Below are positions 1 to 64,000 of a stretch of DNA of 64,000 bases, piece by piece. The first letter of the stretch is position 1, and every line of letters begins with the position of its first letter. Origin of the DNA: Phocaeicola dorei (GTDB lineage: Bacteria > Bacteroidota > Bacteroidia > Bacteroidales > Bacteroidaceae). Below the pieces are notes generated by a model, which was given only the letters and a program-made list of their open reading frames with translations, was not told the origin of the DNA and searched no databases. A program made the position numbers and the translations under genes. The stretch is taken from positions 1,891,501-1,955,500 of the forward strand of contig NZ_CP046176.1 in assembly GCF_013009555.1 (NCBI RefSeq), in the 5' to 3' direction.

Positions 1-313
1 CCCGGTAAACGAAATATCCCGATTCCGAACAATGCCCATGGATAATCCGATACTCCGGATGTTGGTCGAAAAAGTCGGAAATTTGTTTTCTGTATGTATT
101 GAAGGTGAACGGATGGAGGGGGATCATACGGTAGATCTTGCCACCCATTGCCTCTATTTCATCATCGTATGCGCCCCGTTCCTGCCGGTGTACCATGAAA
201 TCAAACTGAACCCGGTTGCGGTCTATGTGACGGTAGTAGTTCATGACCATCGTTTCGGCACCTCCCCGGTTCATGATGGTGAAAAGCATCAATATTCTGA
301 TAGGTTCTTCCAT
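1..313 (-). CDS. Glycosyltransferase family 4 (GT-B fold), N-terminal part, cut by window edge
   Basis: Only the first 104 codons are inside the window; the rest lies beyond position 1. The start ATG is at 313. The N-terminus carries the GGAE motif (residues 18-21) typical of the acceptor-binding half of family 4 glycosyltransferases, which transfer a sugar from a nucleotide sugar to a growing glycan on the cytoplasmic face of the membrane. It is the last visible gene of the capsule operon and starts 8 nt after the stop of the family 32 transferase gene, so the two are probably co-translated. The donor and acceptor sugars cannot be told from this fragment. Confidence 0.8.
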   Translation of the reverse strand, partial: MEEPIRILMLFTIMNRGGAETMVMNYYRHIDRNRVQFDFMVHRQERGAYDDEIEAMGGKIYRMIPLHPFTFNTYRKQISDFFDQHPEYRIIHGHCSESGYFVYR

Positions 314-321
314 TGTGACAT

Positions 322-1014
322 TTATTTCATTCGATTTCCTGTCAGCCGATGCATCCATTGGCTGAGCTTGTTTATCCATCGGCTTCGTTTGATCCATGTC
401 TGGCTATACCAATGGATGGAATATGTATTTTCGGTGCGGTGTAACTGCCCGTCGATGTAATCATACGGACAGAAATAATCCGTAGGATAGAGAGTGATGT
501 CTCCGAGCTGCTGAAAACTGCCGTCCTTTCTGAATCCGTAAACCTTTTCCAGTTTGCGGGTCAGCTCTTCTACGTTGGTGGTCTGGTCCGGTTTCCCATC
601 CGGGGTGATGAAACAGCGATGATCGTATGACTTTAATAATTCAATGAAGAAAGAGTGGGAGGGTTCTGCTCCTATCAGGTTCGTTCCTACCCATTGAGTT
701 CCTTCGAATCCTAAAAAGGCCTTATTCGTCAGTAACCTATCCAAGGGACGTACCAATTCTACATCCGTGTCCATATAGACACCTCCTTCGTGTACCAATG
801 CCCACAAACGTGCCACATCGCTCACAAAAGCCCATTTCTTGGTAGCGTATGCCTCTTCGCAATAGCGGTTCAGACGGATGTCGAAGTTATTTTCGTTCCA
901 CTCCTTTATTTCGTAACCGGGACAATGTTTCTGCCAGTTCGCTATCATGCGGAGTACTTCAGCAGGCTTTTCCTTATCTCCAAACCAACAATAGTGTATT
1001 GTTCTCGGGATCAT
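322..1014 (-). CDS. Glycosyltransferase family 32-like, DXD-containing
   Basis: A 230-residue protein with the small GT-A fold of the family 32 / Gly_transf_sug group. It opens with the typical IPRTIHYCWFG segment (residues 2-12) and has a DTD metal-binding motif at residues 82-84 within GGVYMDTDVE. Such enzymes add one sugar to a capsule or O-antigen intermediate, using a metal-bound nucleotide sugar. The length is normal for the family. It starts 13 nt after the upstream family 4 transferase gene stops and is followed 8 nt later by another family 4 gene, consistent with one transcript. Substrate unknown. Confidence 0.85.
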   Translation of the reverse strand: MIPRTIHYCWFGDKEKPAEVLRMIANWQKHCPGYEIKEWNENNFDIRLNRYCEEAYATKKWAFVSDVARLWALVHEGGVYMDTDVELVRPLDRLLTNKAFLGFEGTQWVGTNLIGAEPSHSFFIELLKSYDHRCFITPDGKPDQTTNVEELTRKLEKVYGFRKDGSFQQLGDITLYPTDYFCPYDYIDGQLHRTENTYSIHWYSQTWIKRSRWINKLSQWMHRLTGNRMK

Positions 1015-1027
1015 GTGTTTCCTCTTT

Positions 1028-2305
1028 TTATCCTTCTATTGCTGAATAAATTTTACCGACTTCTTTTTCGTTCCCATAATGGCGGATTCGTAGTTGTGCC
1101 TTGATGGCTTCTTGTTGTCGTTTGTCGGCAATGAACTGTGCCAATCCTTCAGCCGCTCCTTCCACATTGTTTGGGATGATAATGCCGTCCACCCCTTCTT
1201 CCAGTTGGCTTGAGGAGGTAGGAAAACGGGTAATGACCACCGGTTTTCCCAATATCTGCGCTTCACGCACCGTTACTGCTTTGCCTTCGTAACGCGAAGG
1301 CTGTACATAAATGTCACATGCCTTGATGTAAGGGTAGGGATTCATTTGCTTGCCAGCCAAAACGAAATGTTTTTCCATCCCCGTTTCCGCAATCGCTTTC
1401 CGTATCAACGGTTTATCTCCGCCATACCCTACGACATACCAACAAACGTCAATGCCCTGTTGCACCAATTGACGGCAGATGTACACTGCCCGGTCGATGG
1501 CTTTAGGATAAGAGAACCGTCCTACGGTACAGAGCAGAACAGGATGTTTTGTTTGTCCTTCTCGTCCTTCGAATGCTTGTAGGAAAGAAGTGTCGAAGGG
1601 CAGTTCCGCCTGTTCACGTATAAAAGTTTCGGACAGGATATTTTCCATCAGTATCAACTTGCATTCTAATGAAGGGAATTTTGAAAGAAAACCTTTGGAA
1701 ACCGATTCAGAAATGGAGATGATGCGGCCGAAAGCTCCCCATACCGGCAATTCCCGGCGGGTATTGATGTCAATAAAGGAATAGTCGGTATGAATCCATG
1801 CCCATTTTTGCTGTGCCTTTACTTTGTCGCGCACAATGTTGTGCGGTGTAAGGAAACTGATGGCCAGGTCATACGTCCGGCCTTCGTTGATGGAGGGCAG
1901 GAATGGAGTAGTACAGTCTGCTACATATTGAAATATGGCCTGACTTTCTTTTGCCTTCCTCCGTTTCCTGTAACACCAGTCCAAAAGGTGTGCTGCGATG
2001 CGCCCGGCAGCAATGTCCCAATACCCTTCGCGGATAATTTTCCGGATAGGGCGGGTGAGGGTGGTGTACTTTTTTACTTCGGGCAGAAGATTCACTTCCT
2101 TGGGTATGAGGTTCATAAATTCCCCGCTATGCCGGTAGACAAACAGATCCACTTGGCAACGCGAATAGTCTAGGGCATTGAGCAAGCCGATCAGCGAGCG
2201 TTCTGCCCCGCCTATCTCCAGGTATTGGATGGCGATGAAAATACGGGGAGGCGTTGTGCCATGTTTGATTGGCTGTCTATTTTGATGTGATGACTGATTT
2301 TTCAT
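1028..2305 (-). CDS. Glycosyltransferase family 4
   Basis: A 425-residue GT-B enzyme. The N-terminal GGAERS motif is at residues 32-37. The C-terminal nucleotide-sugar domain shows the E-x7-E type segment (YEGKAVTVREAQILG), which in family 4 enzymes binds the donor sugar. The role is inferred as a step in capsule repeat-unit assembly in the cytoplasm. The start chosen is the only ATG before the GGAER strand; it lies inside the end of the upstream HTH-repeat gene (29-nt overlap), suggesting coupled translation. The first 20 residues are polar and probably disordered. Confidence 0.85.
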   Translation of the reverse strand: MKNQSSHQNRQPIKHGTTPPRIFIAIQYLEIGGAERSLIGLLNALDYSRCQVDLFVYRHSGEFMNLIPKEVNLLPEVKKYTTLTRPIRKIIREGYWDIAAGRIAAHLLDWCYRKRRKAKESQAIFQYVADCTTPFLPSINEGRTYDLAISFLTPHNIVRDKVKAQQKWAWIHTDYSFIDINTRRELPVWGAFGRIISISESVSKGFLSKFPSLECKLILMENILSETFIREQAELPFDTSFLQAFEGREGQTKHPVLLCTVGRFSYPKAIDRAVYICRQLVQQGIDVCWYVVGYGGDKPLIRKAIAETGMEKHFVLAGKQMNPYPYIKACDIYVQPSRYEGKAVTVREAQILGKPVVITRFPTSSSQLEEGVDGIIIPNNVEGAAEGLAQFIADKRQQEAIKAQLRIRHYGNEKEVGKIYSAIEG

Positions 2306-3713
2306 CTTTCTCTATTAATAATGTAGAGTGTGCATTGATCACCTCTGGATGGTTTCGGCGGATATATCCCCCTATACTGTTGTATGTCAATCCCAGCCGG
2401 GTGGCAATGTCTTTCAGTGTTTCGGTGGTCGTCCCATACAGGCGGATCGCTTCAGCATATTTTTCTTTGCTTTGTCTGGACATCCGTTTCCCCTCAGAGG
2501 TCTGTACCATACCCTGTCGGTTTGCCAACTCCGGTTCATGTTTGTGCAGGTACTCTCTGAATGTCTCGGGATGGAGCCCGAACTCTTTGGCGGCGTGGGC
2601 TATCGGGCGGGGGTGTTTTCTCAGGCTCCCGATGGCTTTCTCGTATTTGGCGGCTACGGTTTTCATCCGCTTTTTCGATTTCCGCAAATCAAGACCCCCT
2701 TCTGCCTTGCCGGAAAGTCCTGCCCGTTCCCTCACTAAGTCGATATGCCATTTGTGCAGATAAGAACGAAGTCCTTCCGCTGTGACGTGTGTTCTTTCTG
2801 CGATTTCTTTTAGCGTGAGAGCCGTGTCCTTATAAAGAGACAAGGCTTTCGCATATTTATCTTCTGTACGGAGAGAGGGTTTGTAGGTCCTTCCGTTGCC
2901 GGATAGTTCGCCTCTCTTCTTCTCTGGTCTGGCCTGTGCTTCCGAACGTTTCTTTCTCTTTTGTTCCAGTATATTTTTGTGATAGAACCTCAGATGCTGT
3001 TTGAAACCGCTTGGTGAGACATGGCATGCCCCGGCTATTTCAGGGATCGTCATGTCTGTCTTTTTATAAAGCTCAACTGCTTCGGCGTATTGTTTGGTGC
3101 AAGCCGGGGTCGCCCCACGATGGGTGTTGTCATTTATGCCCAACCAGTGGCGTACTTTCTCGCGCCAAGGAATGACTTCCGGTTCATGGATGCGCATGAA
3201 GTTGGCTAGTCCCGTTCCCTCCACTCCATGTTTGCGGGCTATCTGCGACACATTCAATTCGATATCCTCCAGAGACAAGCATGCATCTATAGCCTTTTTA
3301 TATCTGGCATGCGACACCACATTGGGCTTTCCTTCGGACATGATCTTGACGGCATGGGGATTTTCTCCTTCCAAAGGAATGCGATGGCGGTGTAATACCA
3401 ATTCGCGCCAGTAGCGGCGCAAGTAACTGCCGAGTCCTCCCGCTGAGACGTGACATTCCATAGCTATCGTTTTCAGTGGCATGTTTGTCTCCGCATAAAG
3501 GGCAACTGCCTTGTCGTATTTCTGATGAAGCGCGTGGCGCCGCAGCAGAGCGGATCGCTGTCTCGGAGTCAATCCTATAGGATCCGGAAACGGATTTTCT
3601 TTTTCCAGTTGTCCCATTGGATTCGCTTGTTCATTGCTTTGCTGGGGATTCCTCACCGGCTCCTTTGTGGGATAATCTCTGTCTTTCATCTCTTGATGGA
3701 ATTGAATAGCCAT
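2277..3713 (-). CDS. Protein with six tandem helix-turn-helix-like repeats
   Basis: A 478-residue protein of unknown function. I see six repeats of about 45 residues at roughly 65-107, 137-182, 207-250, 285-329, 355-397 and 417-460. Each follows the pattern KYxxAxxLYxxT, then L/I-K-x-IA, a turn with H/G-V or GL, and a second helix ending in YL/YI-R-x-x-xPE. This matches a helix-turn-helix of the kind found in sigma region 4 and resolvase-like domains. Basic linkers (for example KRKKRSE) join the units. No enzymatic motif is visible. It is likely a DNA-binding protein that could touch several half-sites at once, but this is inference. It is the first gene after the palindromic array at 3755-3840 and overlaps the next glycosyltransferase gene by 29 nt, so it is part of the capsule operon. 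Confidence 0.7.
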   Translation of the reverse strand: MAIQFHQEMKDRDYPTKEPVRNPQQSNEQANPMGQLEKENPFPDPIGLTPRQRSALLRRHALHQKYDKAVALYAETNMPLKTIAMECHVSAGGLGSYLRRYWRELVLHRHRIPLEGENPHAVKIMSEGKPNVVSHARYKKAIDACLSLEDIELNVSQIARKHGVEGTGLANFMRIHEPEVIPWREKVRHWLGINDNTHRGATPACTKQYAEAVELYKKTDMTIPEIAGACHVSPSGFKQHLRFYHKNILEQKRKKRSEAQARPEKKRGELSGNGRTYKPSLRTEDKYAKALSLYKDTALTLKEIAERTHVTAEGLRSYLHKWHIDLVRERAGLSGKAEGGLDLRKSKKRMKTVAAKYEKAIGSLRKHPRPIAHAAKEFGLHPETFREYLHKHEPELANRQGMVQTSEGKRMSRQSKEKYAEAIRLYGTTTETLKDIATRLGLTYNSIGGYIRRNHPEVINAHSTLLIEKDEKSVITSK

Positions 3714-3754
3714 ACCTTTTCCCTCATGTTCTTGGTATAAGAGCTTTAGTGGAA

Positions 3755-3840
3755 AAAGTTAGATATGTTCGTGAGGCAAGTAAGATATCTTATTTGCTCC
3801 ACGAACATATCTAACTTTGTCCGCGAAGATATCTTACTTT
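3755..3840. repeat. Nearly perfect 64-bp palindrome plus an adjacent related unit
   Basis: Positions 3755-3773 and 3800-3818 are perfect 19-nt inverted copies. The centre, 3777-3796, is itself an almost perfect palindrome around aagatatctt, so 3755-3818 can fold as one long hairpin. A further related unit with gaagatatcttac follows at 3825-3838. Read on the minus strand the block looks like three to four 22-23-nt units, each with a taagatatctt or ttagatatgtt core. It lies between the acyltransferase gene (stop at 3847) and the HTH-repeat gene (start at 3713). It could be an RNA hairpin or processing site, a terminator, or an operator array for the neighbouring multi-HTH protein. Confidence 0.8.
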
Positions 3841-3846
3841 TTTTGT

Positions 3847-4875
3847 TCACTTGAGCCGTGTGCTTTCATAATGTGTATGACCGATAATGTATTGTGCGCC
3901 AGGTAGAAAACTGATCAGGTAACTAGCTAGGACAGAACCGGCAAATGTCAATAACGAGACAATGGTTGTTTGTACAATGTATGAGTCGATGACACGAATG
4001 AACTCCCATTGCCAAAGTAGGTAACGCATGATGAAAATATGTATCAGATAAATGCCGAACGAGAGTGAGGAAAGCTGGGTAAGTGTCTTTCTCATCCGTA
4101 GCCAGATCTGCCAATGTTCTATGCATTCTGCCATACGATACCAGCTCACACATTGAATTGCTACAAAAACAGACAGATACCAAAACAGATCATAGAAATC
4201 GACTTTCCATCCGGCTGTTTTGCATACGACTGGTGCTGCCATGGCGACCGTCAGCAAAGGAAACAATGCTTTCCATGGAATTCTTTTAGGATATTGTTTC
4301 AAATAATATCCCAAGACAAAATAACCTGCATAACCCGTAAAGTAATAAAGAATTCCAGTATCTCCGGTATTGATATTTACTACTGGACGGACTATGGGGA
4401 AACATAGGCTGATTCCCCATAGTCCCAAATAAAACTCGATTTCTGTCCGACTCGCATAGTTCAACCATCGACTCAAAACAGGAGCCAATAAGTATAATCC
4501 TATCAAAGTGTACATGAACCACAAGACCGGATTGCCTTGTGGTGAAAAAGGTAAAGATCCCAAGGTTCGCAGCCAGTCAATAGATTCGTCTCTCATCAGC
4601 GTGTTACAACCTAAATAGAACAAGCTCCAAAACAGAGTAGGGAACAATATTTTCCCGAATCTCCTTTTCAAGAAAATACTTGCTCCTGTACGGACAGGAA
4701 GCAATAATGCCCCTGATACCATAAAGAACAGTCCGATACAAGGAGCAGTCAAATAGCTCAATGTAGACAGGAACAATCCGTTCCCCTCCGCACTATCGGG
4801 TAGCGGAGCGTGCATGGCGATGACCATGAGACAGGCTAAAAGGCGGAGGAGGTCGAATTTAGAATCTTGTTTCAT
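3847..4875 (-). CDS. Membrane acyltransferase family 3 (OatA/WecH-like)
   Basis: A 342-residue hydrophobic protein with about ten predicted membrane segments. The N-terminus has the family 3 signature: FDLLRLLACLMVIAMHA with the conserved His at residue 22. Members transfer acetyl or other acyl groups onto sugars, here probably onto the capsule glycan or its lipid-linked precursor. It overlaps the upstream glycosyltransferase gene by 1 nt (start codon at 4873-4875), so expression is coupled. It forms the left end of the AT-rich block that runs to about 16.8 kb. A second, broken family member lies at 10773-11044. Confidence 0.85.
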   Translation of the reverse strand: MKQDSKFDLLRLLACLMVIAMHAPLPDSAEGNGLFLSTLSYLTAPCIGLFFMVSGALLLPVRTGASIFLKRRFGKILFPTLFWSLFYLGCNTLMRDESIDWLRTLGSLPFSPQGNPVLWFMYTLIGLYLLAPVLSRWLNYASRTEIEFYLGLWGISLCFPIVRPVVNINTGDTGILYYFTGYAGYFVLGYYLKQYPKRIPWKALFPLLTVAMAAPVVCKTAGWKVDFYDLFWYLSVFVAIQCVSWYRMAECIEHWQIWLRMRKTLTQLSSLSFGIYLIHIFIMRYLLWQWEFIRVIDSYIVQTTIVSLLTFAGSVLASYLISFLPGAQYIIGHTHYESTRLK

Positions 4876-5777
4876 TATGATAATCGCTTAAATTGAAACC
4901 ATCTTCTGCACGCAATTACAATCCCCATCGGGATACTGACATAGAGCAAAAAATCATATGAAATAGCTTTCAGTGCATAAGCAAGATGCCCTCCTAATAA
5001 AGAAAGTGCCACCATTTGAGCAGCATTGTATCTCTTTTCACACATTTTTTTTGAAATTATGATCCGCTGTCGATACATCATAGCATAACCCATCGGATTA
5101 TCTCTTAGCAAACGCCAAGTACTGTCGCTTAGCCCTCCTTGTTGGTACTCGCAAAGATAAACCACTTGATTATACCATCTTAATTTATATCCATCTAATG
5201 CTATACGATTCCAGATAACTTCTTCCGGAGTAAAATTTTCCCCCTGCCAAACAGGAAAACGATAACGATTCAGTTTCTCGGTGTAAAACACCTCTGCCAT
5301 ATCCACATCTAAACCATAATGCGTCCGCTCCAAATTACTGCACTCTACATATCCTATAGAATTCGGAATATTATATGTTTGTTTCAACGGTTTTCTGTTC
5401 AAATCCCCTCTTTTTTTGGATATACCTATGATGTGTTCATCCGTAATTCCATCAAAAGCCGAGATAATCTGCTCGACAGCATCATCAGTCAGTAAGTCAT
5501 CGCTATCCAATATCATAAAATACTGTGCCTTTGTCAAATCTAAGGCTCGGTTAATCGCCCGGTTCTTTCCTCCATTATCAATCGTATAGAACCGTTTATC
5601 AAAACCAGTCTCCTCTGCTTGCCATTGCTTCAACAGCGAAACCGTATCGTCCGTTGAGCCGTCATTGATAACCAACCATTCAAAGTTCATGTTGGTCTGC
5701 CGTTTCAATGACTCATACAATCGTGGTAATGTATGTTCGCGATTATAAGTAGGAGTGAATATGGTCAGTAAATTCAT
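4875..5777 (-). CDS. Glycosyltransferase family 2
   Basis: A 300-residue GT-A enzyme. It starts with LLTIFTPTYNREHTL, has the NDGSTDDT nucleotide-binding loop near residues 38-45 and the catalytic metal motif in MILDSDDL. The C-terminus has a short hydrophobic stretch (YDFLLYVSIPMGIVIA) that may hold it at the membrane. It probably adds one sugar of the capsule repeat. It overlaps the upstream gene by 4 nt (5774-5777) and the downstream acyltransferase gene by 1 nt, which is typical of translationally coupled operon genes. Confidence 0.88.
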   Translation of the reverse strand: MNLLTIFTPTYNREHTLPRLYESLKRQTNMNFEWLVINDGSTDDTVSLLKQWQAEETGFDKRFYTIDNGGKNRAINRALDLTKAQYFMILDSDDLLTDDAVEQIISAFDGITDEHIIGISKKRGDLNRKPLKQTYNIPNSIGYVECSNLERTHYGLDVDMAEVFYTEKLNRYRFPVWQGENFTPEEVIWNRIALDGYKLRWYNQVVYLCEYQQGGLSDSTWRLLRDNPMGYAMMYRQRIIISKKMCEKRYNAAQMVALSLLGGHLAYALKAISYDFLLYVSIPMGIVIACRRWFQFKRLS

Positions 5778-6778
5778 TGCAAAACTTTTTTATAAATCCT
5801 ATAAGACAAACAAAACCAGCCTATACGGTGCAGCCAGTAAAAGAAACGCTCACCCATATGATGCGGTGTATAAGCTAAAAAAGCTTGACGTACCCAAGGA
5901 CTTTTATGCAGTGATTTTAATCCTTCAAAACAATATTGTTTAGTAATTAAGCCTTGCATCAATTGATTCATATATTTGTATATAAGCATTTCGTAAGATT
6001 GATAGGCTATACGATTGACGACCTGTGCGTTATTCAGATAATCCGACAGCATTCTATGAGAAAGTTCATATATTTGCAACAAATTCTCTGGAATAGATGA
6101 TACTCCTGTTGCTACTCCCTGCACTCGTATCCAATGATATAAAGCATGAGGAATGAATCTAATATTTTGAGCATATTTCAAGTATCCAATCATAAAAATG
6201 AAATCCTCATTTATAGAGTAATTTCCATATTTAATATTGTATTTTCGGATAATATCAATTTTATAAAGCTTGTTACAATTTATATTCATGATACCAGATG
6301 CAAATGCCATTTCCAACTGCACTCTATTCTTGAACTCCACCACAGTAAGATTTTGTTCGATGTGATCTGTCGAAGAAAGCAATTGTCCCTTACTATTATA
6401 CTCATCTACCATATATCCGCAAACTACAAGGTCTACATCCGGACAAGAACAAAGTTTTTCCAAATAATTGGGCTCAACAAAATCATCTGCATCCACAAAG
6501 CAGATAAATTTCCCCTGTGTCTCATCCATAGCAGCATTGCGTGCAGCTCCTACACCTTCGTGGTCACGACACAACAAACGAATTCTATTATCTTTCTCCG
6601 CATACTGGGCACAGATCTTGTAACCATCGTCGACAGACCCATCATCCACCAAAATCAATTCCCAATCATTCCTCGTCTGATTCAAGACAGAATCTATACA
6701 ATTACTTAATGTAGTGGCTGCATTCCAGAATGGAACAACAATCGTAACATAAGGTTTCATGTCTATTCTATATTTCAC
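5774..6778 (-). CDS. Glycosyltransferase family 2
   Basis: A 334-residue GT-A enzyme with VTIVVPFWNAATTL at the N-terminus, the VDDGSVDDG loop and the FVDADDFVEP metal-binding motif. The arrangement is that of EpsJ/WcaA-like transferases that build surface polysaccharides from nucleotide sugars. It overlaps both neighbours by 4 nt. The DNA is visibly AT-rich; for example, row 6181-6240 has 13 G+C in 60 bases. Substrate unknown. Confidence 0.88.
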   Translation of the reverse strand: MKYRIDMKPYVTIVVPFWNAATTLSNCIDSVLNQTRNDWELILVDDGSVDDGYKICAQYAEKDNRIRLLCRDHEGVGAARNAAMDETQGKFICFVDADDFVEPNYLEKLCSCPDVDLVVCGYMVDEYNSKGQLLSSTDHIEQNLTVVEFKNRVQLEMAFASGIMNINCNKLYKIDIIRKYNIKYGNYSINEDFIFMIGYLKYAQNIRFIPHALYHWIRVQGVATGVSSIPENLLQIYELSHRMLSDYLNNAQVVNRIAYQSYEMLIYKYMNQLMQGLITKQYCFEGLKSLHKSPWVRQAFLAYTPHHMGERFFYWLHRIGWFCLSYRIYKKVLQ

Positions 6779-7890
6779 CCCAATAAATTTTCTATTTCTT
6801 TTACAGTTTGTAATGTGCTAAAAAATGACTTTCGTTGAACTGCACGTTGCTGTAAATCTATAAAATAATTCTTTTCTACCATTGCTCGTTTAATAGCCGA
6901 ATAAAAATGTTCCCAATCCGAACAAAGTTCACCAAAGCGCTCCTTCTCCAACAATTCACTTGGGCCAGAACAATCCATACTAATAACCGGTACCCCCAAA
7001 TAAAGAGCCTCTGCTATAACCAAGCTATAACCTTCGGCAATAGAAGGACACACTAACAACTGCATATTTTTTAATATACTATAAGGATTGGCAATGAAAC
7101 CGGGCATAGAAACCACGTCATCCAACCTTAATTCATGTTGTTGCCGCTCCAAAGCCTTACGTTCTTCACCTTCTCCCAATATATAAACCTTAAACTTCAC
7201 CTCTTCCTGCATCAATTTTTTCACAATAGGCAACAAATGGTCGAAACCTTTTGGACGTGTAAGACGACCTATTGCCACAATATTAAAAACATTTTCATCA
7301 ACTTCTATCGTACAGGGCAACTCTTTCTTTTTCTCTATATCAGATTCGTCTATCGGATTATAAATCGTACAAACTTTTTCTAATCCATAATGTTCACACA
7401 TCATACGTTCCACAGAATGCGATACACAAATCACCTTATCGAACTGTTTATAAGCCTTAATCTCTTTTTCACGATTTTGATAAATTCCTTTTTCAAGCGT
7501 CCATGGCAACTGTATCAAATCACTATGTACCCAAGCTACCTTTTTAACTCTATGCAAAGATGCCAACAACTTAGTACAGACCCCCTCCACAAACGCTACA
7601 TACATATCAATACCAAGTTGCGGAACCACCCATTTAGCCACTAACCATATAGGCAGCCACCGATAGATTAGTTTATATTTCAACTTAGCCCACAATCCAT
7701 CACCAATAGGAATCACCGAAACAATCCTTACAGGCAATCGATGAAAATCACAATATAAAGCACCCACATCATTCATCACCAATACCGTTACCTCAAACCG
7801 ATGATAATTCAAATGGCGCAAAATGGTGAGCAGCACCTTCTCTGCGCCACCCCCTGAAAATGATTCAATAAAGAAAAGAATATGCCTCAT
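6775..7890 (-). CDS. Glycosyltransferase family 4
   Basis: A 371-residue GT-B enzyme. The N-terminal SGGGAEKVL motif (residues 12-20) and the C-terminal segment with PSIAEGYSLVIAEALYLGVPVI (E-x7-E donor site) place it in family 4. It probably adds a hexose or HexNAc to the capsule intermediate. It overlaps the downstream family 2 gene by 4 nt and begins 11 nt after the upstream family 2 gene stops. Confidence 0.88.
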   Translation of the reverse strand: MRHILFFIESFSGGGAEKVLLTILRHLNYHRFEVTVLVMNDVGALYCDFHRLPVRIVSVIPIGDGLWAKLKYKLIYRWLPIWLVAKWVVPQLGIDMYVAFVEGVCTKLLASLHRVKKVAWVHSDLIQLPWTLEKGIYQNREKEIKAYKQFDKVICVSHSVERMMCEHYGLEKVCTIYNPIDESDIEKKKELPCTIEVDENVFNIVAIGRLTRPKGFDHLLPIVKKLMQEEVKFKVYILGEGEERKALERQQHELRLDDVVSMPGFIANPYSILKNMQLLVCPSIAEGYSLVIAEALYLGVPVISMDCSGPSELLEKERFGELCSDWEHFYSAIKRAMVEKNYFIDLQQRAVQRKSFFSTLQTVKEIENLLG

Positions 7891-7901
7891 AATTCAAAAA
7901 A

Positions 7902-8870
7902 TCATGTATAATACTTTAATAACAAAATTAGAATTGCAGAAGGTAAAAACAACATTTTTTTCATCCATTCGGGACAATCAATTATTTCTTTATTTTGTTT
8001 CAAAAAATTCCAATTAACCACAGGGTGAACGGAACTCATCAATTTAAAAGTTTCTCTCAAATTTCTGACTTTTGATATCTGGTAAAGATTGTCAACCAAA
8101 TAATTAAACAACTTATTCACCATATATTTTTTTATTGGGAAATTTCCGTTTGCTTGGTTTATACAAAGTAATTGATAGAGTTGATTCCAGTATTCTATAT
8201 CATTTTGCAAATTATAATCATATATTTTATGGGACAAGCCCGTTACGATATCTATTTGATAGTAGTAGCCGGCATAGTCAACATTACAAACTTGATTTGC
8301 ATGACTAATGAATTTAATGTTAAAATCCCTATCTTCCGCGTACGATAAATTCTCATTAAAACGTAGCTGATAATTATCAATTACCGTCTTTCTATAAAGC
8401 TTTCCATGAAGGGCAGTCGTATAATCTATATAATAGAATTTATCATCACGTAAATCATCTAAAGTCCATTCTCCCGCTTCAACATGCTTAGTCTTTACGC
8501 AAGTATCATCTTTCATGCAACTTAACCCTGTTAAGACCAAATCATAAGAACCAACCTGTAATAAATTCTCCAACAGGTGACGGTCAATATAATCATCACT
8601 ATCTACAAATAAGACATATTCACCCTGAGTGACGGCCAATCCGATATTTCTAGCAGAAGAAACCCCTCCATTCTTTTTATGAATAACCCTAAATCGGTTG
8701 TCTTTTTGTACAAATTCATTACATATACATGCAGAATGGTCTATAGATCCATCGTTTATTAAAATCACTTCATAATCTCCTAAAGTCTGATTTTGCAAAG
8801 AAGCCAGACAGCGAGTAAGGTATTTTTCTGAATTGAATATAGGGACAATGATAGATATTTTATTCTTCAT
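7902..8870 (-). CDS. Glycosyltransferase family 2
   Basis: A 322-residue GT-A enzyme starting MKNKISIIVPIFNSEKYL, with the INDGSIDHS loop and the LFVDSDDYID motif. A longer open frame begins at 8972, but the extra 34 residues resemble nothing in the family and lie inside the upstream gene. ATG 8870 also makes a 4-nt ATGA overlap with the upstream stop, so 8870 is the better start. Likely a capsule repeat-unit transferase. Confidence 0.88.
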   Translation of the reverse strand: MKNKISIIVPIFNSEKYLTRCLASLQNQTLGDYEVILINDGSIDHSACICNEFVQKDNRFRVIHKKNGGVSSARNIGLAVTQGEYVLFVDSDDYIDRHLLENLLQVGSYDLVLTGLSCMKDDTCVKTKHVEAGEWTLDDLRDDKFYYIDYTTALHGKLYRKTVIDNYQLRFNENLSYAEDRDFNIKFISHANQVCNVDYAGYYYQIDIVTGLSHKIYDYNLQNDIEYWNQLYQLLCINQANGNFPIKKYMVNKLFNYLVDNLYQISKVRNLRETFKLMSSVHPVVNWNFLKQNKEIIDCPEWMKKMLFLPSAILILLLKYYT

Positions 8871-9925
8871 TTCTTGAAATATGATTCTTTTACTTGTTTC
8901 AAAGTCTTCAAAAAGTCTAGTCCGTATTTCAAATCCGGTTCCAGATGATTGCCTTCTCCCCATTCGTTCCATGCTTTAATAAAACATATTTTATTCTCTT
9001 TTTGAACAAGAATATCAAAAACATTTTCCAGATGCTTTTGAAACAATGCAGGAGTATAATTTGTCAATATCAAAGAATTTTCCCCTGCTCTTGGGCTATG
9101 ATCCCAACCAGATATAATAGTCGGAATAATATTTTCTGCTTTATCTTCCTGAGAAACAAAATATCTTAGTGCATCTTCATATTTATAAGTATGTAAAGCT
9201 CCCAATTTGTGCTTAAAAAACTCTTTCCATTTGTTTTGATATAACAGGAAGTCCTTTAAGCGTATCACATTAATGGCATCCAACTTATAATGACAAATTG
9301 CTTGATACTCCTCCGGAGTCTGCGCCAAACCTATGAAATAAATCCCTGCGAATCCTTCTTTTTGAGCAAATCCATTCCATAAATCAATAAATTGGTCAAT
9401 CAAAGGAAGCGAATCAGGACTAAAAATGCCGAATATAGGTTTTCCGCCTATTTTGGCATAGCGCTCGTCTTTGAAAGCTCCCAGCAAATTATAGAAATGT
9501 TTTTTATGATCTTCTTCCCCTAAATATTGTTGGCTAATCATTATTTCCTTTGTCTGTGGATTCTGCCAACTGTGATTAGCCCAACAGAGGCAAAACGGAA
9601 AATCAGGTTCTTTACTTTCCACTACTGCATTAAAGGGTTTTTCCATGATGGTTTTTCCATCTCCAAACCAGTAATGCCAATAACAAAATCCGTCCACTCC
9701 ATATTCCTTAGCCATATCCGCCTGCGCTTTACGAGCTCTAGGCATTAATAGATTATAGAACCCTAAATCAGCAGGAACATGAGGCTGGTAATGGCCTTTG
9801 AACAATGGCTTTGCATTTTCTGCTACCGTCCATTCCGTATGTCCCTGCCCCCAGTATTTATTATTAAACTCAATCTCATAATATTGAGGAAGATAGTATG
9901 CAAATAAACTGATATCTTGTTTCAT
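8867..9925 (-). CDS. WbsX-type glycosyltransferase (GH99-like fold)
   Basis: A 352-residue protein recognised as a WbsX-like family member from LFAYYLPQYYEIEFNN, the WGQGHTEWT segment, the HPVPADLGFYNL-type region (seen as HVPADLGFYNL), YGVDGFCYWHYWF and the late KAWNEWGEGNHLEPD motif. These proteins have a GH99-like barrel and occur in O-antigen and capsule clusters, where they are annotated as glycosyltransferases; the exact reaction is not well established. It overlaps both neighbours by 4 nt. Confidence 0.85.
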   Translation of the reverse strand: MKQDISLFAYYLPQYYEIEFNNKYWGQGHTEWTVAENAKPLFKGHYQPHVPADLGFYNLLMPRARKAQADMAKEYGVDGFCYWHYWFGDGKTIMEKPFNAVVESKEPDFPFCLCWANHSWQNPQTKEIMISQQYLGEEDHKKHFYNLLGAFKDERYAKIGGKPIFGIFSPDSLPLIDQFIDLWNGFAQKEGFAGIYFIGLAQTPEEYQAICHYKLDAINVIRLKDFLLYQNKWKEFFKHKLGALHTYKYEDALRYFVSQEDKAENIIPTIISGWDHSPRAGENSLILTNYTPALFQKHLENVFDILVQKENKICFIKAWNEWGEGNHLEPDLKYGLDFLKTLKQVKESYFKK

Positions 9926-10710
9926 CTGAATGGATATATAAGCGTTAAATAATAAAATATTTTAATAAATAAAGCAGATAATATACGACCTCTTGATTTT
10001 TCCAAATCACATAAAAAGAACAAATTGTCACGAAGTGTTATAATGCTAGGAATGTTCATATAAGGAGTATTCTTCGTTGCAAATATGCCAATAATCTTGA
10101 CCGTCTGAAAAAATGGTAATATTATAACCTCTTTATGGGTTATCAATTCCTGAGCCAAAATATTCTCAAAAAGTCCACCTTCATCCTCAATAAAGTCTCC
10201 AATTCGAGAAGATAACATTCTTTCCAGTGTTAGAGGAGCCGCCACAAACACCACACTTCTAACAAAATCTTGTGATAACAAATCCGATCTAAATACATTA
10301 GGTAACTTAAGAGTCAATGAATTTGCTATTTTTTCTATTGCTGGCACTATTACACGCCCCGTAACCTTTATAAGATATTTACATCTTTTTAAAAAAACAG
10401 AATTTTCAGTTGTATACAATATAATTACAGCCTCTCCATATCCCTTTCCGAGGCTTTTATCATAGTTATTCCCTTTAAAGCACAAGTATTCCAATCTACC
10501 AGAATCAATATAAGAGTGAAACTCACAACTCATATCAAACCCTGTATTCTCAACGAAACAGATTGGTAGTGATGTTTCTTGCAGATAAAAGTTCAAAGCA
10601 TTCACATATTGTTTCCTTCGCAATTCCACATCTTGTAATACTGTTTTCGACATCCCGTTAGGATTAACACATGCTGTTAATAAAACAACAATTCTATGCG
10701 AATTACTCAT
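9922..10710 (-). CDS. Putative capsule glycosyltransferase-like protein, function unclear
   Basis: A 262-residue protein. The N-terminus IVVLLTACVNPNG and the segment KGYGEAVIILYTTENS...KCKYLIKVTGR (residues about 88-118) resemble small capsule and O-antigen proteins that look like degenerate GT-A transferases, where a lysine-threonine-glycine-arginine stretch follows the GxGE region. No clear DXD motif is present. The C-terminus is hydrophobic. It overlaps the downstream WbsX gene by 4 nt and is preceded by the decayed acyltransferase remnant. I do not recognise a firm family. Confidence 0.5.
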   Translation of the reverse strand: MSNSHRIVVLLTACVNPNGMSKTVLQDVELRRKQYVNALNFYLQETSLPICFVENTGFDMSCEFHSYIDSGRLEYLCFKGNNYDKSLGKGYGEAVIILYTTENSVFLKRCKYLIKVTGRVIVPAIEKIANSLTLKLPNVFRSDLLSQDFVRSVVFVAAPLTLERMLSSRIGDFIEDEGGLFENILAQELITHKEVIILPFFQTVKIIGIFATKNTPYMNIPSIITLRDNLFFLCDLEKSRGRILSALFIKIFYYLTLIYPFR

Positions 10711-10772
10711 TATATTTAAATTTTATAATAAATAAACTTCCATCAAGGAAATTTCATTTTGTAAAATTACAA

Positions 10773-11044
10773 TTAACACAGCTCCCATAAAGGATGGGAT
10801 AAAATAAGATGTACAACGCTTTCTATGTTCATCAACGAATAGCTCTTCTTCGGATTGAAACAAACAAATCTTGCCACAAACATAAACGGGAGCATGTGGA
10901 AAGAATAGATAAATTCAAACGTTAACATGTCATCTTGGCAGGCATACTTTCGCTTTTACACCCTAACAAAACATGCCCCATTACAACAAGCATAATAGCA
11001 AAGTCTTTCATTATATCTATATACTCTATCCTTTTATTTTCCAT
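10773..11044 (-). pseudogene. Remnant of a family 3 acyltransferase
   Basis: This 370-bp gap has no intact gene but holds the beginning of a family 3 acyltransferase. Starting at ATG 11044 the frame reads MENKRIEYIDIMKDFAI then MLVVMGHVLL, the classic first membrane segment with its His, and stops at 10922. In another frame the match resumes with FEFIYSFHMLPFMFVARF, the usual second segment, and stops at 10773. Intact members are about 340 residues; here fewer than 90 remain, with a frameshift and a truncation. It is probably left over from capsule cassette exchange. Confidence 0.75.
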
Positions 11045-11079
11045 TGTTATTAAAATTAATGTTCCACATATATGTTCTG

Positions 11080-12327
11080 TTATTTGTTATCTACCCCCAA
11101 TATCATATTCACAAGATCTGTCAAATCACTCTCCTGTTTCTCATGTATCTGCTGATAGCGTTGGAGAGATTTTTCTGCAAACTCTGAATAGTTATCATCA
11201 TTGAGCACCATTAGGGCATTGAATATGGCCGTTTCATAAATAGGAGAGAAATAAACAGGTGCATCACCCAACACCTCAGGTATAGAGCAAACATTGGATG
11301 CCAATATAGGTTTGCCATATTTCATTGCCTCCAATGGTGGATAGCCAAATCCCTCGAACAGCGATGGGTACAACAACGCATAGCAATTCTTGTACGCCTC
11401 TCGCAAATCTATATCATTCAAAAAAGGCAAATCTATATGGTTCTTGAATAAAGTCTTACCATAGCCAACCGTGACAGCATACATATCAGGTTTTATTTTA
11501 GTGAAGGACTCGAATGCATGCAATGCCTTCTTGGCATTCTTGGCATCTCTGTTAGCACTTACCATCAAGTAGTACTTTACCTTGCCATCCACCAAACGTT
11601 TCAACTTTTCATTGATTCTCCCCTTCGCATCAGACTTTTTCTCGGTATAAATTCGCTCAGGACTATACTTGACATGTATCTTATCCTCTTTTACATTGAA
11701 ATTATACATGATAGAACTCTTCGAGTAGTTTGATACCGTCATAATGACATTATCCTCTCTTTTACGGAGTAAAGCCAATGCTGGCTGTAACATGTTATAA
11801 CCGTCCTCCAAAACACCATGCCGACGAACGTGCAACAACCATCTGCAAAATCTGATAGTAGGGCTTTTTATGTCCCAATAAACTTTCTTACCCCTTGGTC
11901 CTGTCGCTCTGTAATGAAACATATCATTGGCGTTATGAGCAAGATAGAGGTTTATATCATTGTTGTAGAATTCCTCCCAAACACAATCATGAAATACAAG
12001 GATTGACTTGCAGGTCAGTTCTTCCAACTGAGGATTCCATCCTGCATTTTGCGCACACCCGAAGAAGAATACATCATAATTCTGTGCATTGATTGCAGAG
12101 ATGCCATTTTGTATGTCGACAAAATCCACGTATTTATGGCGCAAGCTATCCGGACGCATTTCAGTATATGCAGGCAGATGATGACTATCAAATAAGCAAG
12201 TGATGGTTATGTCATCAGTATGAGCCGCATGTTCTATCCTATCCAACAATGCATAAAACACTCTACGAGTATATTCTGCAGCACCATTTTTCTGATATAT
12301 CGCTAAGAAATCGAAAAGTATTTTCAT
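11080..12327 (-). CDS. Glycosyltransferase family 4 (mannosyltransferase-like)
   Basis: A 415-residue GT-B enzyme starting MKILFDFLAIYQKNGAAEY. The C-terminal half has LYPSLFEGFGYPPLEAM, ASNVCSIPEVLGDA and the preceding MVSANRDAKNA segment, the pattern of WbpY/MtfB-like mannosyl- and rhamnosyl-type transferases. A start at 12342 is open but ATG 12327 gives a 4-nt overlap with the upstream stop and the expected N-terminal strand, so I prefer it. Sugar specificity is inferred only at family level. Confidence 0.85.
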   Translation of the reverse strand: MKILFDFLAIYQKNGAAEYTRRVFYALLDRIEHAAHTDDITITCLFDSHHLPAYTEMRPDSLRHKYVDFVDIQNGISAINAQNYDVFFFGCAQNAGWNPQLEELTCKSILVFHDCVWEEFYNNDINLYLAHNANDMFHYRATGPRGKKVYWDIKSPTIRFCRWLLHVRRHGVLEDGYNMLQPALALLRKREDNVIMTVSNYSKSSIMYNFNVKEDKIHVKYSPERIYTEKKSDAKGRINEKLKRLVDGKVKYYLMVSANRDAKNAKKALHAFESFTKIKPDMYAVTVGYGKTLFKNHIDLPFLNDIDLREAYKNCYALLYPSLFEGFGYPPLEAMKYGKPILASNVCSIPEVLGDAPVYFSPIYETAIFNALMVLNDDNYSEFAEKSLQRYQQIHEKQESDLTDLVNMILGVDNK

Positions 12328-13307
12328 CGTAGTTTCTTCCAAAGTTTACATAACATGGATGATTTACTGATTTTTTGGAAATCCCAAAGATTTAACAGTA
12401 AATACAGATAAGGGTAGCGGAAATGAAGCTTCGCCTCTATACCATACATTGCACATGGTTTCATAATGCCATAACGGAGACATTTTGTGCAGAACTTGAT
12501 ATAAGTGAATGCTCCCTTCTTTCGTAAGAATATCAGCTCATCGTAACCGAAATAGAAGTAGTATTCATCATAATGATATTTGTGCAAATATGTATTACGT
12601 TCCTTTAGCACATTACACCATATTGTGAATTTCTTCACACTGACATCGCTTGTCAGACTTCCTTTCCGTTCTGTCAGACAGTAGATGCAATCGCCTGAGA
12701 CTTCTGCTTTCTTACTATGAACAGCGATTCTTGTACACCAAATTACATCCTCCGAAATGGGTGTGGTGGCAAAAGTTATTTGATTGTCAATCAAAAATTC
12801 ACGTTTAACCAGTTTACACCATGGTGACCAGATAGAGAACAACAGATTCCGAACCTCACGCTTACCACTGAGACATTCGTCTATAAAACTACACAACTGT
12901 GATGCATGATGACGTTCTCCCTTCTTGGCTACCTCGTCAGACATACAGCTATCAGCTTTAAATACCACCACATCCGAATCTGAATAGCGGTACTTATCTA
13001 TCTTATCGAAAGCATCATTCATAAGGAAGTCATCCGCATCTACACACAAAATCCATCGTCCTTTTGCCATAGAGATAGCTGTATTCCGAGCTATGCCCGC
13101 TCCACCATTTTTCTTCAGGAGCACGCAATGGGTGTTGGGGCGGTCGAGACCAGGAAAATGTTCGAAATCAACTTTCGCAGGATCGCTGTTATCATCAACG
13201 ACTATTATCTCGATGTCCTCTCGCTGTGGAATGGAATTCAAAGCGCGTTCCAACAAATCGGGTATATTGTAGTGTGGTATGACTATACTATATATTATCT
13301 TTGGCAT
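12324..13307 (-). CDS. Glycosyltransferase family 2
   Basis: A 327-residue GT-A enzyme with YSIVIPHYNIPDLLERAL, the VVDDNSDPAK loop, the NGGAGIARN segment and the LCVDADDFLM metal motif. It overlaps the upstream pyruvyltransferase gene by 13 nt and the downstream family 4 gene by 4 nt. It probably transfers one sugar of the capsule repeat; the acceptor is unknown. Confidence 0.88.
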   Translation of the reverse strand: MPKIIYSIVIPHYNIPDLLERALNSIPQREDIEIIVVDDNSDPAKVDFEHFPGLDRPNTHCVLLKKNGGAGIARNTAISMAKGRWILCVDADDFLMNDAFDKIDKYRYSDSDVVVFKADSCMSDEVAKKGERHHASQLCSFIDECLSGKREVRNLLFSIWSPWCKLVKREFLIDNQITFATTPISEDVIWCTRIAVHSKKAEVSGDCIYCLTERKGSLTSDVSVKKFTIWCNVLKERNTYLHKYHYDEYYFYFGYDELIFLRKKGAFTYIKFCTKCLRYGIMKPCAMYGIEAKLHFRYPYLYLLLNLWDFQKISKSSMLCKLWKKLR

Positions 13308-14365
13308 AATGCATTCGATAAAAAAATGAGTCCTTCTACTCTCAATTCGTTCAGCTTTGCCAACCTTTCAGAACTAGGTTCGCTGCCAAAAGTGCGAAGC
13401 AAGGAGTTTATTCGGGCTGTACCTCTGTGGGAGTTTCCCATTACGATGAATTTCTTATTAAATATGATGGAGAATACGCAAGCATGGAACGAGTCTGTAA
13501 TAACCAAGTCAGCATCCATAAAGCCTCGCAACCATTGTTCTACAGGTGGCTGCACACTGACTTTGTCAGAGTCCCACTCAGCTTCCACATTAGCATTAAC
13601 GGTAAAAGGCTTCAGATTGTATTCTTTGAGAATAGCATTGATTTCCTGTTGCTTCTCTTCTGTCATATCCAGCACGTAGCACAATAGATTGCCACTTGAC
13701 TTACTTGTATTCTTTATCAGCACTTTGTAATCCTCTGCAGTTAGGAGCATAGTCGGATCAGCCACATGCTTTGTGGTTAACCCCAGTTCTCGCATGCAGA
13801 GTTCCACGCCAGATTCCTCACGTACAGACAAATAATCAAACAGCCGGAGCAATGCCCTAATACTTACAGTTTCTTCTGGCGTATAATCCCAGACATCATG
13901 ACCGAAAGATGGTGCATAAGCTATTCTTTTAACATTCCATGTCTTCGCAAAGCCCAAGAACGCATCTTCGACACACTTGAAACTATTCAAAATATACTCT
14001 CTTCGCCATATCTGGTCACTACCCACGACAAAAACATCATAATCATCCTCCTTTATTGAACCAAGGTTGTCCAACTCGTGTCTGTGAATATACTTGTCGG
14101 CAAATTTCCAAGTATTCGTATTTCGCTTTTTTCTTCGCTTGTAATCCTCTAATTGACCTATAGGAGCAACATTCTTACGCAGGATGAACTTCATTATCAA
14201 TCTCTTAACAGACACGCTGAACGGTATTTGAACCTTTGGCTTGCGTATTTTATCTAAGACAGAAACTTCATATCCCATACGCTCTAAGGCTGATTGTAAT
14301 GCATATGCCTGCAACAGCCCTCCATAGTTTGTATGAAGCGGTAATGTTAATATTGCTATCTTCAT
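13295..14365 (-). CDS. Polysaccharide pyruvyl transferase family protein (CsaB/WcaK-like)
   Basis: A 356-residue protein with the start MKIAILTLPLHTNYGGLLQA, which has the NYGG loop typical of this family, followed by DVFVVGSDQIWR and, in the C-terminal half, VITDSFHACVFSIIFNKKF. Members transfer pyruvate from phosphoenolpyruvate to a sugar to make a ketal, adding negative charge to the polymer. It sits 1 nt after the FeS/F420-type fusion gene; these two families are often neighbours in polysaccharide loci. Confidence 0.87.
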   Translation of the reverse strand: MKIAILTLPLHTNYGGLLQAYALQSALERMGYEVSVLDKIRKPKVQIPFSVSVKRLIMKFILRKNVAPIGQLEDYKRRKKRNTNTWKFADKYIHRHELDNLGSIKEDDYDVFVVGSDQIWRREYILNSFKCVEDAFLGFAKTWNVKRIAYAPSFGHDVWDYTPEETVSIRALLRLFDYLSVREESGVELCMRELGLTTKHVADPTMLLTAEDYKVLIKNTSKSSGNLLCYVLDMTEEKQQEINAILKEYNLKPFTVNANVEAEWDSDKVSVQPPVEQWLRGFMDADLVITDSFHACVFSIIFNKKFIVMGNSHRGTARINSLLRTFGSEPSSERLAKLNELRVEGLIFLSNALCQR

Positions 14366-14366
14366 A

Positions 14367-16187
14367 CTATTCCCAATTTACGTTTGTTTCAACTATTTTG
14401 GCTGGAATACCAGCTACTATCGCATGAGCAGGCACATCTCTTGTAACGATAGCTCCAGCAGCTATGATAGCACCATTGCCAATCGTTACACCTTTCAATA
14501 TGGTTGCACCTTGGCCTATCCACACATGTTCGCCGATGTGAATCGGTTCCGAAATCTGATATTCCTCTTTGATGATTTTATGTGCATCATAAGAGCGAAT
14601 TACGACATCTCTCCCAATGGTACAATCTTTTCCGATTTCAATCGTATCTCCACAAATTATCTGTACATTTTCATTGATAAATCCTCCATGAATAATCAAT
14701 GTTCCACTCTCGATGACACGAATATACGAACCTGCATACATTCGGAAAAGTCCATTAACAATCATTTTTGAGTTGTTCTCAAGCAGGATTCTTGTCTCTA
14801 TTCGTGACATCTCGACTTGTTTTACTCCCATTTCAAACTTGGAGTTTAATACTAATTGTGCTCCTTTGTCTATTTGTACAAGACTGTATTTGTAGTTTTG
14901 AAAAGGATAGTCAAAAGCCCGTACCACTTGATCAGACGAAAGATTAATGAATTTAAAGGTTTTAATGTCGGAATAAGAATAGTGTAATGGTTTTATGCCT
15001 TTTTTAAATTTTTGAGCCATGTAGTACATATATCCGAGTTTGAGTTTGATTCGTTTTAATATACTTTCTTTTGTAGACTGTTGAACGAAATATTTTTGTG
15101 CAACTTTATAATATGGTAGTTTATCAATGTCATTAAAGAAGATTTCTCGATTGGTATCGGGTCTATTTAAGGAATTTTCAATAGCAGGATTCTCTTTAAG
15201 TGCTTCTTCGTAAGAAAACTCCTTCCATTCAATTTGCTCTTTGATAGATTCAAATAACTTCATGCCTTTTGGGGAATTAATCATAACTAACGATGTACCT
15301 TTATCTTGGTCCATAGACGGGTCAATGTTTTCTATACCCCAAAAATCAGCCAACGTAATGTCTGATGTCCTTGGAAAGCCTTTAAATCGGCAAGCAAAAC
15401 AAGAGGGACGAGTGAATACTCCATTTTGAAGGTAACCTATAAAGAATAAATCCTGCCATCGATTTTTGCAATACTCTTTTCCATTGGCAAATTTTACACG
15501 CATTGAAAAGTTGTGCCACCCTTCATCTTTCGCTTTAAATTTGATGTTTGTAGCAGTCGATTTAAACTCTTTTTCGAGCATTTTCATATAAGATAGAAAC
15601 ACTTTGGGCGAGTTAACGCCTCTACAAACAAAATCGCATGTGATGAGGTTTTCATAATCTTTTCGAAGGAATAAATGAAGAGCTTTTATTTGGCAAGGTG
15701 TGCCACAAAAAAACACTAATTTATCTTGCTTTAATAATGATTGTATATGGCGATAAATGCCTTCTGCATTGCTTTGCAAATATTTGGAACTGCGTATTTG
15801 TGATAAAAGTTCTTTATCATAGCTTATAGTTTGCGATACGGTATGGTCGCTATTATAAATAGCGCCTCCTACGTATCCTTGTTTTTTGTATATATTTAAA
15901 GCCAACATTGAATGTATCCCCCCCGATGTACTATCCATTCTAATATCTTCATCTTTGCTGTATGCAGCAAAAACTCGTGGAGTTTGTAAATGGTAGTGTT
16001 TTTGATCGTATTTAACCAATTGTGGACAGGTACGTTCGCACATACCACAGTTCGTGCATAGATTAGGGTCAACACGAGGGTACCAAAATCCTTCCCGATC
16101 GAGGTGAAATGTTATGGCATGTTGATTGCATATATCACCACATGCATTACATCCACAACATTTTTCCTTATCTATAATGCTGATCAT
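14367..16187 (-). CDS. FeS / coenzyme F420 hydrogenase beta-subunit-like protein fused to a hexapeptide acyltransferase
   Basis: A 606-residue fusion. The N-terminus has two ferredoxin motifs of the form CxxCxxCxxxC (C10, C13, C16, C20 and C44, C47, C50, C54), so it can carry two 4Fe-4S clusters. Residues about 70-390 match the FrhB-like F420 hydrogenase/dehydrogenase beta family, which in polysaccharide loci accompanies pyruvyl transferases. From about residue 400 a left-handed beta-helix acetyltransferase follows, with hexapeptide repeats and the end WIGQGATILKGVTIG then AGIPAKIV. The two parts are usually separate genes. The frame is open without a stop through the junction. It is cytoplasmic and possibly modifies a sugar of the capsule. 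The reaction of the FrhB-like part in glycan synthesis is not known to me. Confidence 0.85.
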   Translation of the reverse strand: MISIIDKEKCCGCNACGDICNQHAITFHLDREGFWYPRVDPNLCTNCGMCERTCPQLVKYDQKHYHLQTPRVFAAYSKDEDIRMDSTSGGIHSMLALNIYKKQGYVGGAIYNSDHTVSQTISYDKELLSQIRSSKYLQSNAEGIYRHIQSLLKQDKLVFFCGTPCQIKALHLFLRKDYENLITCDFVCRGVNSPKVFLSYMKMLEKEFKSTATNIKFKAKDEGWHNFSMRVKFANGKEYCKNRWQDLFFIGYLQNGVFTRPSCFACRFKGFPRTSDITLADFWGIENIDPSMDQDKGTSLVMINSPKGMKLFESIKEQIEWKEFSYEEALKENPAIENSLNRPDTNREIFFNDIDKLPYYKVAQKYFVQQSTKESILKRIKLKLGYMYYMAQKFKKGIKPLHYSYSDIKTFKFINLSSDQVVRAFDYPFQNYKYSLVQIDKGAQLVLNSKFEMGVKQVEMSRIETRILLENNSKMIVNGLFRMYAGSYIRVIESGTLIIHGGFINENVQIICGDTIEIGKDCTIGRDVVIRSYDAHKIIKEEYQISEPIHIGEHVWIGQGATILKGVTIGNGAIIAAGAIVTRDVPAHAIVAGIPAKIVETNVNWE

Positions 16188-16212
16188 AAAGTGGCTATAT
16201 TATTTTTGATTA

Positions 16213-17520
16213 TCAGATAACTTCTACAGCAATGTTTTCATTGCTGTGTACTACAGCTCCCCAATCTCTGTACCATATAAGATATTTTTTGTCGGGATTC
16301 TTTTGGTAGTAACTTACTTCGAATGACAATACGTCTCTCACAATATCAAAGTTTCTTGCACCTATTGAGAAGTCTTTCAATCCTGCAACGAACGAGATGT
16401 GGTAGCAGCGTTTGGTTAATCCATGGCTGGAAACTTTCAGACGAACTGTATATTCATCTTTGTCTTTTGGAACAGGGATCGGTGCAGTTATGAATGATTC
16501 TACCAATACATCAGCATCATCTGTGAAATTTACGGTATATTGGCAGACATCTATATTAGTAATGTTTTTTTTAAGCTTAATTTCCAGTTCTATTGGTTCG
16601 TTGTTGCCTACAGTTTTTGGATCATTAAATAAGCGAGCTTCCAAAAATTCAATTTCTCTTAAAAATGCTCCTTTCTCCCTTCTTTGTTTATCATTGATGA
16701 TAGTATGTGTGTTGAAAGAAGATATATTATTACCTATATAATAATTAACGCAGTCCTCTATACTTCCCGTATAGGCTACAGTTCCGTTGTTGAGTACTAT
16801 CCCTTGTTTGCAAAGAACTCGTACCGCCGCCATATTATGACTCACAAACAACACCGTCCTCCCTTCGCCTTTCGACACGTCCTGCATCTTGCCGATAGCT
16901 TTCTTCTGGAATTCGGCATCACCTACGGCAAGTACCTCATCTACTACCAGTATTTCCGGTTCCAGAAAAGCGGCTACGGCAAAGCCCAGACGGACGGTCA
17001 TGCCGCTGGAATAGCGTTTTACGGGGGTATCTACATAGCGTTCCACACCGGCAAAGTCGACTATCTCGTCCAACTTGTGGGAGATTTCGTGGCGAGTCAT
17101 GCCCATGATGGAGCCGTTCATGTAGATGTTCTCACGGCCGGTCAGCTCCGGATGGAAACCGGTACCGACTTCCAAGAGAGAGGCAATGCGGCCACGGGCA
17201 CGGATGGCTCCGGTGGTAGGGGAGGTGACACGCGACAGAAGTTTCAACAAGGTGGACTTCCCGGCACCGTTTTTTCCGATAATGCCTACTACATCGCCTT
17301 GATGCACATCGAAGGTGATGTCTTTCAACGCCCAGACATATTCCGACGCGCCTTTCTTGCTGCGGTCGTTGGTTTCGCCTATCTTCAGATAGGGGTCTTC
17401 CTGGCGGAGAATGGTCGTTTTCCACCAGCGGTTGAGGTCGTGGCTCAGTGTGCCGGTGCCGACCAGACCGAGTTTGTAGAGTTTGCCTACATGGTCAAAC
17501 CGGATTGCTATATCGTTCAT
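16213..17520 (-). CDS. wzt: Polysaccharide ABC exporter ATP-binding protein with C-terminal glycan-binding domain (Wzt)
   Basis: A 435-residue protein. The ATPase has Walker A GKNGAGKST at residues 82-90, signature YSSGM and Walker B ILVVDEV. About 180 extra residues follow, as in Wzt proteins whose C-terminal domain recognises the finished polymer end before export. It powers transport of the lipid-linked glycan through the Wzm channel, which is encoded directly upstream. Base composition changes sharply inside the gene: row 17221-17280 (ATPase) has 33 G+C in 60, row 16681-16740 (C-terminal domain) has 14 in 60. This suggests that the glycan-binding half was exchanged with the serotype cassette. 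Confidence 0.92.
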   Translation of the reverse strand: MNDIAIRFDHVGKLYKLGLVGTGTLSHDLNRWWKTTILRQEDPYLKIGETNDRSKKGASEYVWALKDITFDVHQGDVVGIIGKNGAGKSTLLKLLSRVTSPTTGAIRARGRIASLLEVGTGFHPELTGRENIYMNGSIMGMTRHEISHKLDEIVDFAGVERYVDTPVKRYSSGMTVRLGFAVAAFLEPEILVVDEVLAVGDAEFQKKAIGKMQDVSKGEGRTVLFVSHNMAAVRVLCKQGIVLNNGTVAYTGSIEDCVNYYIGNNISSFNTHTIINDKQRREKGAFLREIEFLEARLFNDPKTVGNNEPIELEIKLKKNITNIDVCQYTVNFTDDADVLVESFITAPIPVPKDKDEYTVRLKVSSHGLTKRCYHISFVAGLKDFSIGARNFDIVRDVLSFEVSYYQKNPDKKYLIWYRDWGAVVHSNENIAVEVI

Positions 17521-17548
17521 TCTTATTCTCTTTTTTTAATTCTGCTGC

Positions 17549-18394
17549 TTACACTGTATCCATAAAATTGCGTTCCACCCGGCTGAAGATGACTACTGCG
17601 CAGAACAGGGTGGAGAGCATAAACAAAGTGCTATATGCCAATCCGCCCCAATCAAGTGAACCACACCCCATGCAGCTGTATTTAAAGGTCTCGAATATGG
17701 GGGTCAACGGGTTGAGCGCGATGATGTCACGGTATTTTTCCGGAGCTGCGTTTAGCGGATAAATGACCGGAGTGGCATACATGAACAGTTGCAGGCCGAA
17801 GGTGACCAACTGGGTGAGGTCACGGTATTTGGTGGTCAGCGCCGATACGATCAACCCCCACGACATGGCATGGAATGCAATCAGAAATGTCAGGAACGGA
17901 AACAACAGCAGGGCGGCATTGACATGCAGTGAAGCTCCTTTCACATAAAAATAGAGATACATGGCAATGAACAACAACAATTGTATTCCGAACTTGATCA
18001 GGTTGGAGGTGATGCCGGACAACGGCACGACCAGACGGGGGAAGTAGACTTTGCCGAACACGCCCGCATTGGCCGTGAACACATTGGAGGATACGTTGAA
18101 CGCGGAACTGAAATAATTCCACAGCATGATACCTGCCATGTAGAATAAAGGCTGTGGTACTCCGTCCGTCGAGATACCTGCCAGGCCACCGAATATGAAC
18201 ATATACATCACGGTAGTGAAGATCGGTTGGATGAGGAACCAGAGAGGACCCAGAATAGTTTGTTTGTACACGGTGACAATGTCGCGTTTCACGTACATAT
18301 AGTATAGGTCACGGTACCGCCATATACCTTTCAGATCTATATCCAGCCATTTTTTCTTTGGCTTTATTTCTATTGTCCAGTTTTCTTTAGTCAT
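17549..18394 (-). CDS. wzm: Polysaccharide ABC exporter permease (Wzm)
   Basis: A 281-residue ABC-2-type permease with about six membrane segments. The N-terminal cytoplasmic segment DLKGIWRYRDLYYMYVKRDI and the motifs TILGPLWFLIQP and FYMAGIMLWNYFSSAF are typical of Wzm/KpsM/RfbA proteins. It forms the inner-membrane channel for the finished capsule polymer with the ATPase Wzt encoded 28 nt downstream. Its start is 18 nt after the EEP gene region ends on the operon's upstream side. Confidence 0.92.
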   Translation of the reverse strand: MTKENWTIEIKPKKKWLDIDLKGIWRYRDLYYMYVKRDIVTVYKQTILGPLWFLIQPIFTTVMYMFIFGGLAGISTDGVPQPLFYMAGIMLWNYFSSAFNVSSNVFTANAGVFGKVYFPRLVVPLSGITSNLIKFGIQLLLFIAMYLYFYVKGASLHVNAALLLFPFLTFLIAFHAMSWGLIVSALTTKYRDLTQLVTFGLQLFMYATPVIYPLNAAPEKYRDIIALNPLTPIFETFKYSCMGCGSLDWGGLAYSTLFMLSTLFCAVVIFSRVERNFMDTV

Positions 18395-18412
18395 TTTTTG
18401 AAATCTTGTTTT

Positions 18413-19426
18413 TTAGGAGCGTTTGTCCAGATAGAGCACACAGTGCTGCTGTTTGTGGTCGCTCCAGGGATTGGAAACCAGTTGGTAACAATTCACTTGG
18501 AATGCAGGTGAACAGAGCGTATAATCTATTCGTAAAAAATCGCCCCAGCGTTGGTAGCTGCCTTTCCATGTCCGGCCGGCCTGGAGGAAGCAATCCTGCA
18601 GTGACCGGCTGATTTTCCGGTAAACATACGAAGCCGGTATATCGTTGAAATCACCGCACACGATGACCGGGTAAGGACTCTCGGCAATGGCGTTTGCCAA
18701 GAGATCGGCTTGCCGGTTACGCCGGATGGCGTGGTGGCGCATCGTCTGGAGTCTGTCTTTCATTGAGGATGATTCATTCATGCCGGTAGTTTGCAGATGG
18801 ACGTTGAATAACCGGAAAGTTTGCCCTATCATCCGGATATCCGCTTGAAGCATCTTATTGTAGCTGTCCGGGAAGTAGTACTCTTGAACGTTTCCGACAG
18901 GCCAGCGGCTGAAGACGGCCAGATTAAGAATTTCATCCTCCCGCGAGTTGATGATGCAATAGGGGTAATCGGGAAAAGCAGCCTGGATGGTGTCCCATGC
19001 CAGAAGATTGGTATGGGGACGTTCCTGCAGACAGACGATGCCGGGCTGCAGGATACGAATGCTATGGGCGGCTTTCGCCAGGGTGTCTTTGTTCAGTCTG
19101 AACCCTTCGGCATTCCAGCAAACCAGTTTTAGCTGATTGGAATCTGGCACTTCTTCTCTATGTAGGAAATGAAGCGGAAAGTAACCGGATAGAATAGGTG
19201 AACTACCTAATAGCAAAAGCAAGTAAAGCATCCACCAACGATTATGTTTCCAGAGCAGAATCGCGAAAATAATTCCATCGGCTATGCATATAGGAATTGC
19301 CGATAGACTGATGAGGATAAAATTTCCGGCCCACTCGGGAGTGAAGCAGGGGAGAAATATCAACAGCAGTGTCAGACCGCACAGGATACTTCCCGACAGA
19401 CAGTTAAATACGCGCATTGTTGGCAA
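18413..19426 (-). CDS. Membrane-anchored endonuclease/exonuclease/phosphatase family protein
   Basis: A 337-residue protein. Residues 1-75 hold about three membrane segments; the rest is an EEP domain with the metal-binding Glu in VCLQERPH, CGDFNDIP and the terminal SDHKQQHC, all expected catalytic motifs. The family hydrolyses phosphodiesters in DNA, lipids or sugar nucleotides; the target here is unknown. It overlaps the upstream PHP phosphatase gene by 23 nt and precedes wzm, so it belongs to the export part of the operon. A role in processing a phosphate-linked glycan or lipid is a guess. Confidence 0.8.
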   Translation of the reverse strand: MPTMRVFNCLSGSILCGLTLLLIFLPCFTPEWAGNFILISLSAIPICIADGIIFAILLWKHNRWWMLYLLLLLGSSPILSGYFPLHFLHREEVPDSNQLKLVCWNAEGFRLNKDTLAKAAHSIRILQPGIVCLQERPHTNLLAWDTIQAAFPDYPYCIINSREDEILNLAVFSRWPVGNVQEYYFPDSYNKMLQADIRMIGQTFRLFNVHLQTTGMNESSSMKDRLQTMRHHAIRRNRQADLLANAIAESPYPVIVCGDFNDIPASYVYRKISRSLQDCFLQAGRTWKGSYQRWGDFLRIDYTLCSPAFQVNCYQLVSNPWSDHKQQHCVLYLDKRS

Positions 19427-20123
19427 TCAGACCTTCTAAAGCTTCGAGTTGTTTTCGGGTTAACCTCAATTGGTCAAGCATGGGCCGGTAACGTTCCAAA
19501 TGGTGCAGATCTGTACCCACAAAATCGTACATTCTCTGTTTTAACAGCTTCTCGCTGACCACTTTGGGGTGCGGACCATAATAGCCGCTCAGTGACATCA
19601 AATTAAGTTGAAAGCTGTAACCTTTTTCTTTCAACTGGAGGTAATCTTTTTCTCCCATGTACAGGTAACGCTCCGGATGGGCGATGACCGGTTGGTAACC
19701 GGCATTCCATACTTTCATCAGGATATCCAGCAAACCGGGAGGAGGGTACATGTAGGATGTTTCGACCAGCAGGTGGCTGCTGCCCAAAGGTAGCACTTCT
19801 CCATCCAACTTGTTTGTAAAAGCGGCATCCATCATATATTCAGAAGACAGCCGCAGATTCAACGGGCCGGAATAGGCTGCCTTCAACACGTCGAACTGTT
19901 GCTGCAGCTTCTTGTTCAGCGTGGGATAATCCTCCATGATATGGGGAGTGAGCCACACTTCCCGTAACCCTATGGATTCCATATAGCGTAGCAGGGACAG
20001 ACTGGTATTTATGTCGGGTGAACCGTCATCCACTCCGGGAAGAACATGGGAGTGGATATCGGTCATACCCTTCATTAAACCAGAATTAATCAAATTGTAT
20101 TTGGACTTGAATATACCAAACAT
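19404..20123 (-). CDS. PHP-type tyrosine-protein phosphatase (CpsB/YwqE-like)
   Basis: A 239-residue protein of the CpsB/CapC phosphatase family. The metal ligands are visible: DIHSHVLPGVDDGS near the N-terminus, TPHIM, IAHPERY and GTDLHHLER near the end. It is expected to remove phosphate from the tyrosine-rich tail of the Wzc-like kinase encoded just upstream, and so to control polymer length or export. A start at 20204 is open but would overlap the kinase gene by 65 nt; ATG 20123 (MFGIFKSKYN) lies 16 nt after the kinase stop and matches homologues I know. Confidence 0.88.
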   Translation of the reverse strand: MFGIFKSKYNLINSGLMKGMTDIHSHVLPGVDDGSPDINTSLSLLRYMESIGLREVWLTPHIMEDYPTLNKKLQQQFDVLKAAYSGPLNLRLSSEYMMDAAFTNKLDGEVLPLGSSHLLVETSYMYPPPGLLDILMKVWNAGYQPVIAHPERYLYMGEKDYLQLKEKGYSFQLNLMSLSGYYGPHPKVVSEKLLKQRMYDFVGTDLHHLERYRPMLDQLRLTRKQLEALEGLIANNARI

Positions 20124-20139
20124 CTTTCTTCTTAAGGTT

Positions 20140-22551
20140 TCAGGATTTCTTTTTGAACAATCGTTTCCAGCTTGATTCGGAACCATCCACATAACCGTAG
20201 CCATATCCGTAACCGTAGCCGTATCCTCCGTATCCGCTTGTTTTTACTATAGCACCGTTAAGTACTAACGACATATTGTTCAATTGTCCGCTACGGTATA
20301 TTTTTTCCAACTCCGGCAACATGCGGCGGTCTAGCTTGCCAACCCGTACCACGAAGATGGTCAAGTCGGCTATGCGGTTGGTGATGGCGGCATCGGCCAC
20401 TACTCCTACAGGCACATTGTCGACAAAGATATAGTCATAACGGTTACGCAGTTCGGCAATCATCACTTCCAATTGTTCGCTGAGCAATAGCTCTGATGGG
20501 TTGGGTGCGATGGGACCGGCCGGAATGAAATCTAGGTTTTCACAGATTTCGTTGTGCTTGATGATTTCATCCGTCGTGGCCTTGCCTGCCAGGAAGGAGG
20601 TCATTCCTTTTTCTTCTGTATGAAGGCGGGTATGTGAAGTCAAAGTCCCTTTACGGATATCCATGTCAATCAGGATGACTTTCTTGTCGGTTTGCGCGAA
20701 ACTGGCCGCCAGATTGCTGGATACGTATGTCTTGCCGGCACCCGGTCCGAACGAACTGAAAGTGACGACTTGCATGTTCTTTGACTTGACACGCATAAAA
20801 TCCATATTGGTGCGTATTATACGGAAGGCTTCCGATACAATGTCACGCCCCTGGGCACGGACAGCGATGCCATGCGCTGTTTTTTTATTCTCTATCTTCC
20901 TTTTGGATGAATCCTTGGGTATTTCGCCTAAGAAAGGAACGGTTACAGCATCCTCGATGTCCTTGCGGTTGCGTATGCGGGTATCGAAGAACAGGAACAA
21001 TAGCAGGACAATTGCCGGCAGGGCGATTCCTTTCATGATACCTGCCATGATCATGCTGCGTCCGTTGGGAGAAATCGGAGTATCCCCTCCTCCGGCAGGG
21101 TCGAGTACACGGGCGTCGGTTTCGGTGGTGGCCTGGCCCAGCGCATTTTCTTCACGTTTGTTCAATAGATAGAGGTAAAGTTCCTCTTTGATGCGTTGCT
21201 GACGTTCGATAGAAAGCATCTGTTGCTGTTGTCTGGGTATGTTGGTCACCCGCCACTGGGCTTCTCCGGCCCTGCTTCGGGCCTCGTTCAGTTTCACATC
21301 GATGCTGACAATCATGTTGTCGATGGCCCGGATGATATTCTGTCGCATGGCAATCAGATTCTTGTTCAGTTCCTGGACGATGGGGTTTTTGTCACTGCTT
21401 CCTTCTATCAGTTTGTCCCGTTTCAACTTGTTGGCGTTGTAGGCCGCTATCTGGGTTTCAATGTTGATGTCGGCTATGCCGGTGTTTGAAGGGATAAGCT
21501 CAGTCTCTTTGGATGGGTCCACTAGGTAGCCCTTGATGTAGCGTGCCATGCGTGCCTGCAATTCCAGTTCCTGAGTGGTCGAGCTGTACTGCCGTTTGTC
21601 TGACATGGACATGGAAGCGGCCGAACCGATATCAATAATATCATTGTTTTGTTTGTAAGACTGAAGTTCGTTTTCCACGCCTCCTAGTTCTTTTTCGATG
21701 ATGACCAAACGCTCGTTGATGAAGTTGGAGGTATTGATGGCTATCTGGTTCTTATCTTTGATAGTCTCTTCATTATACACTGTAATCAGCATATTGAGTA
21801 CATCTTCGGCACGGGCGGTGGAGTAATCACGGAGTGACAGGTAGAGGATGGAGGCATCATTCTCGGCCTGACTGATGTTCAGGTTGCTTCTGAACAGGCT
21901 GGCCATTGTGTCCGTACTCTGCCGGCGTATCGTAATTGGTGTATTGAACCACTTGTCTGTATAATATAAGGTGGGTGAGACCACTATTTTTCCTATGGGC
22001 GATTGGATGGTGTCACCCAGATTGGCTGTTAGCGTTATACTTGTGGCGTCTGTCGAGAAATCGGATAACCGGACTTGCTTCCTGTTCAGGATTCTGACTG
22101 TCAGGCTGAAATCAAGATGATCCTCTTCTTCCGGGAATGAAACCTTGACAGGGGCTTGCGTATAAAGTTCCTCCTCACGCAAGTCATCCATGATGAGGTA
22201 GCATACATTGGCGTGAAGACGGTTCACCACATCGCGCATGAGTTTGTGTGACTGGAATTGCAGGATCTCATTGGATACATTGGTATATGAATAGGTGTTA
22301 AAACGGTCCAGCCCGCGACCGATGTTGTTTGAATAGGCGTCCTTTATCATGACGGTGGCTGACCGTGAATAGATAAAGGGAAGTTTGGCATATTGATACC
22401 ATGCATATCCGCCGAACAGACTGACCGACAATACAAACCAGTACCATTTGGACAACAGGTACATGATGATGTCAACGGGGTTGATATTGAATCCTCCCCC
22501 GCTTAAGGTCTTATCTCCCGACATATCTTTTTGTTCACTCATTCTTATCAT
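20140..22551 (-). CDS. Wzc-like chain-length determinant / tyrosine autokinase
   Basis: An 803-residue inner-membrane protein. It has an N-terminal Wzz domain with a first membrane segment near residues 36-52, a long periplasmic coiled-coil region, a second membrane segment near 510-530, and a cytoplasmic BY-kinase domain with SSFGPGAGKTYVSS (Walker A) and VILIDMDIRKG (Walker A'). The tail is a Gly-Tyr repeat (GGYGYGYGYG) that provides the phosphorylated tyrosines. It pairs with the Wza-like protein encoded 12 nt upstream and the PHP phosphatase downstream. An in-frame ATG nine bases further in (22542) is an alternative start. Confidence 0.92.
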   Translation of the reverse strand: MIRMSEQKDMSGDKTLSGGGFNINPVDIIMYLLSKWYWFVLSVSLFGGYAWYQYAKLPFIYSRSATVMIKDAYSNNIGRGLDRFNTYSYTNVSNEILQFQSHKLMRDVVNRLHANVCYLIMDDLREEELYTQAPVKVSFPEEEDHLDFSLTVRILNRKQVRLSDFSTDATSITLTANLGDTIQSPIGKIVVSPTLYYTDKWFNTPITIRRQSTDTMASLFRSNLNISQAENDASILYLSLRDYSTARAEDVLNMLITVYNEETIKDKNQIAINTSNFINERLVIIEKELGGVENELQSYKQNNDIIDIGSAASMSMSDKRQYSSTTQELELQARMARYIKGYLVDPSKETELIPSNTGIADINIETQIAAYNANKLKRDKLIEGSSDKNPIVQELNKNLIAMRQNIIRAIDNMIVSIDVKLNEARSRAGEAQWRVTNIPRQQQQMLSIERQQRIKEELYLYLLNKREENALGQATTETDARVLDPAGGGDTPISPNGRSMIMAGIMKGIALPAIVLLLFLFFDTRIRNRKDIEDAVTVPFLGEIPKDSSKRKIENKKTAHGIAVRAQGRDIVSEAFRIIRTNMDFMRVKSKNMQVVTFSSFGPGAGKTYVSSNLAASFAQTDKKVILIDMDIRKGTLTSHTRLHTEEKGMTSFLAGKATTDEIIKHNEICENLDFIPAGPIAPNPSELLLSEQLEVMIAELRNRYDYIFVDNVPVGVVADAAITNRIADLTIFVVRVGKLDRRMLPELEKIYRSGQLNNMSLVLNGAIVKTSGYGGYGYGYGYGYGYVDGSESSWKRLFKKKS

Positions 22552-22563
22552 GTCGTTTCTTTT

Positions 22564-23373
22564 TTATTTAGTAGTCAGCAATACCAGCGAGGTGATTGTG
22601 GTGATGAAGGACAGGATCATACTCCATGTGCTCAGTTTTCTCTGGGCTTGTTCGGTGGCCTTCATGTTGGTAGGTTCTACGTAGACAATGTCATTCTGTT
22701 GCAGGTAATAGTAAGGCGACGTGAAGATGTCTTTGCTGCGGATGTCGTGGAACAGGATTCGTCGCTTGTTCCCATATTCGCGGATGACGGCGATACGGTC
22801 CAGACGGGATCGGGGGGTCAGGTCTCCAGCCATGGCAAGAGCCTCTAAAAGAGTGATGCGGTCGCCTTTCACTTCAAAGGTTCCTACATGTCCAACTTCT
22901 CCTAGCACGGAGAATTTGAAGTTCAAGAAATTGACGGTGACCATAGGATCTTTCAGCAATTCTTCGTTGATCAGTCGTTTTTTTATCAGTTCGGTTAATT
23001 GTCGGCGGGTCAGTCCTTCCACATGCAGTTGTCCCAGCACAGGAAAGTCTATATTCCCGTTGATATCCACTAAATAACCTTTTTCTTTTTCATCACTTAA
23101 TACCCCCACTTCATTGTTGGAAATGCTTCCGTCTGCTTCTACAGAATAGCTTCTGCTTCCGGACATATTGAAAGGCAGGGACAGTTCTGGGTTTTTGCTG
23201 TTCACAATAATACTCAATCTGTCATCCCTATGGATGATGGCTTCATATTTTTGAACCATAGGATATTCCTGTAGTTCATCCATATCTTGTAAATAGACAA
23301 AATCTTTGCGTGAAGCGCACGAACTAAAAATGATTATTGCCAACAGACAGGCCAGTTTGATTGTTTTATCCAT
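22564..23373 (-). CDS. Wza-like polysaccharide export lipoprotein
   Basis: A 269-residue protein. The signal peptide ends in the lipobox FSSC with Cys19, so it is an outer-membrane lipoprotein. A polysaccharide export domain (IIHRDDRLSIIVNSKNPEL) and SLBB-type segments (GQLHVEGLTRRQLTELI and GDLTPRSR) follow. A C-terminal hydrophobic segment (WSMILSFITTITSLVLL) is predicted to span a membrane, as in Wza proteins. It would form the outer-membrane exit for the capsule and contact the Wzc-like protein encoded next. Confidence 0.92.
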   Translation of the reverse strand: MDKTIKLACLLAIIIFSSCASRKDFVYLQDMDELQEYPMVQKYEAIIHRDDRLSIIVNSKNPELSLPFNMSGSRSYSVEADGSISNNEVGVLSDEKEKGYLVDINGNIDFPVLGQLHVEGLTRRQLTELIKKRLINEELLKDPMVTVNFLNFKFSVLGEVGHVGTFEVKGDRITLLEALAMAGDLTPRSRLDRIAVIREYGNKRRILFHDIRSKDIFTSPYYYLQQNDIVYVEPTNMKATEQAQRKLSTWSMILSFITTITSLVLLTTK

Positions 23374-23394
23374 TGTTTTATAATTAATTGTTTT

Positions 23395-25083
23395 TTATTC
23401 CTTTATATGAATCACTTGGTCACATCGTTCCATCAGTCGTGAATCGTGTGTCACAAATATTAATGTGTTATTCTTTCCCCATTGCAACAAATTGTCCATG
23501 AGGTGTGTGGTGGTCTCGGTGTCAAGTGCCGATGATGCTTCATCAAACAGCCAGATCCGCCCGGGACGCAACAGTGCGCGGGCTATTGCAATCCGTTGGG
23601 CTTGTCCTTCAGACAAGCCATATCCATGTTCCCCTATCTTGGTATCTAGTCCTTCCGGCAGACTGAACACAAATTCAGCACAGGCCAGCCGGATGACTTT
23701 ATGCAGAGCCTCTTCGTCTGCTCCCGGACTACCCAGCCATAAATTCTCCCGGATGGTACCGCTCAGCAACGTATTTCCTTGGGGCACATAGACGAAGTTG
23801 ATGCGTAAATCGGGGGTCACACTGAGTGTCCGTCCGTCATCAGTTGTCAAATCGATGCGTCCCTTTTCCGGATAAACCAAAGCCAGTATCAGCCGGATAA
23901 TGGTCGTTTTTCCTGTTCCGGTAGGTCCGGCTATGGCGGTGGAACTTCCCGGATGAAAGGCAGCTGTAAACCGGTCGAGTACCGGCTGTCCCTCTTCATA
24001 GCCAAAAGACACTTTCCGAAAGTTCAGTGTCAGTGGTTGGTCTATGTAGACCGGGTGTTCGTCCGGTTCTACATCTTCAAAGAGGGCCATTAACCGTTCC
24101 ACGGAGGTCCATCCCCGTATCAGACTGGGAGGGATGGATATTAACCCTAAAAAAGGTCCCTGTACCTGTCCGACCAGTTGAAGAAAGGCTGTCATTGTTC
24201 CGAATGTTATCTCGTGGTTATGCAGTTGGAAAATACCCCAAAGGAATGCACATAAGTACCCTCCTCCAAATGTAAATCCCATGACCCCTTGCGTAAAAGT
24301 GGAAAATTTGATTTGTTCCATTCCCAATTTGAACAACTTCTCTTGTGTTTCATGTAATTTCTGTTTCCGGTAGTTGGTGGCTCCGAGCGAGCGGACTAGA
24401 ATCCGTTTGGACAGATTTTCTTGCATGACGGTACCCATCTCGCTGTTCATCTTTTTTTGGGCACAGCTCAGTTCCCGGACCTTTCTGAAATAAATCTTTG
24501 ACAATAAAACAAGAGGGGTGACTCCCAGTATGAACCAAGCTAAACGCGCGTCAAGAATCCACAAGTAGATAAAAGAGCTTGCCAATTGCAAGCCGGTAAC
24601 CAGCAGGTTGGGTAGAATGCCCATTCCCATTCCCAACACTTCGGAAGCGTCACTGCTGATACGGGTCAGCAGGTCGCCTGTGTGCCATTTCCCTGCTCCT
24701 TTCCATGAACACATCATTAGGGCGTCGGACAGCGAATTTTGCATGCGGATACTGATGCGCATGTTGATCTTGCCAAAAATCCAGGGAGATACAAGTTTTA
24801 TCCCCATACCCAGCAGGAAGGATAAGGCTACTATTGTGGCTACCAGGTAAATATTCCCTTCCTGTGCTCCGGTAGCTACATCGATGATCCATTTGGACAT
24901 GGCCACATTGACCAATGACATGACCACTCCGAAAATACCCGAAAAGATAGAGAAGGTGATGAGCCAATGGTATCCTTCTGTTACCTGCATAACCCATTTG
25001 AAAGCTTTCCATCCTAACTGACATGTATTGCTCAGATTCTCCCGTGTGAGCTTCTGCAAAAACTTTTTCAGCAATTCTTTCAT
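23395..25083 (-). CDS. ABC exporter with fused membrane and ATPase domains
   Basis: A 562-residue type 1 exporter half-transporter. Six membrane segments lie in residues about 45-320; the ATPase has Walker A GPTGTGKTT, signature LSEGQ and Walker B IWLFDEAS with a following H-loop (VTHDSR). No C39 peptidase domain is present. The frame is open up to 25218, but ATG 25083 (MKELLKKFLQKL) gives a 4-nt overlap with the stop of the nucleotidyltransferase gene and the usual N-terminus. Its position at the end of the peptide-modification genes suggests that it exports their product, as the D protein does in lasso-peptide clusters; a role in glycolipid flipping cannot be excluded. Confidence 0.85.
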   Translation of the reverse strand: MKELLKKFLQKLTRENLSNTCQLGWKAFKWVMQVTEGYHWLITFSIFSGIFGVVMSLVNVAMSKWIIDVATGAQEGNIYLVATIVALSFLLGMGIKLVSPWIFGKINMRISIRMQNSLSDALMMCSWKGAGKWHTGDLLTRISSDASEVLGMGMGILPNLLVTGLQLASSFIYLWILDARLAWFILGVTPLVLLSKIYFRKVRELSCAQKKMNSEMGTVMQENLSKRILVRSLGATNYRKQKLHETQEKLFKLGMEQIKFSTFTQGVMGFTFGGGYLCAFLWGIFQLHNHEITFGTMTAFLQLVGQVQGPFLGLISIPPSLIRGWTSVERLMALFEDVEPDEHPVYIDQPLTLNFRKVSFGYEEGQPVLDRFTAAFHPGSSTAIAGPTGTGKTTIIRLILALVYPEKGRIDLTTDDGRTLSVTPDLRINFVYVPQGNTLLSGTIRENLWLGSPGADEEALHKVIRLACAEFVFSLPEGLDTKIGEHGYGLSEGQAQRIAIARALLRPGRIWLFDEASSALDTETTTHLMDNLLQWGKNNTLIFVTHDSRLMERCDQVIHIKE

Positions 25084-26162
25084 TTCTTTTTTATCATTTC
25101 CTTGAAACGTAAGAGGGCTAATCCGGCCAGCCACCAGAAAGTTTCGTCGAAAGCATAACCTAACGATAAGTGCATTTTGTGAAAGATCCGCTTCAACGTG
25201 TATCGTTTGTTCGCCCATTTCCCGGTGGGACGTTCACCGTAACGTTCGTCTCCATGTCCAAAATTGCCACTTTCCCAAATCTCTTGCATTAACTTGTCCG
25301 GACAGAGACTGGTACTGAATGGTAAAAGGTCGGCCGGCACGCCAAGATATTTTATCAATAGGGCATAAAGTAACCGGTTCCACCGGTGAATGTGCCATTT
25401 GCGACAGATACACTCTAATTCGTTTTTGTTTGTAACAGAATGTAATGCGTTAAAAGCCATGGCTATATCACACAATTGTCGTAGTCCGATCCCTTCATTG
25501 ATAAGATGCTTCAATATGTGGGTGGAAAGTAATAGATGATTCGCTTCGTTCGGAAGTTTGCCTTGGCTGTTGGTAAAGACCCCCGCTTCCCATTGGCGGA
25601 TTTCTTTTTGGAGGAAAGGGTTGTGCAACTCTATCAGCCTGCTGTGATGTTCAATCAGAACTCTGTTTATCAGACAGGAAGCCTCACCATTGGTTCCTCT
25701 TTTTACCGGTAATCCTAATTTTTCCATCCGTTGGTTGGCTTGTTCGGTTTGTGTCTTGTTTCCGAACCACAGGTCGATGTCTCCGGCTATGCGATGTTCC
25801 GGATGAGGGTAGAAGTCAGCTGTCCCTATCCCTTTTAGCAGCAGGAAAGGGATAGAAGGTGATTGTACATAAATCTGTTGGAGGGCTTTAATCGTTTCCC
25901 GGTGTTGCCGGTTCACCCGTTCCAAGGTGTCAACTTCCACCATCCAGCCAAGCAATACCTTCCGGGGAGGTACGGCTTCAGTCGGCAACAGGCGGATGCC
26001 ATCGTAAATAATGCCTTGTACGGTTTGTTTTCTTGCCATGCTGTGAATTTCATTCCATTCCTTTTCATCTAGAGGAAAAAGGGCGGAACAGTCTTCCTGC
26101 CGGTCCCACAGTCCTTGCCTTAGCAAAAGCATGAAAGCCTTTTGTAATGGGGCTGAGATCAT
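25080..26162 (-). CDS. Nucleotidyltransferase family protein (NTP_transf_5-like)
   Basis: A 360-residue protein of the uncharacterised nucleotidyltransferase family found in peptide-modification clusters. The nucleotidyltransferase motif is visible as LLKGIGTADFYP followed by AGDIDLWF, giving the DxD pair that binds metal, and LIELHNPF later supplies another acidic position. The substrate is unknown; related proteins occur in lasso-peptide and other RiPP loci. It is cytoplasmic. It overlaps the ABC exporter gene by 4 nt and begins 9 nt after the short PqqD gene, so the three are co-transcribed. Confidence 0.78.
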   Translation of the reverse strand: MISAPLQKAFMLLLRQGLWDRQEDCSALFPLDEKEWNEIHSMARKQTVQGIIYDGIRLLPTEAVPPRKVLLGWMVEVDTLERVNRQHRETIKALQQIYVQSPSIPFLLLKGIGTADFYPHPEHRIAGDIDLWFGNKTQTEQANQRMEKLGLPVKRGTNGEASCLINRVLIEHHSRLIELHNPFLQKEIRQWEAGVFTNSQGKLPNEANHLLLSTHILKHLINEGIGLRQLCDIAMAFNALHSVTNKNELECICRKWHIHRWNRLLYALLIKYLGVPADLLPFSTSLCPDKLMQEIWESGNFGHGDERYGERPTGKWANKRYTLKRIFHKMHLSLGYAFDETFWWLAGLALLRFKEMIKKK

Positions 26163-26171
26163 CTTTTTGTC

Positions 26172-26441
26172 TTATTCTATGGCTAACCCAGTTTCTAACC
26201 ATTGTCGGCACAGCTCGTTGGCATCGTTTCGGGCTGTATCTTTATTTACTTCATATTCATTGCACAGCAGTGCTCCGGCTTCATCTACCGTGAATTCCTT
26301 GTTTTCCAATTGTTTCCATAACCAGGCGGCTGTTTCATTCAAGGAATAGACCTGTGCCATATCCATGGTTTCAGAAAACGGATTGACAATCATATATTCT
26401 CCACCTACTTGGCGAAGAATTAAATTAGAATTGAGTCTCAT
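26172..26441 (-). CDS. PqqD-like peptide-binding protein
   Basis: An 89-residue PqqD family protein. It has the short beta-strand start LILRQVGGEYMIVNP, the central LNETAAWLWKQLE helix and the DEAGALLCNEYEVNKDTARNDA segment that define the RiPP recognition element. PqqD proteins hold the leader of a precursor peptide and present it to radical SAM or other modifying enzymes. It lies at the end of a pair of related genes, separated from the other by a 236-bp structured gap, and 9 nt before the nucleotidyltransferase gene. Confidence 0.85.
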   Translation of the reverse strand: MRLNSNLILRQVGGEYMIVNPFSETMDMAQVYSLNETAAWLWKQLENKEFTVDEAGALLCNEYEVNKDTARNDANELCRQWLETGLAIE

Positions 26442-26480
26442 TGTCTTTATATTATTGCATTATCCTATTTATAGTTAAAA

Positions 26481-26568
26481 TTACATCGACCTTCACAGGC
26501 AGATGTAATGGGGAATAAAATGTAAGTTCATTCTATTATCCGCTGATAACATAGGGTCTTGAACTTAC
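26481..26568 (-). other. Two hairpins in the gap between the two PqqD genes
   Basis: The 236-bp gap 26442-26677 contains two inverted repeats. One pairs ttacatc (26481-26487) with gatgtaa (26502-26508). The other pairs gtaagttca (26522-26530) with tgaacttac (26560-26568), and its loop can continue the stem with tatc/gata and ctat/atag. No T-run follows on the minus strand, so simple termination is not clear. An RNA-processing or translation-control role is possible. Confidence 0.55.
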
Positions 26569-26573
26569 CTGAT

Positions 26574-26654
26574 CTAACATTTTTTACAGATCCGGCGCTT
26601 CTCGCGAAGAAAACGAATCTCTCTTCTAACATTTCTTATTGTATTGTTTGTCAT
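26574..26654 (-). CDS. Possible 26-residue basic peptide with two cysteines
   Basis: A short frame starting at ATG 26654, just 23 nt below the stop of the upstream PqqD gene, encodes 26 residues that are rich in Arg and Lys and end in RRICKKC. It lies in the largest gap of the peptide-modification island. No convincing ribosome-binding site can be seen, and a frame of this length arises easily by chance. It could be a small precursor, a leader peptide or noise. I list it because short products are easily missed in such loci. Confidence 0.2.
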   Translation of the reverse strand: MTNNTIRNVRREIRFLREKRRICKKC

Positions 26655-26677
26655 ATCTGAATTGAACAGATTACTGT

Positions 26678-26959
26678 TTACCAGTTTATACCTGTGGGAC
26701 GGATCATGCCGGCTTGCAGCAGTTGCATGATAAATCCTGCGGCATCTTGCGATGCGGTGTCTTTATCCACTTCGTATTCCTCCAGAATCAACAGTACTAG
26801 ATGGTTGAAGCTTTCTGCTTCTTCGATATGCTCCCAGATAAATTCTCCGGTTTCGGTCAGGGTGACCATTCCGTTGAACTCTCGGGCGGTCTGTCCGGAA
26901 GGAACCAGTACGATTTCTCCGGCTATGTTTCGTTTGATAAATTCTTTGGTTCTTTTCAT
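26678..26959 (-). CDS. PqqD-like peptide-binding protein
   Basis: A 93-residue second member of the PqqD family in the island. It shows RNIAGEIVLVPSGQTAREFNG, LTETGEFIWEHIEEA and the closing LILEEYEVDKDTASQDA segment. Its sequence is related to the PqqD at 26172 but clearly different, so the two may serve the two radical SAM enzymes or the two precursor candidates. The start overlaps the stop of the S26-like peptidase gene by 4 nt (26956-26959), so the two are translationally coupled. Confidence 0.85.
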   Translation of the reverse strand: MKRTKEFIKRNIAGEIVLVPSGQTAREFNGMVTLTETGEFIWEHIEEAESFNHLVLLILEEYEVDKDTASQDAAGFIMQLLQAGMIRPTGINW

Positions 26960-27396
26960 CTTTTGAAAAAACGATATGTTTTAATGATGGTCCTGCGTAA
27001 AGGAATTATGTTCGGCCATATGTGGGCGAAGAATTTCCACTGGAAATCTTCTGGAACTATCCATTTCCCTTTTCGCTTCACCTTGATAATGATGGCGAAA
27101 ATCTGTTCTCTTTGAATTGGACCTTCGATGACAGTCTGGGCGTCACCGATAAGATAATATTCTTCATTTTTAACATTATAAATACGGTGCATGACATATT
27201 CACCGTTGCTTCGCTGATAGAACACCATATCTCCTTTCCGAAGTTCACCGGAGGGGCTTTTCAGGTAGATGTGGTCTCTTGCGTGGATCAGGAATGGAGC
27301 CATGCTGCTGCCCGAGATGATCATGCTCACCTGCTTTCCTTCCTCAATGAGGGTACGCAGCATGGATATATATTCTTTCGTATCGACAGTCTTCAT
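26956..27396 (-). CDS. S24/S26 signal-peptidase-like protein
   Basis: A 146-residue protein with the S26 fold motifs SGSSMAPF (nucleophile Ser31 before Met32), LRKGDMVFYQ and VMHRIYNVKNEEYYLIGDAQ. In this subfamily a His before Arg (VMHRI) may replace the usual general base Lys. There is no clear N-terminal membrane anchor; a weakly hydrophobic segment lies near residues 120-135. In RiPP loci such proteins are candidates for leader removal. It lies 18 nt after the HprK-like gene and overlaps the PqqD gene. Confidence 0.75.
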   Translation of the reverse strand: MKTVDTKEYISMLRTLIEEGKQVSMIISGSSMAPFLIHARDHIYLKSPSGELRKGDMVFYQRSNGEYVMHRIYNVKNEEYYLIGDAQTVIEGPIQREQIFAIIIKVKRKGKWIVPEDFQWKFFAHIWPNIIPLRRTIIKTYRFFKR

Positions 27397-27414
27397 AATG
27401 GGGCGTATTTCACA

Positions 27415-28290
27415 TTATCGGATAATTTCCAGTTTGGTCAGATACCTGTGCAGGGTGAAGGCTGCTTCCGGATTCATGTTGCATGCATAGGTGCTGATGC
27501 TTGTCTGTCTGGTCAAAACCTGCAGATCGTCGAGTGCTTTGCCGGTGAGCTTTGGATTCCACCAGTTGATTGTAACCTGCGAGCAGAGAGCTTTGAAATG
27601 CTTCATGGCTGTCTGGGGACGGATGGTGTTATCAGATGCCTGTTCGATGAATACAATGGCCTCCAACGGGCGGCGTTCATTGTGACAGATACCGCTGGAA
27701 CCGCATACAGGCCATCCCGTTATCTCGTAGTCGCCGTTTGGAAGTGGACAGAGCAGGGCACGGTCGCCATTGAGTACCTGGGTGCCGGGAATATGCCGGC
27801 ACCACAGGTTGGCATGCGTCGATTTGCCAATGCCGCTAGGACCACTGAATAAGATGGCTTGCCCACGATAATCCAGAAAAGTACAATGTAGTATGTAACA
27901 TCCCTGGACAGATAAAGGACGTTCCAGGCACAGGCAGGAAATGAACAGGGTATCTGTTTGCAGTTCTCTTTTCAGACCTTCGATGAAATAGATGTTGGCA
28001 TCTCTTTCGTTTCTTTCCTGATAGAGAGCATAGCAGGCATTCAGGTTTCCTACAGCCAGCAGGCGTGTTTCTTGTTCTTCCTTCCGGAAAACTACGATGT
28101 CGTTGCGTTGGAATGTGATCTGCCAGTCGTTGGACGGCAAAGGCAGACGGTTGACAAAATAGAATGTATAGTACCGGTCCGCTTCTTTGGTAGCGGGTTT
28201 ATGGTCGAGAAACAAACGGCTGTTAACAGGAATCTCCTGTTCTGTCACTCCTGACAATTCAATCGTTAGCGGGCCGATATTCAGTCTCAC
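27415..28290 (-). CDS. HPr kinase/PEP carboxykinase-like ATP-binding protein
   Basis: A 291-residue protein related to HprK. The P-loop GPSGIGKST is near residue 172, preceded by a beta-rich N-terminal half, and followed by LNGDRALL and ITGWPVCGSSG, which correspond to the acidic metal site and the phosphate-handling loop of the family. Related proteins accompany lasso-peptide clusters, where one was shown to phosphorylate the precursor's C-terminal Ser; here the target is unknown. It starts 12 nt after the radical SAM gene at 28303 stops. Confidence 0.78.
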   Translation of the reverse strand: MRLNIGPLTIELSGVTEQEIPVNSRLFLDHKPATKEADRYYTFYFVNRLPLPSNDWQITFQRNDIVVFRKEEQETRLLAVGNLNACYALYQERNERDANIYFIEGLKRELQTDTLFISCLCLERPLSVQGCYILHCTFLDYRGQAILFSGPSGIGKSTHANLWCRHIPGTQVLNGDRALLCPLPNGDYEITGWPVCGSSGICHNERRPLEAIVFIEQASDNTIRPQTAMKHFKALCSQVTINWWNPKLTGKALDDLQVLTRQTSISTYACNMNPEAAFTLHRYLTKLEIIR

Positions 28291-28302
28291 AATCTTCAGT
28301 TT

Positions 28303-29409
28303 TTAATGTATTACGGGGGGATAATTCGTAATGATCCGTTCTTTGGCTTTCGCCATCTGGCAAAGATAGTCCATGCTTCCGGTGATTGTTTTTTCACAGT
28401 GTGCGGCGGCATAGCATACGTTGCATACGGGACGAAGGTGGCAACCCTCGCATTCGGTATGGGATACCAGTTCCTTGGCTTCTTCTAAAAGTTGTTGCCA
28501 TGCAGTTGTCATCGGAATCTTTTTCAGGTCAACGGCCGGTTGATCCAGCATCACACAGGGGGTGAGGATGCCTTGCCAGTTGATCCAGCATGAACTCTTG
28601 GCAGCTCTGCACTCCAAAGAGCAGGCTCGTGTTCCTTCCACATGGGCAAGCGTATATTTCAAGTCGTGCATGTATCGTGCCATGTCATTCCCTTTTTTGT
28701 ACTCCATATATTGCATCTCGATGCGGGCCGCCTCGTCGGCATCCAGTCTTTCAGTTAGAATGTTACGCAGACTTCCGCATTCGGGGCGTGAGAGAGGAAA
28801 CATGTATGAGTTTACTTCTGCCGGAATGTCCAGATGCTGGGCCAGACGGATGATCTCGTCGTAATCTTTTTCATTCTTTCGTACGATACTTACGTTCAGT
28901 TTCACATCAATGTCTGCCTTTTTCAACCGTTTCAGGGCTTCCATGCACAGGGTGTATCCTTGCGGATTGTGGCACAAGCGTCCGTAAGTTTCTCTGCTGT
29001 CTCCATACAGGGTGACGTTTATCCGCCGCGGCTTGTGGGTCTGCAAGATGCGTACCATTTCGTTGTCGATGAGTGTGCCGTTCGTATTGAGAGTCAGGAT
29101 GAATCCCATTTCGCGCAGCCGGGTGTACAGCTCCTTGAAGTGTGGATAGAGCATCGGTTCACCTCCGGTGAGAAGGATGAAGAGTGTACCCATGTCTTGA
29201 AGTTGTTCTGCCCAGTCGAGCCATTGTTGCAAAGGCGATAAACCTCCGTGCCGTTCCACCACGCTGCGTTCGGTGCGTATGAAGCACATGTCGCAGTTGA
29301 GCGTACAGGTGGGAGTCAGCTCGAAGTTGGTAGTGATCGGGACACGGCTCTGATTGGCTTTGTCCACCAATGCCCGTTCTAAAAGGTTGGCATCGTGAAG
29401 ATGATCCAT
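28303..29409 (-). CDS. Radical SAM/SPASM peptide-modifying enzyme
   Basis: A 368-residue protein. The radical SAM cluster motif CxxxCxxC is CTLNCDMC (residues 32-39), followed by LLTGGEPMLYP for SAM binding and TLNTNGTLI. The C-terminal SPASM domain has many Cys (CRAAKSSC, ILTPCVML, CEGCHLRPVCNVCYA and a final CQMAKA), enough for two auxiliary 4Fe-4S clusters. Such enzymes abstract hydrogen from precursor peptides to form thioether, C-C or other bonds. It is about half identical by eye to its neighbour at 29445. It is likely to act on one of the precursor candidates encoded upstream, with a PqqD protein as adaptor. Confidence 0.88.
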   Translation of the reverse strand: MDHLHDANLLERALVDKANQSRVPITTNFELTPTCTLNCDMCFIRTERSVVERHGGLSPLQQWLDWAEQLQDMGTLFILLTGGEPMLYPHFKELYTRLREMGFILTLNTNGTLIDNEMVRILQTHKPRRINVTLYGDSRETYGRLCHNPQGYTLCMEALKRLKKADIDVKLNVSIVRKNEKDYDEIIRLAQHLDIPAEVNSYMFPLSRPECGSLRNILTERLDADEAARIEMQYMEYKKGNDMARYMHDLKYTLAHVEGTRACSLECRAAKSSCWINWQGILTPCVMLDQPAVDLKKIPMTTAWQQLLEEAKELVSHTECEGCHLRPVCNVCYAAAHCEKTITGSMDYLCQMAKAKERIITNYPPVIH

Positions 29410-29444
29410 AACTTGGAATGTATATGTATTTATGAGAAAAGTCT

Positions 29445-30548
29445 TTATAGACTTCCTTTCATTTGTTTCTTTTTACTTTTTGCAATGCGGCAAAGGTAGC
29501 CGATGCCGCCGCATTGCCCTTTTTCATTGCGGGCATTGGCATAGCAGACATCACAGATAGAGCGTAAGGTACAACCTGCGCATTCTTTATGGAACGGAAG
29601 TTGTTCGCATTTGGTTACTATTTGTTTCCAGGCATCGCTTACGGTTGTGGAAAGTAGCGAAACGGCTGGTGTTTCCATATCGACGCACGGAGTCATGACG
29701 CCCTGCCAGTTGATCCATGCGGAACTTTTACCTGCCCGGCAGGCAAGTCCGATGCCTTCAGCAGGTACGGGAGATTCTCCACGTTCCAATTGCTGGAGGA
29801 CATGAGTGGCGTATGATGTGTATTCCTTGCCATATTTATGTTCCAGTGCCTCAACCTCGGCATGTGCCACTTCATCCGGTACGGGGCGGCACGTATCAAG
29901 GGGTAGCGTGGTGGCGCATCCCGGCCGTGAATAGACTGAAATGTAACTGTTGGTCAGCATAGGTAAGTCCCATTCGTCAGCTAGTTCCAGCATTTGCCGG
30001 TGTTCTTTTATATTTTGTCGTGTCAAGGTGAGGTTCAGTTTGGTATCTATGCCATATTCTTTTAATCGTTTCAGTCCTTCCAGGCAACGGTCGAAACCGT
30101 TTGTCGCGTGGCACAGATTGAGATAAGTTCCGTTGGTCACACCATATAACGAGACATTCACCCTCCGGGGTTTCAAACGTTGAAACAGACGTACTGTTTC
30201 GTCATCTATCAAAGTCGCGTTTGTATTGATGGTGAGGATGAATCCTTTTTCTTTCAGCCGGATATATAATTCTTTGAAATCAGGATAGAGTAGGGGCTCG
30301 CCTCCTGTCAGTAAGATGAAGAGGGTTCCTATTTCCTGTAGCTGGTCGGCAATGTGCAGCCATTCCTCTATGCTCCGTAATCCTCCTCTTTTCTCGGCTT
30401 GTGACTTCTCCATGCGGATATAGCACATATCACAACGGAAATTGCACGTCGGTGTCAATTCAATAGTGGCATTGATCGGAGTACGGTTTGCCGTCGCTTT
30501 GTTCACCAATGCCCGTTCCACAGGGTTTATGTCTTGCAGGGATTCCAC
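29445..30548 (-). CDS. Radical SAM/SPASM peptide-modifying enzyme, paralogue
   Basis: A 367-residue paralogue of the preceding enzyme. It has CNFRCDMC (residues 32-39), LLTGGEPLLYPDF, TINTNATLIDD and a SPASM tail with GLACRAGKSSAW, VMTPCVDM, CAGCTLRSICDVCYA and a final CRIAKS. Compared with the first enzyme, the CRA segment lacks one Cys (SSAW instead of SSCW), so the auxiliary cluster ligation or specificity may differ. It is separated from the other by 35 nt and lies 455 bp after the nearer precursor candidate. Confidence 0.88.
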   Translation of the reverse strand: MESLQDINPVERALVNKATANRTPINATIELTPTCNFRCDMCYIRMEKSQAEKRGGLRSIEEWLHIADQLQEIGTLFILLTGGEPLLYPDFKELYIRLKEKGFILTINTNATLIDDETVRLFQRLKPRRVNVSLYGVTNGTYLNLCHATNGFDRCLEGLKRLKEYGIDTKLNLTLTRQNIKEHRQMLELADEWDLPMLTNSYISVYSRPGCATTLPLDTCRPVPDEVAHAEVEALEHKYGKEYTSYATHVLQQLERGESPVPAEGIGLACRAGKSSAWINWQGVMTPCVDMETPAVSLLSTTVSDAWKQIVTKCEQLPFHKECAGCTLRSICDVCYANARNEKGQCGGIGYLCRIAKSKKKQMKGSL

Positions 30549-31003
30549 TAGGATAATGATTTTTTTTCAAAGAAAAGTTTTTGAGTCTAGTGTATTGGAT
30601 TTCATTTACTTCCGTGGTCGTATATGTTACCGAAATTTGTCTCGATGGAAAATATATAGATTATCTTCCCTTTTTGAAGCCCAACAAAAGTTAATACTTA
30701 ATTTAGAGCATATCCTTTTTATAAGGCACCAGAATTGGCATCTCACAAAAAGATATTATCAAATTCGATTGATTTTTAACTATTGGCATACAACCAAGTC
30801 TATATTTTACGATGATAGACCCAAAGATAGGGAAAGTAGAATCTTTCAAGGTCTTCATTGCTTTGCATAATTCGTAAATTTTGATTCGCAGCGAAGATAG
30901 ATATTTTAGAACCCTAATTTGAGAGGTTTACAGTATAGACTTTACTTTTAAGGTCCAAGTCTATACTGTTATTTGATGCGAATTTCATAAATAGGGGAAT
31001 GTC
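30549..31003 (-). other. 455-bp gap before the radical SAM genes; one perfect hairpin
   Basis: No convincing gene. A perfect 13-bp stem pairs acagtatagactt (30930-30942) with aagtctatactgt (30957-30969) around a 14-nt loop; it lies 35 nt after the precursor stop at 31004 and may be an attenuator or partial terminator that lets the small precursor message be more abundant than the enzyme message. No T-run follows. A 51-codon frame (30703-30858, minus) exists, but I cannot support it as a gene. Confidence 0.5.
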
Positions 31004-31399
31004 TTAAGAGTGGTTAGGACGACCTGGTATTTCTTCAACAGCAGATTTGATTTCACCCCAACCTTGATGATTGTATTCTCCAGTGTTATTTACTGTATCA
31101 TAGCTAGTCCACTTGATGCTTCTAATCTTGTCACCTACTTTTGCGTCACTTAAATCGAATCCATTCCAATCAATATTGAGAATAGGTATACCCCATTTTT
31201 CTATAGTCCCTTCGTGCCCTGTAGCATGGATACCATTAATATCTACATAGGTTGTAGCGCATGGTTTTCCATGATTGTTTGTATTGTTTTCTCCATAATG
31301 ACAATGAAATAGTGCTTTAAAGTTATAGCATGCAGCTACATATTCGTTCGGAATGAACTCTTCGCTAATAAGCATCGGTTTTTGATAATCTTTCTTCAT
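31004..31399 (-). CDS. Small protein with leader-like N-terminus, candidate radical SAM substrate (A)
   Basis: A 131-residue protein. The first 23 residues share the pattern YxKPxLxSExFxPxxxVAAC with the neighbouring protein B, while the rest differs. There is no hydrophobic signal peptide, although VAAC looks like a lipobox. The downstream part is rich in Gly, Asn, His and Trp and has several Cys early (YNFKALFHC and KPCAT). A shared N-terminus with divergent C-terminal parts, beside radical SAM and PqqD genes, is what precursor peptides look like. At about 108 residues after VAAC it is long for a core, so a small modified protein is also possible. Confidence 0.65.
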   Translation of the reverse strand: MKKDYQKPMLISEEFIPNEYVAACYNFKALFHCHYGENNTNNHGKPCATTYVDINGIHATGHEGTIEKWGIPILNIDWNGFDLSDAKVGDKIRSIKWTSYDTVNNTGEYNHQGWGEIKSAVEEIPGRPNHS

Positions 31400-31739
31400 A
31401 CTATTTTTTTCTTTTTTGATTCCTGTTTCGGAGGAAAGGAAATCAGAAAAGGTTTGAAGCGAAATAGTGATTGGGTCCCGGAGAAACTCCGGTGTGAAAG
31501 AATTTTGAAATAATTGATATATTGCGATTTACCATCTACAATATGATCCTTTCATTTTCCTTTTCATTACACTAATTCTTTGCAGCTCAAACGATATTCT
31601 GACTTAGTTCCTCCAGTAGTCTGATCATATATTATTTAATCTCTATTTCTATTAATGAGAATCAATAAATTTATCTAAGCGTTAGGAATCAAGATTGAAA
31701 TAAATGAATAAGATTGCGATTTACTGTTTTATTTACCGA
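31400..31739 (-). other. 340-bp leader of protein A with a hairpin and a repeated element
   Basis: No gene seen. Near protein A a perfect hairpin pairs ccggag (31478-31483) with ctccgg (31487-31492) around aaa. Two related segments containing attgcgatttac occur at 31521-31532 and 31713-31724, both preceded on the plus strand by a tgaaataa-type stretch. A third, more distant copy is at about 32248-32260 before protein B. These may be remnants of gene duplication, with a lost third precursor gene between them, or shared regulatory elements. Confidence 0.5.
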
Positions 31740-32129
31740 TTAGGATTTAGCAGTTTCCCAAGAATTTATGTCAAGGTTCTTGGTGGCGTGACCCTCCCAG
31801 CCCTTTTGTCCTCTCCAAACAATGACTAATTCACTTTTCTCAAATTTCTGATTATGGTTGTAATCAACATATCCCCAATAAAAACCAGATTGGGCTTCGG
31901 CTTCATGAAATGCACTACATGGATGATAGTTTCCTAGCCAAATACCTCGATTTCCTGTAGTGGGTTGTGAACCAGAAGCAGGCTTATCTCTAAAATAATA
32001 CAACGTTCCTCTTGGTGCATCACAAGTAAACTTATAAACAGTTCCACTATCTCCACAAGCAGCCACATGCGTTTGCGGCACGAAAGCCTCGCTTTTCAGC
32101 TCCGGCTTTGTATAAACTTTCTTTGTCAT
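31740..32129 (-). CDS. Small protein with leader-like N-terminus, candidate radical SAM substrate (B)
   Basis: A 129-residue protein. The N-terminus MTKKVYTKPELKSEAFVPQ then THVAAC matches protein A position by position (Y, KP, L, SE, F, P, VAAC). The remainder has Cys in FTCDAP and YHPCSAF, several Gly and Trp (RGIWLGNYHP, FYWGYVDYNH) and a polar end. There is no signal peptide. The gene is monocistronic-like within the operon, with 300-bp gaps on either side, as is common for precursor genes that are regulated separately. The nature of any modification is unknown. Confidence 0.65.
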   Translation of the reverse strand: MTKKVYTKPELKSEAFVPQTHVAACGDSGTVYKFTCDAPRGTLYYFRDKPASGSQPTTGNRGIWLGNYHPCSAFHEAEAQSGFYWGYVDYNHNQKFEKSELVIVWRGQKGWEGHATKNLDINSWETAKS

Positions 32130-32429
32130 CTTTTTTTTCTTATTTTGCCAGACTTCTTATTCTGTAAGAGGGCAAAAGTTTGAAAAGAGAAAAACATGAC
32201 CGAGTTCTGCAAGAACTCAATCAATAAGAATCAAGAATAAAAAGGATGAAACGACTGTGATTTACAGTCTTTACCGATTTACGGAGATAAATATCCGGAT
32301 GTGACATGTCGCTTTCGGCTTGTTCACGTTACATCTCCAAATTCCTAACATCTTACAATTTTCTCTTTACTATGAAACTTTCATATAGCCAAGTTCTTGC
32401 AGAACTCTGTCTGTTATTAAATAAATTAT
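32130..32429 (-). other. 300-bp gap with inverted repeats before protein B
   Basis: No gene seen. A 20-bp sequence at 32198-32217 recurs in inverted orientation at 32392-32411 with 19 matches; each copy is itself a small hairpin (gagttct/agaactc). Between them lies another foldable block at 32283-32338, with outer stem ggagat/atctcc, and a gactgt/acagtc hairpin at about 32246-32262. The layout resembles a miniature inverted-repeat element or a structured leader RNA for the precursor gene. Confidence 0.6.
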
Positions 32430-33575
32430 CTATCTCATACTCCGTATCGCATCCGCTACACGCATCACATCCTCGCACGTCATCATTGATCCCGAAGGCA
32501 GACAGAGTCCACAGTTGAACAGGGCTTCCGATACTCCGTTGACGTAGGTGGGGGAGGATGAGAATACGGGTTGCAGGTGTAACGGTTTCCAAAGCGGACG
32601 GGTCTCGATGTCGGCTTTTGCCAAGTGCTGCATCAGCTGCAAGGCGCTGAAACTGGTTTCGTTACTGTCCACTTTAATTGTAGTCAGCCAATAATTGGGT
32701 AGAAATATGGTAGATTTCTTGGGTTCTACCACAGTGATACCCGGAAGTCCTGCCAGCAGCTCGGTGTATAGCCGATGGATGGCACGGCGGTGTGCGATAT
32801 GGTTGTCCACTACACGCATCTGCCCGCGTCCGATACCAGCCGACACATTGCTGAGCCGGTAATTGTATCCGATCTGTTCGTGCTGGTACCAGGGGAACGG
32901 TTCACGTGCCTGGGTAGCATAGAACTTCACTCTCTGGGCTTCCTCTTCCGTATGGCATAATAAGGCGCCGCCACCGCTGGTGGTGATCATCTTGTTGCCG
33001 TTAAAAGAGAAAATCCCATATTGACCGAAGGTCCCGCAATAGCGTCCGTTGTAAACGGCCCCCATTGCTTCGGCAGCGTCTTCCACCACGGGGATGCCGT
33101 AGCGGGAGGCAATGTCACAGATTTCGTTCATGCGGGCAGGCGTGCCGTAAAGGTGTACTGGAAGAATGGCTTTGGGCTTGAGGCCGGTCTGTTTCATACG
33201 GTCGCAGATGGCCTGTTCAAGCAGTATAGGATCCATATTCCAAGTATCAGGCTCACTGTCCACGAAAATGGGGGTAGCACCCTGATAACAAATGGGGTTG
33301 GCTGACGCAGCAAAGGTGAAACTTTGGCAGATCACTTCGTCTCCTTTGCTTACGCCCAGCATGATCAATGCCAAGTGGATGGCTGCCGTACCTGATGATA
33401 ATGCCACGGCGTGTACCTCCTGGTCGCAATGCGTTGAAAGCCACTGTGACAAGTCATGCTCGAAGCCATCTACATTCGGCCCTAAGGGAACTACCCAATT
33501 GGTTTCGAAAGCCTCACGGACGAACTCTTGTTCGGATCCGCCCATGTGTGCCAATGACAACCAAATCTTACTCAT
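32430..33575 (-). CDS. DegT/DnrJ/EryC1/StrS-type sugar aminotransferase (PglE-like)
   Basis: A 381-residue PLP enzyme. It starts with KIWLSLAHMGGSEQEFV, then has VALSSGTAAIHLAL for phosphate binding, DAAEAMGA and the Schiff-base lysine in SFNGNKMITTSGGG. The N-terminal pattern and length are those of PglE/PseC-like enzymes, which convert a UDP-4-keto-6-deoxy-HexNAc to the 4-amino sugar. The PglF-type dehydratase at 36037 would make its substrate. It acts in the cytoplasm and provides the amino sugar for the capsule repeat. It starts 20 nt after the OmpA-family gene. Confidence 0.87.
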   Translation of the reverse strand: MSKIWLSLAHMGGSEQEFVREAFETNWVVPLGPNVDGFEHDLSQWLSTHCDQEVHAVALSSGTAAIHLALIMLGVSKGDEVICQSFTFAASANPICYQGATPIFVDSEPDTWNMDPILLEQAICDRMKQTGLKPKAILPVHLYGTPARMNEICDIASRYGIPVVEDAAEAMGAVYNGRYCGTFGQYGIFSFNGNKMITTSGGGALLCHTEEEAQRVKFYATQAREPFPWYQHEQIGYNYRLSNVSAGIGRGQMRVVDNHIAHRRAIHRLYTELLAGLPGITVVEPKKSTIFLPNYWLTTIKVDSNETSFSALQLMQHLAKADIETRPLWKPLHLQPVFSSSPTYVNGVSEALFNCGLCLPSGSMMTCEDVMRVADAIRSMR

Positions 33576-33595
33576 TTTCAGTTATGAACAAAAAA

Positions 33596-34822
33596 TTATT
33601 TGTTGCGTGCTTCGGTGATGAACACTACAACACGGTTCCACTCGTTCTTCAGCTGGTATGGTTGCAGGCTATCACCTTTGTAATCCACCCGGATGCGGCT
33701 TGGATCCACACCGAACTCTTTCACCATCATGTTGCAGACAGCTTCGGCACGGCGCTGGCTCAATTTCAAATTGTAGGCCGGATTACCAGTCTGTACGTCG
33801 GCATAACCTGTTATGATCAGGTTGACTTCCGGATGGTCTTCCAAATACTTGGCAGCTTCTGCCACATTCTTTTTCTGGATATCGGTAATATTGTACTTGT
33901 CGATAATGAATGATACGGTCATACCCAACATTTCGTTCTTCACTACCTCTTTCTTCACTTCTGTGACGACTGGTGCCGGTACCGGCTTGTTACGCTCTTC
34001 ATTGATCTTGCGGTTCAATTCGTCAACCCATGCCTGGTCGTTCACCTCTGTGTAGCGGAAGCGGCGATCGCCGTACTGGTCCTTGAAATGATAGGTGAGA
34101 CCTAACATGACGTTGGCGTATGAATCCCATTTGCGGTCGTAACGCGTACCGTTGAAAGCATCGTCCGTTGCGTTGAAGGTCGCTTCCAGATTGATGTCAA
34201 GCGCATTGCTCAACATATAATTGAACTGGAGGCCTGCGCGTAGAGAGAAAAACGTTTTGTTGTCAGTGCTGATTTGGTAGGGGGCAAACTCCTCACTGGG
34301 GGATTTGTCCCACTCTTTGACTTTATCATCGAATCCGAAACTGGAGTTGAATCCCATACCCAAGATACCTACTACATTGAAACGGATATCTTCGTCATAT
34401 TGGGCGAAAATATTGTGCAGGTTGAACAATCCGTCCAAATAACCGTTGAACATATTGAAACCGTAGTTCCCTTTGCCATACACCTCGGGAAAGGCTTCAA
34501 TCACTTCGCTGTTGGCGCGTGACATTTGTTTCAAATAAGCGAGTTGCACACGTGCTCCGATGGCGGGTGAGAAGTATTTACCGACCGAGAGGGCTATGCT
34601 TGGTCTGGTCATGGCGCCGAAAGATCCGAAGCGGCTGTTCTCGGACAGCGAATGATTGGCGCCGGCCTGAATTCCGATGAACCAGTTGTCACCGGCCTTG
34701 TAATGCTTTAGCGCCCGTACAGTGTCGGTCTTTAATTTCCAAGTTGCATCGTCTTCTATTGTTTGTGCCCATAAAGATACAGAACAAAAGAAGACCACAA
34801 ATAATATAGCTATTTTTTTCAT
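33596..34822 (-). CDS. OmpA-family outer-membrane protein
   Basis: A 408-residue protein. The signal peptide ends near SLWAQ (residues 16-20). A beta-barrel-like N-terminal half with many alternating aromatic residues follows, then a linker rich in Pro and Val, and a C-terminal OmpA peptidoglycan-binding domain with ITGYADVQTGNPAYN and LSQRRAEAV, keeping the Asp and Arg that hold diaminopimelate. It sits inside the capsule operon, 28 nt after a related gene. It may anchor the capsule machinery or polymer to the cell wall; this is inference. Confidence 0.85.
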   Translation of the reverse strand: MKKIAILFVVFFCSVSLWAQTIEDDATWKLKTDTVRALKHYKAGDNWFIGIQAGANHSLSENSRFGSFGAMTRPSIALSVGKYFSPAIGARVQLAYLKQMSRANSEVIEAFPEVYGKGNYGFNMFNGYLDGLFNLHNIFAQYDEDIRFNVVGILGMGFNSSFGFDDKVKEWDKSPSEEFAPYQISTDNKTFFSLRAGLQFNYMLSNALDINLEATFNATDDAFNGTRYDRKWDSYANVMLGLTYHFKDQYGDRRFRYTEVNDQAWVDELNRKINEERNKPVPAPVVTEVKKEVVKNEMLGMTVSFIIDKYNITDIQKKNVAEAAKYLEDHPEVNLIITGYADVQTGNPAYNLKLSQRRAEAVCNMMVKEFGVDPSRIRVDYKGDSLQPYQLKNEWNRVVVFITEARNK

Positions 34823-34850
34823 GCCAAATTATACTTTTAAAATGGGTCGT

Positions 34851-36035
34851 TTATTCATTGATGTACACTATGACGCAGCTCTTTTGTGGATCGAGCGATG
34901 CAATGACAGCAGGGTTTTTCTCTATAAAAATACGTCCGGCCGGAATGTCGTATGTGTTGGCTAGCACATTGCGGATGGATTGTGCCCGTGCCATGAACAA
35001 TTCGGTGTCTCTTACTTCTTTGGTTGAAGTGATATAGAGGTCGCCATCGGCTAGCTTCTTTATATTTTCTGCTGCTGTGTAAACGTTTACTTCCTGTAGT
35101 TTGTTGATTGCGGCGGAAGCATTGTCAAACGAGATAAACGAACGGATATGATTGCTTTCCACCACTTCTGTCTCAATCTTTGTGACAGGAGGAGCTGCCG
35201 CTTTGTTGGCTTCACGCAGGCGGTTGATTTCGGCGTTTGCTTCGTCATATTTCGACATGTCGCGGCGGGCGTAGGTGAATTGCCGTGAGCCGTTATGATT
35301 TTTGAAACGGTAGCTGACACCTGCCAATATGTTGACATGGCCATCCCAGCGGTCGTTTGAACCTTCGCCTTCCCAACCGTCGAATGAGTCGTCAAGCAAA
35401 CTGTTCGTGATTTCAAGATTAAAGTCCCACGCTTTACCGAGGCGGAATTTCGCCATCAGACCCAGGCGGATGGACAGCAGGTCTTGCGATTCGGTATTGT
35501 ATATTCCGTCGTTCCAGGTACGCTTGCTGAAGTTGGCGGTGTGTTCGTAACCGGCTCCCAAGATACCGATCAGGTTGAAGGTCCGGTCTTCTTCATACCC
35601 GCAAAAGAGGTTGGTGAAGTTGAACAATCCGTCTAGGCCTACCCCCATGGCGTCCCAATAGTAGGGCTTGTCGTTGCTTGCTCGTCCGGCATTGCTTCCA
35701 TAGAAACCTTGGAGGCGGATACCTCCGGCAGGAGCGATCCACTTGCCTATGGACAACGCACCGGCGGGACGGAACTGGTCGAAGAATCCAGAACTGGAAG
35801 TATGGGTCCCCCAGGAATAAAAGGCGCCGGCCTGCAATCCGACAAACCAGTTGTCTCTGAATTTAGACTTGTTTAAGAGCCGTTTGTCCCCGCTTGCAGG
35901 GTCTGTCCAATAAGAGATCTCCTTTGTATCCTGTTTGACAGGAACATCTTGAGCCGCTTCTTGTGCAAATCCCGTAGCCAAGGTTAGAAATGGCATCATA
36001 AACGCAATGAAATGTTTTTTCATTTTGCGATTCAT
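34851..36035 (-). CDS. OmpA-like outer-membrane protein with degenerate peptidoglycan domain
   Basis: A 394-residue relative of the neighbouring OmpA protein; both share the segment DNWFxGxQAGA near residues 61-72 and a barrel-like first half. The signal peptide ends at GFAQEA. The C-terminal region keeps the RAQSIRNVL helix but lacks the Asp and Asn of the peptidoglycan site (YITSTKEVRDTEL), so it may no longer bind cell wall. It begins 1 nt after the dehydratase gene. An in-frame Met at residue 5 is an alternative start. The two proteins may form a pair in the outer membrane. Confidence 0.8.
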   Translation of the reverse strand: MNRKMKKHFIAFMMPFLTLATGFAQEAAQDVPVKQDTKEISYWTDPASGDKRLLNKSKFRDNWFVGLQAGAFYSWGTHTSSSGFFDQFRPAGALSIGKWIAPAGGIRLQGFYGSNAGRASNDKPYYWDAMGVGLDGLFNFTNLFCGYEEDRTFNLIGILGAGYEHTANFSKRTWNDGIYNTESQDLLSIRLGLMAKFRLGKAWDFNLEITNSLLDDSFDGWEGEGSNDRWDGHVNILAGVSYRFKNHNGSRQFTYARRDMSKYDEANAEINRLREANKAAAPPVTKIETEVVESNHIRSFISFDNASAAINKLQEVNVYTAAENIKKLADGDLYITSTKEVRDTELFMARAQSIRNVLANTYDIPAGRIFIEKNPAVIASLDPQKSCVIVYINE

Positions 36036-36036
36036 T

Positions 36037-37995
36037 TTAGTTAAACATTATATTGGATTTCATTTTTTTGGATATATATGTTTTTTCATCCAGCGCCTCA
36101 TATACGGAGTTCATACTTTTGAACTCCGGTACAATTTGCTTCAACTGATATACGGTCTCTTTTTTATTGTCCGTCTGGGCAACCTCAACCAATTGTTGCA
36201 GGGCGGGCTTTATTTTATCGTAATCTTGTTTTAAACTGATACCTTTGAATATTTTCGGATTAAGGGTAGGAGTAGAGTTCTCTTCATTATAGAGTAATTC
36301 CTCATATAGTTTCTCGCCTGGTCGCAGACCGGTATAGACGATTTCAATGTCTTTGTCCGGTTGTAAACCTGCCAGTTTTATCATCCGGCATGCCATGTCG
36401 GTTATTTTTACGGGTTTACCCATGTCGAAAATAAAGATATCGTTTCCTTGTCCCATAAAAGCGGCCTCTAGAACCAGTCGGCAAGCTTCGGGAATAGTCA
36501 TGAAATAACGGATGATGTCCGGATGCGTGACTGTTACAGGCCCCCCTTCCATAATCTGTTGGCGGAAAAGGGGGATTACACTGCCGTTGCTGCCCAGCAC
36601 ATTGCCGAAACGGGTGGTTATAAAAGAGGTTTTACCAATTATATTTCCTTCTTGGATAGCACTCCCGAGGCTTTGTACGTACATCTCTGCCAGTCGTTTG
36701 GTAGCACCCATCACACTGCTGGGATTTACAGCTTTGTCTGTGGAGATCATGATGAATTTCTTTACGCCATATTTCAATGCCGTATCTGCCATGATGCTTG
36801 TACCCAGGACATTGGTACGTACCGCCTCGCATGGATATTTTTCCATCATGGGTACATGTTTGTATGCGGCTGCATGAAAGATGATGTCGGGGTGGTAGAG
36901 TCTTGTCTGCGACTCCACACGGTCACGGTTGCGTACATCACCTATGATAGGCAGGATGGAGCGGTCTGGAAATCTTTTCTTCAACTCCATATCTACTTCG
37001 TAAGTGGCGGTTTCCGAAAAATCAAACAAGATGAGCTGCTTCAGGTTGAAACAACATAATTGTCGGCACAATTCGCTCCCGATACTTCCTGCCGCTCCGG
37101 TCACCATGATAACACTTCCGGACAATTCATTGCGGATATTATCCAAGTCGATGTTTATTTCTTCCCGGCTTAAAAGATCTTCTATCTGTATATTGCGTAA
37201 TTGTATTTTACTCCATTGTGTTTGTTCTGTCAAAAATGGTGCAATGCGCAGGCAGATGTGGTTCTCCAGACCGTATTGCACTATTTCTTCATCGTTACGG
37301 AGATCTGTGTGGCTTAGAAATAATATACAATTGACTTTTAAGGTGCTGAATAATTTTCGCAGACTATTTTCTTCGTCAATTAAATATATCTGATATCCCA
37401 CAAGCCGGTATTTCTTGTTTTCGGGTTTTCGGGTGATAAATCCGAAAACATTATAAGGATTGTTTTCACTTCGTAGATAATTAGCCAGACTGATTCCCCT
37501 TTCGGAGATACCATATATTAAAGTTGCTTGTCTAGGTTTTTTTAAAAGCTGTAATAAATGATAGTAGAAATTGACGGTTAATATCCGTGTACACATGAGC
37601 AGGAAAACGGAACTGATAAAATCTGTTATAATGATGGAATAAATGAACAATCCGATGTAATCCAGTGTTATATATGCAAACAAAACAAATGTGAGAGCTT
37701 TCAGCAGCATGGCATAAATGATACGTGTCAGTTCTACTAAGGTGGAATAACGTATAATTCCCTCGTAGGTCTTACAAATTCCAGTCCATACGATACTGGA
37801 AATGACCGCTATCAGCAGAATATAACGCTGCTGGTTGAAATGGATGCTGATATTAATCAAATAGTGGAAAAATAAAAAGATAGAAAATGAGGATATGACA
37901 GATAAAAAAACATCGATACACCATATTATATAGGGATGTATATAATCTGTCTGCAAAAATTTATTGCGTATTTTATTCTTTAATAGGGAAAGCAT
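36037..37995 (-). CDS. Membrane-bound nucleotide-sugar 4,6-dehydratase (PglF/CapD-like)
   Basis: A 652-residue protein. Four membrane segments fill residues about 15-150; a Rossmann-like domain (ATLIYGISERGISLANYL) follows, and the catalytic SDR domain begins with VTGAAGSIGSELCRQL near residue 296. The active site reads STDKAVNPSSVMGATKR, where Met replaces the usual Tyr before the Lys; this substitution is known in PglF-type UDP-GlcNAc 4,6-dehydratases. With the PLP aminotransferase it would give a UDP-4-amino-4,6-dideoxy-HexNAc. It follows upxY after 6 nt, so no upxZ gene lies in its usual place. Confidence 0.9.
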   Translation of the reverse strand: MLSLLKNKIRNKFLQTDYIHPYIIWCIDVFLSVISSFSIFLFFHYLINISIHFNQQRYILLIAVISSIVWTGICKTYEGIIRYSTLVELTRIIYAMLLKALTFVLFAYITLDYIGLFIYSIIITDFISSVFLLMCTRILTVNFYYHLLQLLKKPRQATLIYGISERGISLANYLRSENNPYNVFGFITRKPENKKYRLVGYQIYLIDEENSLRKLFSTLKVNCILFLSHTDLRNDEEIVQYGLENHICLRIAPFLTEQTQWSKIQLRNIQIEDLLSREEINIDLDNIRNELSGSVIMVTGAAGSIGSELCRQLCCFNLKQLILFDFSETATYEVDMELKKRFPDRSILPIIGDVRNRDRVESQTRLYHPDIIFHAAAYKHVPMMEKYPCEAVRTNVLGTSIMADTALKYGVKKFIMISTDKAVNPSSVMGATKRLAEMYVQSLGSAIQEGNIIGKTSFITTRFGNVLGSNGSVIPLFRQQIMEGGPVTVTHPDIIRYFMTIPEACRLVLEAAFMGQGNDIFIFDMGKPVKITDMACRMIKLAGLQPDKDIEIVYTGLRPGEKLYEELLYNEENSTPTLNPKIFKGISLKQDYDKIKPALQQLVEVAQTDNKKETVYQLKQIVPEFKSMNSVYEALDEKTYISKKMKSNIMFN

Positions 37996-38001
37996 AGGTC
38001 G

Positions 38002-38547
38002 TTAAGGTATTTTTTTCAAGAAGGCTTGCGGAATATAAGAGGTGGCTACAGCACATACACCATGGACTGTTATAATAAGCCGGTGGTTCTTTTTAATGCG
38101 GCAGATATACCCTTCTGCACCTTTGAATGTTCCGTCAATGACTTTTACGTGGTCTCCTTGATAAAATTTAGGATTATCTGTGTCAAAATATTCTAGACCT
38201 TTTTCGCCTGACGAGGTAACGAGCATGAAGATGTTCATCTCTCTCTCGGGAATGGCTAAAGGAATTTTTTTAAAATCTATTTGCCGAGTATAGAGAATTA
38301 CTTTATCGGTCAAGATCTTCTGTATCTCTTTTGCTATGTAAGTTTCCGAATGGAAGAAAAGCAATGAATTGATAACTGGTTTTCGTACGTTTTTTTTTGT
38401 TCCATCTTGTTTTAAAACCTTTACGGTTTCGCAGGGAATATAACATTTTATCTTTTTCTTCAAAAGAAGTTCTTCAATGGCAAAAACCTTATTATAGAAT
38501 ACTTTTAATGCAAACCAGTGTTTTTTCGAATTATTGTTTGATGTCAT
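38002..38547 (-). CDS. upxY: UpxY-family capsule transcription antiterminator (NusG-like)
   Basis: A 181-residue NusG-like protein starting MTSNNNSKKHWFALKVFYNK. The N-terminal NGN domain contains WFALKVFYNKV and KCYIPCETVKVL; the C-terminal KOW region reads GDHVKVIDGTFKGAEGYI. UpxY proteins of Bacteroides act on the untranslated leader of their own capsule operon to prevent early termination. The frame is open to 38610, but the extra 21 codons cover a hairpin (38569-38591), so I prefer ATG 38547. It is the first gene of the operon and faces the invertible promoter region. Confidence 0.9.
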   Translation of the reverse strand: MTSNNNSKKHWFALKVFYNKVFAIEELLLKKKIKCYIPCETVKVLKQDGTKKNVRKPVINSLLFFHSETYIAKEIQKILTDKVILYTRQIDFKKIPLAIPEREMNIFMLVTSSGEKGLEYFDTDNPKFYQGDHVKVIDGTFKGAEGYICRIKKNHRLIITVHGVCAVATSYIPQAFLKKIP

Positions 38548-38565
38548 TTTTATCTTTAATACTTT

Positions 38566-38591
38566 AAAAATGGAAGGACATTCCTTCCATT
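38566..38591 (-). terminator. Terminator-like hairpin in the capsule leader, candidate UpxY target
   Basis: A perfect 10-bp stem pairs aatggaagga (38569-38578) with tccttccatt (38582-38591) around a 3-nt loop. On the minus strand the stem is followed by a short run of T (five counting the stem end). It lies about 20 nt before the upxY start, inside the leader that a promoter in the invertible segment would produce. This is the right place and shape for the early termination that UpxY proteins overcome, but function is inferred. Confidence 0.6.
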
Positions 38592-38717
38592 CCTGCATGT
38601 TATATAACACACAGTAATCAGAGTTAAACTAACTTTTTTCTATAATTTGAAAACTTTAGCACGCAGCATTTTTCCTGATCCAAGAAAAATAAACTGTAAC
38701 TCCAAATTCATACTGTC

Positions 38718-38738
38718 TCTAAGTAAGAGATGGTATAA
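38718..38738. repeat. Left inverted repeat (IRL) of the invertible promoter segment
   Basis: The 21-nt sequence tctaagtaagagatggtataa is matched by the reverse complement of 39010-39030 at 20 of 21 positions. It lies on the upxY side, about 170 nt before the upxY start. Paired sites like this beside a tyrosine recombinase gene are the recombination sites of capsule promoter inversion in Bacteroides. Confidence 0.85.
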
Positions 38739-39009
38739 TATTATAATGTGAATATAATCAGCATGATAGGATATACCTACCAAGCTGATTTTTCAAACTT
38801 TTGTAACTTGTCTTTAGCCCTTCGTTTTTTATTTTTAACAACTTATTTTTTATTTTTATTTTGTAATGTTATTGTATTTAACAATTTTTCTATCATAGTA
38901 TCGTAAAGTATTAAATATTAGACACAAGCATAATTATTATATATAGATAGAGAAAAAAAATGTTATCTATTTTGTTAATCAATAAAAAACAAGTATCTTT
39001 GCATCGAAT
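38739..39009. other. Invertible segment with capsule promoter, OFF orientation in this sequence
   Basis: A 271-bp AT-rich segment between 21-nt inverted repeats, with no gene. Its only promoter matching the Bacteroides consensus is at 38971-39001 on the plus strand, which points away from upxY. If the segment inverts, that promoter moves to about 38747-38777 on the minus strand and would drive upxY and the whole operon after a leader of about 190 nt. The adjacent tyrosine recombinase is the likely catalyst. I found no equally good promoter facing upxY in the present orientation. Confidence 0.8.
38971..39001 (+). promoter_or_regulatory. Consensus Bacteroides promoter inside the invertible segment
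   Basis: The -33 element tttg is at 38971-38974 and the -7 element tatctttg (TAnnTTTG) at 38994-39001, separated by 19 nt, the standard spacing for the Bacteroides primary sigma factor. Transcription would start near 39008, at the inner edge of the right repeat, and run to the right, antisense to the recombinase gene. Confidence 0.85.
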
Positions 39010-39030
39010 TTATACCGTCTCTTACTTAGA
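39010..39030. repeat. Right inverted repeat (IRR) of the invertible promoter segment
   Basis: The sequence ttataccgtctcttacttaga pairs with the left repeat with one mismatch (g for a at the eighth base). It ends 1 nt before the stop codon of the recombinase gene, so inversion does not disturb that gene. Confidence 0.85.
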
Positions 39031-39031
39031 A

Positions 39032-40228
39032 CTACTGTTTTATCGAATCGATAATAGCTTTATTTACTTCATCTATAATTGAATTGTCTATCTTTGTCAA
39101 ATAAATCAGTGTGGTTTTTTCCGAACTATGTCCCATGCCTGCACTGATGATTGACAAAGGTACATTTTTATTGCGTGCGGTTGTAGCCCAGGTATGTCTT
39201 GGAGTATAAGAGGATAAATTAATATTCGGTTCTAAAAGTTTGGAAAGACGTTTCAGTTGGCGATTATAGTAATTGAGCGCTATTTCATATTGTGAGTAGG
39301 CTTTATTCTCATCTTCTGTATTTAATATCGGGAACAAATATGGTGAGTCTTTTTTTTCATACTGGTTGATTATATTTTGTAGTCTGGTTTCAATCCTTAT
39401 AGTTAATTCTTGACCAGTTTTATGTCTGACGTAGGTAATATATCCATTCTGTATATTTGATTTTTTTAAGTAGACGATATCGACAAAAGCCATTCCACGA
39501 GCATAAAAACTGAAAATGAACAAATCTCGTGCAAATTGCAGAGCCTTGGACTTTTTTAGGTCTATGGAGAGAAGCTGAGAGATCACCGTTTCTGTAACAG
39601 CACGTTTTCGGGTTCTATCCACTCCTGTATAGACGTTTTTGAATGGAAAAGTTTGTTCTATGATTTTTTGGGTTACAGCTTTGTTATATACAGAACGGAA
39701 TATGCGCATGTAGAATGAAATGGTGTTTCGTACAACACCCCGTTGAATTAAAAAGGTGTTGTAACTTTCCACAAATTGTTCAGTTACAATATTGAACGTT
39801 GAATCTGTATTTTTCATAAATGCCTTCAGGCTTTTTAAGGTTTTGCTGTAATTACGAGCGGTTCCTCGTCGATTGTCATTTTTCAGCTTTTGAATTTGTT
39901 GGGTGAAAAAATCAGTAATACTGTAATCGGCGGTTGTTTGATAGAATTTTTCAATTATTTCATTAACTGTATAGTTTGCACATTCAGCATCTATTTTGTA
40001 GATGATTTTTTTTAGCCGGTCTAAATCCCTGTCTATTTTACACTGAAGTAAGTATGAGGTTGAGTCTGTGAAAATGATTTGTGCTTTATTGCTATCCCAA
40101 TCTTGTGGATGAAGATGTATCTTCGTAGTGATTTGTTTAACCTGACGAAGATGTGTCAGTTGATAATAGATAGTTCCGGCCTTACCTGGAACAGTTGACG
40201 GACGTAATTTTACTTTTACAGTTGCCAT
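39032..40228 (-). CDS. Tyrosine site-specific recombinase
   Basis: A 398-residue recombinase starting MATVKVKLRPSTVPGKAGTI, the usual start of Bacteroidetes capsule-type integrases. It has an arm-binding N-terminal domain, a SAM-like core domain and a catalytic domain with Arg in FYARGMAFVDIVYLKKSN, Lys in RHKTGQE, the HxxR-type YTPRHTWAT segment, and the nucleophile Tyr in GHSSEKTTLIYLTK. It probably inverts the adjacent promoter segment and thereby switches the capsule. The frame is open to 40240, four codons longer. In the OFF orientation the segment's promoter reads antisense into the 3' end of this gene. Confidence 0.9.
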   Translation of the reverse strand: MATVKVKLRPSTVPGKAGTIYYQLTHLRQVKQITTKIHLHPQDWDSNKAQIIFTDSTSYLLQCKIDRDLDRLKKIIYKIDAECANYTVNEIIEKFYQTTADYSITDFFTQQIQKLKNDNRRGTARNYSKTLKSLKAFMKNTDSTFNIVTEQFVESYNTFLIQRGVVRNTISFYMRIFRSVYNKAVTQKIIEQTFPFKNVYTGVDRTRKRAVTETVISQLLSIDLKKSKALQFARDLFIFSFYARGMAFVDIVYLKKSNIQNGYITYVRHKTGQELTIRIETRLQNIINQYEKKDSPYLFPILNTEDENKAYSQYEIALNYYNRQLKRLSKLLEPNINLSSYTPRHTWATTARNKNVPLSIISAGMGHSSEKTTLIYLTKIDNSIIDEVNKAIIDSIKQ

Positions 40229-40712
40229 AATTCTTAACAATTTTATTTATGCAATTCATTTAATTAAATAATAATAGTTGAATATACTATTTTGCCCTAT
40301 TTCCTGTTGCTAAGATTGATAATCATCTCTCTTGCTTCAGTAGATCATGTCTTTCTAGGAGTCGGACTGGTATAATCTGAGAAATAGGGTATACTTGCCT
40401 TCTTTTTATTTAATTTTTACCGTATTGTAATTTGTCTTGAAGAAGGACTTGAAATATTGAACCATTTCGATCCTTGTATGTTCATCTGATGCAGTATAAT
40501 TAGGAATAAGTCATATTACGCAAAAGGATATGGTATAGTCTGCAAGCGTAAACGGTATAACTCCTGGAAATTACGGTATTAGTTTTCCAAATCTATGCTG
40601 TTAGTTTGAAAAAACGTTGAGGACTGTCGGGGAAAATTTTTTCTTTTTTGGGTTAGGAGCACGGTTGAATTTTTAAAAAAGAATTATATTTGTACTACTC
40701 ATTACCGAAACT
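40229..40712. promoter_or_regulatory. Divergent control region between the recombinase and corA genes
   Basis: A 484-bp non-coding region. A promoter for corA has tatatttg at 40685-40692 with gttg at 40664-40667 as a weak -33, 17 nt apart. Four ggtata/ggtatt words occur at about 40369, 40531, 40553 and 40574; the same word is part of the left inversion repeat, so they may be recombinase-binding sites. A 9-bp inverted pair, ccctatttc (about 40294-40302) and gaaataggg (40380-40388), is also visible. I see no clear promoter for the recombinase. Confidence 0.5.
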
Positions 40713-41753
40713 ATGGCAAAGAATAATTTACTAAGTGAGCAACTTGCTTATATTGGTGTCAGTTGTACTCCTACGCATCTGCATTTGTGCAGTTATAATG
40801 CTGAAAGTATTTGTATGCAGGATGGGAAAGATATAGATAGTTTAATCCCTTATTTGAATAAGAATGCTATAAACTGGATACAAATTCATGGTTTTCAGAA
40901 TACGGAGGTCATACAGCATGTCTGTCAGAATTTTAATGTCGACTTTTTGACGATACAAGATATTTTGAACTCCAACCATCAGACTAAGATAGAACAGCAT
41001 GATACATATAATGTAGTGATTTTGAAGTTACTTTTTTCTAATGATGATGGCTATGTGCCACAACAAATAGCCATTGTGCAAGGTGGAAATTATCTGTTGA
41101 CCTTTATGGAGAAGGAAACAGACTTTCTGAATGATATAAATACGGCATTGGAAAAGAATGTGTTGAAAATACGTAACCGGCAGTCTGATTTCCTGCTCAG
41201 TGTTATTCTAAACAGTGTGATGGCCAGCTTTATATCCATCATTTCGGAATTGGAAGATGGATTAGAGGATTTAGAAGAGCAATTGCTTTCACCGGAACAG
41301 ACTGATATGCCTGGTATTGAAAATATACAGCAATACCGCCGTAATTTTCGTGTAATAAAGAAATGTATTTTACCATTAAAGGAGGAAATCAGCAAGTTGT
41401 TGCATACTACTGATAATGATCTGTTGCACAAAGCAAGCCGTCCTTTCTTTAATGATGTCAATGATCATTTGCAGTTTGTATTGCAAACTTTAGATGGTTG
41501 CCGTGACATGATTTCAGCTTTGGTAGATATTTACCTTTCCAATAATGACTGGCGGATGAACAGCATCATGAAACAGTTGACTGTTGTTTCTACTATATTT
41601 ATTCCGTTGACTTTTCTAGCAGGAATCTGGGGAATGAACTTCCAATGGATGCCTGAACTGGGGTGGCGGTATGGCTATGTATTTGCATGGACATTGATGT
41701 TAATACTAGTAGCAGTTATCTACTTCTATTTTAAGCGTAAAAAATGGTATTGA
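40713..41753 (+). CDS. corA: CorA-family magnesium/divalent cation transporter
   Basis: A 346-residue inner-membrane channel. The long N-terminal cytoplasmic part ends in two C-terminal membrane segments; the first is followed by the signature GMN in LAGIWGMNFQWMPEL, and the second by a basic tail (KRKKWY). These features define CorA, which lets Mg2+ (sometimes Co2+ or Ni2+) enter down the membrane potential. It is alone, with its own TAnnTTTG promoter about 20 nt upstream, and is convergent with the Lrp-type regulator gene. Confidence 0.92.
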   Translation: MAKNNLLSEQLAYIGVSCTPTHLHLCSYNAESICMQDGKDIDSLIPYLNKNAINWIQIHGFQNTEVIQHVCQNFNVDFLTIQDILNSNHQTKIEQHDTYNVVILKLLFSNDDGYVPQQIAIVQGGNYLLTFMEKETDFLNDINTALEKNVLKIRNRQSDFLLSVILNSVMASFISIISELEDGLEDLEEQLLSPEQTDMPGIENIQQYRRNFRVIKKCILPLKEEISKLLHTTDNDLLHKASRPFFNDVNDHLQFVLQTLDGCRDMISALVDIYLSNNDWRMNSIMKQLTVVSTIFIPLTFLAGIWGMNFQWMPELGWRYGYVFAWTLMLILVAVIYFYFKRKKWY

Positions 41754-41777
41754 TGGGAGAGGATGGATGGGATTTAC

Positions 41778-42248
41778 TTAAATGTGAATCCCATATTCAT
41801 GTTTTACTTCATTCATTACAAAGGTGCTTTCCAGTGAGCCCAAACTGTCAATCGTACCCAAGACATTGAGGATAAATTCCTGATAATACTTCATATTAGG
41901 GGAGTGTATTTTAAGCAAATAGTCATAACTGCCTGATATGTTGTAGCACTCTGTTACTTCAGGGATATCCTGAATTATTCGTGTAAATTCCGCAGCAATG
42001 TCCCGATTCAGTCTTCTTAGTTTGACACTGCAAAATACCACGAAGCCTTGGTTTAGTTTCTCAGCGTCCAATACGGCGATATATTTTTTTATATATCCTC
42101 CATTTTCCAATCGTTTGAGGCGTTCGAACACCGGAGTGGAGGAAAGGCTTACCCGTGCAGCCAGTTCTTTGGTGGTCAGTCGGGCATTTTCTTGCAAGGT
42201 ACGTAGTATCTGCAAATCTACTTTGTCAAGTTTCTCTAAAGTACTCAT
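41778..42248 (-). CDS. Lrp/AsnC-family transcriptional regulator
   Basis: A 156-residue regulator starting MSTLEKLDKVDLQILRTLQE. The winged helix-turn-helix reads LTTKELAARVSLSSTPVFERLKRLEN, and the C-terminal RAM ligand domain includes VTECYNISGSYDYLLKI. Such proteins bind amino acids and control transport and metabolism genes. The frame is open to 42311, but ATG 42248 is the standard family start. It faces the small exported protein gene across 190 bp. The regulated genes are not known; the sulfhydrylase at 48837 is one conceivable target. Confidence 0.92.
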   Translation of the reverse strand: MSTLEKLDKVDLQILRTLQENARLTTKELAARVSLSSTPVFERLKRLENGGYIKKYIAVLDAEKLNQGFVVFCSVKLRRLNRDIAAEFTRIIQDIPEVTECYNISGSYDYLLKIHSPNMKYYQEFILNVLGTIDSLGSLESTFVMNEVKHEYGIHI

Positions 42249-42423
42249 AGAATAATATTCTTTCAAGAGGTTGATATTATTTTCATATCTGTCAATACAA
42301 ATATATTGCATTTATCTTAGATTCCGGAGAATTTTTCGGGAAATGTAGTACAGAGTTATATTCTTTTTTTGCCAGAGAATGCAAGAAAAAGGCAGAATGA
42401 TTTTATCTCTCAAAAATACTTTT

Positions 42424-42431
42424 TATCTTTG
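42424..42431 (+). promoter_or_regulatory. -7 element (TAnnTTTG) directly before the 42440 gene
   Basis: The word tatctttg at 42424-42431 fits the Bacteroides -7 element. Transcription would start at about 42438-42440, that is, at the ATG of the next gene, so the message may have almost no leader. I see no good -33 element 19-21 nt upstream. Confidence 0.5.
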
Positions 42432-42439
42432 CAGCCGCT

Positions 42440-42865
42440 ATGACAAAGTATATATATTTTTTTTATATCTTGTTAGGTGTATGTCTGTTGGCGGGCTTTG
42501 GTTCCGCATTTGGTAGCGGACAGGAGCACGATGTAGTTCGTACAGTTGATTTGGAAAACAGTGCGGTGGCGTTGTGCAACATATCTGAAAGCAATAACGG
42601 GCAGGAAAAAAAAGAGATAAATAATGAAAGCTACCATTTTTATAAAGTCGGTATCGGCGGTGCAGCTACTTCTTTTTCTTTTCGCACCTTGTGCTCCTCC
42701 AAAATTCTGCGAACTCATTCCTCTGCTTCCGTCATAGCCAAGTTGGCTAGATTCTTGAAAGTACTTCTTCCTGAAGAAAAACAAATTTCTTTTTCACCTA
42801 TTCTTTATTTTACCCAATATTCCAGTGAATACTATATTTATCAGTTGAGGCGTATTCTTATTTAG
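42440..42865 (+). CDS. Hypothetical small exported protein
   Basis: A 141-residue protein I do not recognise. The N-terminus YIYFFYILLGVCLLAGFGSA is a signal peptide or membrane anchor; a Cys in VCLLAG is not placed like a lipobox. The rest is polar with a Lys/Glu-rich linker and a few Cys (ALCNIS, TLCSSK). The C-terminus is aromatic and basic (YYIYQLRRILI). Gene identity rests on the signal peptide and the -7 promoter element just before it. If transcription starts where that element predicts, translation would be leaderless; a later start is possible. Confidence 0.5.
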   Translation: MTKYIYFFYILLGVCLLAGFGSAFGSGQEHDVVRTVDLENSAVALCNISESNNGQEKKEINNESYHFYKVGIGGAATSFSFRTLCSSKILRTHSSASVIAKLARFLKVLLPEEKQISFSPILYFTQYSSEYYIYQLRRILI

Positions 42866-43006
42866 CTTATTTTTCTTTTCGGCAAGGCCTATTTTTTTAT
42901 GCCTTATATTTCTTTTGTTTTTATATTTTCATAATGGGAACTGGGGTGGATGCTTGTTCCTTTTATGAATGGTGTTATATGTTAATGTATTAATAACTAA
43001 TGTATA

Positions 43007-43651
43007 ATGGAATTTTTATTGGACTTTATACTTCACATTGACCAATATATGATAGATATTGTTCAAGAATATCATACTTGGGCTTATGTCATACTGTTTA
43101 TAATCATTTTTTGCGAAACGGGATTGGTTGTCACTCCATTCCTCCCCGGAGATTCTTTGCTTTTTGTCGCGGGAGCTATTTCGGCTTTGCCCGATATGCC
43201 TTTGGAGGTTAATATTCTCGCTTTGGTTTTATTTATTTCGGCTGTGCTGGGCGATTCCTGTAATTATATGATAGGACACTTTTTTGGACGTAAACTTTTC
43301 AATAATCCCGATTCCCGTATATTTAGGCAAAGTCATTTGGAAAAGACACATGAATTTTATAAAAAATACGGAGGAAAGACAATCATTATTGCCCGTTTTG
43401 TACCTATAGTCCGTACATTTGCTCCTTTTGTTGCGGGTATGGGTAAAATGCATTATTATTATTTTATGGTGTATAATCTGATAGGGGGAACTTTGTGGGT
43501 CGGTATTTTCTGTTATGCCGGTTATTTTTTCGGCGATCTTCCATTTGTACAGAAGAATCTGAAATTGCTGATTGTGGCTATTATTGTCGTTTCTATATTG
43601 CCTGCCGTCATAGAAGTAGGCAGGAATAAGTGGAAAACTCGCAATTACTAA
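43007..43651 (+). CDS. DedA-family membrane protein
   Basis: A 214-residue inner-membrane protein of the DedA/SNARE-associated family. It has the conserved [20 protein letters not shown] segment, [14 protein letters not shown], and the basic amphipathic part [26 protein letters not shown] with FxRxxPxxR-type residues. Members are lipid scramblases or flippases, and some recycle the undecaprenyl-phosphate carrier of cell-wall and capsule synthesis. It starts the group DedA, DUF47, PiT; the 39-nt gap to the next gene allows co-transcription. Confidence 0.9.
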
Positions 43652-43690
43652 AATCAAACATATCAAAAACAATTTATTCAAATTACATTT

Positions 43691-44338
43691 ATGAAAAATT
43701 CTTTTTTTAGTCGATTCACACCTCAGGAACCTAAGTTTTTCCCTATGTTGAAACGTTTGTCTGAAATCCTGACCTCATCATCGGATTTATTGGTAGAAAG
43801 CATGCAGCATGATAAGCCGGAAGAGAGAGCGAACTATTATAAACGCATCAAAGATATGGAACGTGAAGGTGACAAGCAGACTCATTTAATTTTTGACGAA
43901 TTGGGAAAAACTTTCATAACCCCTTTTGATCGTGAGGATATTCACGATTTGGCATCGACTATGGATGATGTAATAGACGGGATTAACAGTTGCGCCAAAC
44001 GCATAACGATCTATAATCCCCATCCCATTGCTAATAGTGGAAAAGAGTTGAGTTTGTTGATACAGCAAGCGGCTGTTTATATAAGTAAGGCAATGGATGA
44101 ATTGGAAATTTTCCGTAAAAAGCCTACTGAATTAAGAGCATGTTGTACAAAATTGCATGATATTGAGAATCAAGCGGATGATGTATATGAACTCTTTGTT
44201 AAGAAACTATTTGAGGAAGAAAAGGATTGCATAGAACTGATTAAGATCAAGGAGATAATGCATGAATTGGAGAAAACGACCGATGCGGCAGAACGGGTAG
44301 GGAAAATCTTGAGAAACCTGATTGTGAAATACGCATAA
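43691..44338 (+). CDS. DUF47/PhoU-like accessory protein of the phosphate transporter
   Basis: A 215-residue all-helical protein of the DUF47 family, which is related to PhoU. The segments ERANYYKRIKDMEREGD and DIHDLASTMDDVIDGI carry the acidic metal-binding residues of the family, and ELEKTTDAAERVGKIL repeats the pattern. DUF47 proteins are encoded next to PiT transporters and modulate them. The gene ends 16 nt before the PiT gene, so both are on one transcript. Confidence 0.92.
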   Translation: MKNSFFSRFTPQEPKFFPMLKRLSEILTSSSDLLVESMQHDKPEERANYYKRIKDMEREGDKQTHLIFDELGKTFITPFDREDIHDLASTMDDVIDGINSCAKRITIYNPHPIANSGKELSLLIQQAAVYISKAMDELEIFRKKPTELRACCTKLHDIENQADDVYELFVKKLFEEEKDCIELIKIKEIMHELEKTTDAAERVGKILRNLIVKYA

Positions 44339-44354
44339 AAGCAGAAAGTACAAC

Positions 44355-45374
44355 ATGGAATTATTAGTGATTATTATTACGTTGGCTTTGATTTTTGACT
44401 ATATTAACGGATTTCATGATGCAGCCAATTCAATAGCCACCATTGTGTCAACCAAGGTTCTTACTCCGTTCCAAGCGGTGATATGGGCGGCATTTTTTAA
44501 TTTTGTTGCGTTCTTTATTGCTAAATGTATAATCGGAGGGTTCGGAATAGCCAATACTGTATCCAAGACAGTAGTGGAACAGTATATTTCCTTGCCGATT
44601 ATTCTTTCAGGGGTTATTGCAGCTATTGTATGGAATCTGTTTACATGGTGGAAGGGGATTCCTTCTTCTTCTTCGCATACGCTGATTGGAGGTTTTGCTG
44701 GTGCTGCTATTATGGCTCATGGTTTTGATGCCATTCAGCTCAATATTATATTGAAGATTGCTGCTTTTATCTTTTTGGCACCATTTATAGGGATGGTTGT
44801 TGCCTTTGGATTCACGTTGCTTGTCCTCCACATTTGTCGTCGTGCACATCCGCATACGGCTGAGATGTGGTTTAAGAAATTGCAGCTTGTTTCTTCGGCT
44901 TTGTTCAGTATTGGTCATGGGTTGAATGATTCCCAGAAGGTAATGGGTATTATTGCTGCTGCCATGATCGCCGCTCATTCGGAAGGGTTAGGAATGGGGA
45001 TAAATAGTATCAATGATTTGCCGGATTGGGTGGCATTTTCTTGTTTTACTGCCATTTCTTTAGGAACGATGTCAGGTGGATGGAAGATTGTGAAAACCAT
45101 GGGAACTAAGATTACCAAAGTAACTCCTTTGGAGGGGGTTATTGCGGAAACTGCTGGAGCATTTACATTGTATCTGACAGAATATCTGAAAATACCTGTA
45201 AGTACGACCCACACCATTACAGGAGCTATTATCGGGGTGGGCGCTACTAAGCGTCTTTCAGCCGTCCGGTGGGGAATAACAAGAAGCCTGATGACGGCTT
45301 GGGTGTTGACTATTCCTGTCAGTGGAATATTGGCCGCTGCCATTTACGGAGTGGTTGGTCTCTTTTTAGGATGA
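44355..45374 (+). CDS. pit: PiT-family inorganic phosphate transporter
   Basis: A 339-residue inner-membrane transporter with the duplicated PiT signature: FDYINGFHDAANSIATIVST near the N-terminus and a second GHGLNDSQKVMG in the middle. It also has IPVSTTHTITGAIIGVG. It carries phosphate with H+ or Na+ as low-affinity uptake. It is co-transcribed with the DUF47 gene just upstream and followed by a terminator at 45415. Confidence 0.93.
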   Translation: MELLVIIITLALIFDYINGFHDAANSIATIVSTKVLTPFQAVIWAAFFNFVAFFIAKCIIGGFGIANTVSKTVVEQYISLPIILSGVIAAIVWNLFTWWKGIPSSSSHTLIGGFAGAAIMAHGFDAIQLNIILKIAAFIFLAPFIGMVVAFGFTLLVLHICRRAHPHTAEMWFKKLQLVSSALFSIGHGLNDSQKVMGIIAAAMIAAHSEGLGMGINSINDLPDWVAFSCFTAISLGTMSGGWKIVKTMGTKITKVTPLEGVIAETAGAFTLYLTEYLKIPVSTTHTITGAIIGVGATKRLSAVRWGITRSLMTAWVLTIPVSGILAAAIYGVVGLFLG

Positions 45375-45414
45375 CCGGATTGTAGGCTGTTCTAGAAAAT
45401 AAAGATCTGCCGTG

Positions 45415-45448
45415 ACCGAGGTGACTGGGAAGCTACCTCGGTTTTGTA
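45415..45448 (+). terminator. Terminator after pit
   Basis: An 8-bp stem pairs accgaggt (45415-45422) with acctcggt (45435-45442), followed by a T-rich tttgtat. It lies 41 nt after the pit stop. Confidence 0.7.
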
Positions 45449-45505
45449 TATGTACCTATTTGTAGGTAAAAAGTGGATGAAACAGATAATAAATATAAAA
45501 TGTTA

Positions 45506-45535
45506 TTGTGATTTTGTTATTTGTTTCTATTTTTG
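45506..45535 (+). promoter_or_regulatory. Promoter of the metal-uptake-like operon
   Basis: ttg at 45506-45508 and tatttttg (TAnnTTTG) at 45528-45535 are 19 nt apart. The start of transcription would fall near 45542, which excludes the longer frame starting at 45508 and supports ATG 45559. Confidence 0.75.
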
Positions 45536-45558
45536 CAGTGGACTTACTGAACACAAAA

Positions 45559-45870
45559 ATGAGAGAAAACGCAAAAGGCAGGATTTTTATAGCATGGCTG
45601 TTGTTTATGACGCTTATGCCATTTTTCATGGTGAAGACTTTTCACTACCATGAAGAAGATGCTGTTTGCCATTCTGATAGTGGAAATTCTCATGACTCCT
45701 CTCATCAGTGTCCCGTGTGTAACTTCACACTTTCACCTTTTACGCAAGTTGAAACATTACAACTTCATATTGTTCTTCCGGTTTTTGATTATCAGCCGGA
45801 AATAACGGTGGATAAGGTTTGCCAGGTTAAATCTTATCCTTATTATCTACGTGCGCCTCCCGTTTGCTGA
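45559..45870 (+). CDS. Small His/Cys-rich membrane protein, probable metal-handling
   Basis: A 103-residue protein. An N-terminal membrane segment or signal (IFIAWLLFMTLMPFFMV) is followed by HYHEEDAVCHSDSGNSHDSSH and QCPVCNF, a cluster of six His and three Cys suited to binding Zn2+, Cu+ or similar metals. The last third is hydrophobic-aromatic with two more Cys. I do not recognise a family with certainty. It is the first gene of an operon with a TonB receptor and a His-rich lipoprotein, so a role in metal sensing or hand-over at the envelope is inferred. The start is chosen from the promoter position. Confidence 0.7.
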   Translation: MRENAKGRIFIAWLLFMTLMPFFMVKTFHYHEEDAVCHSDSGNSHDSSHQCPVCNFTLSPFTQVETLQLHIVLPVFDYQPEITVDKVCQVKSYPYYLRAPPVC

Positions 45871-45918
45871 TTTACATAGTATCTTTTATTTATTCACAAC
45901 ATCAAATGATTGTAATTT

Positions 45919-48078
45919 ATGCGTATCAGATATGTTTCGGGTACGCTGGGAATGTTTTTTGCCTTGTATTCAAATGCACAGGTAGTTTCTGATACGATTA
46001 AAAGTGTAGATTTATCCGAAGTGGTGGTGACGGGATCTTACCGACATGCTCAGGAGAAAAAGACTACCCTGACACTTGAGTTGTTTCAGAAAGATTATTT
46101 GAACCGGCATTTTACCGGTAATTTGGTACAGACTTTGAAAAATGTTCCCGGTGTACACTCGATGGATATCGGTGCGGGGTTCTCCAAACCTATGATTCGT
46201 GGTTTGGGATTCAACCGTATTGCCGTATCCGAAAATGGAATAAAACAAGAGGGGCAACAATGGGGAGCCGATCATGGGCTGGAAATTGATGCTTTTAATG
46301 TGGACGAGGTACGGATTCTGAAAGGTCCGTCTTCACTGTTCTACGGTAGTGATGCGATGGGAGGTGTCATCGAAATCCTTCCTTTGCTGCCACAAAAAGA
46401 GAACCGGTTTTTTGGTGAGGCTGCCTTATTGGGAAAATCAGTGAACGGCACTGTGGGCGGTTCACTGATGCTAGGTATTGAGAAGAATGCATGGCTGGTC
46501 AGAGTACGTTTCTCAGAACAGCACTATGGAGATTATCATGTACCGGCAGATACCATTGTATATCTTACCCAGTTGGTGCCTGTTTACGGTCATAAGCTGA
46601 AAAACACCGCTGGGTTCGAGCGCAATGTTTCTGCCATGGGAGATTATAGAAAGAAGTTTTATCAGATGAATATTGCTGTGAGCAATGTTTATCAGAAGAT
46701 GGGCTTCTTTCCTGGTGCTCATGGCATTCCTGATATTTCCCGTTTGGAGGATGATGGGAACAGCCGTAATATTGACTTGCCTTATAGCAAAGTGAACCAT
46801 CTTAAAGTAACCACGCATCAACAGTATCTTTGGAATGGGGTACAACTTTCAGGTGATTTCGGCTATCAGTTCAATCATCGGGAGGAATGGAGTGCTTTCC
46901 ATACCCACTATGACACTCAGGTGATGCCTGCAAAGGATCCGGATAGGGAACTGGTGTTCAAACTGCATACATTCAGCTCCTCTCTGAAGCTGCGGTTGTT
47001 CAATTCCTCTTCCTGGGAGCATATGGCAGGGTGGAATATGCAGATACAGAAAAATGCGATTGGCGGATATTCTTTTCTGCTACCGGAATACAAGCGTTTT
47101 ATTACCGGAGCTTTTTGGCTGACGACTTTCCGACTGGATAATCAGTTGTCTGTAACTGGTGGGATACGTTATGATCGGGGAAGGATTGATATAACAGCAT
47201 TCGAAGATCCTTATTTGGTGGAGTATCTACACAGACAAGGATATGAAGAAGAGGTAATACAGGCATATCGTTGGCGAAGTTATCCGGTGGACAGGGCTTA
47301 TGGTAATTACTCCTGTTCGGCGGGAGTAGTGTGGACACCCGCTGCCGGTCATCTTCTGAAGATGAATGTGGGACGTAGCTTCCGTTTGCCGGGGGGCAAT
47401 GAATTAGCATCCAACGGAGTACATCACGGAACTTTCCGTCATGAAAAAGGAGATGCCACTCTTTCTTCGGAACAAGGATGGCAGATTGATGCTTCCTATA
47501 CCTTGGCTTATAAAAAAATGGAACTGGTTGTTTCATCTTTTGCCGGTTGGTTTGATAATTATATTTATTTGCGTCCTACGGGAGAATGGTCTGTATTGCC
47601 CCATGCCGGACAGATTTATCAATATAGTGGCGCACGTGCTTTGTTCATGGGTGGTGAGATAAATTTCAATATGGATTTTCTACGTCATTTTAATTATCGT
47701 TTGGTTGGTGAGTATGTCTATACTTATAATCGTGACGAACATACGGCTTTAAGTTTTTCACCTCCTGTATCCATGCGGAACATTCTAACATGGAATAAAA
47801 AGGATTTTCAGTTGTATGCTGAATTTCAAAGTATAGCTTCACAGAACCGTATAGCGAGAAATGAAGACCGCACATCCGGAGCTTGTTTGATTCATCTGGG
47901 TGGGAGTATTCATATACCTATGGCCAAGGCGGATATTGAAATATCTTTGGGTATTCGTAATTTGTCGGATGTGAAATATTACAATCATTTGAGTTTTTAT
48001 AGGAAAGTGGAAATCCCTGAACCGGGAAGAAACTTTCAGATTTCGATTAAAGTACCATTTAAACAATTATTAAAATGA
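45919..48078 (+). CDS. TonB-dependent outer-membrane receptor, probably for a metal
   Basis: A 719-residue receptor. The signal peptide ends near YSNAQ; a TonB-box-like DLSEVVVTG is followed by a plug domain (MIRGLGFNRIAVSENGIKQE and ILKGPSSLFYGSDAMGGVIE) and a 22-strand-type barrel that ends in an aromatic-rich strand. It lacks the CarboxypepD-like N-terminal extension of SusC proteins, so it is not a glycan importer; the small size and the His-rich neighbours resemble ZnuD-like zinc or other metal receptors. It overlaps the lipoprotein gene by 4 nt (ATGA). Confidence 0.87.
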   Translation: MRIRYVSGTLGMFFALYSNAQVVSDTIKSVDLSEVVVTGSYRHAQEKKTTLTLELFQKDYLNRHFTGNLVQTLKNVPGVHSMDIGAGFSKPMIRGLGFNRIAVSENGIKQEGQQWGADHGLEIDAFNVDEVRILKGPSSLFYGSDAMGGVIEILPLLPQKENRFFGEAALLGKSVNGTVGGSLMLGIEKNAWLVRVRFSEQHYGDYHVPADTIVYLTQLVPVYGHKLKNTAGFERNVSAMGDYRKKFYQMNIAVSNVYQKMGFFPGAHGIPDISRLEDDGNSRNIDLPYSKVNHLKVTTHQQYLWNGVQLSGDFGYQFNHREEWSAFHTHYDTQVMPAKDPDRELVFKLHTFSSSLKLRLFNSSSWEHMAGWNMQIQKNAIGGYSFLLPEYKRFITGAFWLTTFRLDNQLSVTGGIRYDRGRIDITAFEDPYLVEYLHRQGYEEEVIQAYRWRSYPVDRAYGNYSCSAGVVWTPAAGHLLKMNVGRSFRLPGGNELASNGVHHGTFRHEKGDATLSSEQGWQIDASYTLAYKKMELVVSSFAGWFDNYIYLRPTGEWSVLPHAGQIYQYSGARALFMGGEINFNMDFLRHFNYRLVGEYVYTYNRDEHTALSFSPPVSMRNILTWNKKDFQLYAEFQSIASQNRIARNEDRTSGACLIHLGGSIHIPMAKADIEISLGIRNLSDVKYYNHLSFYRKVEIPEPGRNFQISIKVPFKQLLK

Positions 48079-48569
48079 AAACAAAATTTTATTTTCTTGT
48101 AATCAGCCTATTGGCTATATGCTCTGTTTGTCTGCCTGCGTGTGATAATGATGAAAAAGGGGATGTAACAAAGCCCGTGATCGATTTGGTAGAACCCGAA
48201 GAGGGAGCGGTGTTGAAAATTGGTAATGAGAAAGGGGTACATTTTGAAATGAATTTGTCAGATGATGTGATGTTGAAATCGTATAAAATCAATATTCATA
48301 ATAATTTTGACCACCACGGACATGATTCCCGGGCAGCCGGACAGAAAAACATAGCTTTTACTTTTGACAAGGTATATGATGTTTCCGGTTTGAAGAATAC
48401 AAAAGTACATCATCATGATATTGTTATTCCGGCTGATGCTGCTCCCGGAGATTATCATCTGATGGTATGGTGTACCGATGCGGCGGGCAATCAGACAGAA
48501 GTGGCTCGTAATATTGTCTTGAGTGCGGACGGAGGTACTGAAACGGAACATGATCATGACCATGAGTGA
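48075..48569 (+). CDS. DUF4625 lipoprotein with His-rich tail
   Basis: A 164-residue lipoprotein with a signal peptide ending CSVCLPAC (lipobox LPAC, Cys23). The body is an immunoglobulin-like DUF4625 domain (VIDLVEPEEGAVLKIG then LSDDVMLKSYKINIHNNF). His clusters lie in NNFDHHGHDSR, KVHHHDIV and the end EHDHDHE. It probably sits on the outer membrane beside the TonB receptor and binds the metal before uptake. It overlaps the receptor gene by 4 nt. Confidence 0.85.
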   Translation: MKTKFYFLVISLLAICSVCLPACDNDEKGDVTKPVIDLVEPEEGAVLKIGNEKGVHFEMNLSDDVMLKSYKINIHNNFDHHGHDSRAAGQKNIAFTFDKVYDVSGLKNTKVHHHDIVIPADAAPGDYHLMVWCTDAAGNQTEVARNIVLSADGGTETEHDHDHE

Positions 48570-48605
48570 TCTTTTGTATCAATCGTATTGTGTGTATTAA
48601 TTGTC

Positions 48606-48644
48606 TGATGGCGGTCGATGTGAATCGGCCGTCACTTTATTTTG
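48606..48644 (+). terminator. Possible terminator after the metal operon
   Basis: tgatggc (48606-48612) can pair with gccgtca (48628-48634), with an imperfect inner stem, followed by ctttattttg. The T-run is weak. Confidence 0.4.
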
Positions 48645-48760
48645 TTGGATGTCGCCAAAGAATAATTTTCTTCCAGGAGGTAGTAATCCGTTTGTAAATA
48701 GAATATTTGTTCTGTAAATAGTGATGATTGTAGCTCTATTTTCTTTATTTTTAGTATATC

Positions 48761-48791
48761 TTGTTTGATATAACTACCTTTAATACCTTTG
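48761..48791 (+). promoter_or_regulatory. Promoter of the O-acetylhomoserine sulfhydrylase gene
   Basis: ttg at 48761-48763 and tacctttg (TAnnTTTG) at 48784-48791 are 20 nt apart. Transcription would start near 48798, leaving a leader of about 40 nt before ATG 48837. Confidence 0.8.
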
Positions 48792-48836
48792 CAACAGGTA
48801 AAAACAGAAATATATAACTCTAAAAAGATAAAGATT

Positions 48837-50123
48837 ATGGCTACAAAAAAATTACATTTCGAAACATTACAACTTCACGTAGGACAGGAACAACCAGACT
48901 CGGCTACGGATGCTCGTGCAGTTCCTATTTATCAGACTACATCTTATGTATTTCATAACTCGGCACATGCAGCCGCACGTTTTGGTTTACAAGATCCGGG
49001 TAATATTTATGGGCGTCTGACTAATTCCACTCAAGCTGTTTTTGAACAGCGTGTGGCTGCATTGGAAGGAGGAGTGGCAGGACTTGCCGTAGCTTCCGGG
49101 GCTGCTGCCATTACTTATGCGTTTCAGAACATTACTCGTGCAGGTGATCATGTTGTAGCTGCAAAGACTATTTACGGAGGTACTTATAACCTGCTGGCTC
49201 ATACGTTGCCGACTTATGGTGTGACTGCTACATTTGTGGACCCTAGTGATCTTTCTAATTTTGAGAAAGCTATTCAAGAGAATACAAAGGCGGTGTTTAT
49301 CGAGACTTTAGGGAATCCTAATTCGAATATTATAGATATAGAGGCTGTGGCGGAAATAGCACATCGCCATCACATACCTTTGATTATTGATAACACTTTT
49401 GGTACTCCTTATCTAATTCGTCCCATTGAGCATGGAGCGGATATTGTGGTACATTCCGCTACAAAATTTATTGGTGGTCATGGAACTTCACTGGGTGGCG
49501 TGATTGTTGATTCAGGTAAATTTGACTGGGTGGCATCAGGTAAATTTCCTCAACTGACAGAACCAGATCCTTGCTATCATGGGGTGCGTTTTGTAGAGGC
49601 GGCAGGTCCGGCCGCTTATGCTGTCCGTATTCGTGCTATTTTATTGCGTGATACTGGCGCGACTATCAGTCCGTTTAATGCTTTTATTCTGTTGCAGGGA
49701 TTGGAGACACTTTCATTGCGTGTGGAACGTCATGTAGAGAATGCGTTGAAAGTGGTGGAGCATTTGAAAAATCATCCGAAGATCAAGAAAGTAAATCATC
49801 CTTCCTTGCCGGAACATCCTGACCATGCTCTGTATCAGCGTTATTTCCCCAATGGAGCCAGTTCTATTTTCACTATCGAGGTGAAAGGTGGTCAGGAAGA
49901 AGCACATCGTTTTATCGATAGTCTGGAAATTTTTTCTTTGTTGGCCAATGTCGCTGATGTGAAGTCATTGGTTATCCATCCTGCCAGTACCACTCACTCT
50001 CAGTTGAATGCGGAAGAATTGGCGGAACAGGGTATTTATCCGGGGACAGTGCGTTTATCAATAGGTACGGAACATATAGATGATTTGCTGGCCGATTTGG
50101 ATCAGGCATTAGCTGGAATTTAA
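48837..50123 (+). CDS. O-acetylhomoserine sulfhydrylase (aminocarboxypropyltransferase)
   Basis: A 428-residue PLP enzyme of the Cys/Met metabolism family, starting [20 protein letters not shown]. It has [24 protein letters not shown], the PLP-binding [12 protein letters not shown] and the Schiff-base lysine in [13 protein letters not shown]. The long family-typical [20 protein letters not shown] insert marks the MetY type, which makes homocysteine from O-acetylhomoserine and sulfide. The frame is open to 48789, but that region is the promoter, so 48837 is the start. It is followed by a hairpin terminator. Confidence 0.92.
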
Positions 50124-50188
50124 TAAGATATATTAATAGAATAAGGAATATTACTACAATATAAAATCAATATATGGATAAGAAGTGT

Positions 50189-50245
50189 ATGCCGGAGGTT
50201 TGTGTAAAGATACATTATACATGCTTCTGGCATTACTTTATTTTT
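50189..50245 (+). terminator. Terminator after the sulfhydrylase gene
   Basis: atgccggag (50189-50197) pairs with cttctggcat (about 50224-50233) with G-T pairs, followed by a T-rich tactttattttt. Confidence 0.6.
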
Positions 50246-50378
50246 ACTAATAAAAAAGGATAGATCATTAATCCAAATAGGATTCTTTTTTGTTATTAAA
50301 AAAAGAATCTTTGCGGAAGTGGGGTTTCAAAGGCTTAATTTAAGAGTTTATGGATACCGTTTCTTTAACTTAAATACA

Positions 50379-51884
50379 ATGGTTATGAATCTAGTCCTTG
50401 CTATTATTCCGGTATTGCTATTAATTATCCTGATGGCGTTTTTTAAAATGTCCGGTGACAAAAGTAGTGTGATTTCCCTTGTCGTTACTATGCTGATTGC
50501 TTTTTTCGGCTTTCATTTTCCGGTAGATGATTTGCTGTTTTCTTTTCTGTACGGTGCATTGAAAGCTGTTTCTCCTATTCTGATTATTATTTTGATGGCG
50601 ATATTCAGCTATAATGTTTTATTGAAGACTGAAAAAATGGAGATTATCAAGCAACAGTTTTCTTCTATTTCTACCGATAAAAGTATTCAGGTATTGCTGT
50701 TGACATGGGGATTTGGTGGCTTGCTTGAAGCTATGGCAGGATTTGGTACGGCAGTGGCTATACCGGCGGCGATTCTTATCAGCCTCGGATTCAAACCGGT
50801 ATTTTCGGCAACAGTCAGTTTGATTGCCAATAGTGTGGCTACTGCTTTTGGGGCTATTGGTACACCGGTCTTGGTATTGGCGAAAGAAACGAATCTGGAT
50901 GTATTGGTGCTAAGCGCCAATGTCGTGTTGCAGCTTTCGGTACTGATGTTTCTCATTCCTTTCGTATTGCTGTTCCTGACCGATTCGAAATTAAAATCCT
51001 TACCTAAAAATATTTTCCTGTCTTTGTTGGTCGGTGGTGTCTCATTAGGCAGCCAGTATATTGCCGCCCGCTATATGGGGGCGGAGTCTCCGGCTATTAT
51101 TGGAAGTATTTTATCTATCATTGTTATTGTAGCCTATGGCAAACTGACTGCTTCTAAAGAGGAAAAAGCAAGGAAAAGCACATTGAAAGGGCTCGAGGTA
51201 CTGAACGCGTGGAGTATCTATCTTCTTATCTTGTTCTTGATTATTCTGACTAGTCCGTTGTTTCCCGGTTTGCGTACAACACTTGAAAATAATTGGGTGA
51301 CCCGTATCAGTCTTCCGATTAATGATTCAACTATGAATTATACGGTTTCTTGGCTGACCCATGCGGGAGTTTTACTTTTTGTGGGCACGTTTGTCGGTGG
51401 GCTGATACAAGGAGCCAAGATATGGGAGCTGTTTGCTGTACTCTGGAATACGGTAAAGCAGTTAAAGAAAACTTTTATCACGGTAATTTGTCTGGTGAGT
51501 TTGTCCACTATCATGGATACGGCAGGTATGATTTCAGTTATAGCCACTGCTTTGGCGGTTGCTACAGGAAGCCTTTATCCGTTGTTTGCCCCTGTTATTG
51601 GTTGCCTGGGTACCTTTATTACGGGCAGTGATACTTCTTCAAATATTTTGTTCGGCAAATTACAGGCTAATGTGGCCGGGCATATTCAAGTAAGTCCCGA
51701 CTGGTTGTCGGCAGCCAATACGGTGGGGGCGACAGGTGGAAAAATAATTTCTCCGCAAAGCATCGCTATTGCCACTTCTGCCGGAAACCAACAGGGAAAA
51801 GAAGGGGAAATCCTAAAATCCGCCATTCCATATGCACTGGCGTATGTGGTAATAACCGGAGTGATTGTTTATATTTTCAGCTAA
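50379..51884 (+). CDS. L-lactate permease family transporter (LctP/LldP)
   Basis: A 501-residue inner-membrane protein with about 12 membrane segments. The family signature LEAMAGFGTAVAIPAAILI is near residue 110, and the C-terminal half has the matching GCLGTFITGSDTSSNILFG. LctP proteins import L-lactate or glycolate with protons. The frame is open from a GTG at 50319, but those 20 residues are polar and not family-like; ATG 50379 (or the Met two codons later) is preferred. It is alone and convergent with the DUF3037 gene. Confidence 0.88.
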   Translation: MVMNLVLAIIPVLLLIILMAFFKMSGDKSSVISLVVTMLIAFFGFHFPVDDLLFSFLYGALKAVSPILIIILMAIFSYNVLLKTEKMEIIKQQFSSISTDKSIQVLLLTWGFGGLLEAMAGFGTAVAIPAAILISLGFKPVFSATVSLIANSVATAFGAIGTPVLVLAKETNLDVLVLSANVVLQLSVLMFLIPFVLLFLTDSKLKSLPKNIFLSLLVGGVSLGSQYIAARYMGAESPAIIGSILSIIVIVAYGKLTASKEEKARKSTLKGLEVLNAWSIYLLILFLIILTSPLFPGLRTTLENNWVTRISLPINDSTMNYTVSWLTHAGVLLFVGTFVGGLIQGAKIWELFAVLWNTVKQLKKTFITVICLVSLSTIMDTAGMISVIATALAVATGSLYPLFAPVIGCLGTFITGSDTSSNILFGKLQANVAGHIQVSPDWLSAANTVGATGGKIISPQSIAIATSAGNQQGKEGEILKSAIPYALAYVVITGVIVYIFS

Positions 51885-51919
51885 TCTTTTCCGGTACATA
51901 GGGTGCGCCGGACGATAGC

Positions 51920-52303
51920 TTATAGTACCAATTCCTTGAACAACTGTTGTAAGGTAGCATCCAGGTTCATGGAAAATCCGGGATGAGGCCGTGAAGTCTG
52001 TATACAGGCACTACGTACAGCGGTCAGCCAACGGAACCGGTCCGGAATTTCCATTTGTGCTATGCTTCCTCCCTCTTTCTTTCCTTGGCATACCTTATCA
52101 AATACCTGTAGTGCATTCTTTAGGCATTCCATATCTACTTCCGTAGAAAATACTCGCAACTTCTGTTCATTCAGTACATAGATTGCATTCAGGTATCTGG
52201 CTTGTTTGGAGAACAAGACTATTCCTATATTAAGAAACTCCTCACGCTCTACTTTGGGGACAAAGCGGATTACTGCATATTCATATAAGTGCTTTTCTGG
52301 CAT
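51920..52303 (-). CDS. DUF3037 protein, partner of the HipA-like kinase
   Basis: A 127-residue DUF3037 protein with HLYEYAVIRFVPKVEREEFLN and NIGIVLFSKQARYL, which define the family. The function is unknown. It overlaps the HipA-like gene by 23 nt; the two families occur together in many genomes, which suggests that they act on each other or in one complex. Confidence 0.88.
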   Translation of the reverse strand: MPEKHLYEYAVIRFVPKVEREEFLNIGIVLFSKQARYLNAIYVLNEQKLRVFSTEVDMECLKNALQVFDKVCQGKKEGGSIAQMEIPDRFRWLTAVRSACIQTSRPHPGFSMNLDATLQQLFKELVL

Positions 52304-53063
52304 TTTGTGCTTCTTTTACAAATAGTTCGGAATGGTGAACCCTTTCTTTTAAAAAATGAAAATATACCTCTCTCAGATCTTGTATTGTTTCTCCTTCTTC
52401 TGCCCAAGTAAGCCAGTCATCGGGTATGGCATCTGTTATTTCCTGTAGTTTTTCTTCGGTCAGTATTTGTTTGAACCGGTTATCCGCTTCTTCCAACTGG
52501 CTGGCATAAGGCAGAAGTACATGGTCTTTTATTCTTAGAAAAGGATTGACAGCCTGTTTCTGCCAGTTTTCCCATGAATGATGAAAGTAAAGTGCTGCGC
52601 CGTGATCTATCAGCCACAGTTCTTTATGCCACATCAGCATATTGGTATTCTTGATGGTACGGTCTACGTTGGTGAGCAGAGCGTCCAGCCATACTACTTG
52701 TGAAGCGGTTTGTACGTCTACCTGATGTACGATGGGGTCAAAAGTCAGTGCGCCCGACAAGAAATGAAGTCCTAGATTCAGCCCACGGCTCCATTGCAAC
52801 AAGTCTTGTATCTCTTCATCTGCTTCTGTCCGGCCAAATGCTTCGTCCAGTTGCAGAAAGACGATTTCGGGTACGCGGAAATGAAGGGCACGGGCTATTT
52901 CTCCACCTATCAGTTCAGCGATAAGCGCCTTGGTTCCGTGGCCTGCTCCCCTAAATTTGACGACATATTTAAAATCATCATCCGCTTCGGCCAATGCGGG
53001 CAAGGAACCTCCCTCACGCAGGGGCATAATGTAGCGAGTGACATTAACTGTACGTAAATCCAT
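52281..53063 (-). CDS. HipA-like kinase
   Basis: A 260-residue protein of the HipA-like family. It shows an ATP-side segment YVVKFRGAGHGTKALIAE, then VVWLDALLTNVDRTIKNTN with the catalytic Asp and Asn, and LWLIDHGAALYFH as the DFG-like metal site. HipA kinases phosphorylate proteins such as glutamyl-tRNA synthetase; this short type without the N-terminal domain has no known target. It is paired with DUF3037, not with a HipB antitoxin, so a toxin-antitoxin role is not indicated. Confidence 0.83.
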   Translation of the reverse strand: MDLRTVNVTRYIMPLREGGSLPALAEADDDFKYVVKFRGAGHGTKALIAELIGGEIARALHFRVPEIVFLQLDEAFGRTEADEEIQDLLQWSRGLNLGLHFLSGALTFDPIVHQVDVQTASQVVWLDALLTNVDRTIKNTNMLMWHKELWLIDHGAALYFHHSWENWQKQAVNPFLRIKDHVLLPYASQLEEADNRFKQILTEEKLQEITDAIPDDWLTWAEEGETIQDLREVYFHFLKERVHHSELFVKEAQNARKALI

Positions 53064-53303
53064 TTAAACCTCCTTGATTATAGGGAATAAAGATACGATG
53101 TTTTTGGGTATTAGGAATAAAAATAGTCCGTAAATTGGGAATTATAGCACTAATTTAGCATTTAAGACACTTCCAAATCTGCTGAAATATGCTGCAACCA
53201 GGGATAAACTGTTGAAAAATCGTAAAAAAAGAGATAGATAGGAGATTTATTGCCAAAAAAGAATTTAATTTGAACAGTTTTATAATTTATAAAAAAAAAG
53301 AAC

Positions 53304-53477
53304 ATGAACGAATTAATTGCTAAAATCAAAGAATTGAACGAAGCTTTTATGTCTGATGCTGCATTGCAGATTGAAAAAGGTAACAAAGCTGCAGGAACAC
53401 GTGCGCGTAAAGCATCATTGGAATTGGAAAAACTGATGAAAGAATTTAGAAAAGCATCTTTGGAAGCTTCTAAGTAA
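53304..53477 (+). CDS. Small H1-like (Hc1-type) DNA-binding protein
   Basis: A 57-residue protein starting MNELIAKIKELNEAF. It is rich in Lys, Ala and Glu, with the basic stretch GNKAAGTRARKASLELEKL and the end KEFRKASLEASK. This matches the short histone H1-like proteins common in Bacteroidetes, which are thought to bind DNA. It is monocistronic, with a strong terminator 30 nt after the stop. Confidence 0.82.
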   Translation: MNELIAKIKELNEAFMSDAALQIEKGNKAAGTRARKASLELEKLMKEFRKASLEASK

Positions 53478-53506
53478 TCTTTTATTCGTCTTTTAAAGAT
53501 TTTTAT

Positions 53507-53535
53507 AAGCCATCCTTCGGGGTGGCTTTCTTATT
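53507..53535 (+). terminator. Terminator after the H1-like gene
   Basis: agccatcc and gggtggct pair around the stable loop ttcg (53508-53527), and the stem is followed by ttcttatttt. Confidence 0.85.
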
Positions 53536-53546
53536 TTCTACTAAGT

Positions 53547-53581
53547 TTTGCTTTTATTTCGGGGGATAATTGATATTTTTG
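53547..53581 (+). promoter_or_regulatory. Candidate promoter of the double sensor gene
   Basis: tatttttg at 53574-53581 fits the -7 element. The nearest tttg (53547-53550) is 23 nt away, slightly further than usual, so this promoter is likely but not ideal. Transcription would start near 53588, about 30 nt before the ATG. Confidence 0.5.
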
Positions 53582-53619
53582 TATTTTTATTGGTGGGTGG
53601 TTAACCTAAAGGAGAAGGG

Positions 53620-56600
53620 ATGTTTATGAAGAATATGTGTCTATTGCCTGTATGGGCGGTTTTATTGATTATAGCAGGGACTTTCTTTTCTTGTGAAAAG
53701 AAGAAGGATATGGCTATATACCGTCAGGCGGATTCTTTGAACTTGCTTTCTTATCATATGCGCTATAAGAATTTGGACACAGCGTGTAAAGCAGCGCATG
53801 ACGCCTACAAACTGGCGGATGGATTCCCCTCCCTGCGTGCCGGGGCATTGAATAATCAGGGTTTCTGCGCCTTTATCCACATGGACTTTGAAAAAGCCGA
53901 AGATCTTTTTCTTCGCGTATATGAGGAGTCAAACAATGAATTGGAATGTCTGATAGCAGATATCGGTATGATGAAAATTTGTCAGCGTACCGCCATGAAC
54001 AAGGAGTTCTATGATTATCGTAACAGTGCGTTACGGCGTATGAAACGTATCAGCGATGATCGTTCTGCTATAACTGATCCCGGAGAGCTGGAACGGCTTA
54101 ATTATGCCCGTTCTGAGTTTTCCATTGCTTCTGCCATTTATTACTATTATTTGCAGCAGGAACAGCAGTCCTTGGAGGCGATTAATGAAATAAAAGTAGA
54201 CGAGGCGCTGGAAAGTGATACTGCCCAATTGCTCTATTATTATTATATGAAAGGGTCTGGCGGTATGTATGAAGCGGATACACCGCAGGATGTGGTATTG
54301 GGTGAGTTTAACTATCTGATAGAATGTCTGGGTATCAGCAGGGAACACGGGTATATCTATTTCGAGGCGAATGCATCTCAGGCAATGGCGGAATTGCTGA
54401 AAGAGAGGAAAAACTTCGATTTGATTATGGAAAGGCGTCCCAATGTGATGCGTGCCATCAATAGTGAGGATTTGCCGTGGGAGGAACTGATCATGCGTTT
54501 TGCCTGGCAGGCTTTGGATTTGTTCAAACAATATGGAGATTTGTATCAGATTTCGGGTACATACCGCACTCTGGCATCGTGCAGCAACGAGCAAGGCAGG
54601 TATGAAGACGCGCTGCATTATTTGTCGGAAGCACTGGGGTACGTCAACCGGCATCACGAGAAATATTACCATTGTACGGATACTACGGATAGACTTCGTC
54701 CGTATGTTCCCATGGCTACCACTTCCATTGAACTGGAATGGATTAATGATGACGGTATAAAAAGTGTCCCCGAATGGATTGCCCGTTTCCGTGAACAATT
54801 GAGTGTAACATATGCGGCGTTAGGAATGAAACCCCAGTCGGATTACAATCGTAATATTTATCTGGATATTCTGGACTACACTCGCCAGGACAAAGAATTG
54901 GAGAGCCGTTATAATGCGTTGGAGAAAGAATCGGAAGCCTTGAACGGACTTCTGGTGGTAGTGGTGATTGGTATCGCTGTTCTTATCATTCTATTTTGGA
55001 TATTGAATAAAAGATGGCGTGTGCGGAATGCTCTTTACATTGATAAGTTGAAACGTACTTTGGAAATATGCCGTAAGATAACAGCTTCCGTGCCGATTGA
55101 TGCAGAGGAGATAGAGGATGTGACAAAAGCGGTAGTAACCTCAGTGAAAGAAGATATTCTTTCATTGGTGGGAGCGACGGACTTCCGTATTGTGACTGAG
55201 AATGGAGAAGAGAAAGGGACACCGGGTGAAGGGATTTGTACAAGTTTTATCTTGAATATTCCGGGCAGGGAACAACCTTTGGGTAAGGTGCATCTATATT
55301 CGGAGCATAAAATGAAGAAAGATGATAAAGCACTGATGCAGGTCATTGCGCCCTATATTTCGTGGACACTGGAGAACGGACTGGCTTTCATTTCGCTGGG
55401 TGATGAACGGAAACGGTTGGAAAAGGAGCACTATGTCCATGAGCAGCATTTGGCGGAGAATAAACGACAGAATCTGGTGAAAAAAGCCTGTCTGTTCATT
55501 GTCACGGGCATTATGCCTTATATAGACCGCATCATGAATGAAGTGCATAAACTAACCGCACACAACTATATTCAGAACGAAGAAATAAAAAAAAGCAAAT
55601 ACCGTTATATCGACGAACTGATTACCCGTATCAATGAGTATAATGATATTCTGGCCTTGTGGATTAAAATGAGGCAGGGAACACTGAGCTTGAATATAGA
55701 GAATTTTGATTTAAATTCCCTTTTCGATGTACTGGTAAAAGGGCGTAAGACTTTCGAGATGAAACAACAAACCCTGACCATAGAGCCGACTACCGCCATT
55801 GTAAAAGCGGATAAGGCACTGACGCTTTTCATGATAAATACATTAACGGAAAATGCCCGTAAATATACGCAACCGGGAGGACATATTTCCGTTTATGCGC
55901 AGGAAACAGAAACTTACGTGGAAATTTCGGTGAAAGATGACGGTCCGGGCCTTTCGCAGGAAGATGTGGAGCGTATTCTGAGTGAGAAAGTCTATGATTC
56001 GGGTAAAATAGGATTGCAGACCAGTGAAGATATCAGCGAATTGCAGAAGAATAAAGGCCATGGTTTCGGTTTGATGAATTGCAAAGGTATTATTGATAAA
56101 TATAAGAAGACCAATGAAATCTTCCGTGTCTGCCTGTTCCGAATAGAAAGTGAATTGGGAAAAGGCAGCCGTTTCTATTTCCGTCTGCCTAAGGGAGTAC
56201 GTAAAGTGTTGATGTTGGTACTAATTGCCTTTCTTCCTGTCTTGACTGGATGTGATGAGAGGAGGGAGAAAGACGGGAAAGCGGAACAACTCACTCTTAA
56301 TGATTCCATTCAGCGATATGATAAATTATTGGCTGTTGCGAATGAATATGCATACGATGTTTACAATTGTAACATTGATGGACTATACCAACAGGCATTG
56401 TGTTATGCGGATAGTGCTCTACATTGTTTGAATAAGCATTATATTATGTATTCGGGCAGCAAAGGGCCTTTGTTGGAATTGGAAGGAGAGGGGGCTGCAG
56501 CGGATTTAGATTGGTTCAACCGGCATTTTGATACCGATTACTATGCCTTGCTGGATGTTCGCAACGAGGCAGCAGTCGCTTTTTTGGCTTTAGGTAATCT

Positions 56601-58023
56601 GGAGGCTTATCGTTATAACAATAATGCTTATACGGCGCTGTACAAACAAATCAGTGAGGACACCTCATTGGAGCAATATTGCCGTCAGATGCAGCTTTCT
56701 GCCAATAATAAGACGGTGGCTATCATTCTTTGTGTGGTTATTCTGTTGGTATTGCTGGTGGGTTATTATATTCTGTATTTCCGCCACCGTTTGATTTATC
56801 GTTATAACTTGGAACAGGTGTTGGAAATCAACAAGCAGGTGTTTTCGGCCTCTTTGCTTGACGGAAGAACCGACCGGGATATTGCTGCAAGTCTGGTCAA
56901 TGATATGTTTGAGACGGTGAATGAGTTGCTGCCCATTGATGTGTTGGGCGTAGCGGTTTATAGTGAAGACAACCATAGCTTGAATTATGCTTTTTCACCG
57001 GTGGAGGATGAGAACGAAGAAATGCGTGAGATGATGGCCCGTAGCTTTGACGCGAAGACATCTTATTGGCGTGAGAAAGATAGGTTAAAGTGTTTGCCCT
57101 TGTGGGTGGAAGCAGGTAACGAGAATCGTTGCACGGGTGTGCTGGCATTGAAAATCGCTTTGCCTGTGGAGCGTGAGGACGACCGCTTGATGTTGGAGCT
57201 TGTGGCCGGATATGTAGCCATCATTGTATATAATGCAGTGGTACTGATGGCACAGAAATATCGGGATATAGAAAGTGCGCAGGATGATGCGCGCCGAGCT
57301 ATACGGGAGGAAAACCAGTTGCATGTGCAAAATTTGGTATTGGACAATTGCTTGTCAACCATTAAGCATGAGACAATCTATTATCCTAACCGGATAAAAC
57401 AGATTATCGACAGGTTGAACACCCGTCAGGCAGGAGAAAACGAAGCTGTGCAAGTAGAGACGATTGGTGAGTTGATCAGTTATTATAAGGATATATTTAC
57501 TTTGCTGAGTTCATGCGCCGCACGTCAGTTGGAAGAAATTACTTTCCGCAGAGGTGTTATGAAAGCCGGCGAGCTGGCCGATTATGCGGCACGGTATATA
57601 AAACGTGCTGGAAAACGTATGCCGCATCGGGTAGAACTGAGGACGGAGGTGGAACATGTTTCCGTACTGGGAGATGTCATTCAGCTGAAGTTTATGTTGG
57701 AGAATCTGATAGATGAAGCGCTATCATACGAGGTGGATGGCCTTTTGGAATTGTGTATTTATAAGGATAAGGATTTTGTGCGGTTTGATTTCCGCGATAC
57801 GCGTCGCGAAAAGTCGCAGGAAGAGTTGAACTTGTTGTTCTACCCACATCTGTCTCGTATGAAGCAGGGGCAGGAAGGAGTTCTGACCGGTACGGAATAC
57901 CTTATTTGTAAGCAGGTGATTCGTGACCATGATGAATTTGCCGGAAGACGCGGTTGCCGTATCAATGCGCAGCCTGCCGCTGAGGGAGGGTTCACCGTAT
58001 GGTTCACCCTGCCTGCCCGTTGA
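53620..58023 (+). CDS. Double sensor histidine-kinase-like protein (DUF5112/DUF5113 type)
   Basis: A 1467-residue protein built of two similar modules in one open frame. Module A (about 1-860): lipoprotein-like signal (FFSC, Cys25), tetratricopeptide-like helices, a membrane segment near 445-465, and a HATPase domain with NTLTENARKY, DDGPGL and GHGFGLMN; its dimerisation helix (KKACLFIVTGIMPYI) lacks the usual His. Module B (about 861-1467): a second internal lipobox-like segment (FLPVLTGC), another membrane segment near 1033-1055, a dimerisation helix with a His in STIKHETIYYP, and a HATPase-like end without clear glycine boxes (DFRDTRREKS). I assign it to the DUF5112/DUF5113 sensors of Bacteroides. 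It is followed 29 nt later by its response regulator. The signal sensed is unknown. Confidence 0.8.
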   Translation: MFMKNMCLLPVWAVLLIIAGTFFSCEKKKDMAIYRQADSLNLLSYHMRYKNLDTACKAAHDAYKLADGFPSLRAGALNNQGFCAFIHMDFEKAEDLFLRVYEESNNELECLIADIGMMKICQRTAMNKEFYDYRNSALRRMKRISDDRSAITDPGELERLNYARSEFSIASAIYYYYLQQEQQSLEAINEIKVDEALESDTAQLLYYYYMKGSGGMYEADTPQDVVLGEFNYLIECLGISREHGYIYFEANASQAMAELLKERKNFDLIMERRPNVMRAINSEDLPWEELIMRFAWQALDLFKQYGDLYQISGTYRTLASCSNEQGRYEDALHYLSEALGYVNRHHEKYYHCTDTTDRLRPYVPMATTSIELEWINDDGIKSVPEWIARFREQLSVTYAALGMKPQSDYNRNIYLDILDYTRQDKELESRYNALEKESEALNGLLVVVVIGIAVLIILFWILNKRWRVRNALYIDKLKRTLEICRKITASVPIDAEEIEDVTKAVVTSVKEDILSLVGATDFRIVTENGEEKGTPGEGICTSFILNIPGREQPLGKVHLYSEHKMKKDDKALMQVIAPYISWTLENGLAFISLGDERKRLEKEHYVHEQHLAENKRQNLVKKACLFIVTGIMPYIDRIMNEVHKLTAHNYIQNEEIKKSKYRYIDELITRINEYNDILALWIKMRQGTLSLNIENFDLNSLFDVLVKGRKTFEMKQQTLTIEPTTAIVKADKALTLFMINTLTENARKYTQPGGHISVYAQETETYVEISVKDDGPGLSQEDVERILSEKVYDSGKIGLQTSEDISELQKNKGHGFGLMNCKGIIDKYKKTNEIFRVCLFRIESELGKGSRFYFRLPKGVRKVLMLVLIAFLPVLTGCDERREKDGKAEQLTLNDSIQRYDKLLAVANEYAYDVYNCNIDGLYQQALCYADSALHCLNKHYIMYSGSKGPLLELEGEGAAADLDWFNRHFDTDYYALLDVRNEAAVAFLALGNLEAYRYNNNAYTALYKQISEDTSLEQYCRQMQLSANNKTVAIILCVVILLVLLVGYYILYFRHRLIYRYNLEQVLEINKQVFSASLLDGRTDRDIAASLVNDMFETVNELLPIDVLGVAVYSEDNHSLNYAFSPVEDENEEMREMMARSFDAKTSYWREKDRLKCLPLWVEAGNENRCTGVLALKIALPVEREDDRLMLELVAGYVAIIVYNAVVLMAQKYRDIESAQDDARRAIREENQLHVQNLVLDNCLSTIKHETIYYPNRIKQIIDRLNTRQAGENEAVQVETIGELISYYKDIFTLLSSCAARQLEEITFRRGVMKAGELADYAARYIKRAGKRMPHRVELRTEVEHVSVLGDVIQLKFMLENLIDEALSYEVDGLLELCIYKDKDFVRFDFRDTRREKSQEELNLLFYPHLSRMKQGQEGVLTGTEYLICKQVIRDHDEFAGRRGCRINAQPAAEGGFTVWFTLPAR

Positions 58024-58052
58024 ATGTAGAATGTAAAAAAACAATGCATATT

Positions 58053-58781
58053 ATGGAGAATAATAGATTTAAAGTCATCATTGTAGAGGATGTCAAACTG
58101 GAATTAAAAGGAACGGAAGAGATATTCAGACACGAAATTCCAAATGCGGAAGTCATCGGAACGGCCATGACTGAGAATGAGTTTTGGGAATTGCTGAAAG
58201 TGCAGTTGCCCGATATGGTTTTATTGGACTTGGGCTTGGGGGGATCGACTACCATCGGTGTGGAAATCTGTTCTTCTTTACGGAAGAACTATCCGGATAT
58301 GAAGGTGCTGATTTTCACTGGTGAGGTGTTGAACGAAAAGTTATGGGTGGATGCGCTGAATGCGGGTGCGGATGGTATAATCCTGAAGACGGGAGAGTTG
58401 CTGACTGCCACAGATGTACAGGCGGTGATGGATGGTAAGAGACTGGTTTTCAATTATCCCATTCTGGAGAAAATAGTGGCACGTTTCAAGCAGTCGGTGG
58501 CTCAGGAGCAGCGTAGGCAGGAAGCTGTCATCGATTATGATATTGATGAATATGATGAGCGTTTGCTTCGCCATCTGGCCTTGGGGTATACCAAAGAAAT
58601 GATTACTAATCTGAAAGGGATGCCTTTCGGGGTCAAGTCCATAGAGAAACGTCAGAATGAATTAATAAACCGTTTGTTCACATTGGATGAAAGAAATGGT
58701 GTCAATGCCTGTCGCTTGGTGACCCGTGCTTTCGAGTTGCGGATTCTTGATATTGATAATTTGGAACCGGATGAAGAGTAA
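58053..58781 (+). CDS. Response regulator with LuxR-type output (DUF5932-like)
   Basis: A 242-residue regulator starting MENNRFKVIIVEDVKLELKG. The receiver domain has the acidic pair ED near the start, the phosphoacceptor Asp in VLLDLGLGG and the Lys in IILKTGELL. The C-terminal helix-turn-helix reads LLRHLALGYTKEMITN then GVKSIEKRQNELINRLF, as in LuxR/NarL proteins. It is the partner of the double sensor encoded upstream. Starts at 58044 (MHI) and 58053 (MEN) are both possible. It overlaps the next gene by 11 nt. Confidence 0.87.
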   Translation: MENNRFKVIIVEDVKLELKGTEEIFRHEIPNAEVIGTAMTENEFWELLKVQLPDMVLLDLGLGGSTTIGVEICSSLRKNYPDMKVLIFTGEVLNEKLWVDALNAGADGIILKTGELLTATDVQAVMDGKRLVFNYPILEKIVARFKQSVAQEQRRQEAVIDYDIDEYDERLLRHLALGYTKEMITNLKGMPFGVKSIEKRQNELINRLFTLDERNGVNACRLVTRAFELRILDIDNLEPDEE

Positions 58782-59478
58782 ATATTATTTCCCTCATACC
58801 GCTACTGTATTTTTTCTGCTGACAGTAGCTGTAGCCTTGTTCTCATGGATAGGAAGTATTTATGGGCTGGGGAAGGTGCAAAGCCTGCTCAGCCCCGAAG
58901 GAATCCGGTGGGAATTGAGGCATGCTATGGGGAATTTTGTCCAGACACCGGCATTGGGCATAGTAATGATGCTTTTTTTAGGGTTCGGCATTACGGTTCA
59001 TTCCGGGGTATGGGGCACGTTGGGGAGAATAGTGAAAAGAGGAAAGCCCATTTCCCGTAAGGAAAAGCGTGCGTTGATATTGGCAGGTTGTATGCTGCTT
59101 GTTTATATCATAATGATTATTGGCACCACTTTTGCCCCATGGACTATGTTGCGTAGCGTGACGGGATCTCTCACGAATTCTCCGTTTCAAAAAGGGATTT
59201 ATTATCTCATTTCGTTTGGTGTGGGATTATCGGGTATGGCTTTCGGCTATGCATCGGGACGTTTTCGGGATGATAAGGATATAATAAGAGGGATGTCCTG
59301 TCTCTTTTCTCGTTTTGCCGATTACTTTGTGGTGCTTTTTTTTATAGTTCAGTTCTTTTCCTCATTGATGTATACGAATTTGGTGGAATGGGTTGGAATA
59401 GATTCATATATAGTGTCTTACGTTTTTCATATTTGTTGCTATTTACCTTTCGCTTGGATGTTGAATAGAAAAAAATAG
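58771..59478 (+). CDS. Membrane protein co-encoded with the sensor system, function unknown
   Basis: A 235-residue protein with about six membrane segments. The start MKSKYYFPHTATVFFLLTVAV overlaps the regulator stop by 11 nt, so it is translated together with it. The segments FVQTPALGIVMMLFLGFGI then TVHSGVWGTLGR and MGNFV resemble the N-terminal part of AbgT-type transporters, but the protein is only half as long. I cannot assign a substrate. It may be a membrane component of the signalling system or its target. Confidence 0.65.
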   Translation: MKSKYYFPHTATVFFLLTVAVALFSWIGSIYGLGKVQSLLSPEGIRWELRHAMGNFVQTPALGIVMMLFLGFGITVHSGVWGTLGRIVKRGKPISRKEKRALILAGCMLLVYIIMIIGTTFAPWTMLRSVTGSLTNSPFQKGIYYLISFGVGLSGMAFGYASGRFRDDKDIIRGMSCLFSRFADYFVVLFFIVQFFSSLMYTNLVEWVGIDSYIVSYVFHICCYLPFAWMLNRKK

Positions 59479-59507
59479 GTTGTTAATGCAAAAAAAGTTA
59501 CGGATTC

Positions 59508-59539
59508 TTTTGGTAATTTCAATAAAAACCGTACCTTTG
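59508..59539 (+). promoter_or_regulatory. Promoter of tRNA-Arg
   Basis: ttttg at 59508-59512 and tacctttg (TAnnTTTG) at 59532-59539 are 19 nt apart. The tRNA starts 17 nt after the -7 element. Confidence 0.85.
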
Positions 59540-59556
59540 CACTCGCAATTAAGGAT

Positions 59557-59630
<74 letters not shown>

Positions 59631-59640
59631 CATAAAGAAA

Positions 59641-59672
59641 CTGTATCTCTTTCGGGGGTACAGCTTTTTTTT
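59641..59672 (+). terminator. Terminator after tRNA-Arg
   Basis: ctgtatctc and gggggtacag pair (with G-T pairs) around a short loop, followed by eight T. Confidence 0.85.
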
Positions 59673-59793
59673 ATGGAAATATTTAAAAAGGATTCATCTA
59701 AAAGCGGGGCTATGGAAAAGATCTTGTCCATATCTCTAAACCTTTCCCATTGGATAGTTAAGGGTTTTCTTCCTGCTTGTTCTATCTCCGCAA

Positions 59794-59976
59794 GCCTTTG
59801 GAGTTAACTCCATAGCCTTTGGAGATAACTCCAAAGCTTATGGAGATAACTCCAAAGCTTATGGAGATAACTCCAAAGCTTATGGAGATAACTCCAAAGC
59901 TTATGGAGATAACTCCAAAGCTTATGGAGATAACTCCAAAGCTTATGGAGATAACTCCAAGGGCTATGGAGATAGA
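59794..59976. repeat. 21-bp tandem repeat of about eight copies with an internal palindrome
   Basis: Units of 21 bp such as gcttatggagataactccaaa repeat head to tail. The first two copies begin gccttt instead of gcttat, and the last partial copy is degenerate. Each unit contains the small palindrome tggagataactcca, so the transcript could form a row of short hairpins. The array lies in the 775-bp gap between tRNA-Arg and the GH28 gene. Open frames through it (repeating MEITPKL) are a by-product of the 21-bp unit. The rest of the gap shows no gene. Confidence 0.9.
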
Positions 59977-60407
59977 ATACATCCGTATAAAAAGGTTTAA
60001 CCTGGAAAGAGAAAAGGCTTATGCAACAGGGACGGATGCAATACATTGTTGTTTAATTCCGATGGCGGGTTATTACTTTTTCTCAGTTTCTTCGTCCTTT
60101 GGACCTCACGGCAGCGGAAAGATTGAACCGGTTAAAAAGTCATGTTAACCCTTTTTGCATGCAGAAGATGTATATACTGAATCTAAAGAAAGGTATGAAC
60201 CGGAAAATAAGAAGTAGTTCCCGTTAAATTTCTACTATCCCTTAGAAACGGAACTTTCTTCTTTTCTGAACAAAAAATCCCACTCATTCGTCATATTTTC
60301 CTCTTTTACATCAGAATATATTTGTACTTTTGGTCCGGATGCCCCAAGGAAAGAACATTTTCTTTGTCAGGCTTGTCTGAAAATCATAAATAAAACAACT
60401 ACCGACT

Positions 60408-61805
60408 ATGACAACACAAAAGTACAAAAGCCTATTGGTGATAATATGGGCACTATGGGCTTTTCATCCTTGTTTGGCTATTGACGATGTGCTCCGTACA
60501 GCCAAACGTGATGCTATTTTAGCACAAATTACAGGAGCCGTTCGTCCGAAAAAGCAGATTTCACTTATTTCGTTTGGTGCGAAAGGAGATGGGAAAAAAG
60601 ATTGTAAACCTGCATTTGATAAAGCGATGAAGCGTGCTGCCCATATGGGAGGAGCACATATTGTGGTTCCCGCAGGGGAATATCTTTTGAATGGTCCTAT
60701 TCATTTTGTAAGTAATGTATGTTTGGAACTTCAGGAAGGGGCGACCTTGAAATTTTCATCTGAACCGGCTTTTTATCTCCCTCTGGTGAAAACCAGTTGG
60801 GAAGGAACTTTCCTTCAGAATTACAGTCCTTTTATTTATGGATATCAGTTGGAAAATGTTTCCATCATCGGCAAAGGAGTGATAGATGGAAATGCGGGGA
60901 CTACTTTTGCCACTTGGAAAAGTAAGCAGAAGATAGGGCAGCAGCTTAGTCGTGAAATGAATCATAAAGAAGTGCCGGTAGCCGAACGGAACTTCGGTGA
61001 GGGGTATTGGTTGCGTCCGCATCTGGTGCAATTCTTTGATTGTAAGAATATTACAATTGAGGATGTGTTTATTACGAATGCGCCTTTCTGGTGTATTCAT
61101 TTACTGAAATCGGAGAATATTATCTGCCGTGGCATACGTTATGATGCAAAATTGGTCAACAATGATGGCATCGACCCTGAGTACACCCGTAATTTGCTGA
61201 TTGAAAATATTGAATTTAATAATGGAGATGACAATGTGGCCATTAAATGCGGACGGGATAATGACGGATGGAAAACCAGTTGTCCTTCGGAAAATATTAT
61301 TATTCGTAACTGTAAGTTCAAAGGGCTTCATGGTGTGGTGTTGGGCAGTGAGATGTCATCGGGAATACAGCATGTTTTCGTAGAGAATTGCACTTACGGA
61401 GGCTATTGTAAACGAGGTATTTTTATCAAGACGAATCCGGACCGCGGAGGTTTTATTCGTGATATTTATGTGAATAATTGTGAGTTTGGTGAAGTGGAGG
61501 ATCTTTTTTATGTAACTTCCATGTATGCAGGCGAGGGGATGGATAACCATCATTTTACTGAGGTGCATGATATTTATGTAAAGGATTTGAAATGCAAAAA
61601 GGTGAATGTAGCTGCATTGGTGCTTCAAGGTACAGAGGCAAAGCCTATTTATAATGTGACTTTTGATAACGTGGATGTGGATAAAGCAGGGATAGGTCTT
61701 AGTTTTTCGAATACGAAGACAATTGGGGTTTCTAATTGTAATTTGGGAGGTTATGTTGGGGTGCCGTCTACAGCCAGTGCGAAAGATGGTATATTCAATA
61801 AATAG
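60408..61805 (+). CDS. Glycoside hydrolase family 28 (polygalacturonase-like)
   Basis: A 465-residue protein. A signal peptide ends near PCLAID. The family 28 beta-helix carries its catalytic motifs: NNDGIDPEYTRN (for NxD), NGDDNVAIKCG (DD pair), GLHGVVLGSE (HG) and KRGIFIKT (RxK). It cleaves alpha-linked galacturonate, probably in pectin or rhamnogalacturonan, in the periplasm or outside. It is not next to SusC/SusD genes, so it is an isolated enzyme here. A tatatttg word at 60317-60324 may be its -7 element, but no good -33 is visible. Confidence 0.92.
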   Translation: MTTQKYKSLLVIIWALWAFHPCLAIDDVLRTAKRDAILAQITGAVRPKKQISLISFGAKGDGKKDCKPAFDKAMKRAAHMGGAHIVVPAGEYLLNGPIHFVSNVCLELQEGATLKFSSEPAFYLPLVKTSWEGTFLQNYSPFIYGYQLENVSIIGKGVIDGNAGTTFATWKSKQKIGQQLSREMNHKEVPVAERNFGEGYWLRPHLVQFFDCKNITIEDVFITNAPFWCIHLLKSENIICRGIRYDAKLVNNDGIDPEYTRNLLIENIEFNNGDDNVAIKCGRDNDGWKTSCPSENIIIRNCKFKGLHGVVLGSEMSSGIQHVFVENCTYGGYCKRGIFIKTNPDRGGFIRDIYVNNCEFGEVEDLFYVTSMYAGEGMDNHHFTEVHDIYVKDLKCKKVNVAALVLQGTEAKPIYNVTFDNVDVDKAGIGLSFSNTKTIGVSNCNLGGYVGVPSTASAKDGIFNK

Positions 61806-61981
61806 ATTTGTTTGACTTCTTGGTTCACTTCGCCGATTCCTTGAGAAAGTCTTGTTACGCTGGAATGACAGAGTAAAAGGAAAGCAGGAAACTGTTTTCG
61901 GACAGACTGGGGAGGATTTTTCATCCCTCAGCTAAACAAATGTTTTTATAGATGGTTCTATAAGTAAAAAAGACGATAATT

Positions 61982-63331
61982 ATGAATACAAATGAATTTG
62001 CCCGAATTTTATTGACTTGGATTAAGAGTTTTCTATCATGGATAGGCATCCCGCGCGATAGGTTGAATGAACTGGATGAGATTATTTTCTTGATCCTGAT
62101 TGTAGTTATTGCTTTTGCTGTAGGAGCTGTATTTCATTATTTATCTGTGCGTTTCACACGGAAGGTGTTGAAATATAAAAATATCAGTTTTTTAAGTTCG
62201 TTGATAGAATACAATGCTTTGCGGAAAATGTCTGCGGTCATTCCGCCGCTTATTATATCCGCTTTGTTGCCGTTTGCGTTCGATTATCGTTCTACTTGGT
62301 TTACTGCCAGTGAAAAAATCACTTGGATTTATTTCTTTATCGCTTTGTTGTTTTCGGTCAATGCCGTGTTAAATTCGGTGGGTAATGTGCTGATGAACAA
62401 GGAGCAGTTACAGAATCGTCCGATGAAAGGTTTCATACAAATCTTTCAAGTGATTTTTTCGTGTATTGCCATCATTGTCATCATTTCTATATTGATTAAT
62501 AAGTCGCCTCTCAATCTGATTACCGGACTGGGTGCTTTTGCTGCCGTGCTGATGTTGATTTTCAAAGATACCATCCTTGGCTTTGTGGCGGGGGTGCTGC
62601 TTTCCGAGAATGATATGGTGCATATCGGCGATTGGATTGAGATGCCTCAGAATAATGTGAATGGGGTGGTGATGGATATCACTCTGAACATTGTGAAGGT
62701 TCAGAATTTCGATAATACTATTGTCACTATACCTCCTTATTCATTAGTTTCCGGTTCATTTATCAATTGGCGTGGGATGACTGAATCGGGCGGACGGCGT
62801 ATTATGCGCGAGTATGCGTTGAAACTGGATTACATACAACCCTGTACTCCTGAATTTTTGGAGAAAATGAAGAAGTTTGATGCTGATTTGGCCGACTTTA
62901 TCACAGAAAAGCAGAAACAGGCGGCCGAAGGAAAGGTAGCGAATACTGACAATCCGGCCGGATTGGTAAATGGAACCATTGATACGAATGTAGGGCTGCT
63001 TCGTGCTTATATGACTCTCTATCTGAAGCGCCATCCTTTTATCAGTAAGGACCTGTTGCTGATGGTACGCACGTTGGCTCCTACGGAGAATGGTCTGCCT
63101 GTACAAATTTATTGTTTCTCGGCCAATAAGAACTGGCCTAGTTATGAATCTATCCAGGCGGAAATCATGGAGCATTTTGTTTCTGTTCTTCCCGAGTTTG
63201 GATTGTATCCGTTCCAGAATCCTACTGCCAGAGATTATGTAATCAGTGGTTTGATAGAGTCTGGCAAGGACCTTTCTACTGTAGACGGAATTCCTTGGCA
63301 TTCGGTCTTGCCAAAGGAAGAAAAGGTATAG
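61982..63331 (+). CDS. MscS-family mechanosensitive channel (YbdG-like)
   Basis: A 449-residue inner-membrane protein. About five membrane segments precede the MscS domain, whose pore helix and beta domain include LITGLGAFAAVLMLIFKDTI, GFVAGVLL and IGDWIEMP then NVNGVVMDITLNIVKVQNFDN. The long C-terminal cytoplasmic part and the number of helices match YbdG-type channels that release solutes at low osmolarity. It is alone, 176 bp after the GH28 gene. Confidence 0.9.
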   Translation: MNTNEFARILLTWIKSFLSWIGIPRDRLNELDEIIFLILIVVIAFAVGAVFHYLSVRFTRKVLKYKNISFLSSLIEYNALRKMSAVIPPLIISALLPFAFDYRSTWFTASEKITWIYFFIALLFSVNAVLNSVGNVLMNKEQLQNRPMKGFIQIFQVIFSCIAIIVIISILINKSPLNLITGLGAFAAVLMLIFKDTILGFVAGVLLSENDMVHIGDWIEMPQNNVNGVVMDITLNIVKVQNFDNTIVTIPPYSLVSGSFINWRGMTESGGRRIMREYALKLDYIQPCTPEFLEKMKKFDADLADFITEKQKQAAEGKVANTDNPAGLVNGTIDTNVGLLRAYMTLYLKRHPFISKDLLLMVRTLAPTENGLPVQIYCFSANKNWPSYESIQAEIMEHFVSVLPEFGLYPFQNPTARDYVISGLIESGKDLSTVDGIPWHSVLPKEEKV

Positions 63332-63398
63332 TTAGGGATTTAAACATTTATTAATGACTTGCGGTTGAACAATTCTTGTTGCCGCCGTGTTATATAAA

Positions 63399-63526
63399 TG
63401 TGTTTTTCATAGTATTAGATTAAAGGTTGAAGATTGCAATCGGCTTGAGAGAAGTAGTTGCATCTGAAGTAGAAGCGTCTACTATAAAAAATATAGAAAG
63501 GTTGTTCCTTACGGGACAGCCTTTTT
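63399..63526 (+). ncRNA. Small-RNA-like unit 1 with terminator
   Basis: It begins with the 30-nt word shared with unit 2 (tgtgtttttcatagtatta and gattaaaggtt, 63399-63428) and ends in a strong terminator hairpin (aggttgttcc and gggacagcct around ttac, 63499-63522) with a T-run. It has no coding frame of note. The region before it lacks a clear TAnnTTTG, so it may be transcribed from another start or by read-through from the channel gene. Confidence 0.5.
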
Positions 63527-63527
63527 G
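63499..63527 (+). terminator. Terminator of small-RNA-like unit 1
   Basis: A 10-bp stem (two G-T pairs) with loop ttac, followed by ttttt. Confidence 0.8.
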
Positions 63528-63624
63528 TTTTGTTAAAAGAAACCATTCGCATTAACTTGAAATGTTAAAGGATTTGTTGCTTTTATTAAACAATACTATA
63601 ATTTTTCCTTAACGCTTCCTTAAA

Positions 63625-63655
63625 TTTGCAGATAGCAGGAAAGTGCGTATATTTG
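63625..63655 (+). promoter_or_regulatory. Promoter of small-RNA-like unit 2
   Basis: tttg at 63625-63628 and tatatttg (TAnnTTTG) at 63648-63655 are exactly 19 nt apart, a full consensus. Transcription would start near 63662, at the beginning of the word shared with unit 1. Confidence 0.85.
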
Positions 63656-63661
63656 TATGTG

Positions 63662-63725
63662 TGTTTTTCATAGTATTAGATTTAAGGTTAACAAAAGGTT
63701 GGAGCAAGGCGTTGCTCCTTTTTTT
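63662..63725 (+). ncRNA. Small-RNA-like unit 2 with promoter and terminator
   Basis: About 64 nt between a consensus promoter and a strong terminator hairpin (ggagcaa and ttgctcc, 63701-63718, with seven T after). It begins with a word that matches unit 1 at 29 of 30 positions (63660-63689), and has no start codon with a reasonable frame. This layout fits a short independent RNA; a leader for a distant gene is unlikely because the next gene is on the other strand. Confidence 0.65.
63701..63725 (+). terminator. Terminator of small-RNA-like unit 2
   Basis: Seven-base-pair stem ggagcaa/ttgctcc with loop ggcg, followed by seven T. Confidence 0.9.
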
Positions 63726-63862
63726 ATGGAATAACGTGAGGCTTACATCTGCTGTCCGGTTCCGATACCCAATACAGAACCACAGAGAAGAATCCGTGCA
63801 ATGTATTCCTCTCCGTGACTGTGTAACTTAATTCTGCTCTTTAATGCAAGGAGAAGGCTGAA

Positions 63863-64000
63863 TTAAATAATCTCGATGCCTTGCTTCCGGCATAACTCCA
63901 ATCCCACATCCTTTAACTTGAATTTCTGTATCTTTCCGCTGCCCGTCATAGGGAACTCATCAACAAAGAAGATATATTTAGGAATTTTGTAACGGGCTAT
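63863..64000 (-). CDS. AMP-forming acyl-CoA synthetase, C-terminal end only
   Basis: The last 45 codons of a gene that begins beyond position 64000. The encoded end reads [16 protein letters not shown] then [13 protein letters not shown], the A10 motif of acyl-CoA synthetases with the catalytic Lys. These enzymes activate fatty or other acids with ATP and CoA. The stop at 63863 lies 137 nt from the terminator of small-RNA unit 2 on the other strand. Confidence 0.88.

Follow-up and report, generated by a model that had tools for sequence, protein, structure and literature searches.

Results

A ten-gene island within a capsule operon

The window analysed here, a stretch of 64,000 nucleotides from Phocaeicola dorei, carries ten minus-strand genes embedded in a capsule operon. 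The initial annotation had described two small proteins with a common leader, two radical SAM (rSAM)/SPASM enzymes, an HprK-like kinase, an S26-like peptidase, two PqqD adaptors, a nucleotidyltransferase and an ABC exporter, and all ten ORFs were recovered with that gene content. The capsule genes that it had placed on both sides were also identified (Pfam), a DegT aminotransferase upstream and Wza and Wzc downstream. The features are as follows.

38718..39030, no strand: inverted repeat (38718-38738 / 39010-39030; 21-nt arms, 95% complementary) enclosing a promoter at 38971-39001 (plus strand)
38002..38610, minus: UpxY-type NusG-like antiterminator, first gene of the operon (PF02357, 1.6e-9)
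32430..33575, minus: DegT-type sugar aminotransferase, capsule gene directly upstream of the island (PF01041, 7.7e-97)
31740..32129, minus: sm1, 129-aa precursor with a YxxP leader (about residues 1-25), a beta domain and a C-terminal Ser (alignments A1 and A4; AlphaFold2 pLDDT 85)
31004..31399, minus: sm2, 131-aa precursor of a second type, ending in PNHS, with the same kind of leader (alignment A5; model pLDDT 66)
29445..30548, minus: rSAM1, radical SAM/SPASM enzyme (PF04055, 1.3e-31; tree)
28303..29409, minus: rSAM2, radical SAM/SPASM enzyme (PF04055, 4.7e-24; alignment A3)
27415..28290, minus: HprK-like kinase (weak profile matches and a motif conserved in relatives)
26956..27396, minus: soluble S26 (SipW/archaeal-type) peptidase, proposed leader peptidase (NCBIfam archaeal-type signal peptidase I TIGR02228, 2e-7, below cut-off; Ser31/His70)
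26678..26959, minus: PqqDa, discrete RiPP recognition element (RRE) (PF05402, 7.5e-16; lasso PqqD model NF033536, 6.5e-10, below cut-off)
26172..26441, minus: PqqDb, second discrete RRE (PF05402, 2.5e-15)
25080..26162, minus: NTP_transf_5 nucleotidyltransferase (PF14907, 5e-34)
23395..25083, minus: MsbA-like ABC exporter (PF00664, PF00005; TIGR02203 the best NCBIfam match, below cut-off)
22564..23373, minus: Wza, capsule export, first gene past the island (PF02563, 2.8e-20)
20140..22551, minus: Wzc, chain-length regulator/kinase (PF13614, PF13807)

The upstream flank also contains a CapD-type gene (PF02719) and genes for two outer-membrane proteins, of which one matches OmpA and the other no Pfam family; beyond Wza and Wzc the downstream flank continues with CpsB and an ABC-2 transporter. 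The short spacings previously reported hold except for about 300 bp before sm1, 340 bp between sm1 and sm2, 455 bp before rSAM1 and 236 bp between the PqqD genes. The start of the ABC gene, formerly placed at 25218, is likelier near 25083, at an ATG overlapping the preceding stop.

A Bacteroides-type strict promoter (TTTG-N19-TATCTTTG) lies inside the inverted repeat, between the UpxY and integrase genes, and in the assembly it is in the OFF orientation, directed away from the capsule operon. The window as a whole has four occurrences of this strict pattern, none of them on the operon strand from 22000 to 40800. The promoter enclosed by the repeat supports the earlier suggestion of a phase switch shared by island and capsule, the inversion itself being presumed, and the capsule operon is probably switchable.

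Among the enzymes, the kinase gave weak matches to the ScmC (TIGR04249, 5e-7) and HPr(Ser) kinase (TIGR00679, 0.04) models of NCBIfam, and the HprK-like assignment combines these with a kinase motif conserved in relatives, H135, the P-loop K156 and D176 being kept in 57/57 aligned sequences. The peptidase also matches PF00717 (S24/S26, 5e-6); its Ser31 and His70 are kept in all 29 aligned sequences, and the window protein has no hydrophobic segment. The nucleotidyltransferase has no match in NCBIfam and retains D128 and D130 in 38 of 39 sequences. For the exporter, Pfam returned ABC_membrane, ABC_tran and related ATPase models only, and no peptidase domain.

Leader and C-terminal serine of the small proteins

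Neither sm1 nor sm2 matched a Pfam or NCBIfam family. They share a leader, as noted previously, and align with each other; leaders of this type run ExFxPNxYVAAC, and a YxxP-type RRE motif is present in the leader of 102/104 relatives. The beta domain of sm1 is predicted confidently by AlphaFold2, and no solved structure matching it was found. We take VAAC to be compatible with the lipobox pattern, and its Cys is invariant in alignments A4 and A5, so that the small proteins could be read as ordinary lipoproteins, with the enzymes serving another purpose. However, no hydrophobic stretch is present in the leaders (mean hydropathy over the best 11 residues, 0.92 and 0.58), and this, together with the RRE motif in nearly all relatives, makes such a reading very hard to credit.

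The other end of the precursors is also conserved. Ser is the final residue in 102 of 104 unique precursors retrieved by a whole-profile search seeded with A1, and in 98 of 99 retrieved by a search with the A1 leaders only, in which the last 20 residues were hidden, while in the same loci Ser comes last in 519 of 6336 other ORFs and, for gene-like ORFs, in 40 of 888. Searches with profile A4, in which the C terminus was included, gave a final Ser in 14 of 15 complete new precursors from 399 Bacteroidaceae genomes (17 new ORFs, less two that ran off the fetched stretch) and in all 120 database proteins listed, out of 321 matches. Three precursors lack it (L092, L035 and L166). Since A4 and A5 were selected partly on their last residues, their own invariant final Ser is no evidence. 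The A4 genome searches, in which no more than 10 candidates were scored in each genome and which therefore yield lower bounds, found such precursors in at least 11 of 399 Bacteroidaceae genomes and in at least 1 of 395 genomes in the other search.

Pairing of radical SAM enzymes and substrates

The two rSAM/SPASM enzymes are 48% identical, and the nearest relative of rSAM1, in locus L072, adjoins an sm1-type gene. More generally, the rSAM tree tracks which type of small protein is encoded alongside: nearest neighbours agree in 58 of 60 cases, and the tree requires 4 substrate-label changes, whereas none of 2000 shuffles required fewer than 14. At the level of sequence, rSAM and substrate types co-segregate, which again speaks against lipoproteins accompanied by unrelated enzymes, and the rSAM/SPASM enzymes may cross-link their precursors.

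Distribution and placement of related loci

In a scan of named genomes, Wza directly follows the block in 15 of 21 Bacteroidota loci, a count that includes L076, possibly a duplicate of L074 (same scores), and the order DegT-block-Wza is common to the window, L072, L073, L077, L078, L080 and L121. In loci with full flanks, the kinase-bearing block is accompanied by capsule export genes in 25 of 29 cases, in both phyla, against 2 of 8 loci without kinase. The interpretation given in the initial annotation, which a block lying mostly away from capsule genes would have refuted, therefore withstood its own test. The idea that it would always sit between upxY-type genes and Wza/Wzc was too strong: five loci with the kinase (L079, L083, L085, L099 and L127) have no capsule export gene in the examined stretch, and in Bacillota loci the neighbouring genes are CpsB and Wzc-like ones instead of UpxY and Wza.

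Other members of the block were seen less regularly, many contigs being cut: the S26 peptidase in 7/21 Bacteroidota and 24/54 other loci, the ABC gene in 6/21 and 28/54, and the small protein in 12/21 and 50/54. In 17 of the 54 other loci an rSAM gene occurs without kinase in the fetched stretch, 15 of these having a small protein; L117 is counted as kinase-less, and its over-long rSAM frame (650 aa) may conceal another gene. The phylum split follows the names of the sequence records, with L082 and L137, recorded only as 'bacterium', placed by hand, and four contigs bear two labels (L073=L032, L074=L031, L079=L033 and L083=L034).

HprK proteins have regulatory roles elsewhere, and the frequent position of the block directly upstream of Wza/Wzc in Bacteroidota would also suit small proteins that act as regulators or assembly factors of this machine and are not exported, their phosphorylation in the cytoplasm serving as a signal. 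We consider this unlikely, as the genes for RRE, leader-peptidase-like protein, nucleotidyltransferase and ABC exporter suggest a product that is matured and exported. Moreover, as far as the available texts describe them, HprK-like kinases of RiPP clusters phosphorylate the precursors (PMC10368454, PMC9266682, PMC13381572).

Discussion

The closest likeness that we found is with the linear polyphosphorylated peptides (LPPs), RiPPs from Bacillota capsule loci (Popov et al. 2026, PMC13381572). In the available text of that paper, the LPP core comprises a SipW-type/SpI peptidase, a discrete RRE, an HprK-like kinase, an NTP transferase and an MsbA-like exporter, as in the island, and precursors of 35-200 aa with a YxxP leader are encoded inside capsular polysaccharide loci. 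This LPP-type core, the C-terminal Ser and the enzyme-substrate pairing were absent from the initial annotation. The differences are also clear. LPPs are described there as restricted to Bacillota, whereas the island belongs to Bacteroidota, and the words radical, rSAM, SPASM and Bacteroid are absent from the paper's main text. Of the LPP leader YxxPxVLxHQxIxFETxxS the island shares the YxxP part but not HQxIxFETxxS. LPP precursors vary at the C terminus and are phosphorylated on core Ser3, while the island precursor is a conserved protein ending in a conserved Ser. As judged from sequence, what the island has beyond the published LPPs is the rSAM/SPASM enzymes, the substrates of about 130 aa and the C-terminal Ser.

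The site of the kinase deserves comment. According to the portions of the reports at hand, LPP and Bsf kinases target Ser at core position 3 (LPP: PMC13381572), and the phosphorylations of lasso peptides reported before BsfK were all at a C-terminal Ser (PMC10368454, PMC9266682). The island kinase carries NGD where BsfK has DD. A GDS follows VAAC in the window sm1 and in 79 of the 120 sm1 database relatives listed (of 321), and is absent from the window sm2. Considering the Ser3 target of LPP/Bsf kinases and the GDS of sm1, the C-terminal Ser is perhaps conserved for another reason; of the two serines it is the better conserved.

Paeninodin and pseudomycoidin, both lasso peptides, resemble the island in having an RRE-motif leader and, in the sources as available, an HprK-like kinase acting on the C-terminal Ser (PMC9266682, PMC10368454); the island precursors likewise have a C-terminal Ser alongside an HprK-like kinase. 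In the same sources, the nucleotidyltransferase homologue PsmN is required for the hexoses on the phospho-Ser, the authors leaving nucleotidylation followed by a host glycosyltransferase as an alternative, and LppN is reported to have shown no activity when expressed (PMC13381572). However, the island precursors are proteins of some 130 residues, and neither a lasso cyclase (C) nor a B2 protease is among the ten island proteins (Pfam). As there is no cyclase but there are paired rSAM/SPASM enzymes that may cross-link, we regard the island as an LPP variant rather than a plain member.

The SynChlorMet (Scm) system combines rSAM/SPASM enzymes (ScmE, ScmF) with a PqqD protein (ScmD) and with ScmC, the NCBIfam model that the island kinase matched best, but the best bit scores for ScmC, ScmD, ScmE and ScmF were 29, 18, 75 and 76, against cut-offs of 125, 100, 400 and 400. 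The Bacteroidales RiPPs of Fernandez-Cantos et al. 2023 (PMC10352776) are likewise radical SAM clusters in the same bacterial order. In the text available, however, seven of the nine clusters detailed have C39 PCAT exporters, most precursors have a GG-type leader, several clusters include LanC, YcaO or LanM, and HprK is not mentioned; a C39 peptidase was not found in the island exporter (Pfam). In the open-licence PMC literature we found no account of a capsule locus in which rSAM enzymes accompany this core, which does not prove that there is none.

We consider it reasonably likely that the island represents LPP-type phospho-RiPP machinery in a Bacteroidota form, with dedicated rSAM/SPASM enzymes added, its products being exported with the capsule. 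The PqqD adaptors would bind the YxxP leader of sm1 and sm2, and rSAM1 and rSAM2 would each alter their own small protein within its core of about 100 residues. The HprK-like kinase would then place a phosphate on the C-terminal Ser, to which the PF14907 enzyme, in a role like that of PsmN/LppN, could add a sugar or a nucleotide. The soluble SipW-like peptidase would cut off the leader near VAAC and the MsbA-like ABC protein would export the product, while operon membership and the presumed invertible promoter would couple production to the capsule. We infer the modification, the kinase site and the export of the small proteins, and by analogy phosphorylation, glycosylation and leader cleavage. 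From location alone, we further infer that the product associates with the capsule, probably acting on or in it. The occurrence of related sets beside capsule genes in two phyla suggests that such bacteria may add a modified protein to the capsule.

A different reading, which we hold possible but rather doubtful, is that of a secreted bacteriocin or signal RiPP that shares the capsule operon only for co-regulation and never touches the polysaccharide. The dedicated ABC exporter would fit it, as would the sm/rSAM pairs with full flanks but neither capsule genes nor kinase (L106, L108, L114, L129 and L136). LPPs and paeninodins, too, are often found beside capsule loci with no link shown, their roles being unknown in the text available (PMC13381572). 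Nevertheless, sm1-type substrates are conserved domains found in two phyla rather than variable peptides, and loci with the kinase nearly always include capsule genes.

More tentatively, within the LPP-type reading, the C-terminal phosphoserine could be a covalent attachment point. Either the PF14907 enzyme or one of the operon's glycosyltransferases would link a sugar or the capsule chain to it through a phosphodiester, and the rSAM-modified domain would in this way prime, cap or anchor the capsule.

Capsules are commonly regarded as pure polysaccharide, and those of gut Bacteroidales influence phage susceptibility and immune recognition. If the LPP-type reading is true, capsules would have a component of a new kind, a conserved protein that is produced within the capsule operon, changed by radical chemistry and phosphorylated on its final residue. 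The LPP and paeninodin families would gain a testable role, and a collection of rSAM enzymes paired with folded substrates would become available. The conserved C-terminal Ser reduces the hypothesis to a question about a single residue. Should the attachment also be true, a phase-variable operon would produce a protein-polysaccharide conjugate common to gut Bacteroidota and Bacillota.

Gene order and putative promoter

The host genome is a single contig of 5.63 Mb. On the minus strand, genes for UpxY, a CapD-type enzyme, two outer-membrane proteins and a DegT aminotransferase are followed by those for two small precursor proteins (sm1 and sm2), two radical SAM/SPASM enzymes (rSAM1 and rSAM2), an HprK-like kinase, an S26 peptidase, two discrete RiPP recognition elements (PqqDa and PqqDb), a PF14907 nucleotidyltransferase and an MsbA-like exporter, and then by Wza, Wzc, CpsB, an endo/exonuclease-phosphatase-family protein and an ABC-2 transporter. 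The stretch separating UpxY from a tyrosine recombinase gene contains a 21-nt inverted repeat (95% complementary, arms 271 nt apart), the longest among the ten pairs listed. This repeat encloses a TTTG-N19-TATCTTTG promoter that in this assembly points away from the operon; no strict TTTG-N19-type promoter was found on the operon strand in 22000-40800. The arrangement is consistent with a putative invertible promoter of the kind that drives capsule operons in this order, here in the OFF state. By eye, the spacers flanking sm1 (window 32430-32129 and 31740-31400) hold similar short stretches, which might reflect duplication of the small-protein genes along with these spacers.

Likeness to the LPP core

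The available text of Popov et al. (PMC13381572) gives linear polyphosphorylated peptides (LPP) a core of five gene kinds: SipW-type peptidase, discrete RRE, HprK-like kinase, NTP transferase and MsbA-like exporter. All five are present in the window too. Ser31 and His70 of the S26 peptidase were kept in 29/29 aligned relatives (no transmembrane segment was seen in the window's own peptidase), both Asp of the nucleotidyltransferase D-x-D in 38/39, and His135, the P-loop lysine and Asp176 of the kinase in 57/57 aligned sequences. The kinase has NGD at the place of DD in the Bsf kinase BsfK.

Small proteins and their C-terminal serine

The small proteins fall into two separately aligned types, sm1 and sm2. 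A [YWF]xxP leader motif was present in 102/104 unique precursors, and in both types the Cys at the leader end was invariant, with further Cys, His and Trp conserved. The sm1 model (pLDDT 85) predicts a beta domain (residues 30-128) preceded by a lower-confidence leader, and no similar fold was found among the solved structures searched.

In the whole-profile search, the last residue was Ser in 102 of the 104 unique precursors. Since the profile may itself select a terminal Ser, we truncated each ORF by its 20 C-terminal residues and searched with a leader-only profile; with these residues hidden, 98 of 99 unique matches ended in Ser. In the same loci, terminal Ser occurred in 519/6336 other ORFs of 45-330 aa and in 40/888 gene-like ORFs. 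The sm1-type profile (A4), which itself covers the C terminus, also found 15 complete new small proteins in Bacteroidaceae genomes (14 ending in Ser, one in Ser-Ala) and 321 database matches; the 120 relatives among the matches listed, close to one another, all had terminal Ser. The penultimate residue was variable (K, R, H, A, M, L and others).

According to the available text of PMC10368454 and PMC9266682, in phosphorylated lasso peptides reported before Bsf an HprK-like kinase targets the C-terminal Ser, and hexoses on the phospho-Ser require PsmN, a nucleotidyltransferase homologue, the alternative left standing being nucleotidylation followed by a host glycosyltransferase. By analogy, the kinase of the island probably acts on the C-terminal Ser, and a sugar or nucleotide may be added next. 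In LPP and Bsf, the kinase target is core Ser3 (PMC13381572; PMC10368454, PMC9266682, as far as their available text goes), whereas here the conserved serine is C-terminal. The residues GDS follow the leader-end VAAC motif in the window's sm1, not in its sm2, and in 79/120 relatives among the matches listed.

Three Bacteroidaceae capsule loci (L041, L046 and L060) carried HprK, PqqD and PF14907 genes, no rSAM match in the 20-kb stretch, and a YxxP protein of 61-67 aa:

L041:13421-13624, YxxP protein, after Wzc
L046:13908-14093, YxxP protein, after Wzc
L060:6154-6351, YxxP protein, after Wzc

Each of these proteins has a Ser where the leader presumably ends, and none at the C terminus. They resemble the LPP design and may represent a plain LPP system among the capsule loci of Bacteroidaceae. 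Since the YxxP proteins of these three loci are without it, the C-terminal serine accompanies the rSAM branch, as far as seen. No convincing precursor candidate emerged from four further loci of this kind (L040, L049, L050 and the short L029).

Probable enzyme-substrate pairing

We labelled 60 rSAM genes by the sm1- or sm2-type gene lying at most 1.2 kb upstream and compared each with the nearest labelled rSAM of another locus. The label was the same in 58/60, and the rSAM tree could be explained by 4 label changes, whereas none of 2000 shuffles needed fewer than 14. Common ancestry inflates these counts, yet the split holds within single loci: in six loci with one sm1- and one sm2-paired rSAM, the two adjacent enzymes were less close to each other than either was to an enzyme from a different locus. 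In the window, rSAM1 clustered with the sm1-adjacent enzyme of a Parabacteroides MAG (L072), and the substrate of rSAM2 is assigned by elimination only, because its labelled neighbours divide between sm1 and sm2. Judged from sequence, the small proteins are very probably RiPP-type substrates of the rSAM enzymes.

Distribution and capsule neighbourhood

The rSAM alignment was scanned against genome contigs, and the best 75 of 506 candidate stretches were taken as loci. Record titles place 21 of them in Bacteroidota; the other 54 are almost entirely from Bacillota. L082 and L137 were assigned manually, the former to the 21 and the latter to the 54. Many of the named records bear gut or rumen isolate names. 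The top match was L072 (71% identity), with the UpxY-to-CpsB order of the window and one small protein found. Wza immediately followed the last block gene in 15/21 Bacteroidota loci, counting L076, which may duplicate L074. In L104, the only Bacillota locus to which Pfam was applied, the genes after the block encode CpsB, an Ig-like surface protein, two Wzz/AAA_31-type proteins and LytR-CpsA-Psr; alongside lay a LuxR/MalT-like regulator (L104:2192-4552), the surface protein (PF16403) being at L104:15203-16081.

Among fully flanked loci, scored for Wza, Wzc, CpsB or a phosphatase-family gene, capsule genes were present in 25/29 with the kinase (Bacteroidota 9/10, others 16/19) versus 2/8 without it. 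It is possible, though less likely than not, that the product is joined to the capsule.

The occurrence of the rSAM branch is patchy. The subfamily was found in 6/61 genomes of the genus (E <= 1e-70), and the small protein in at least 11/399 genomes of the family and at least 1/395 across the phylum, that one being the window's own. Two relatives carry extra genes inside the island (L073:5520-7303, L074:3074-4627): either a pair made up of an AAA_21 ATPase and DUF4276, which resembles a defence-type insertion, or a 518-aa protein with no Pfam match.

HprK-like matches were present in 240/301 Bacteroidaceae genomes, commonly with an adjoining S26 gene and mostly without rSAM. S26 occurred in 26 of the best 30 HprK loci, window included (L004-L010, L012-L028, L030), and five longer stretches (L045, L064, L068, L069, L071) had a nearby gene that we read as a sigma-70 gene. 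The window's own genome carries a second S26-HprK-ABC-NTP-PqqD set (L052, C1:3725001-3745000), with no recognisable precursor or rSAM in its 20 kb.

The LPP core is already known (PMC13381572, available text). Neither the open-licence literature searched nor the available portion of the LPP main text yielded the Bacteroidota occurrence, the rSAM enzymes, the folded substrate or the conserved C-terminal serine; it is in phylum, enzymes, substrate fold and terminal serine that the present system goes beyond the published LPP core.
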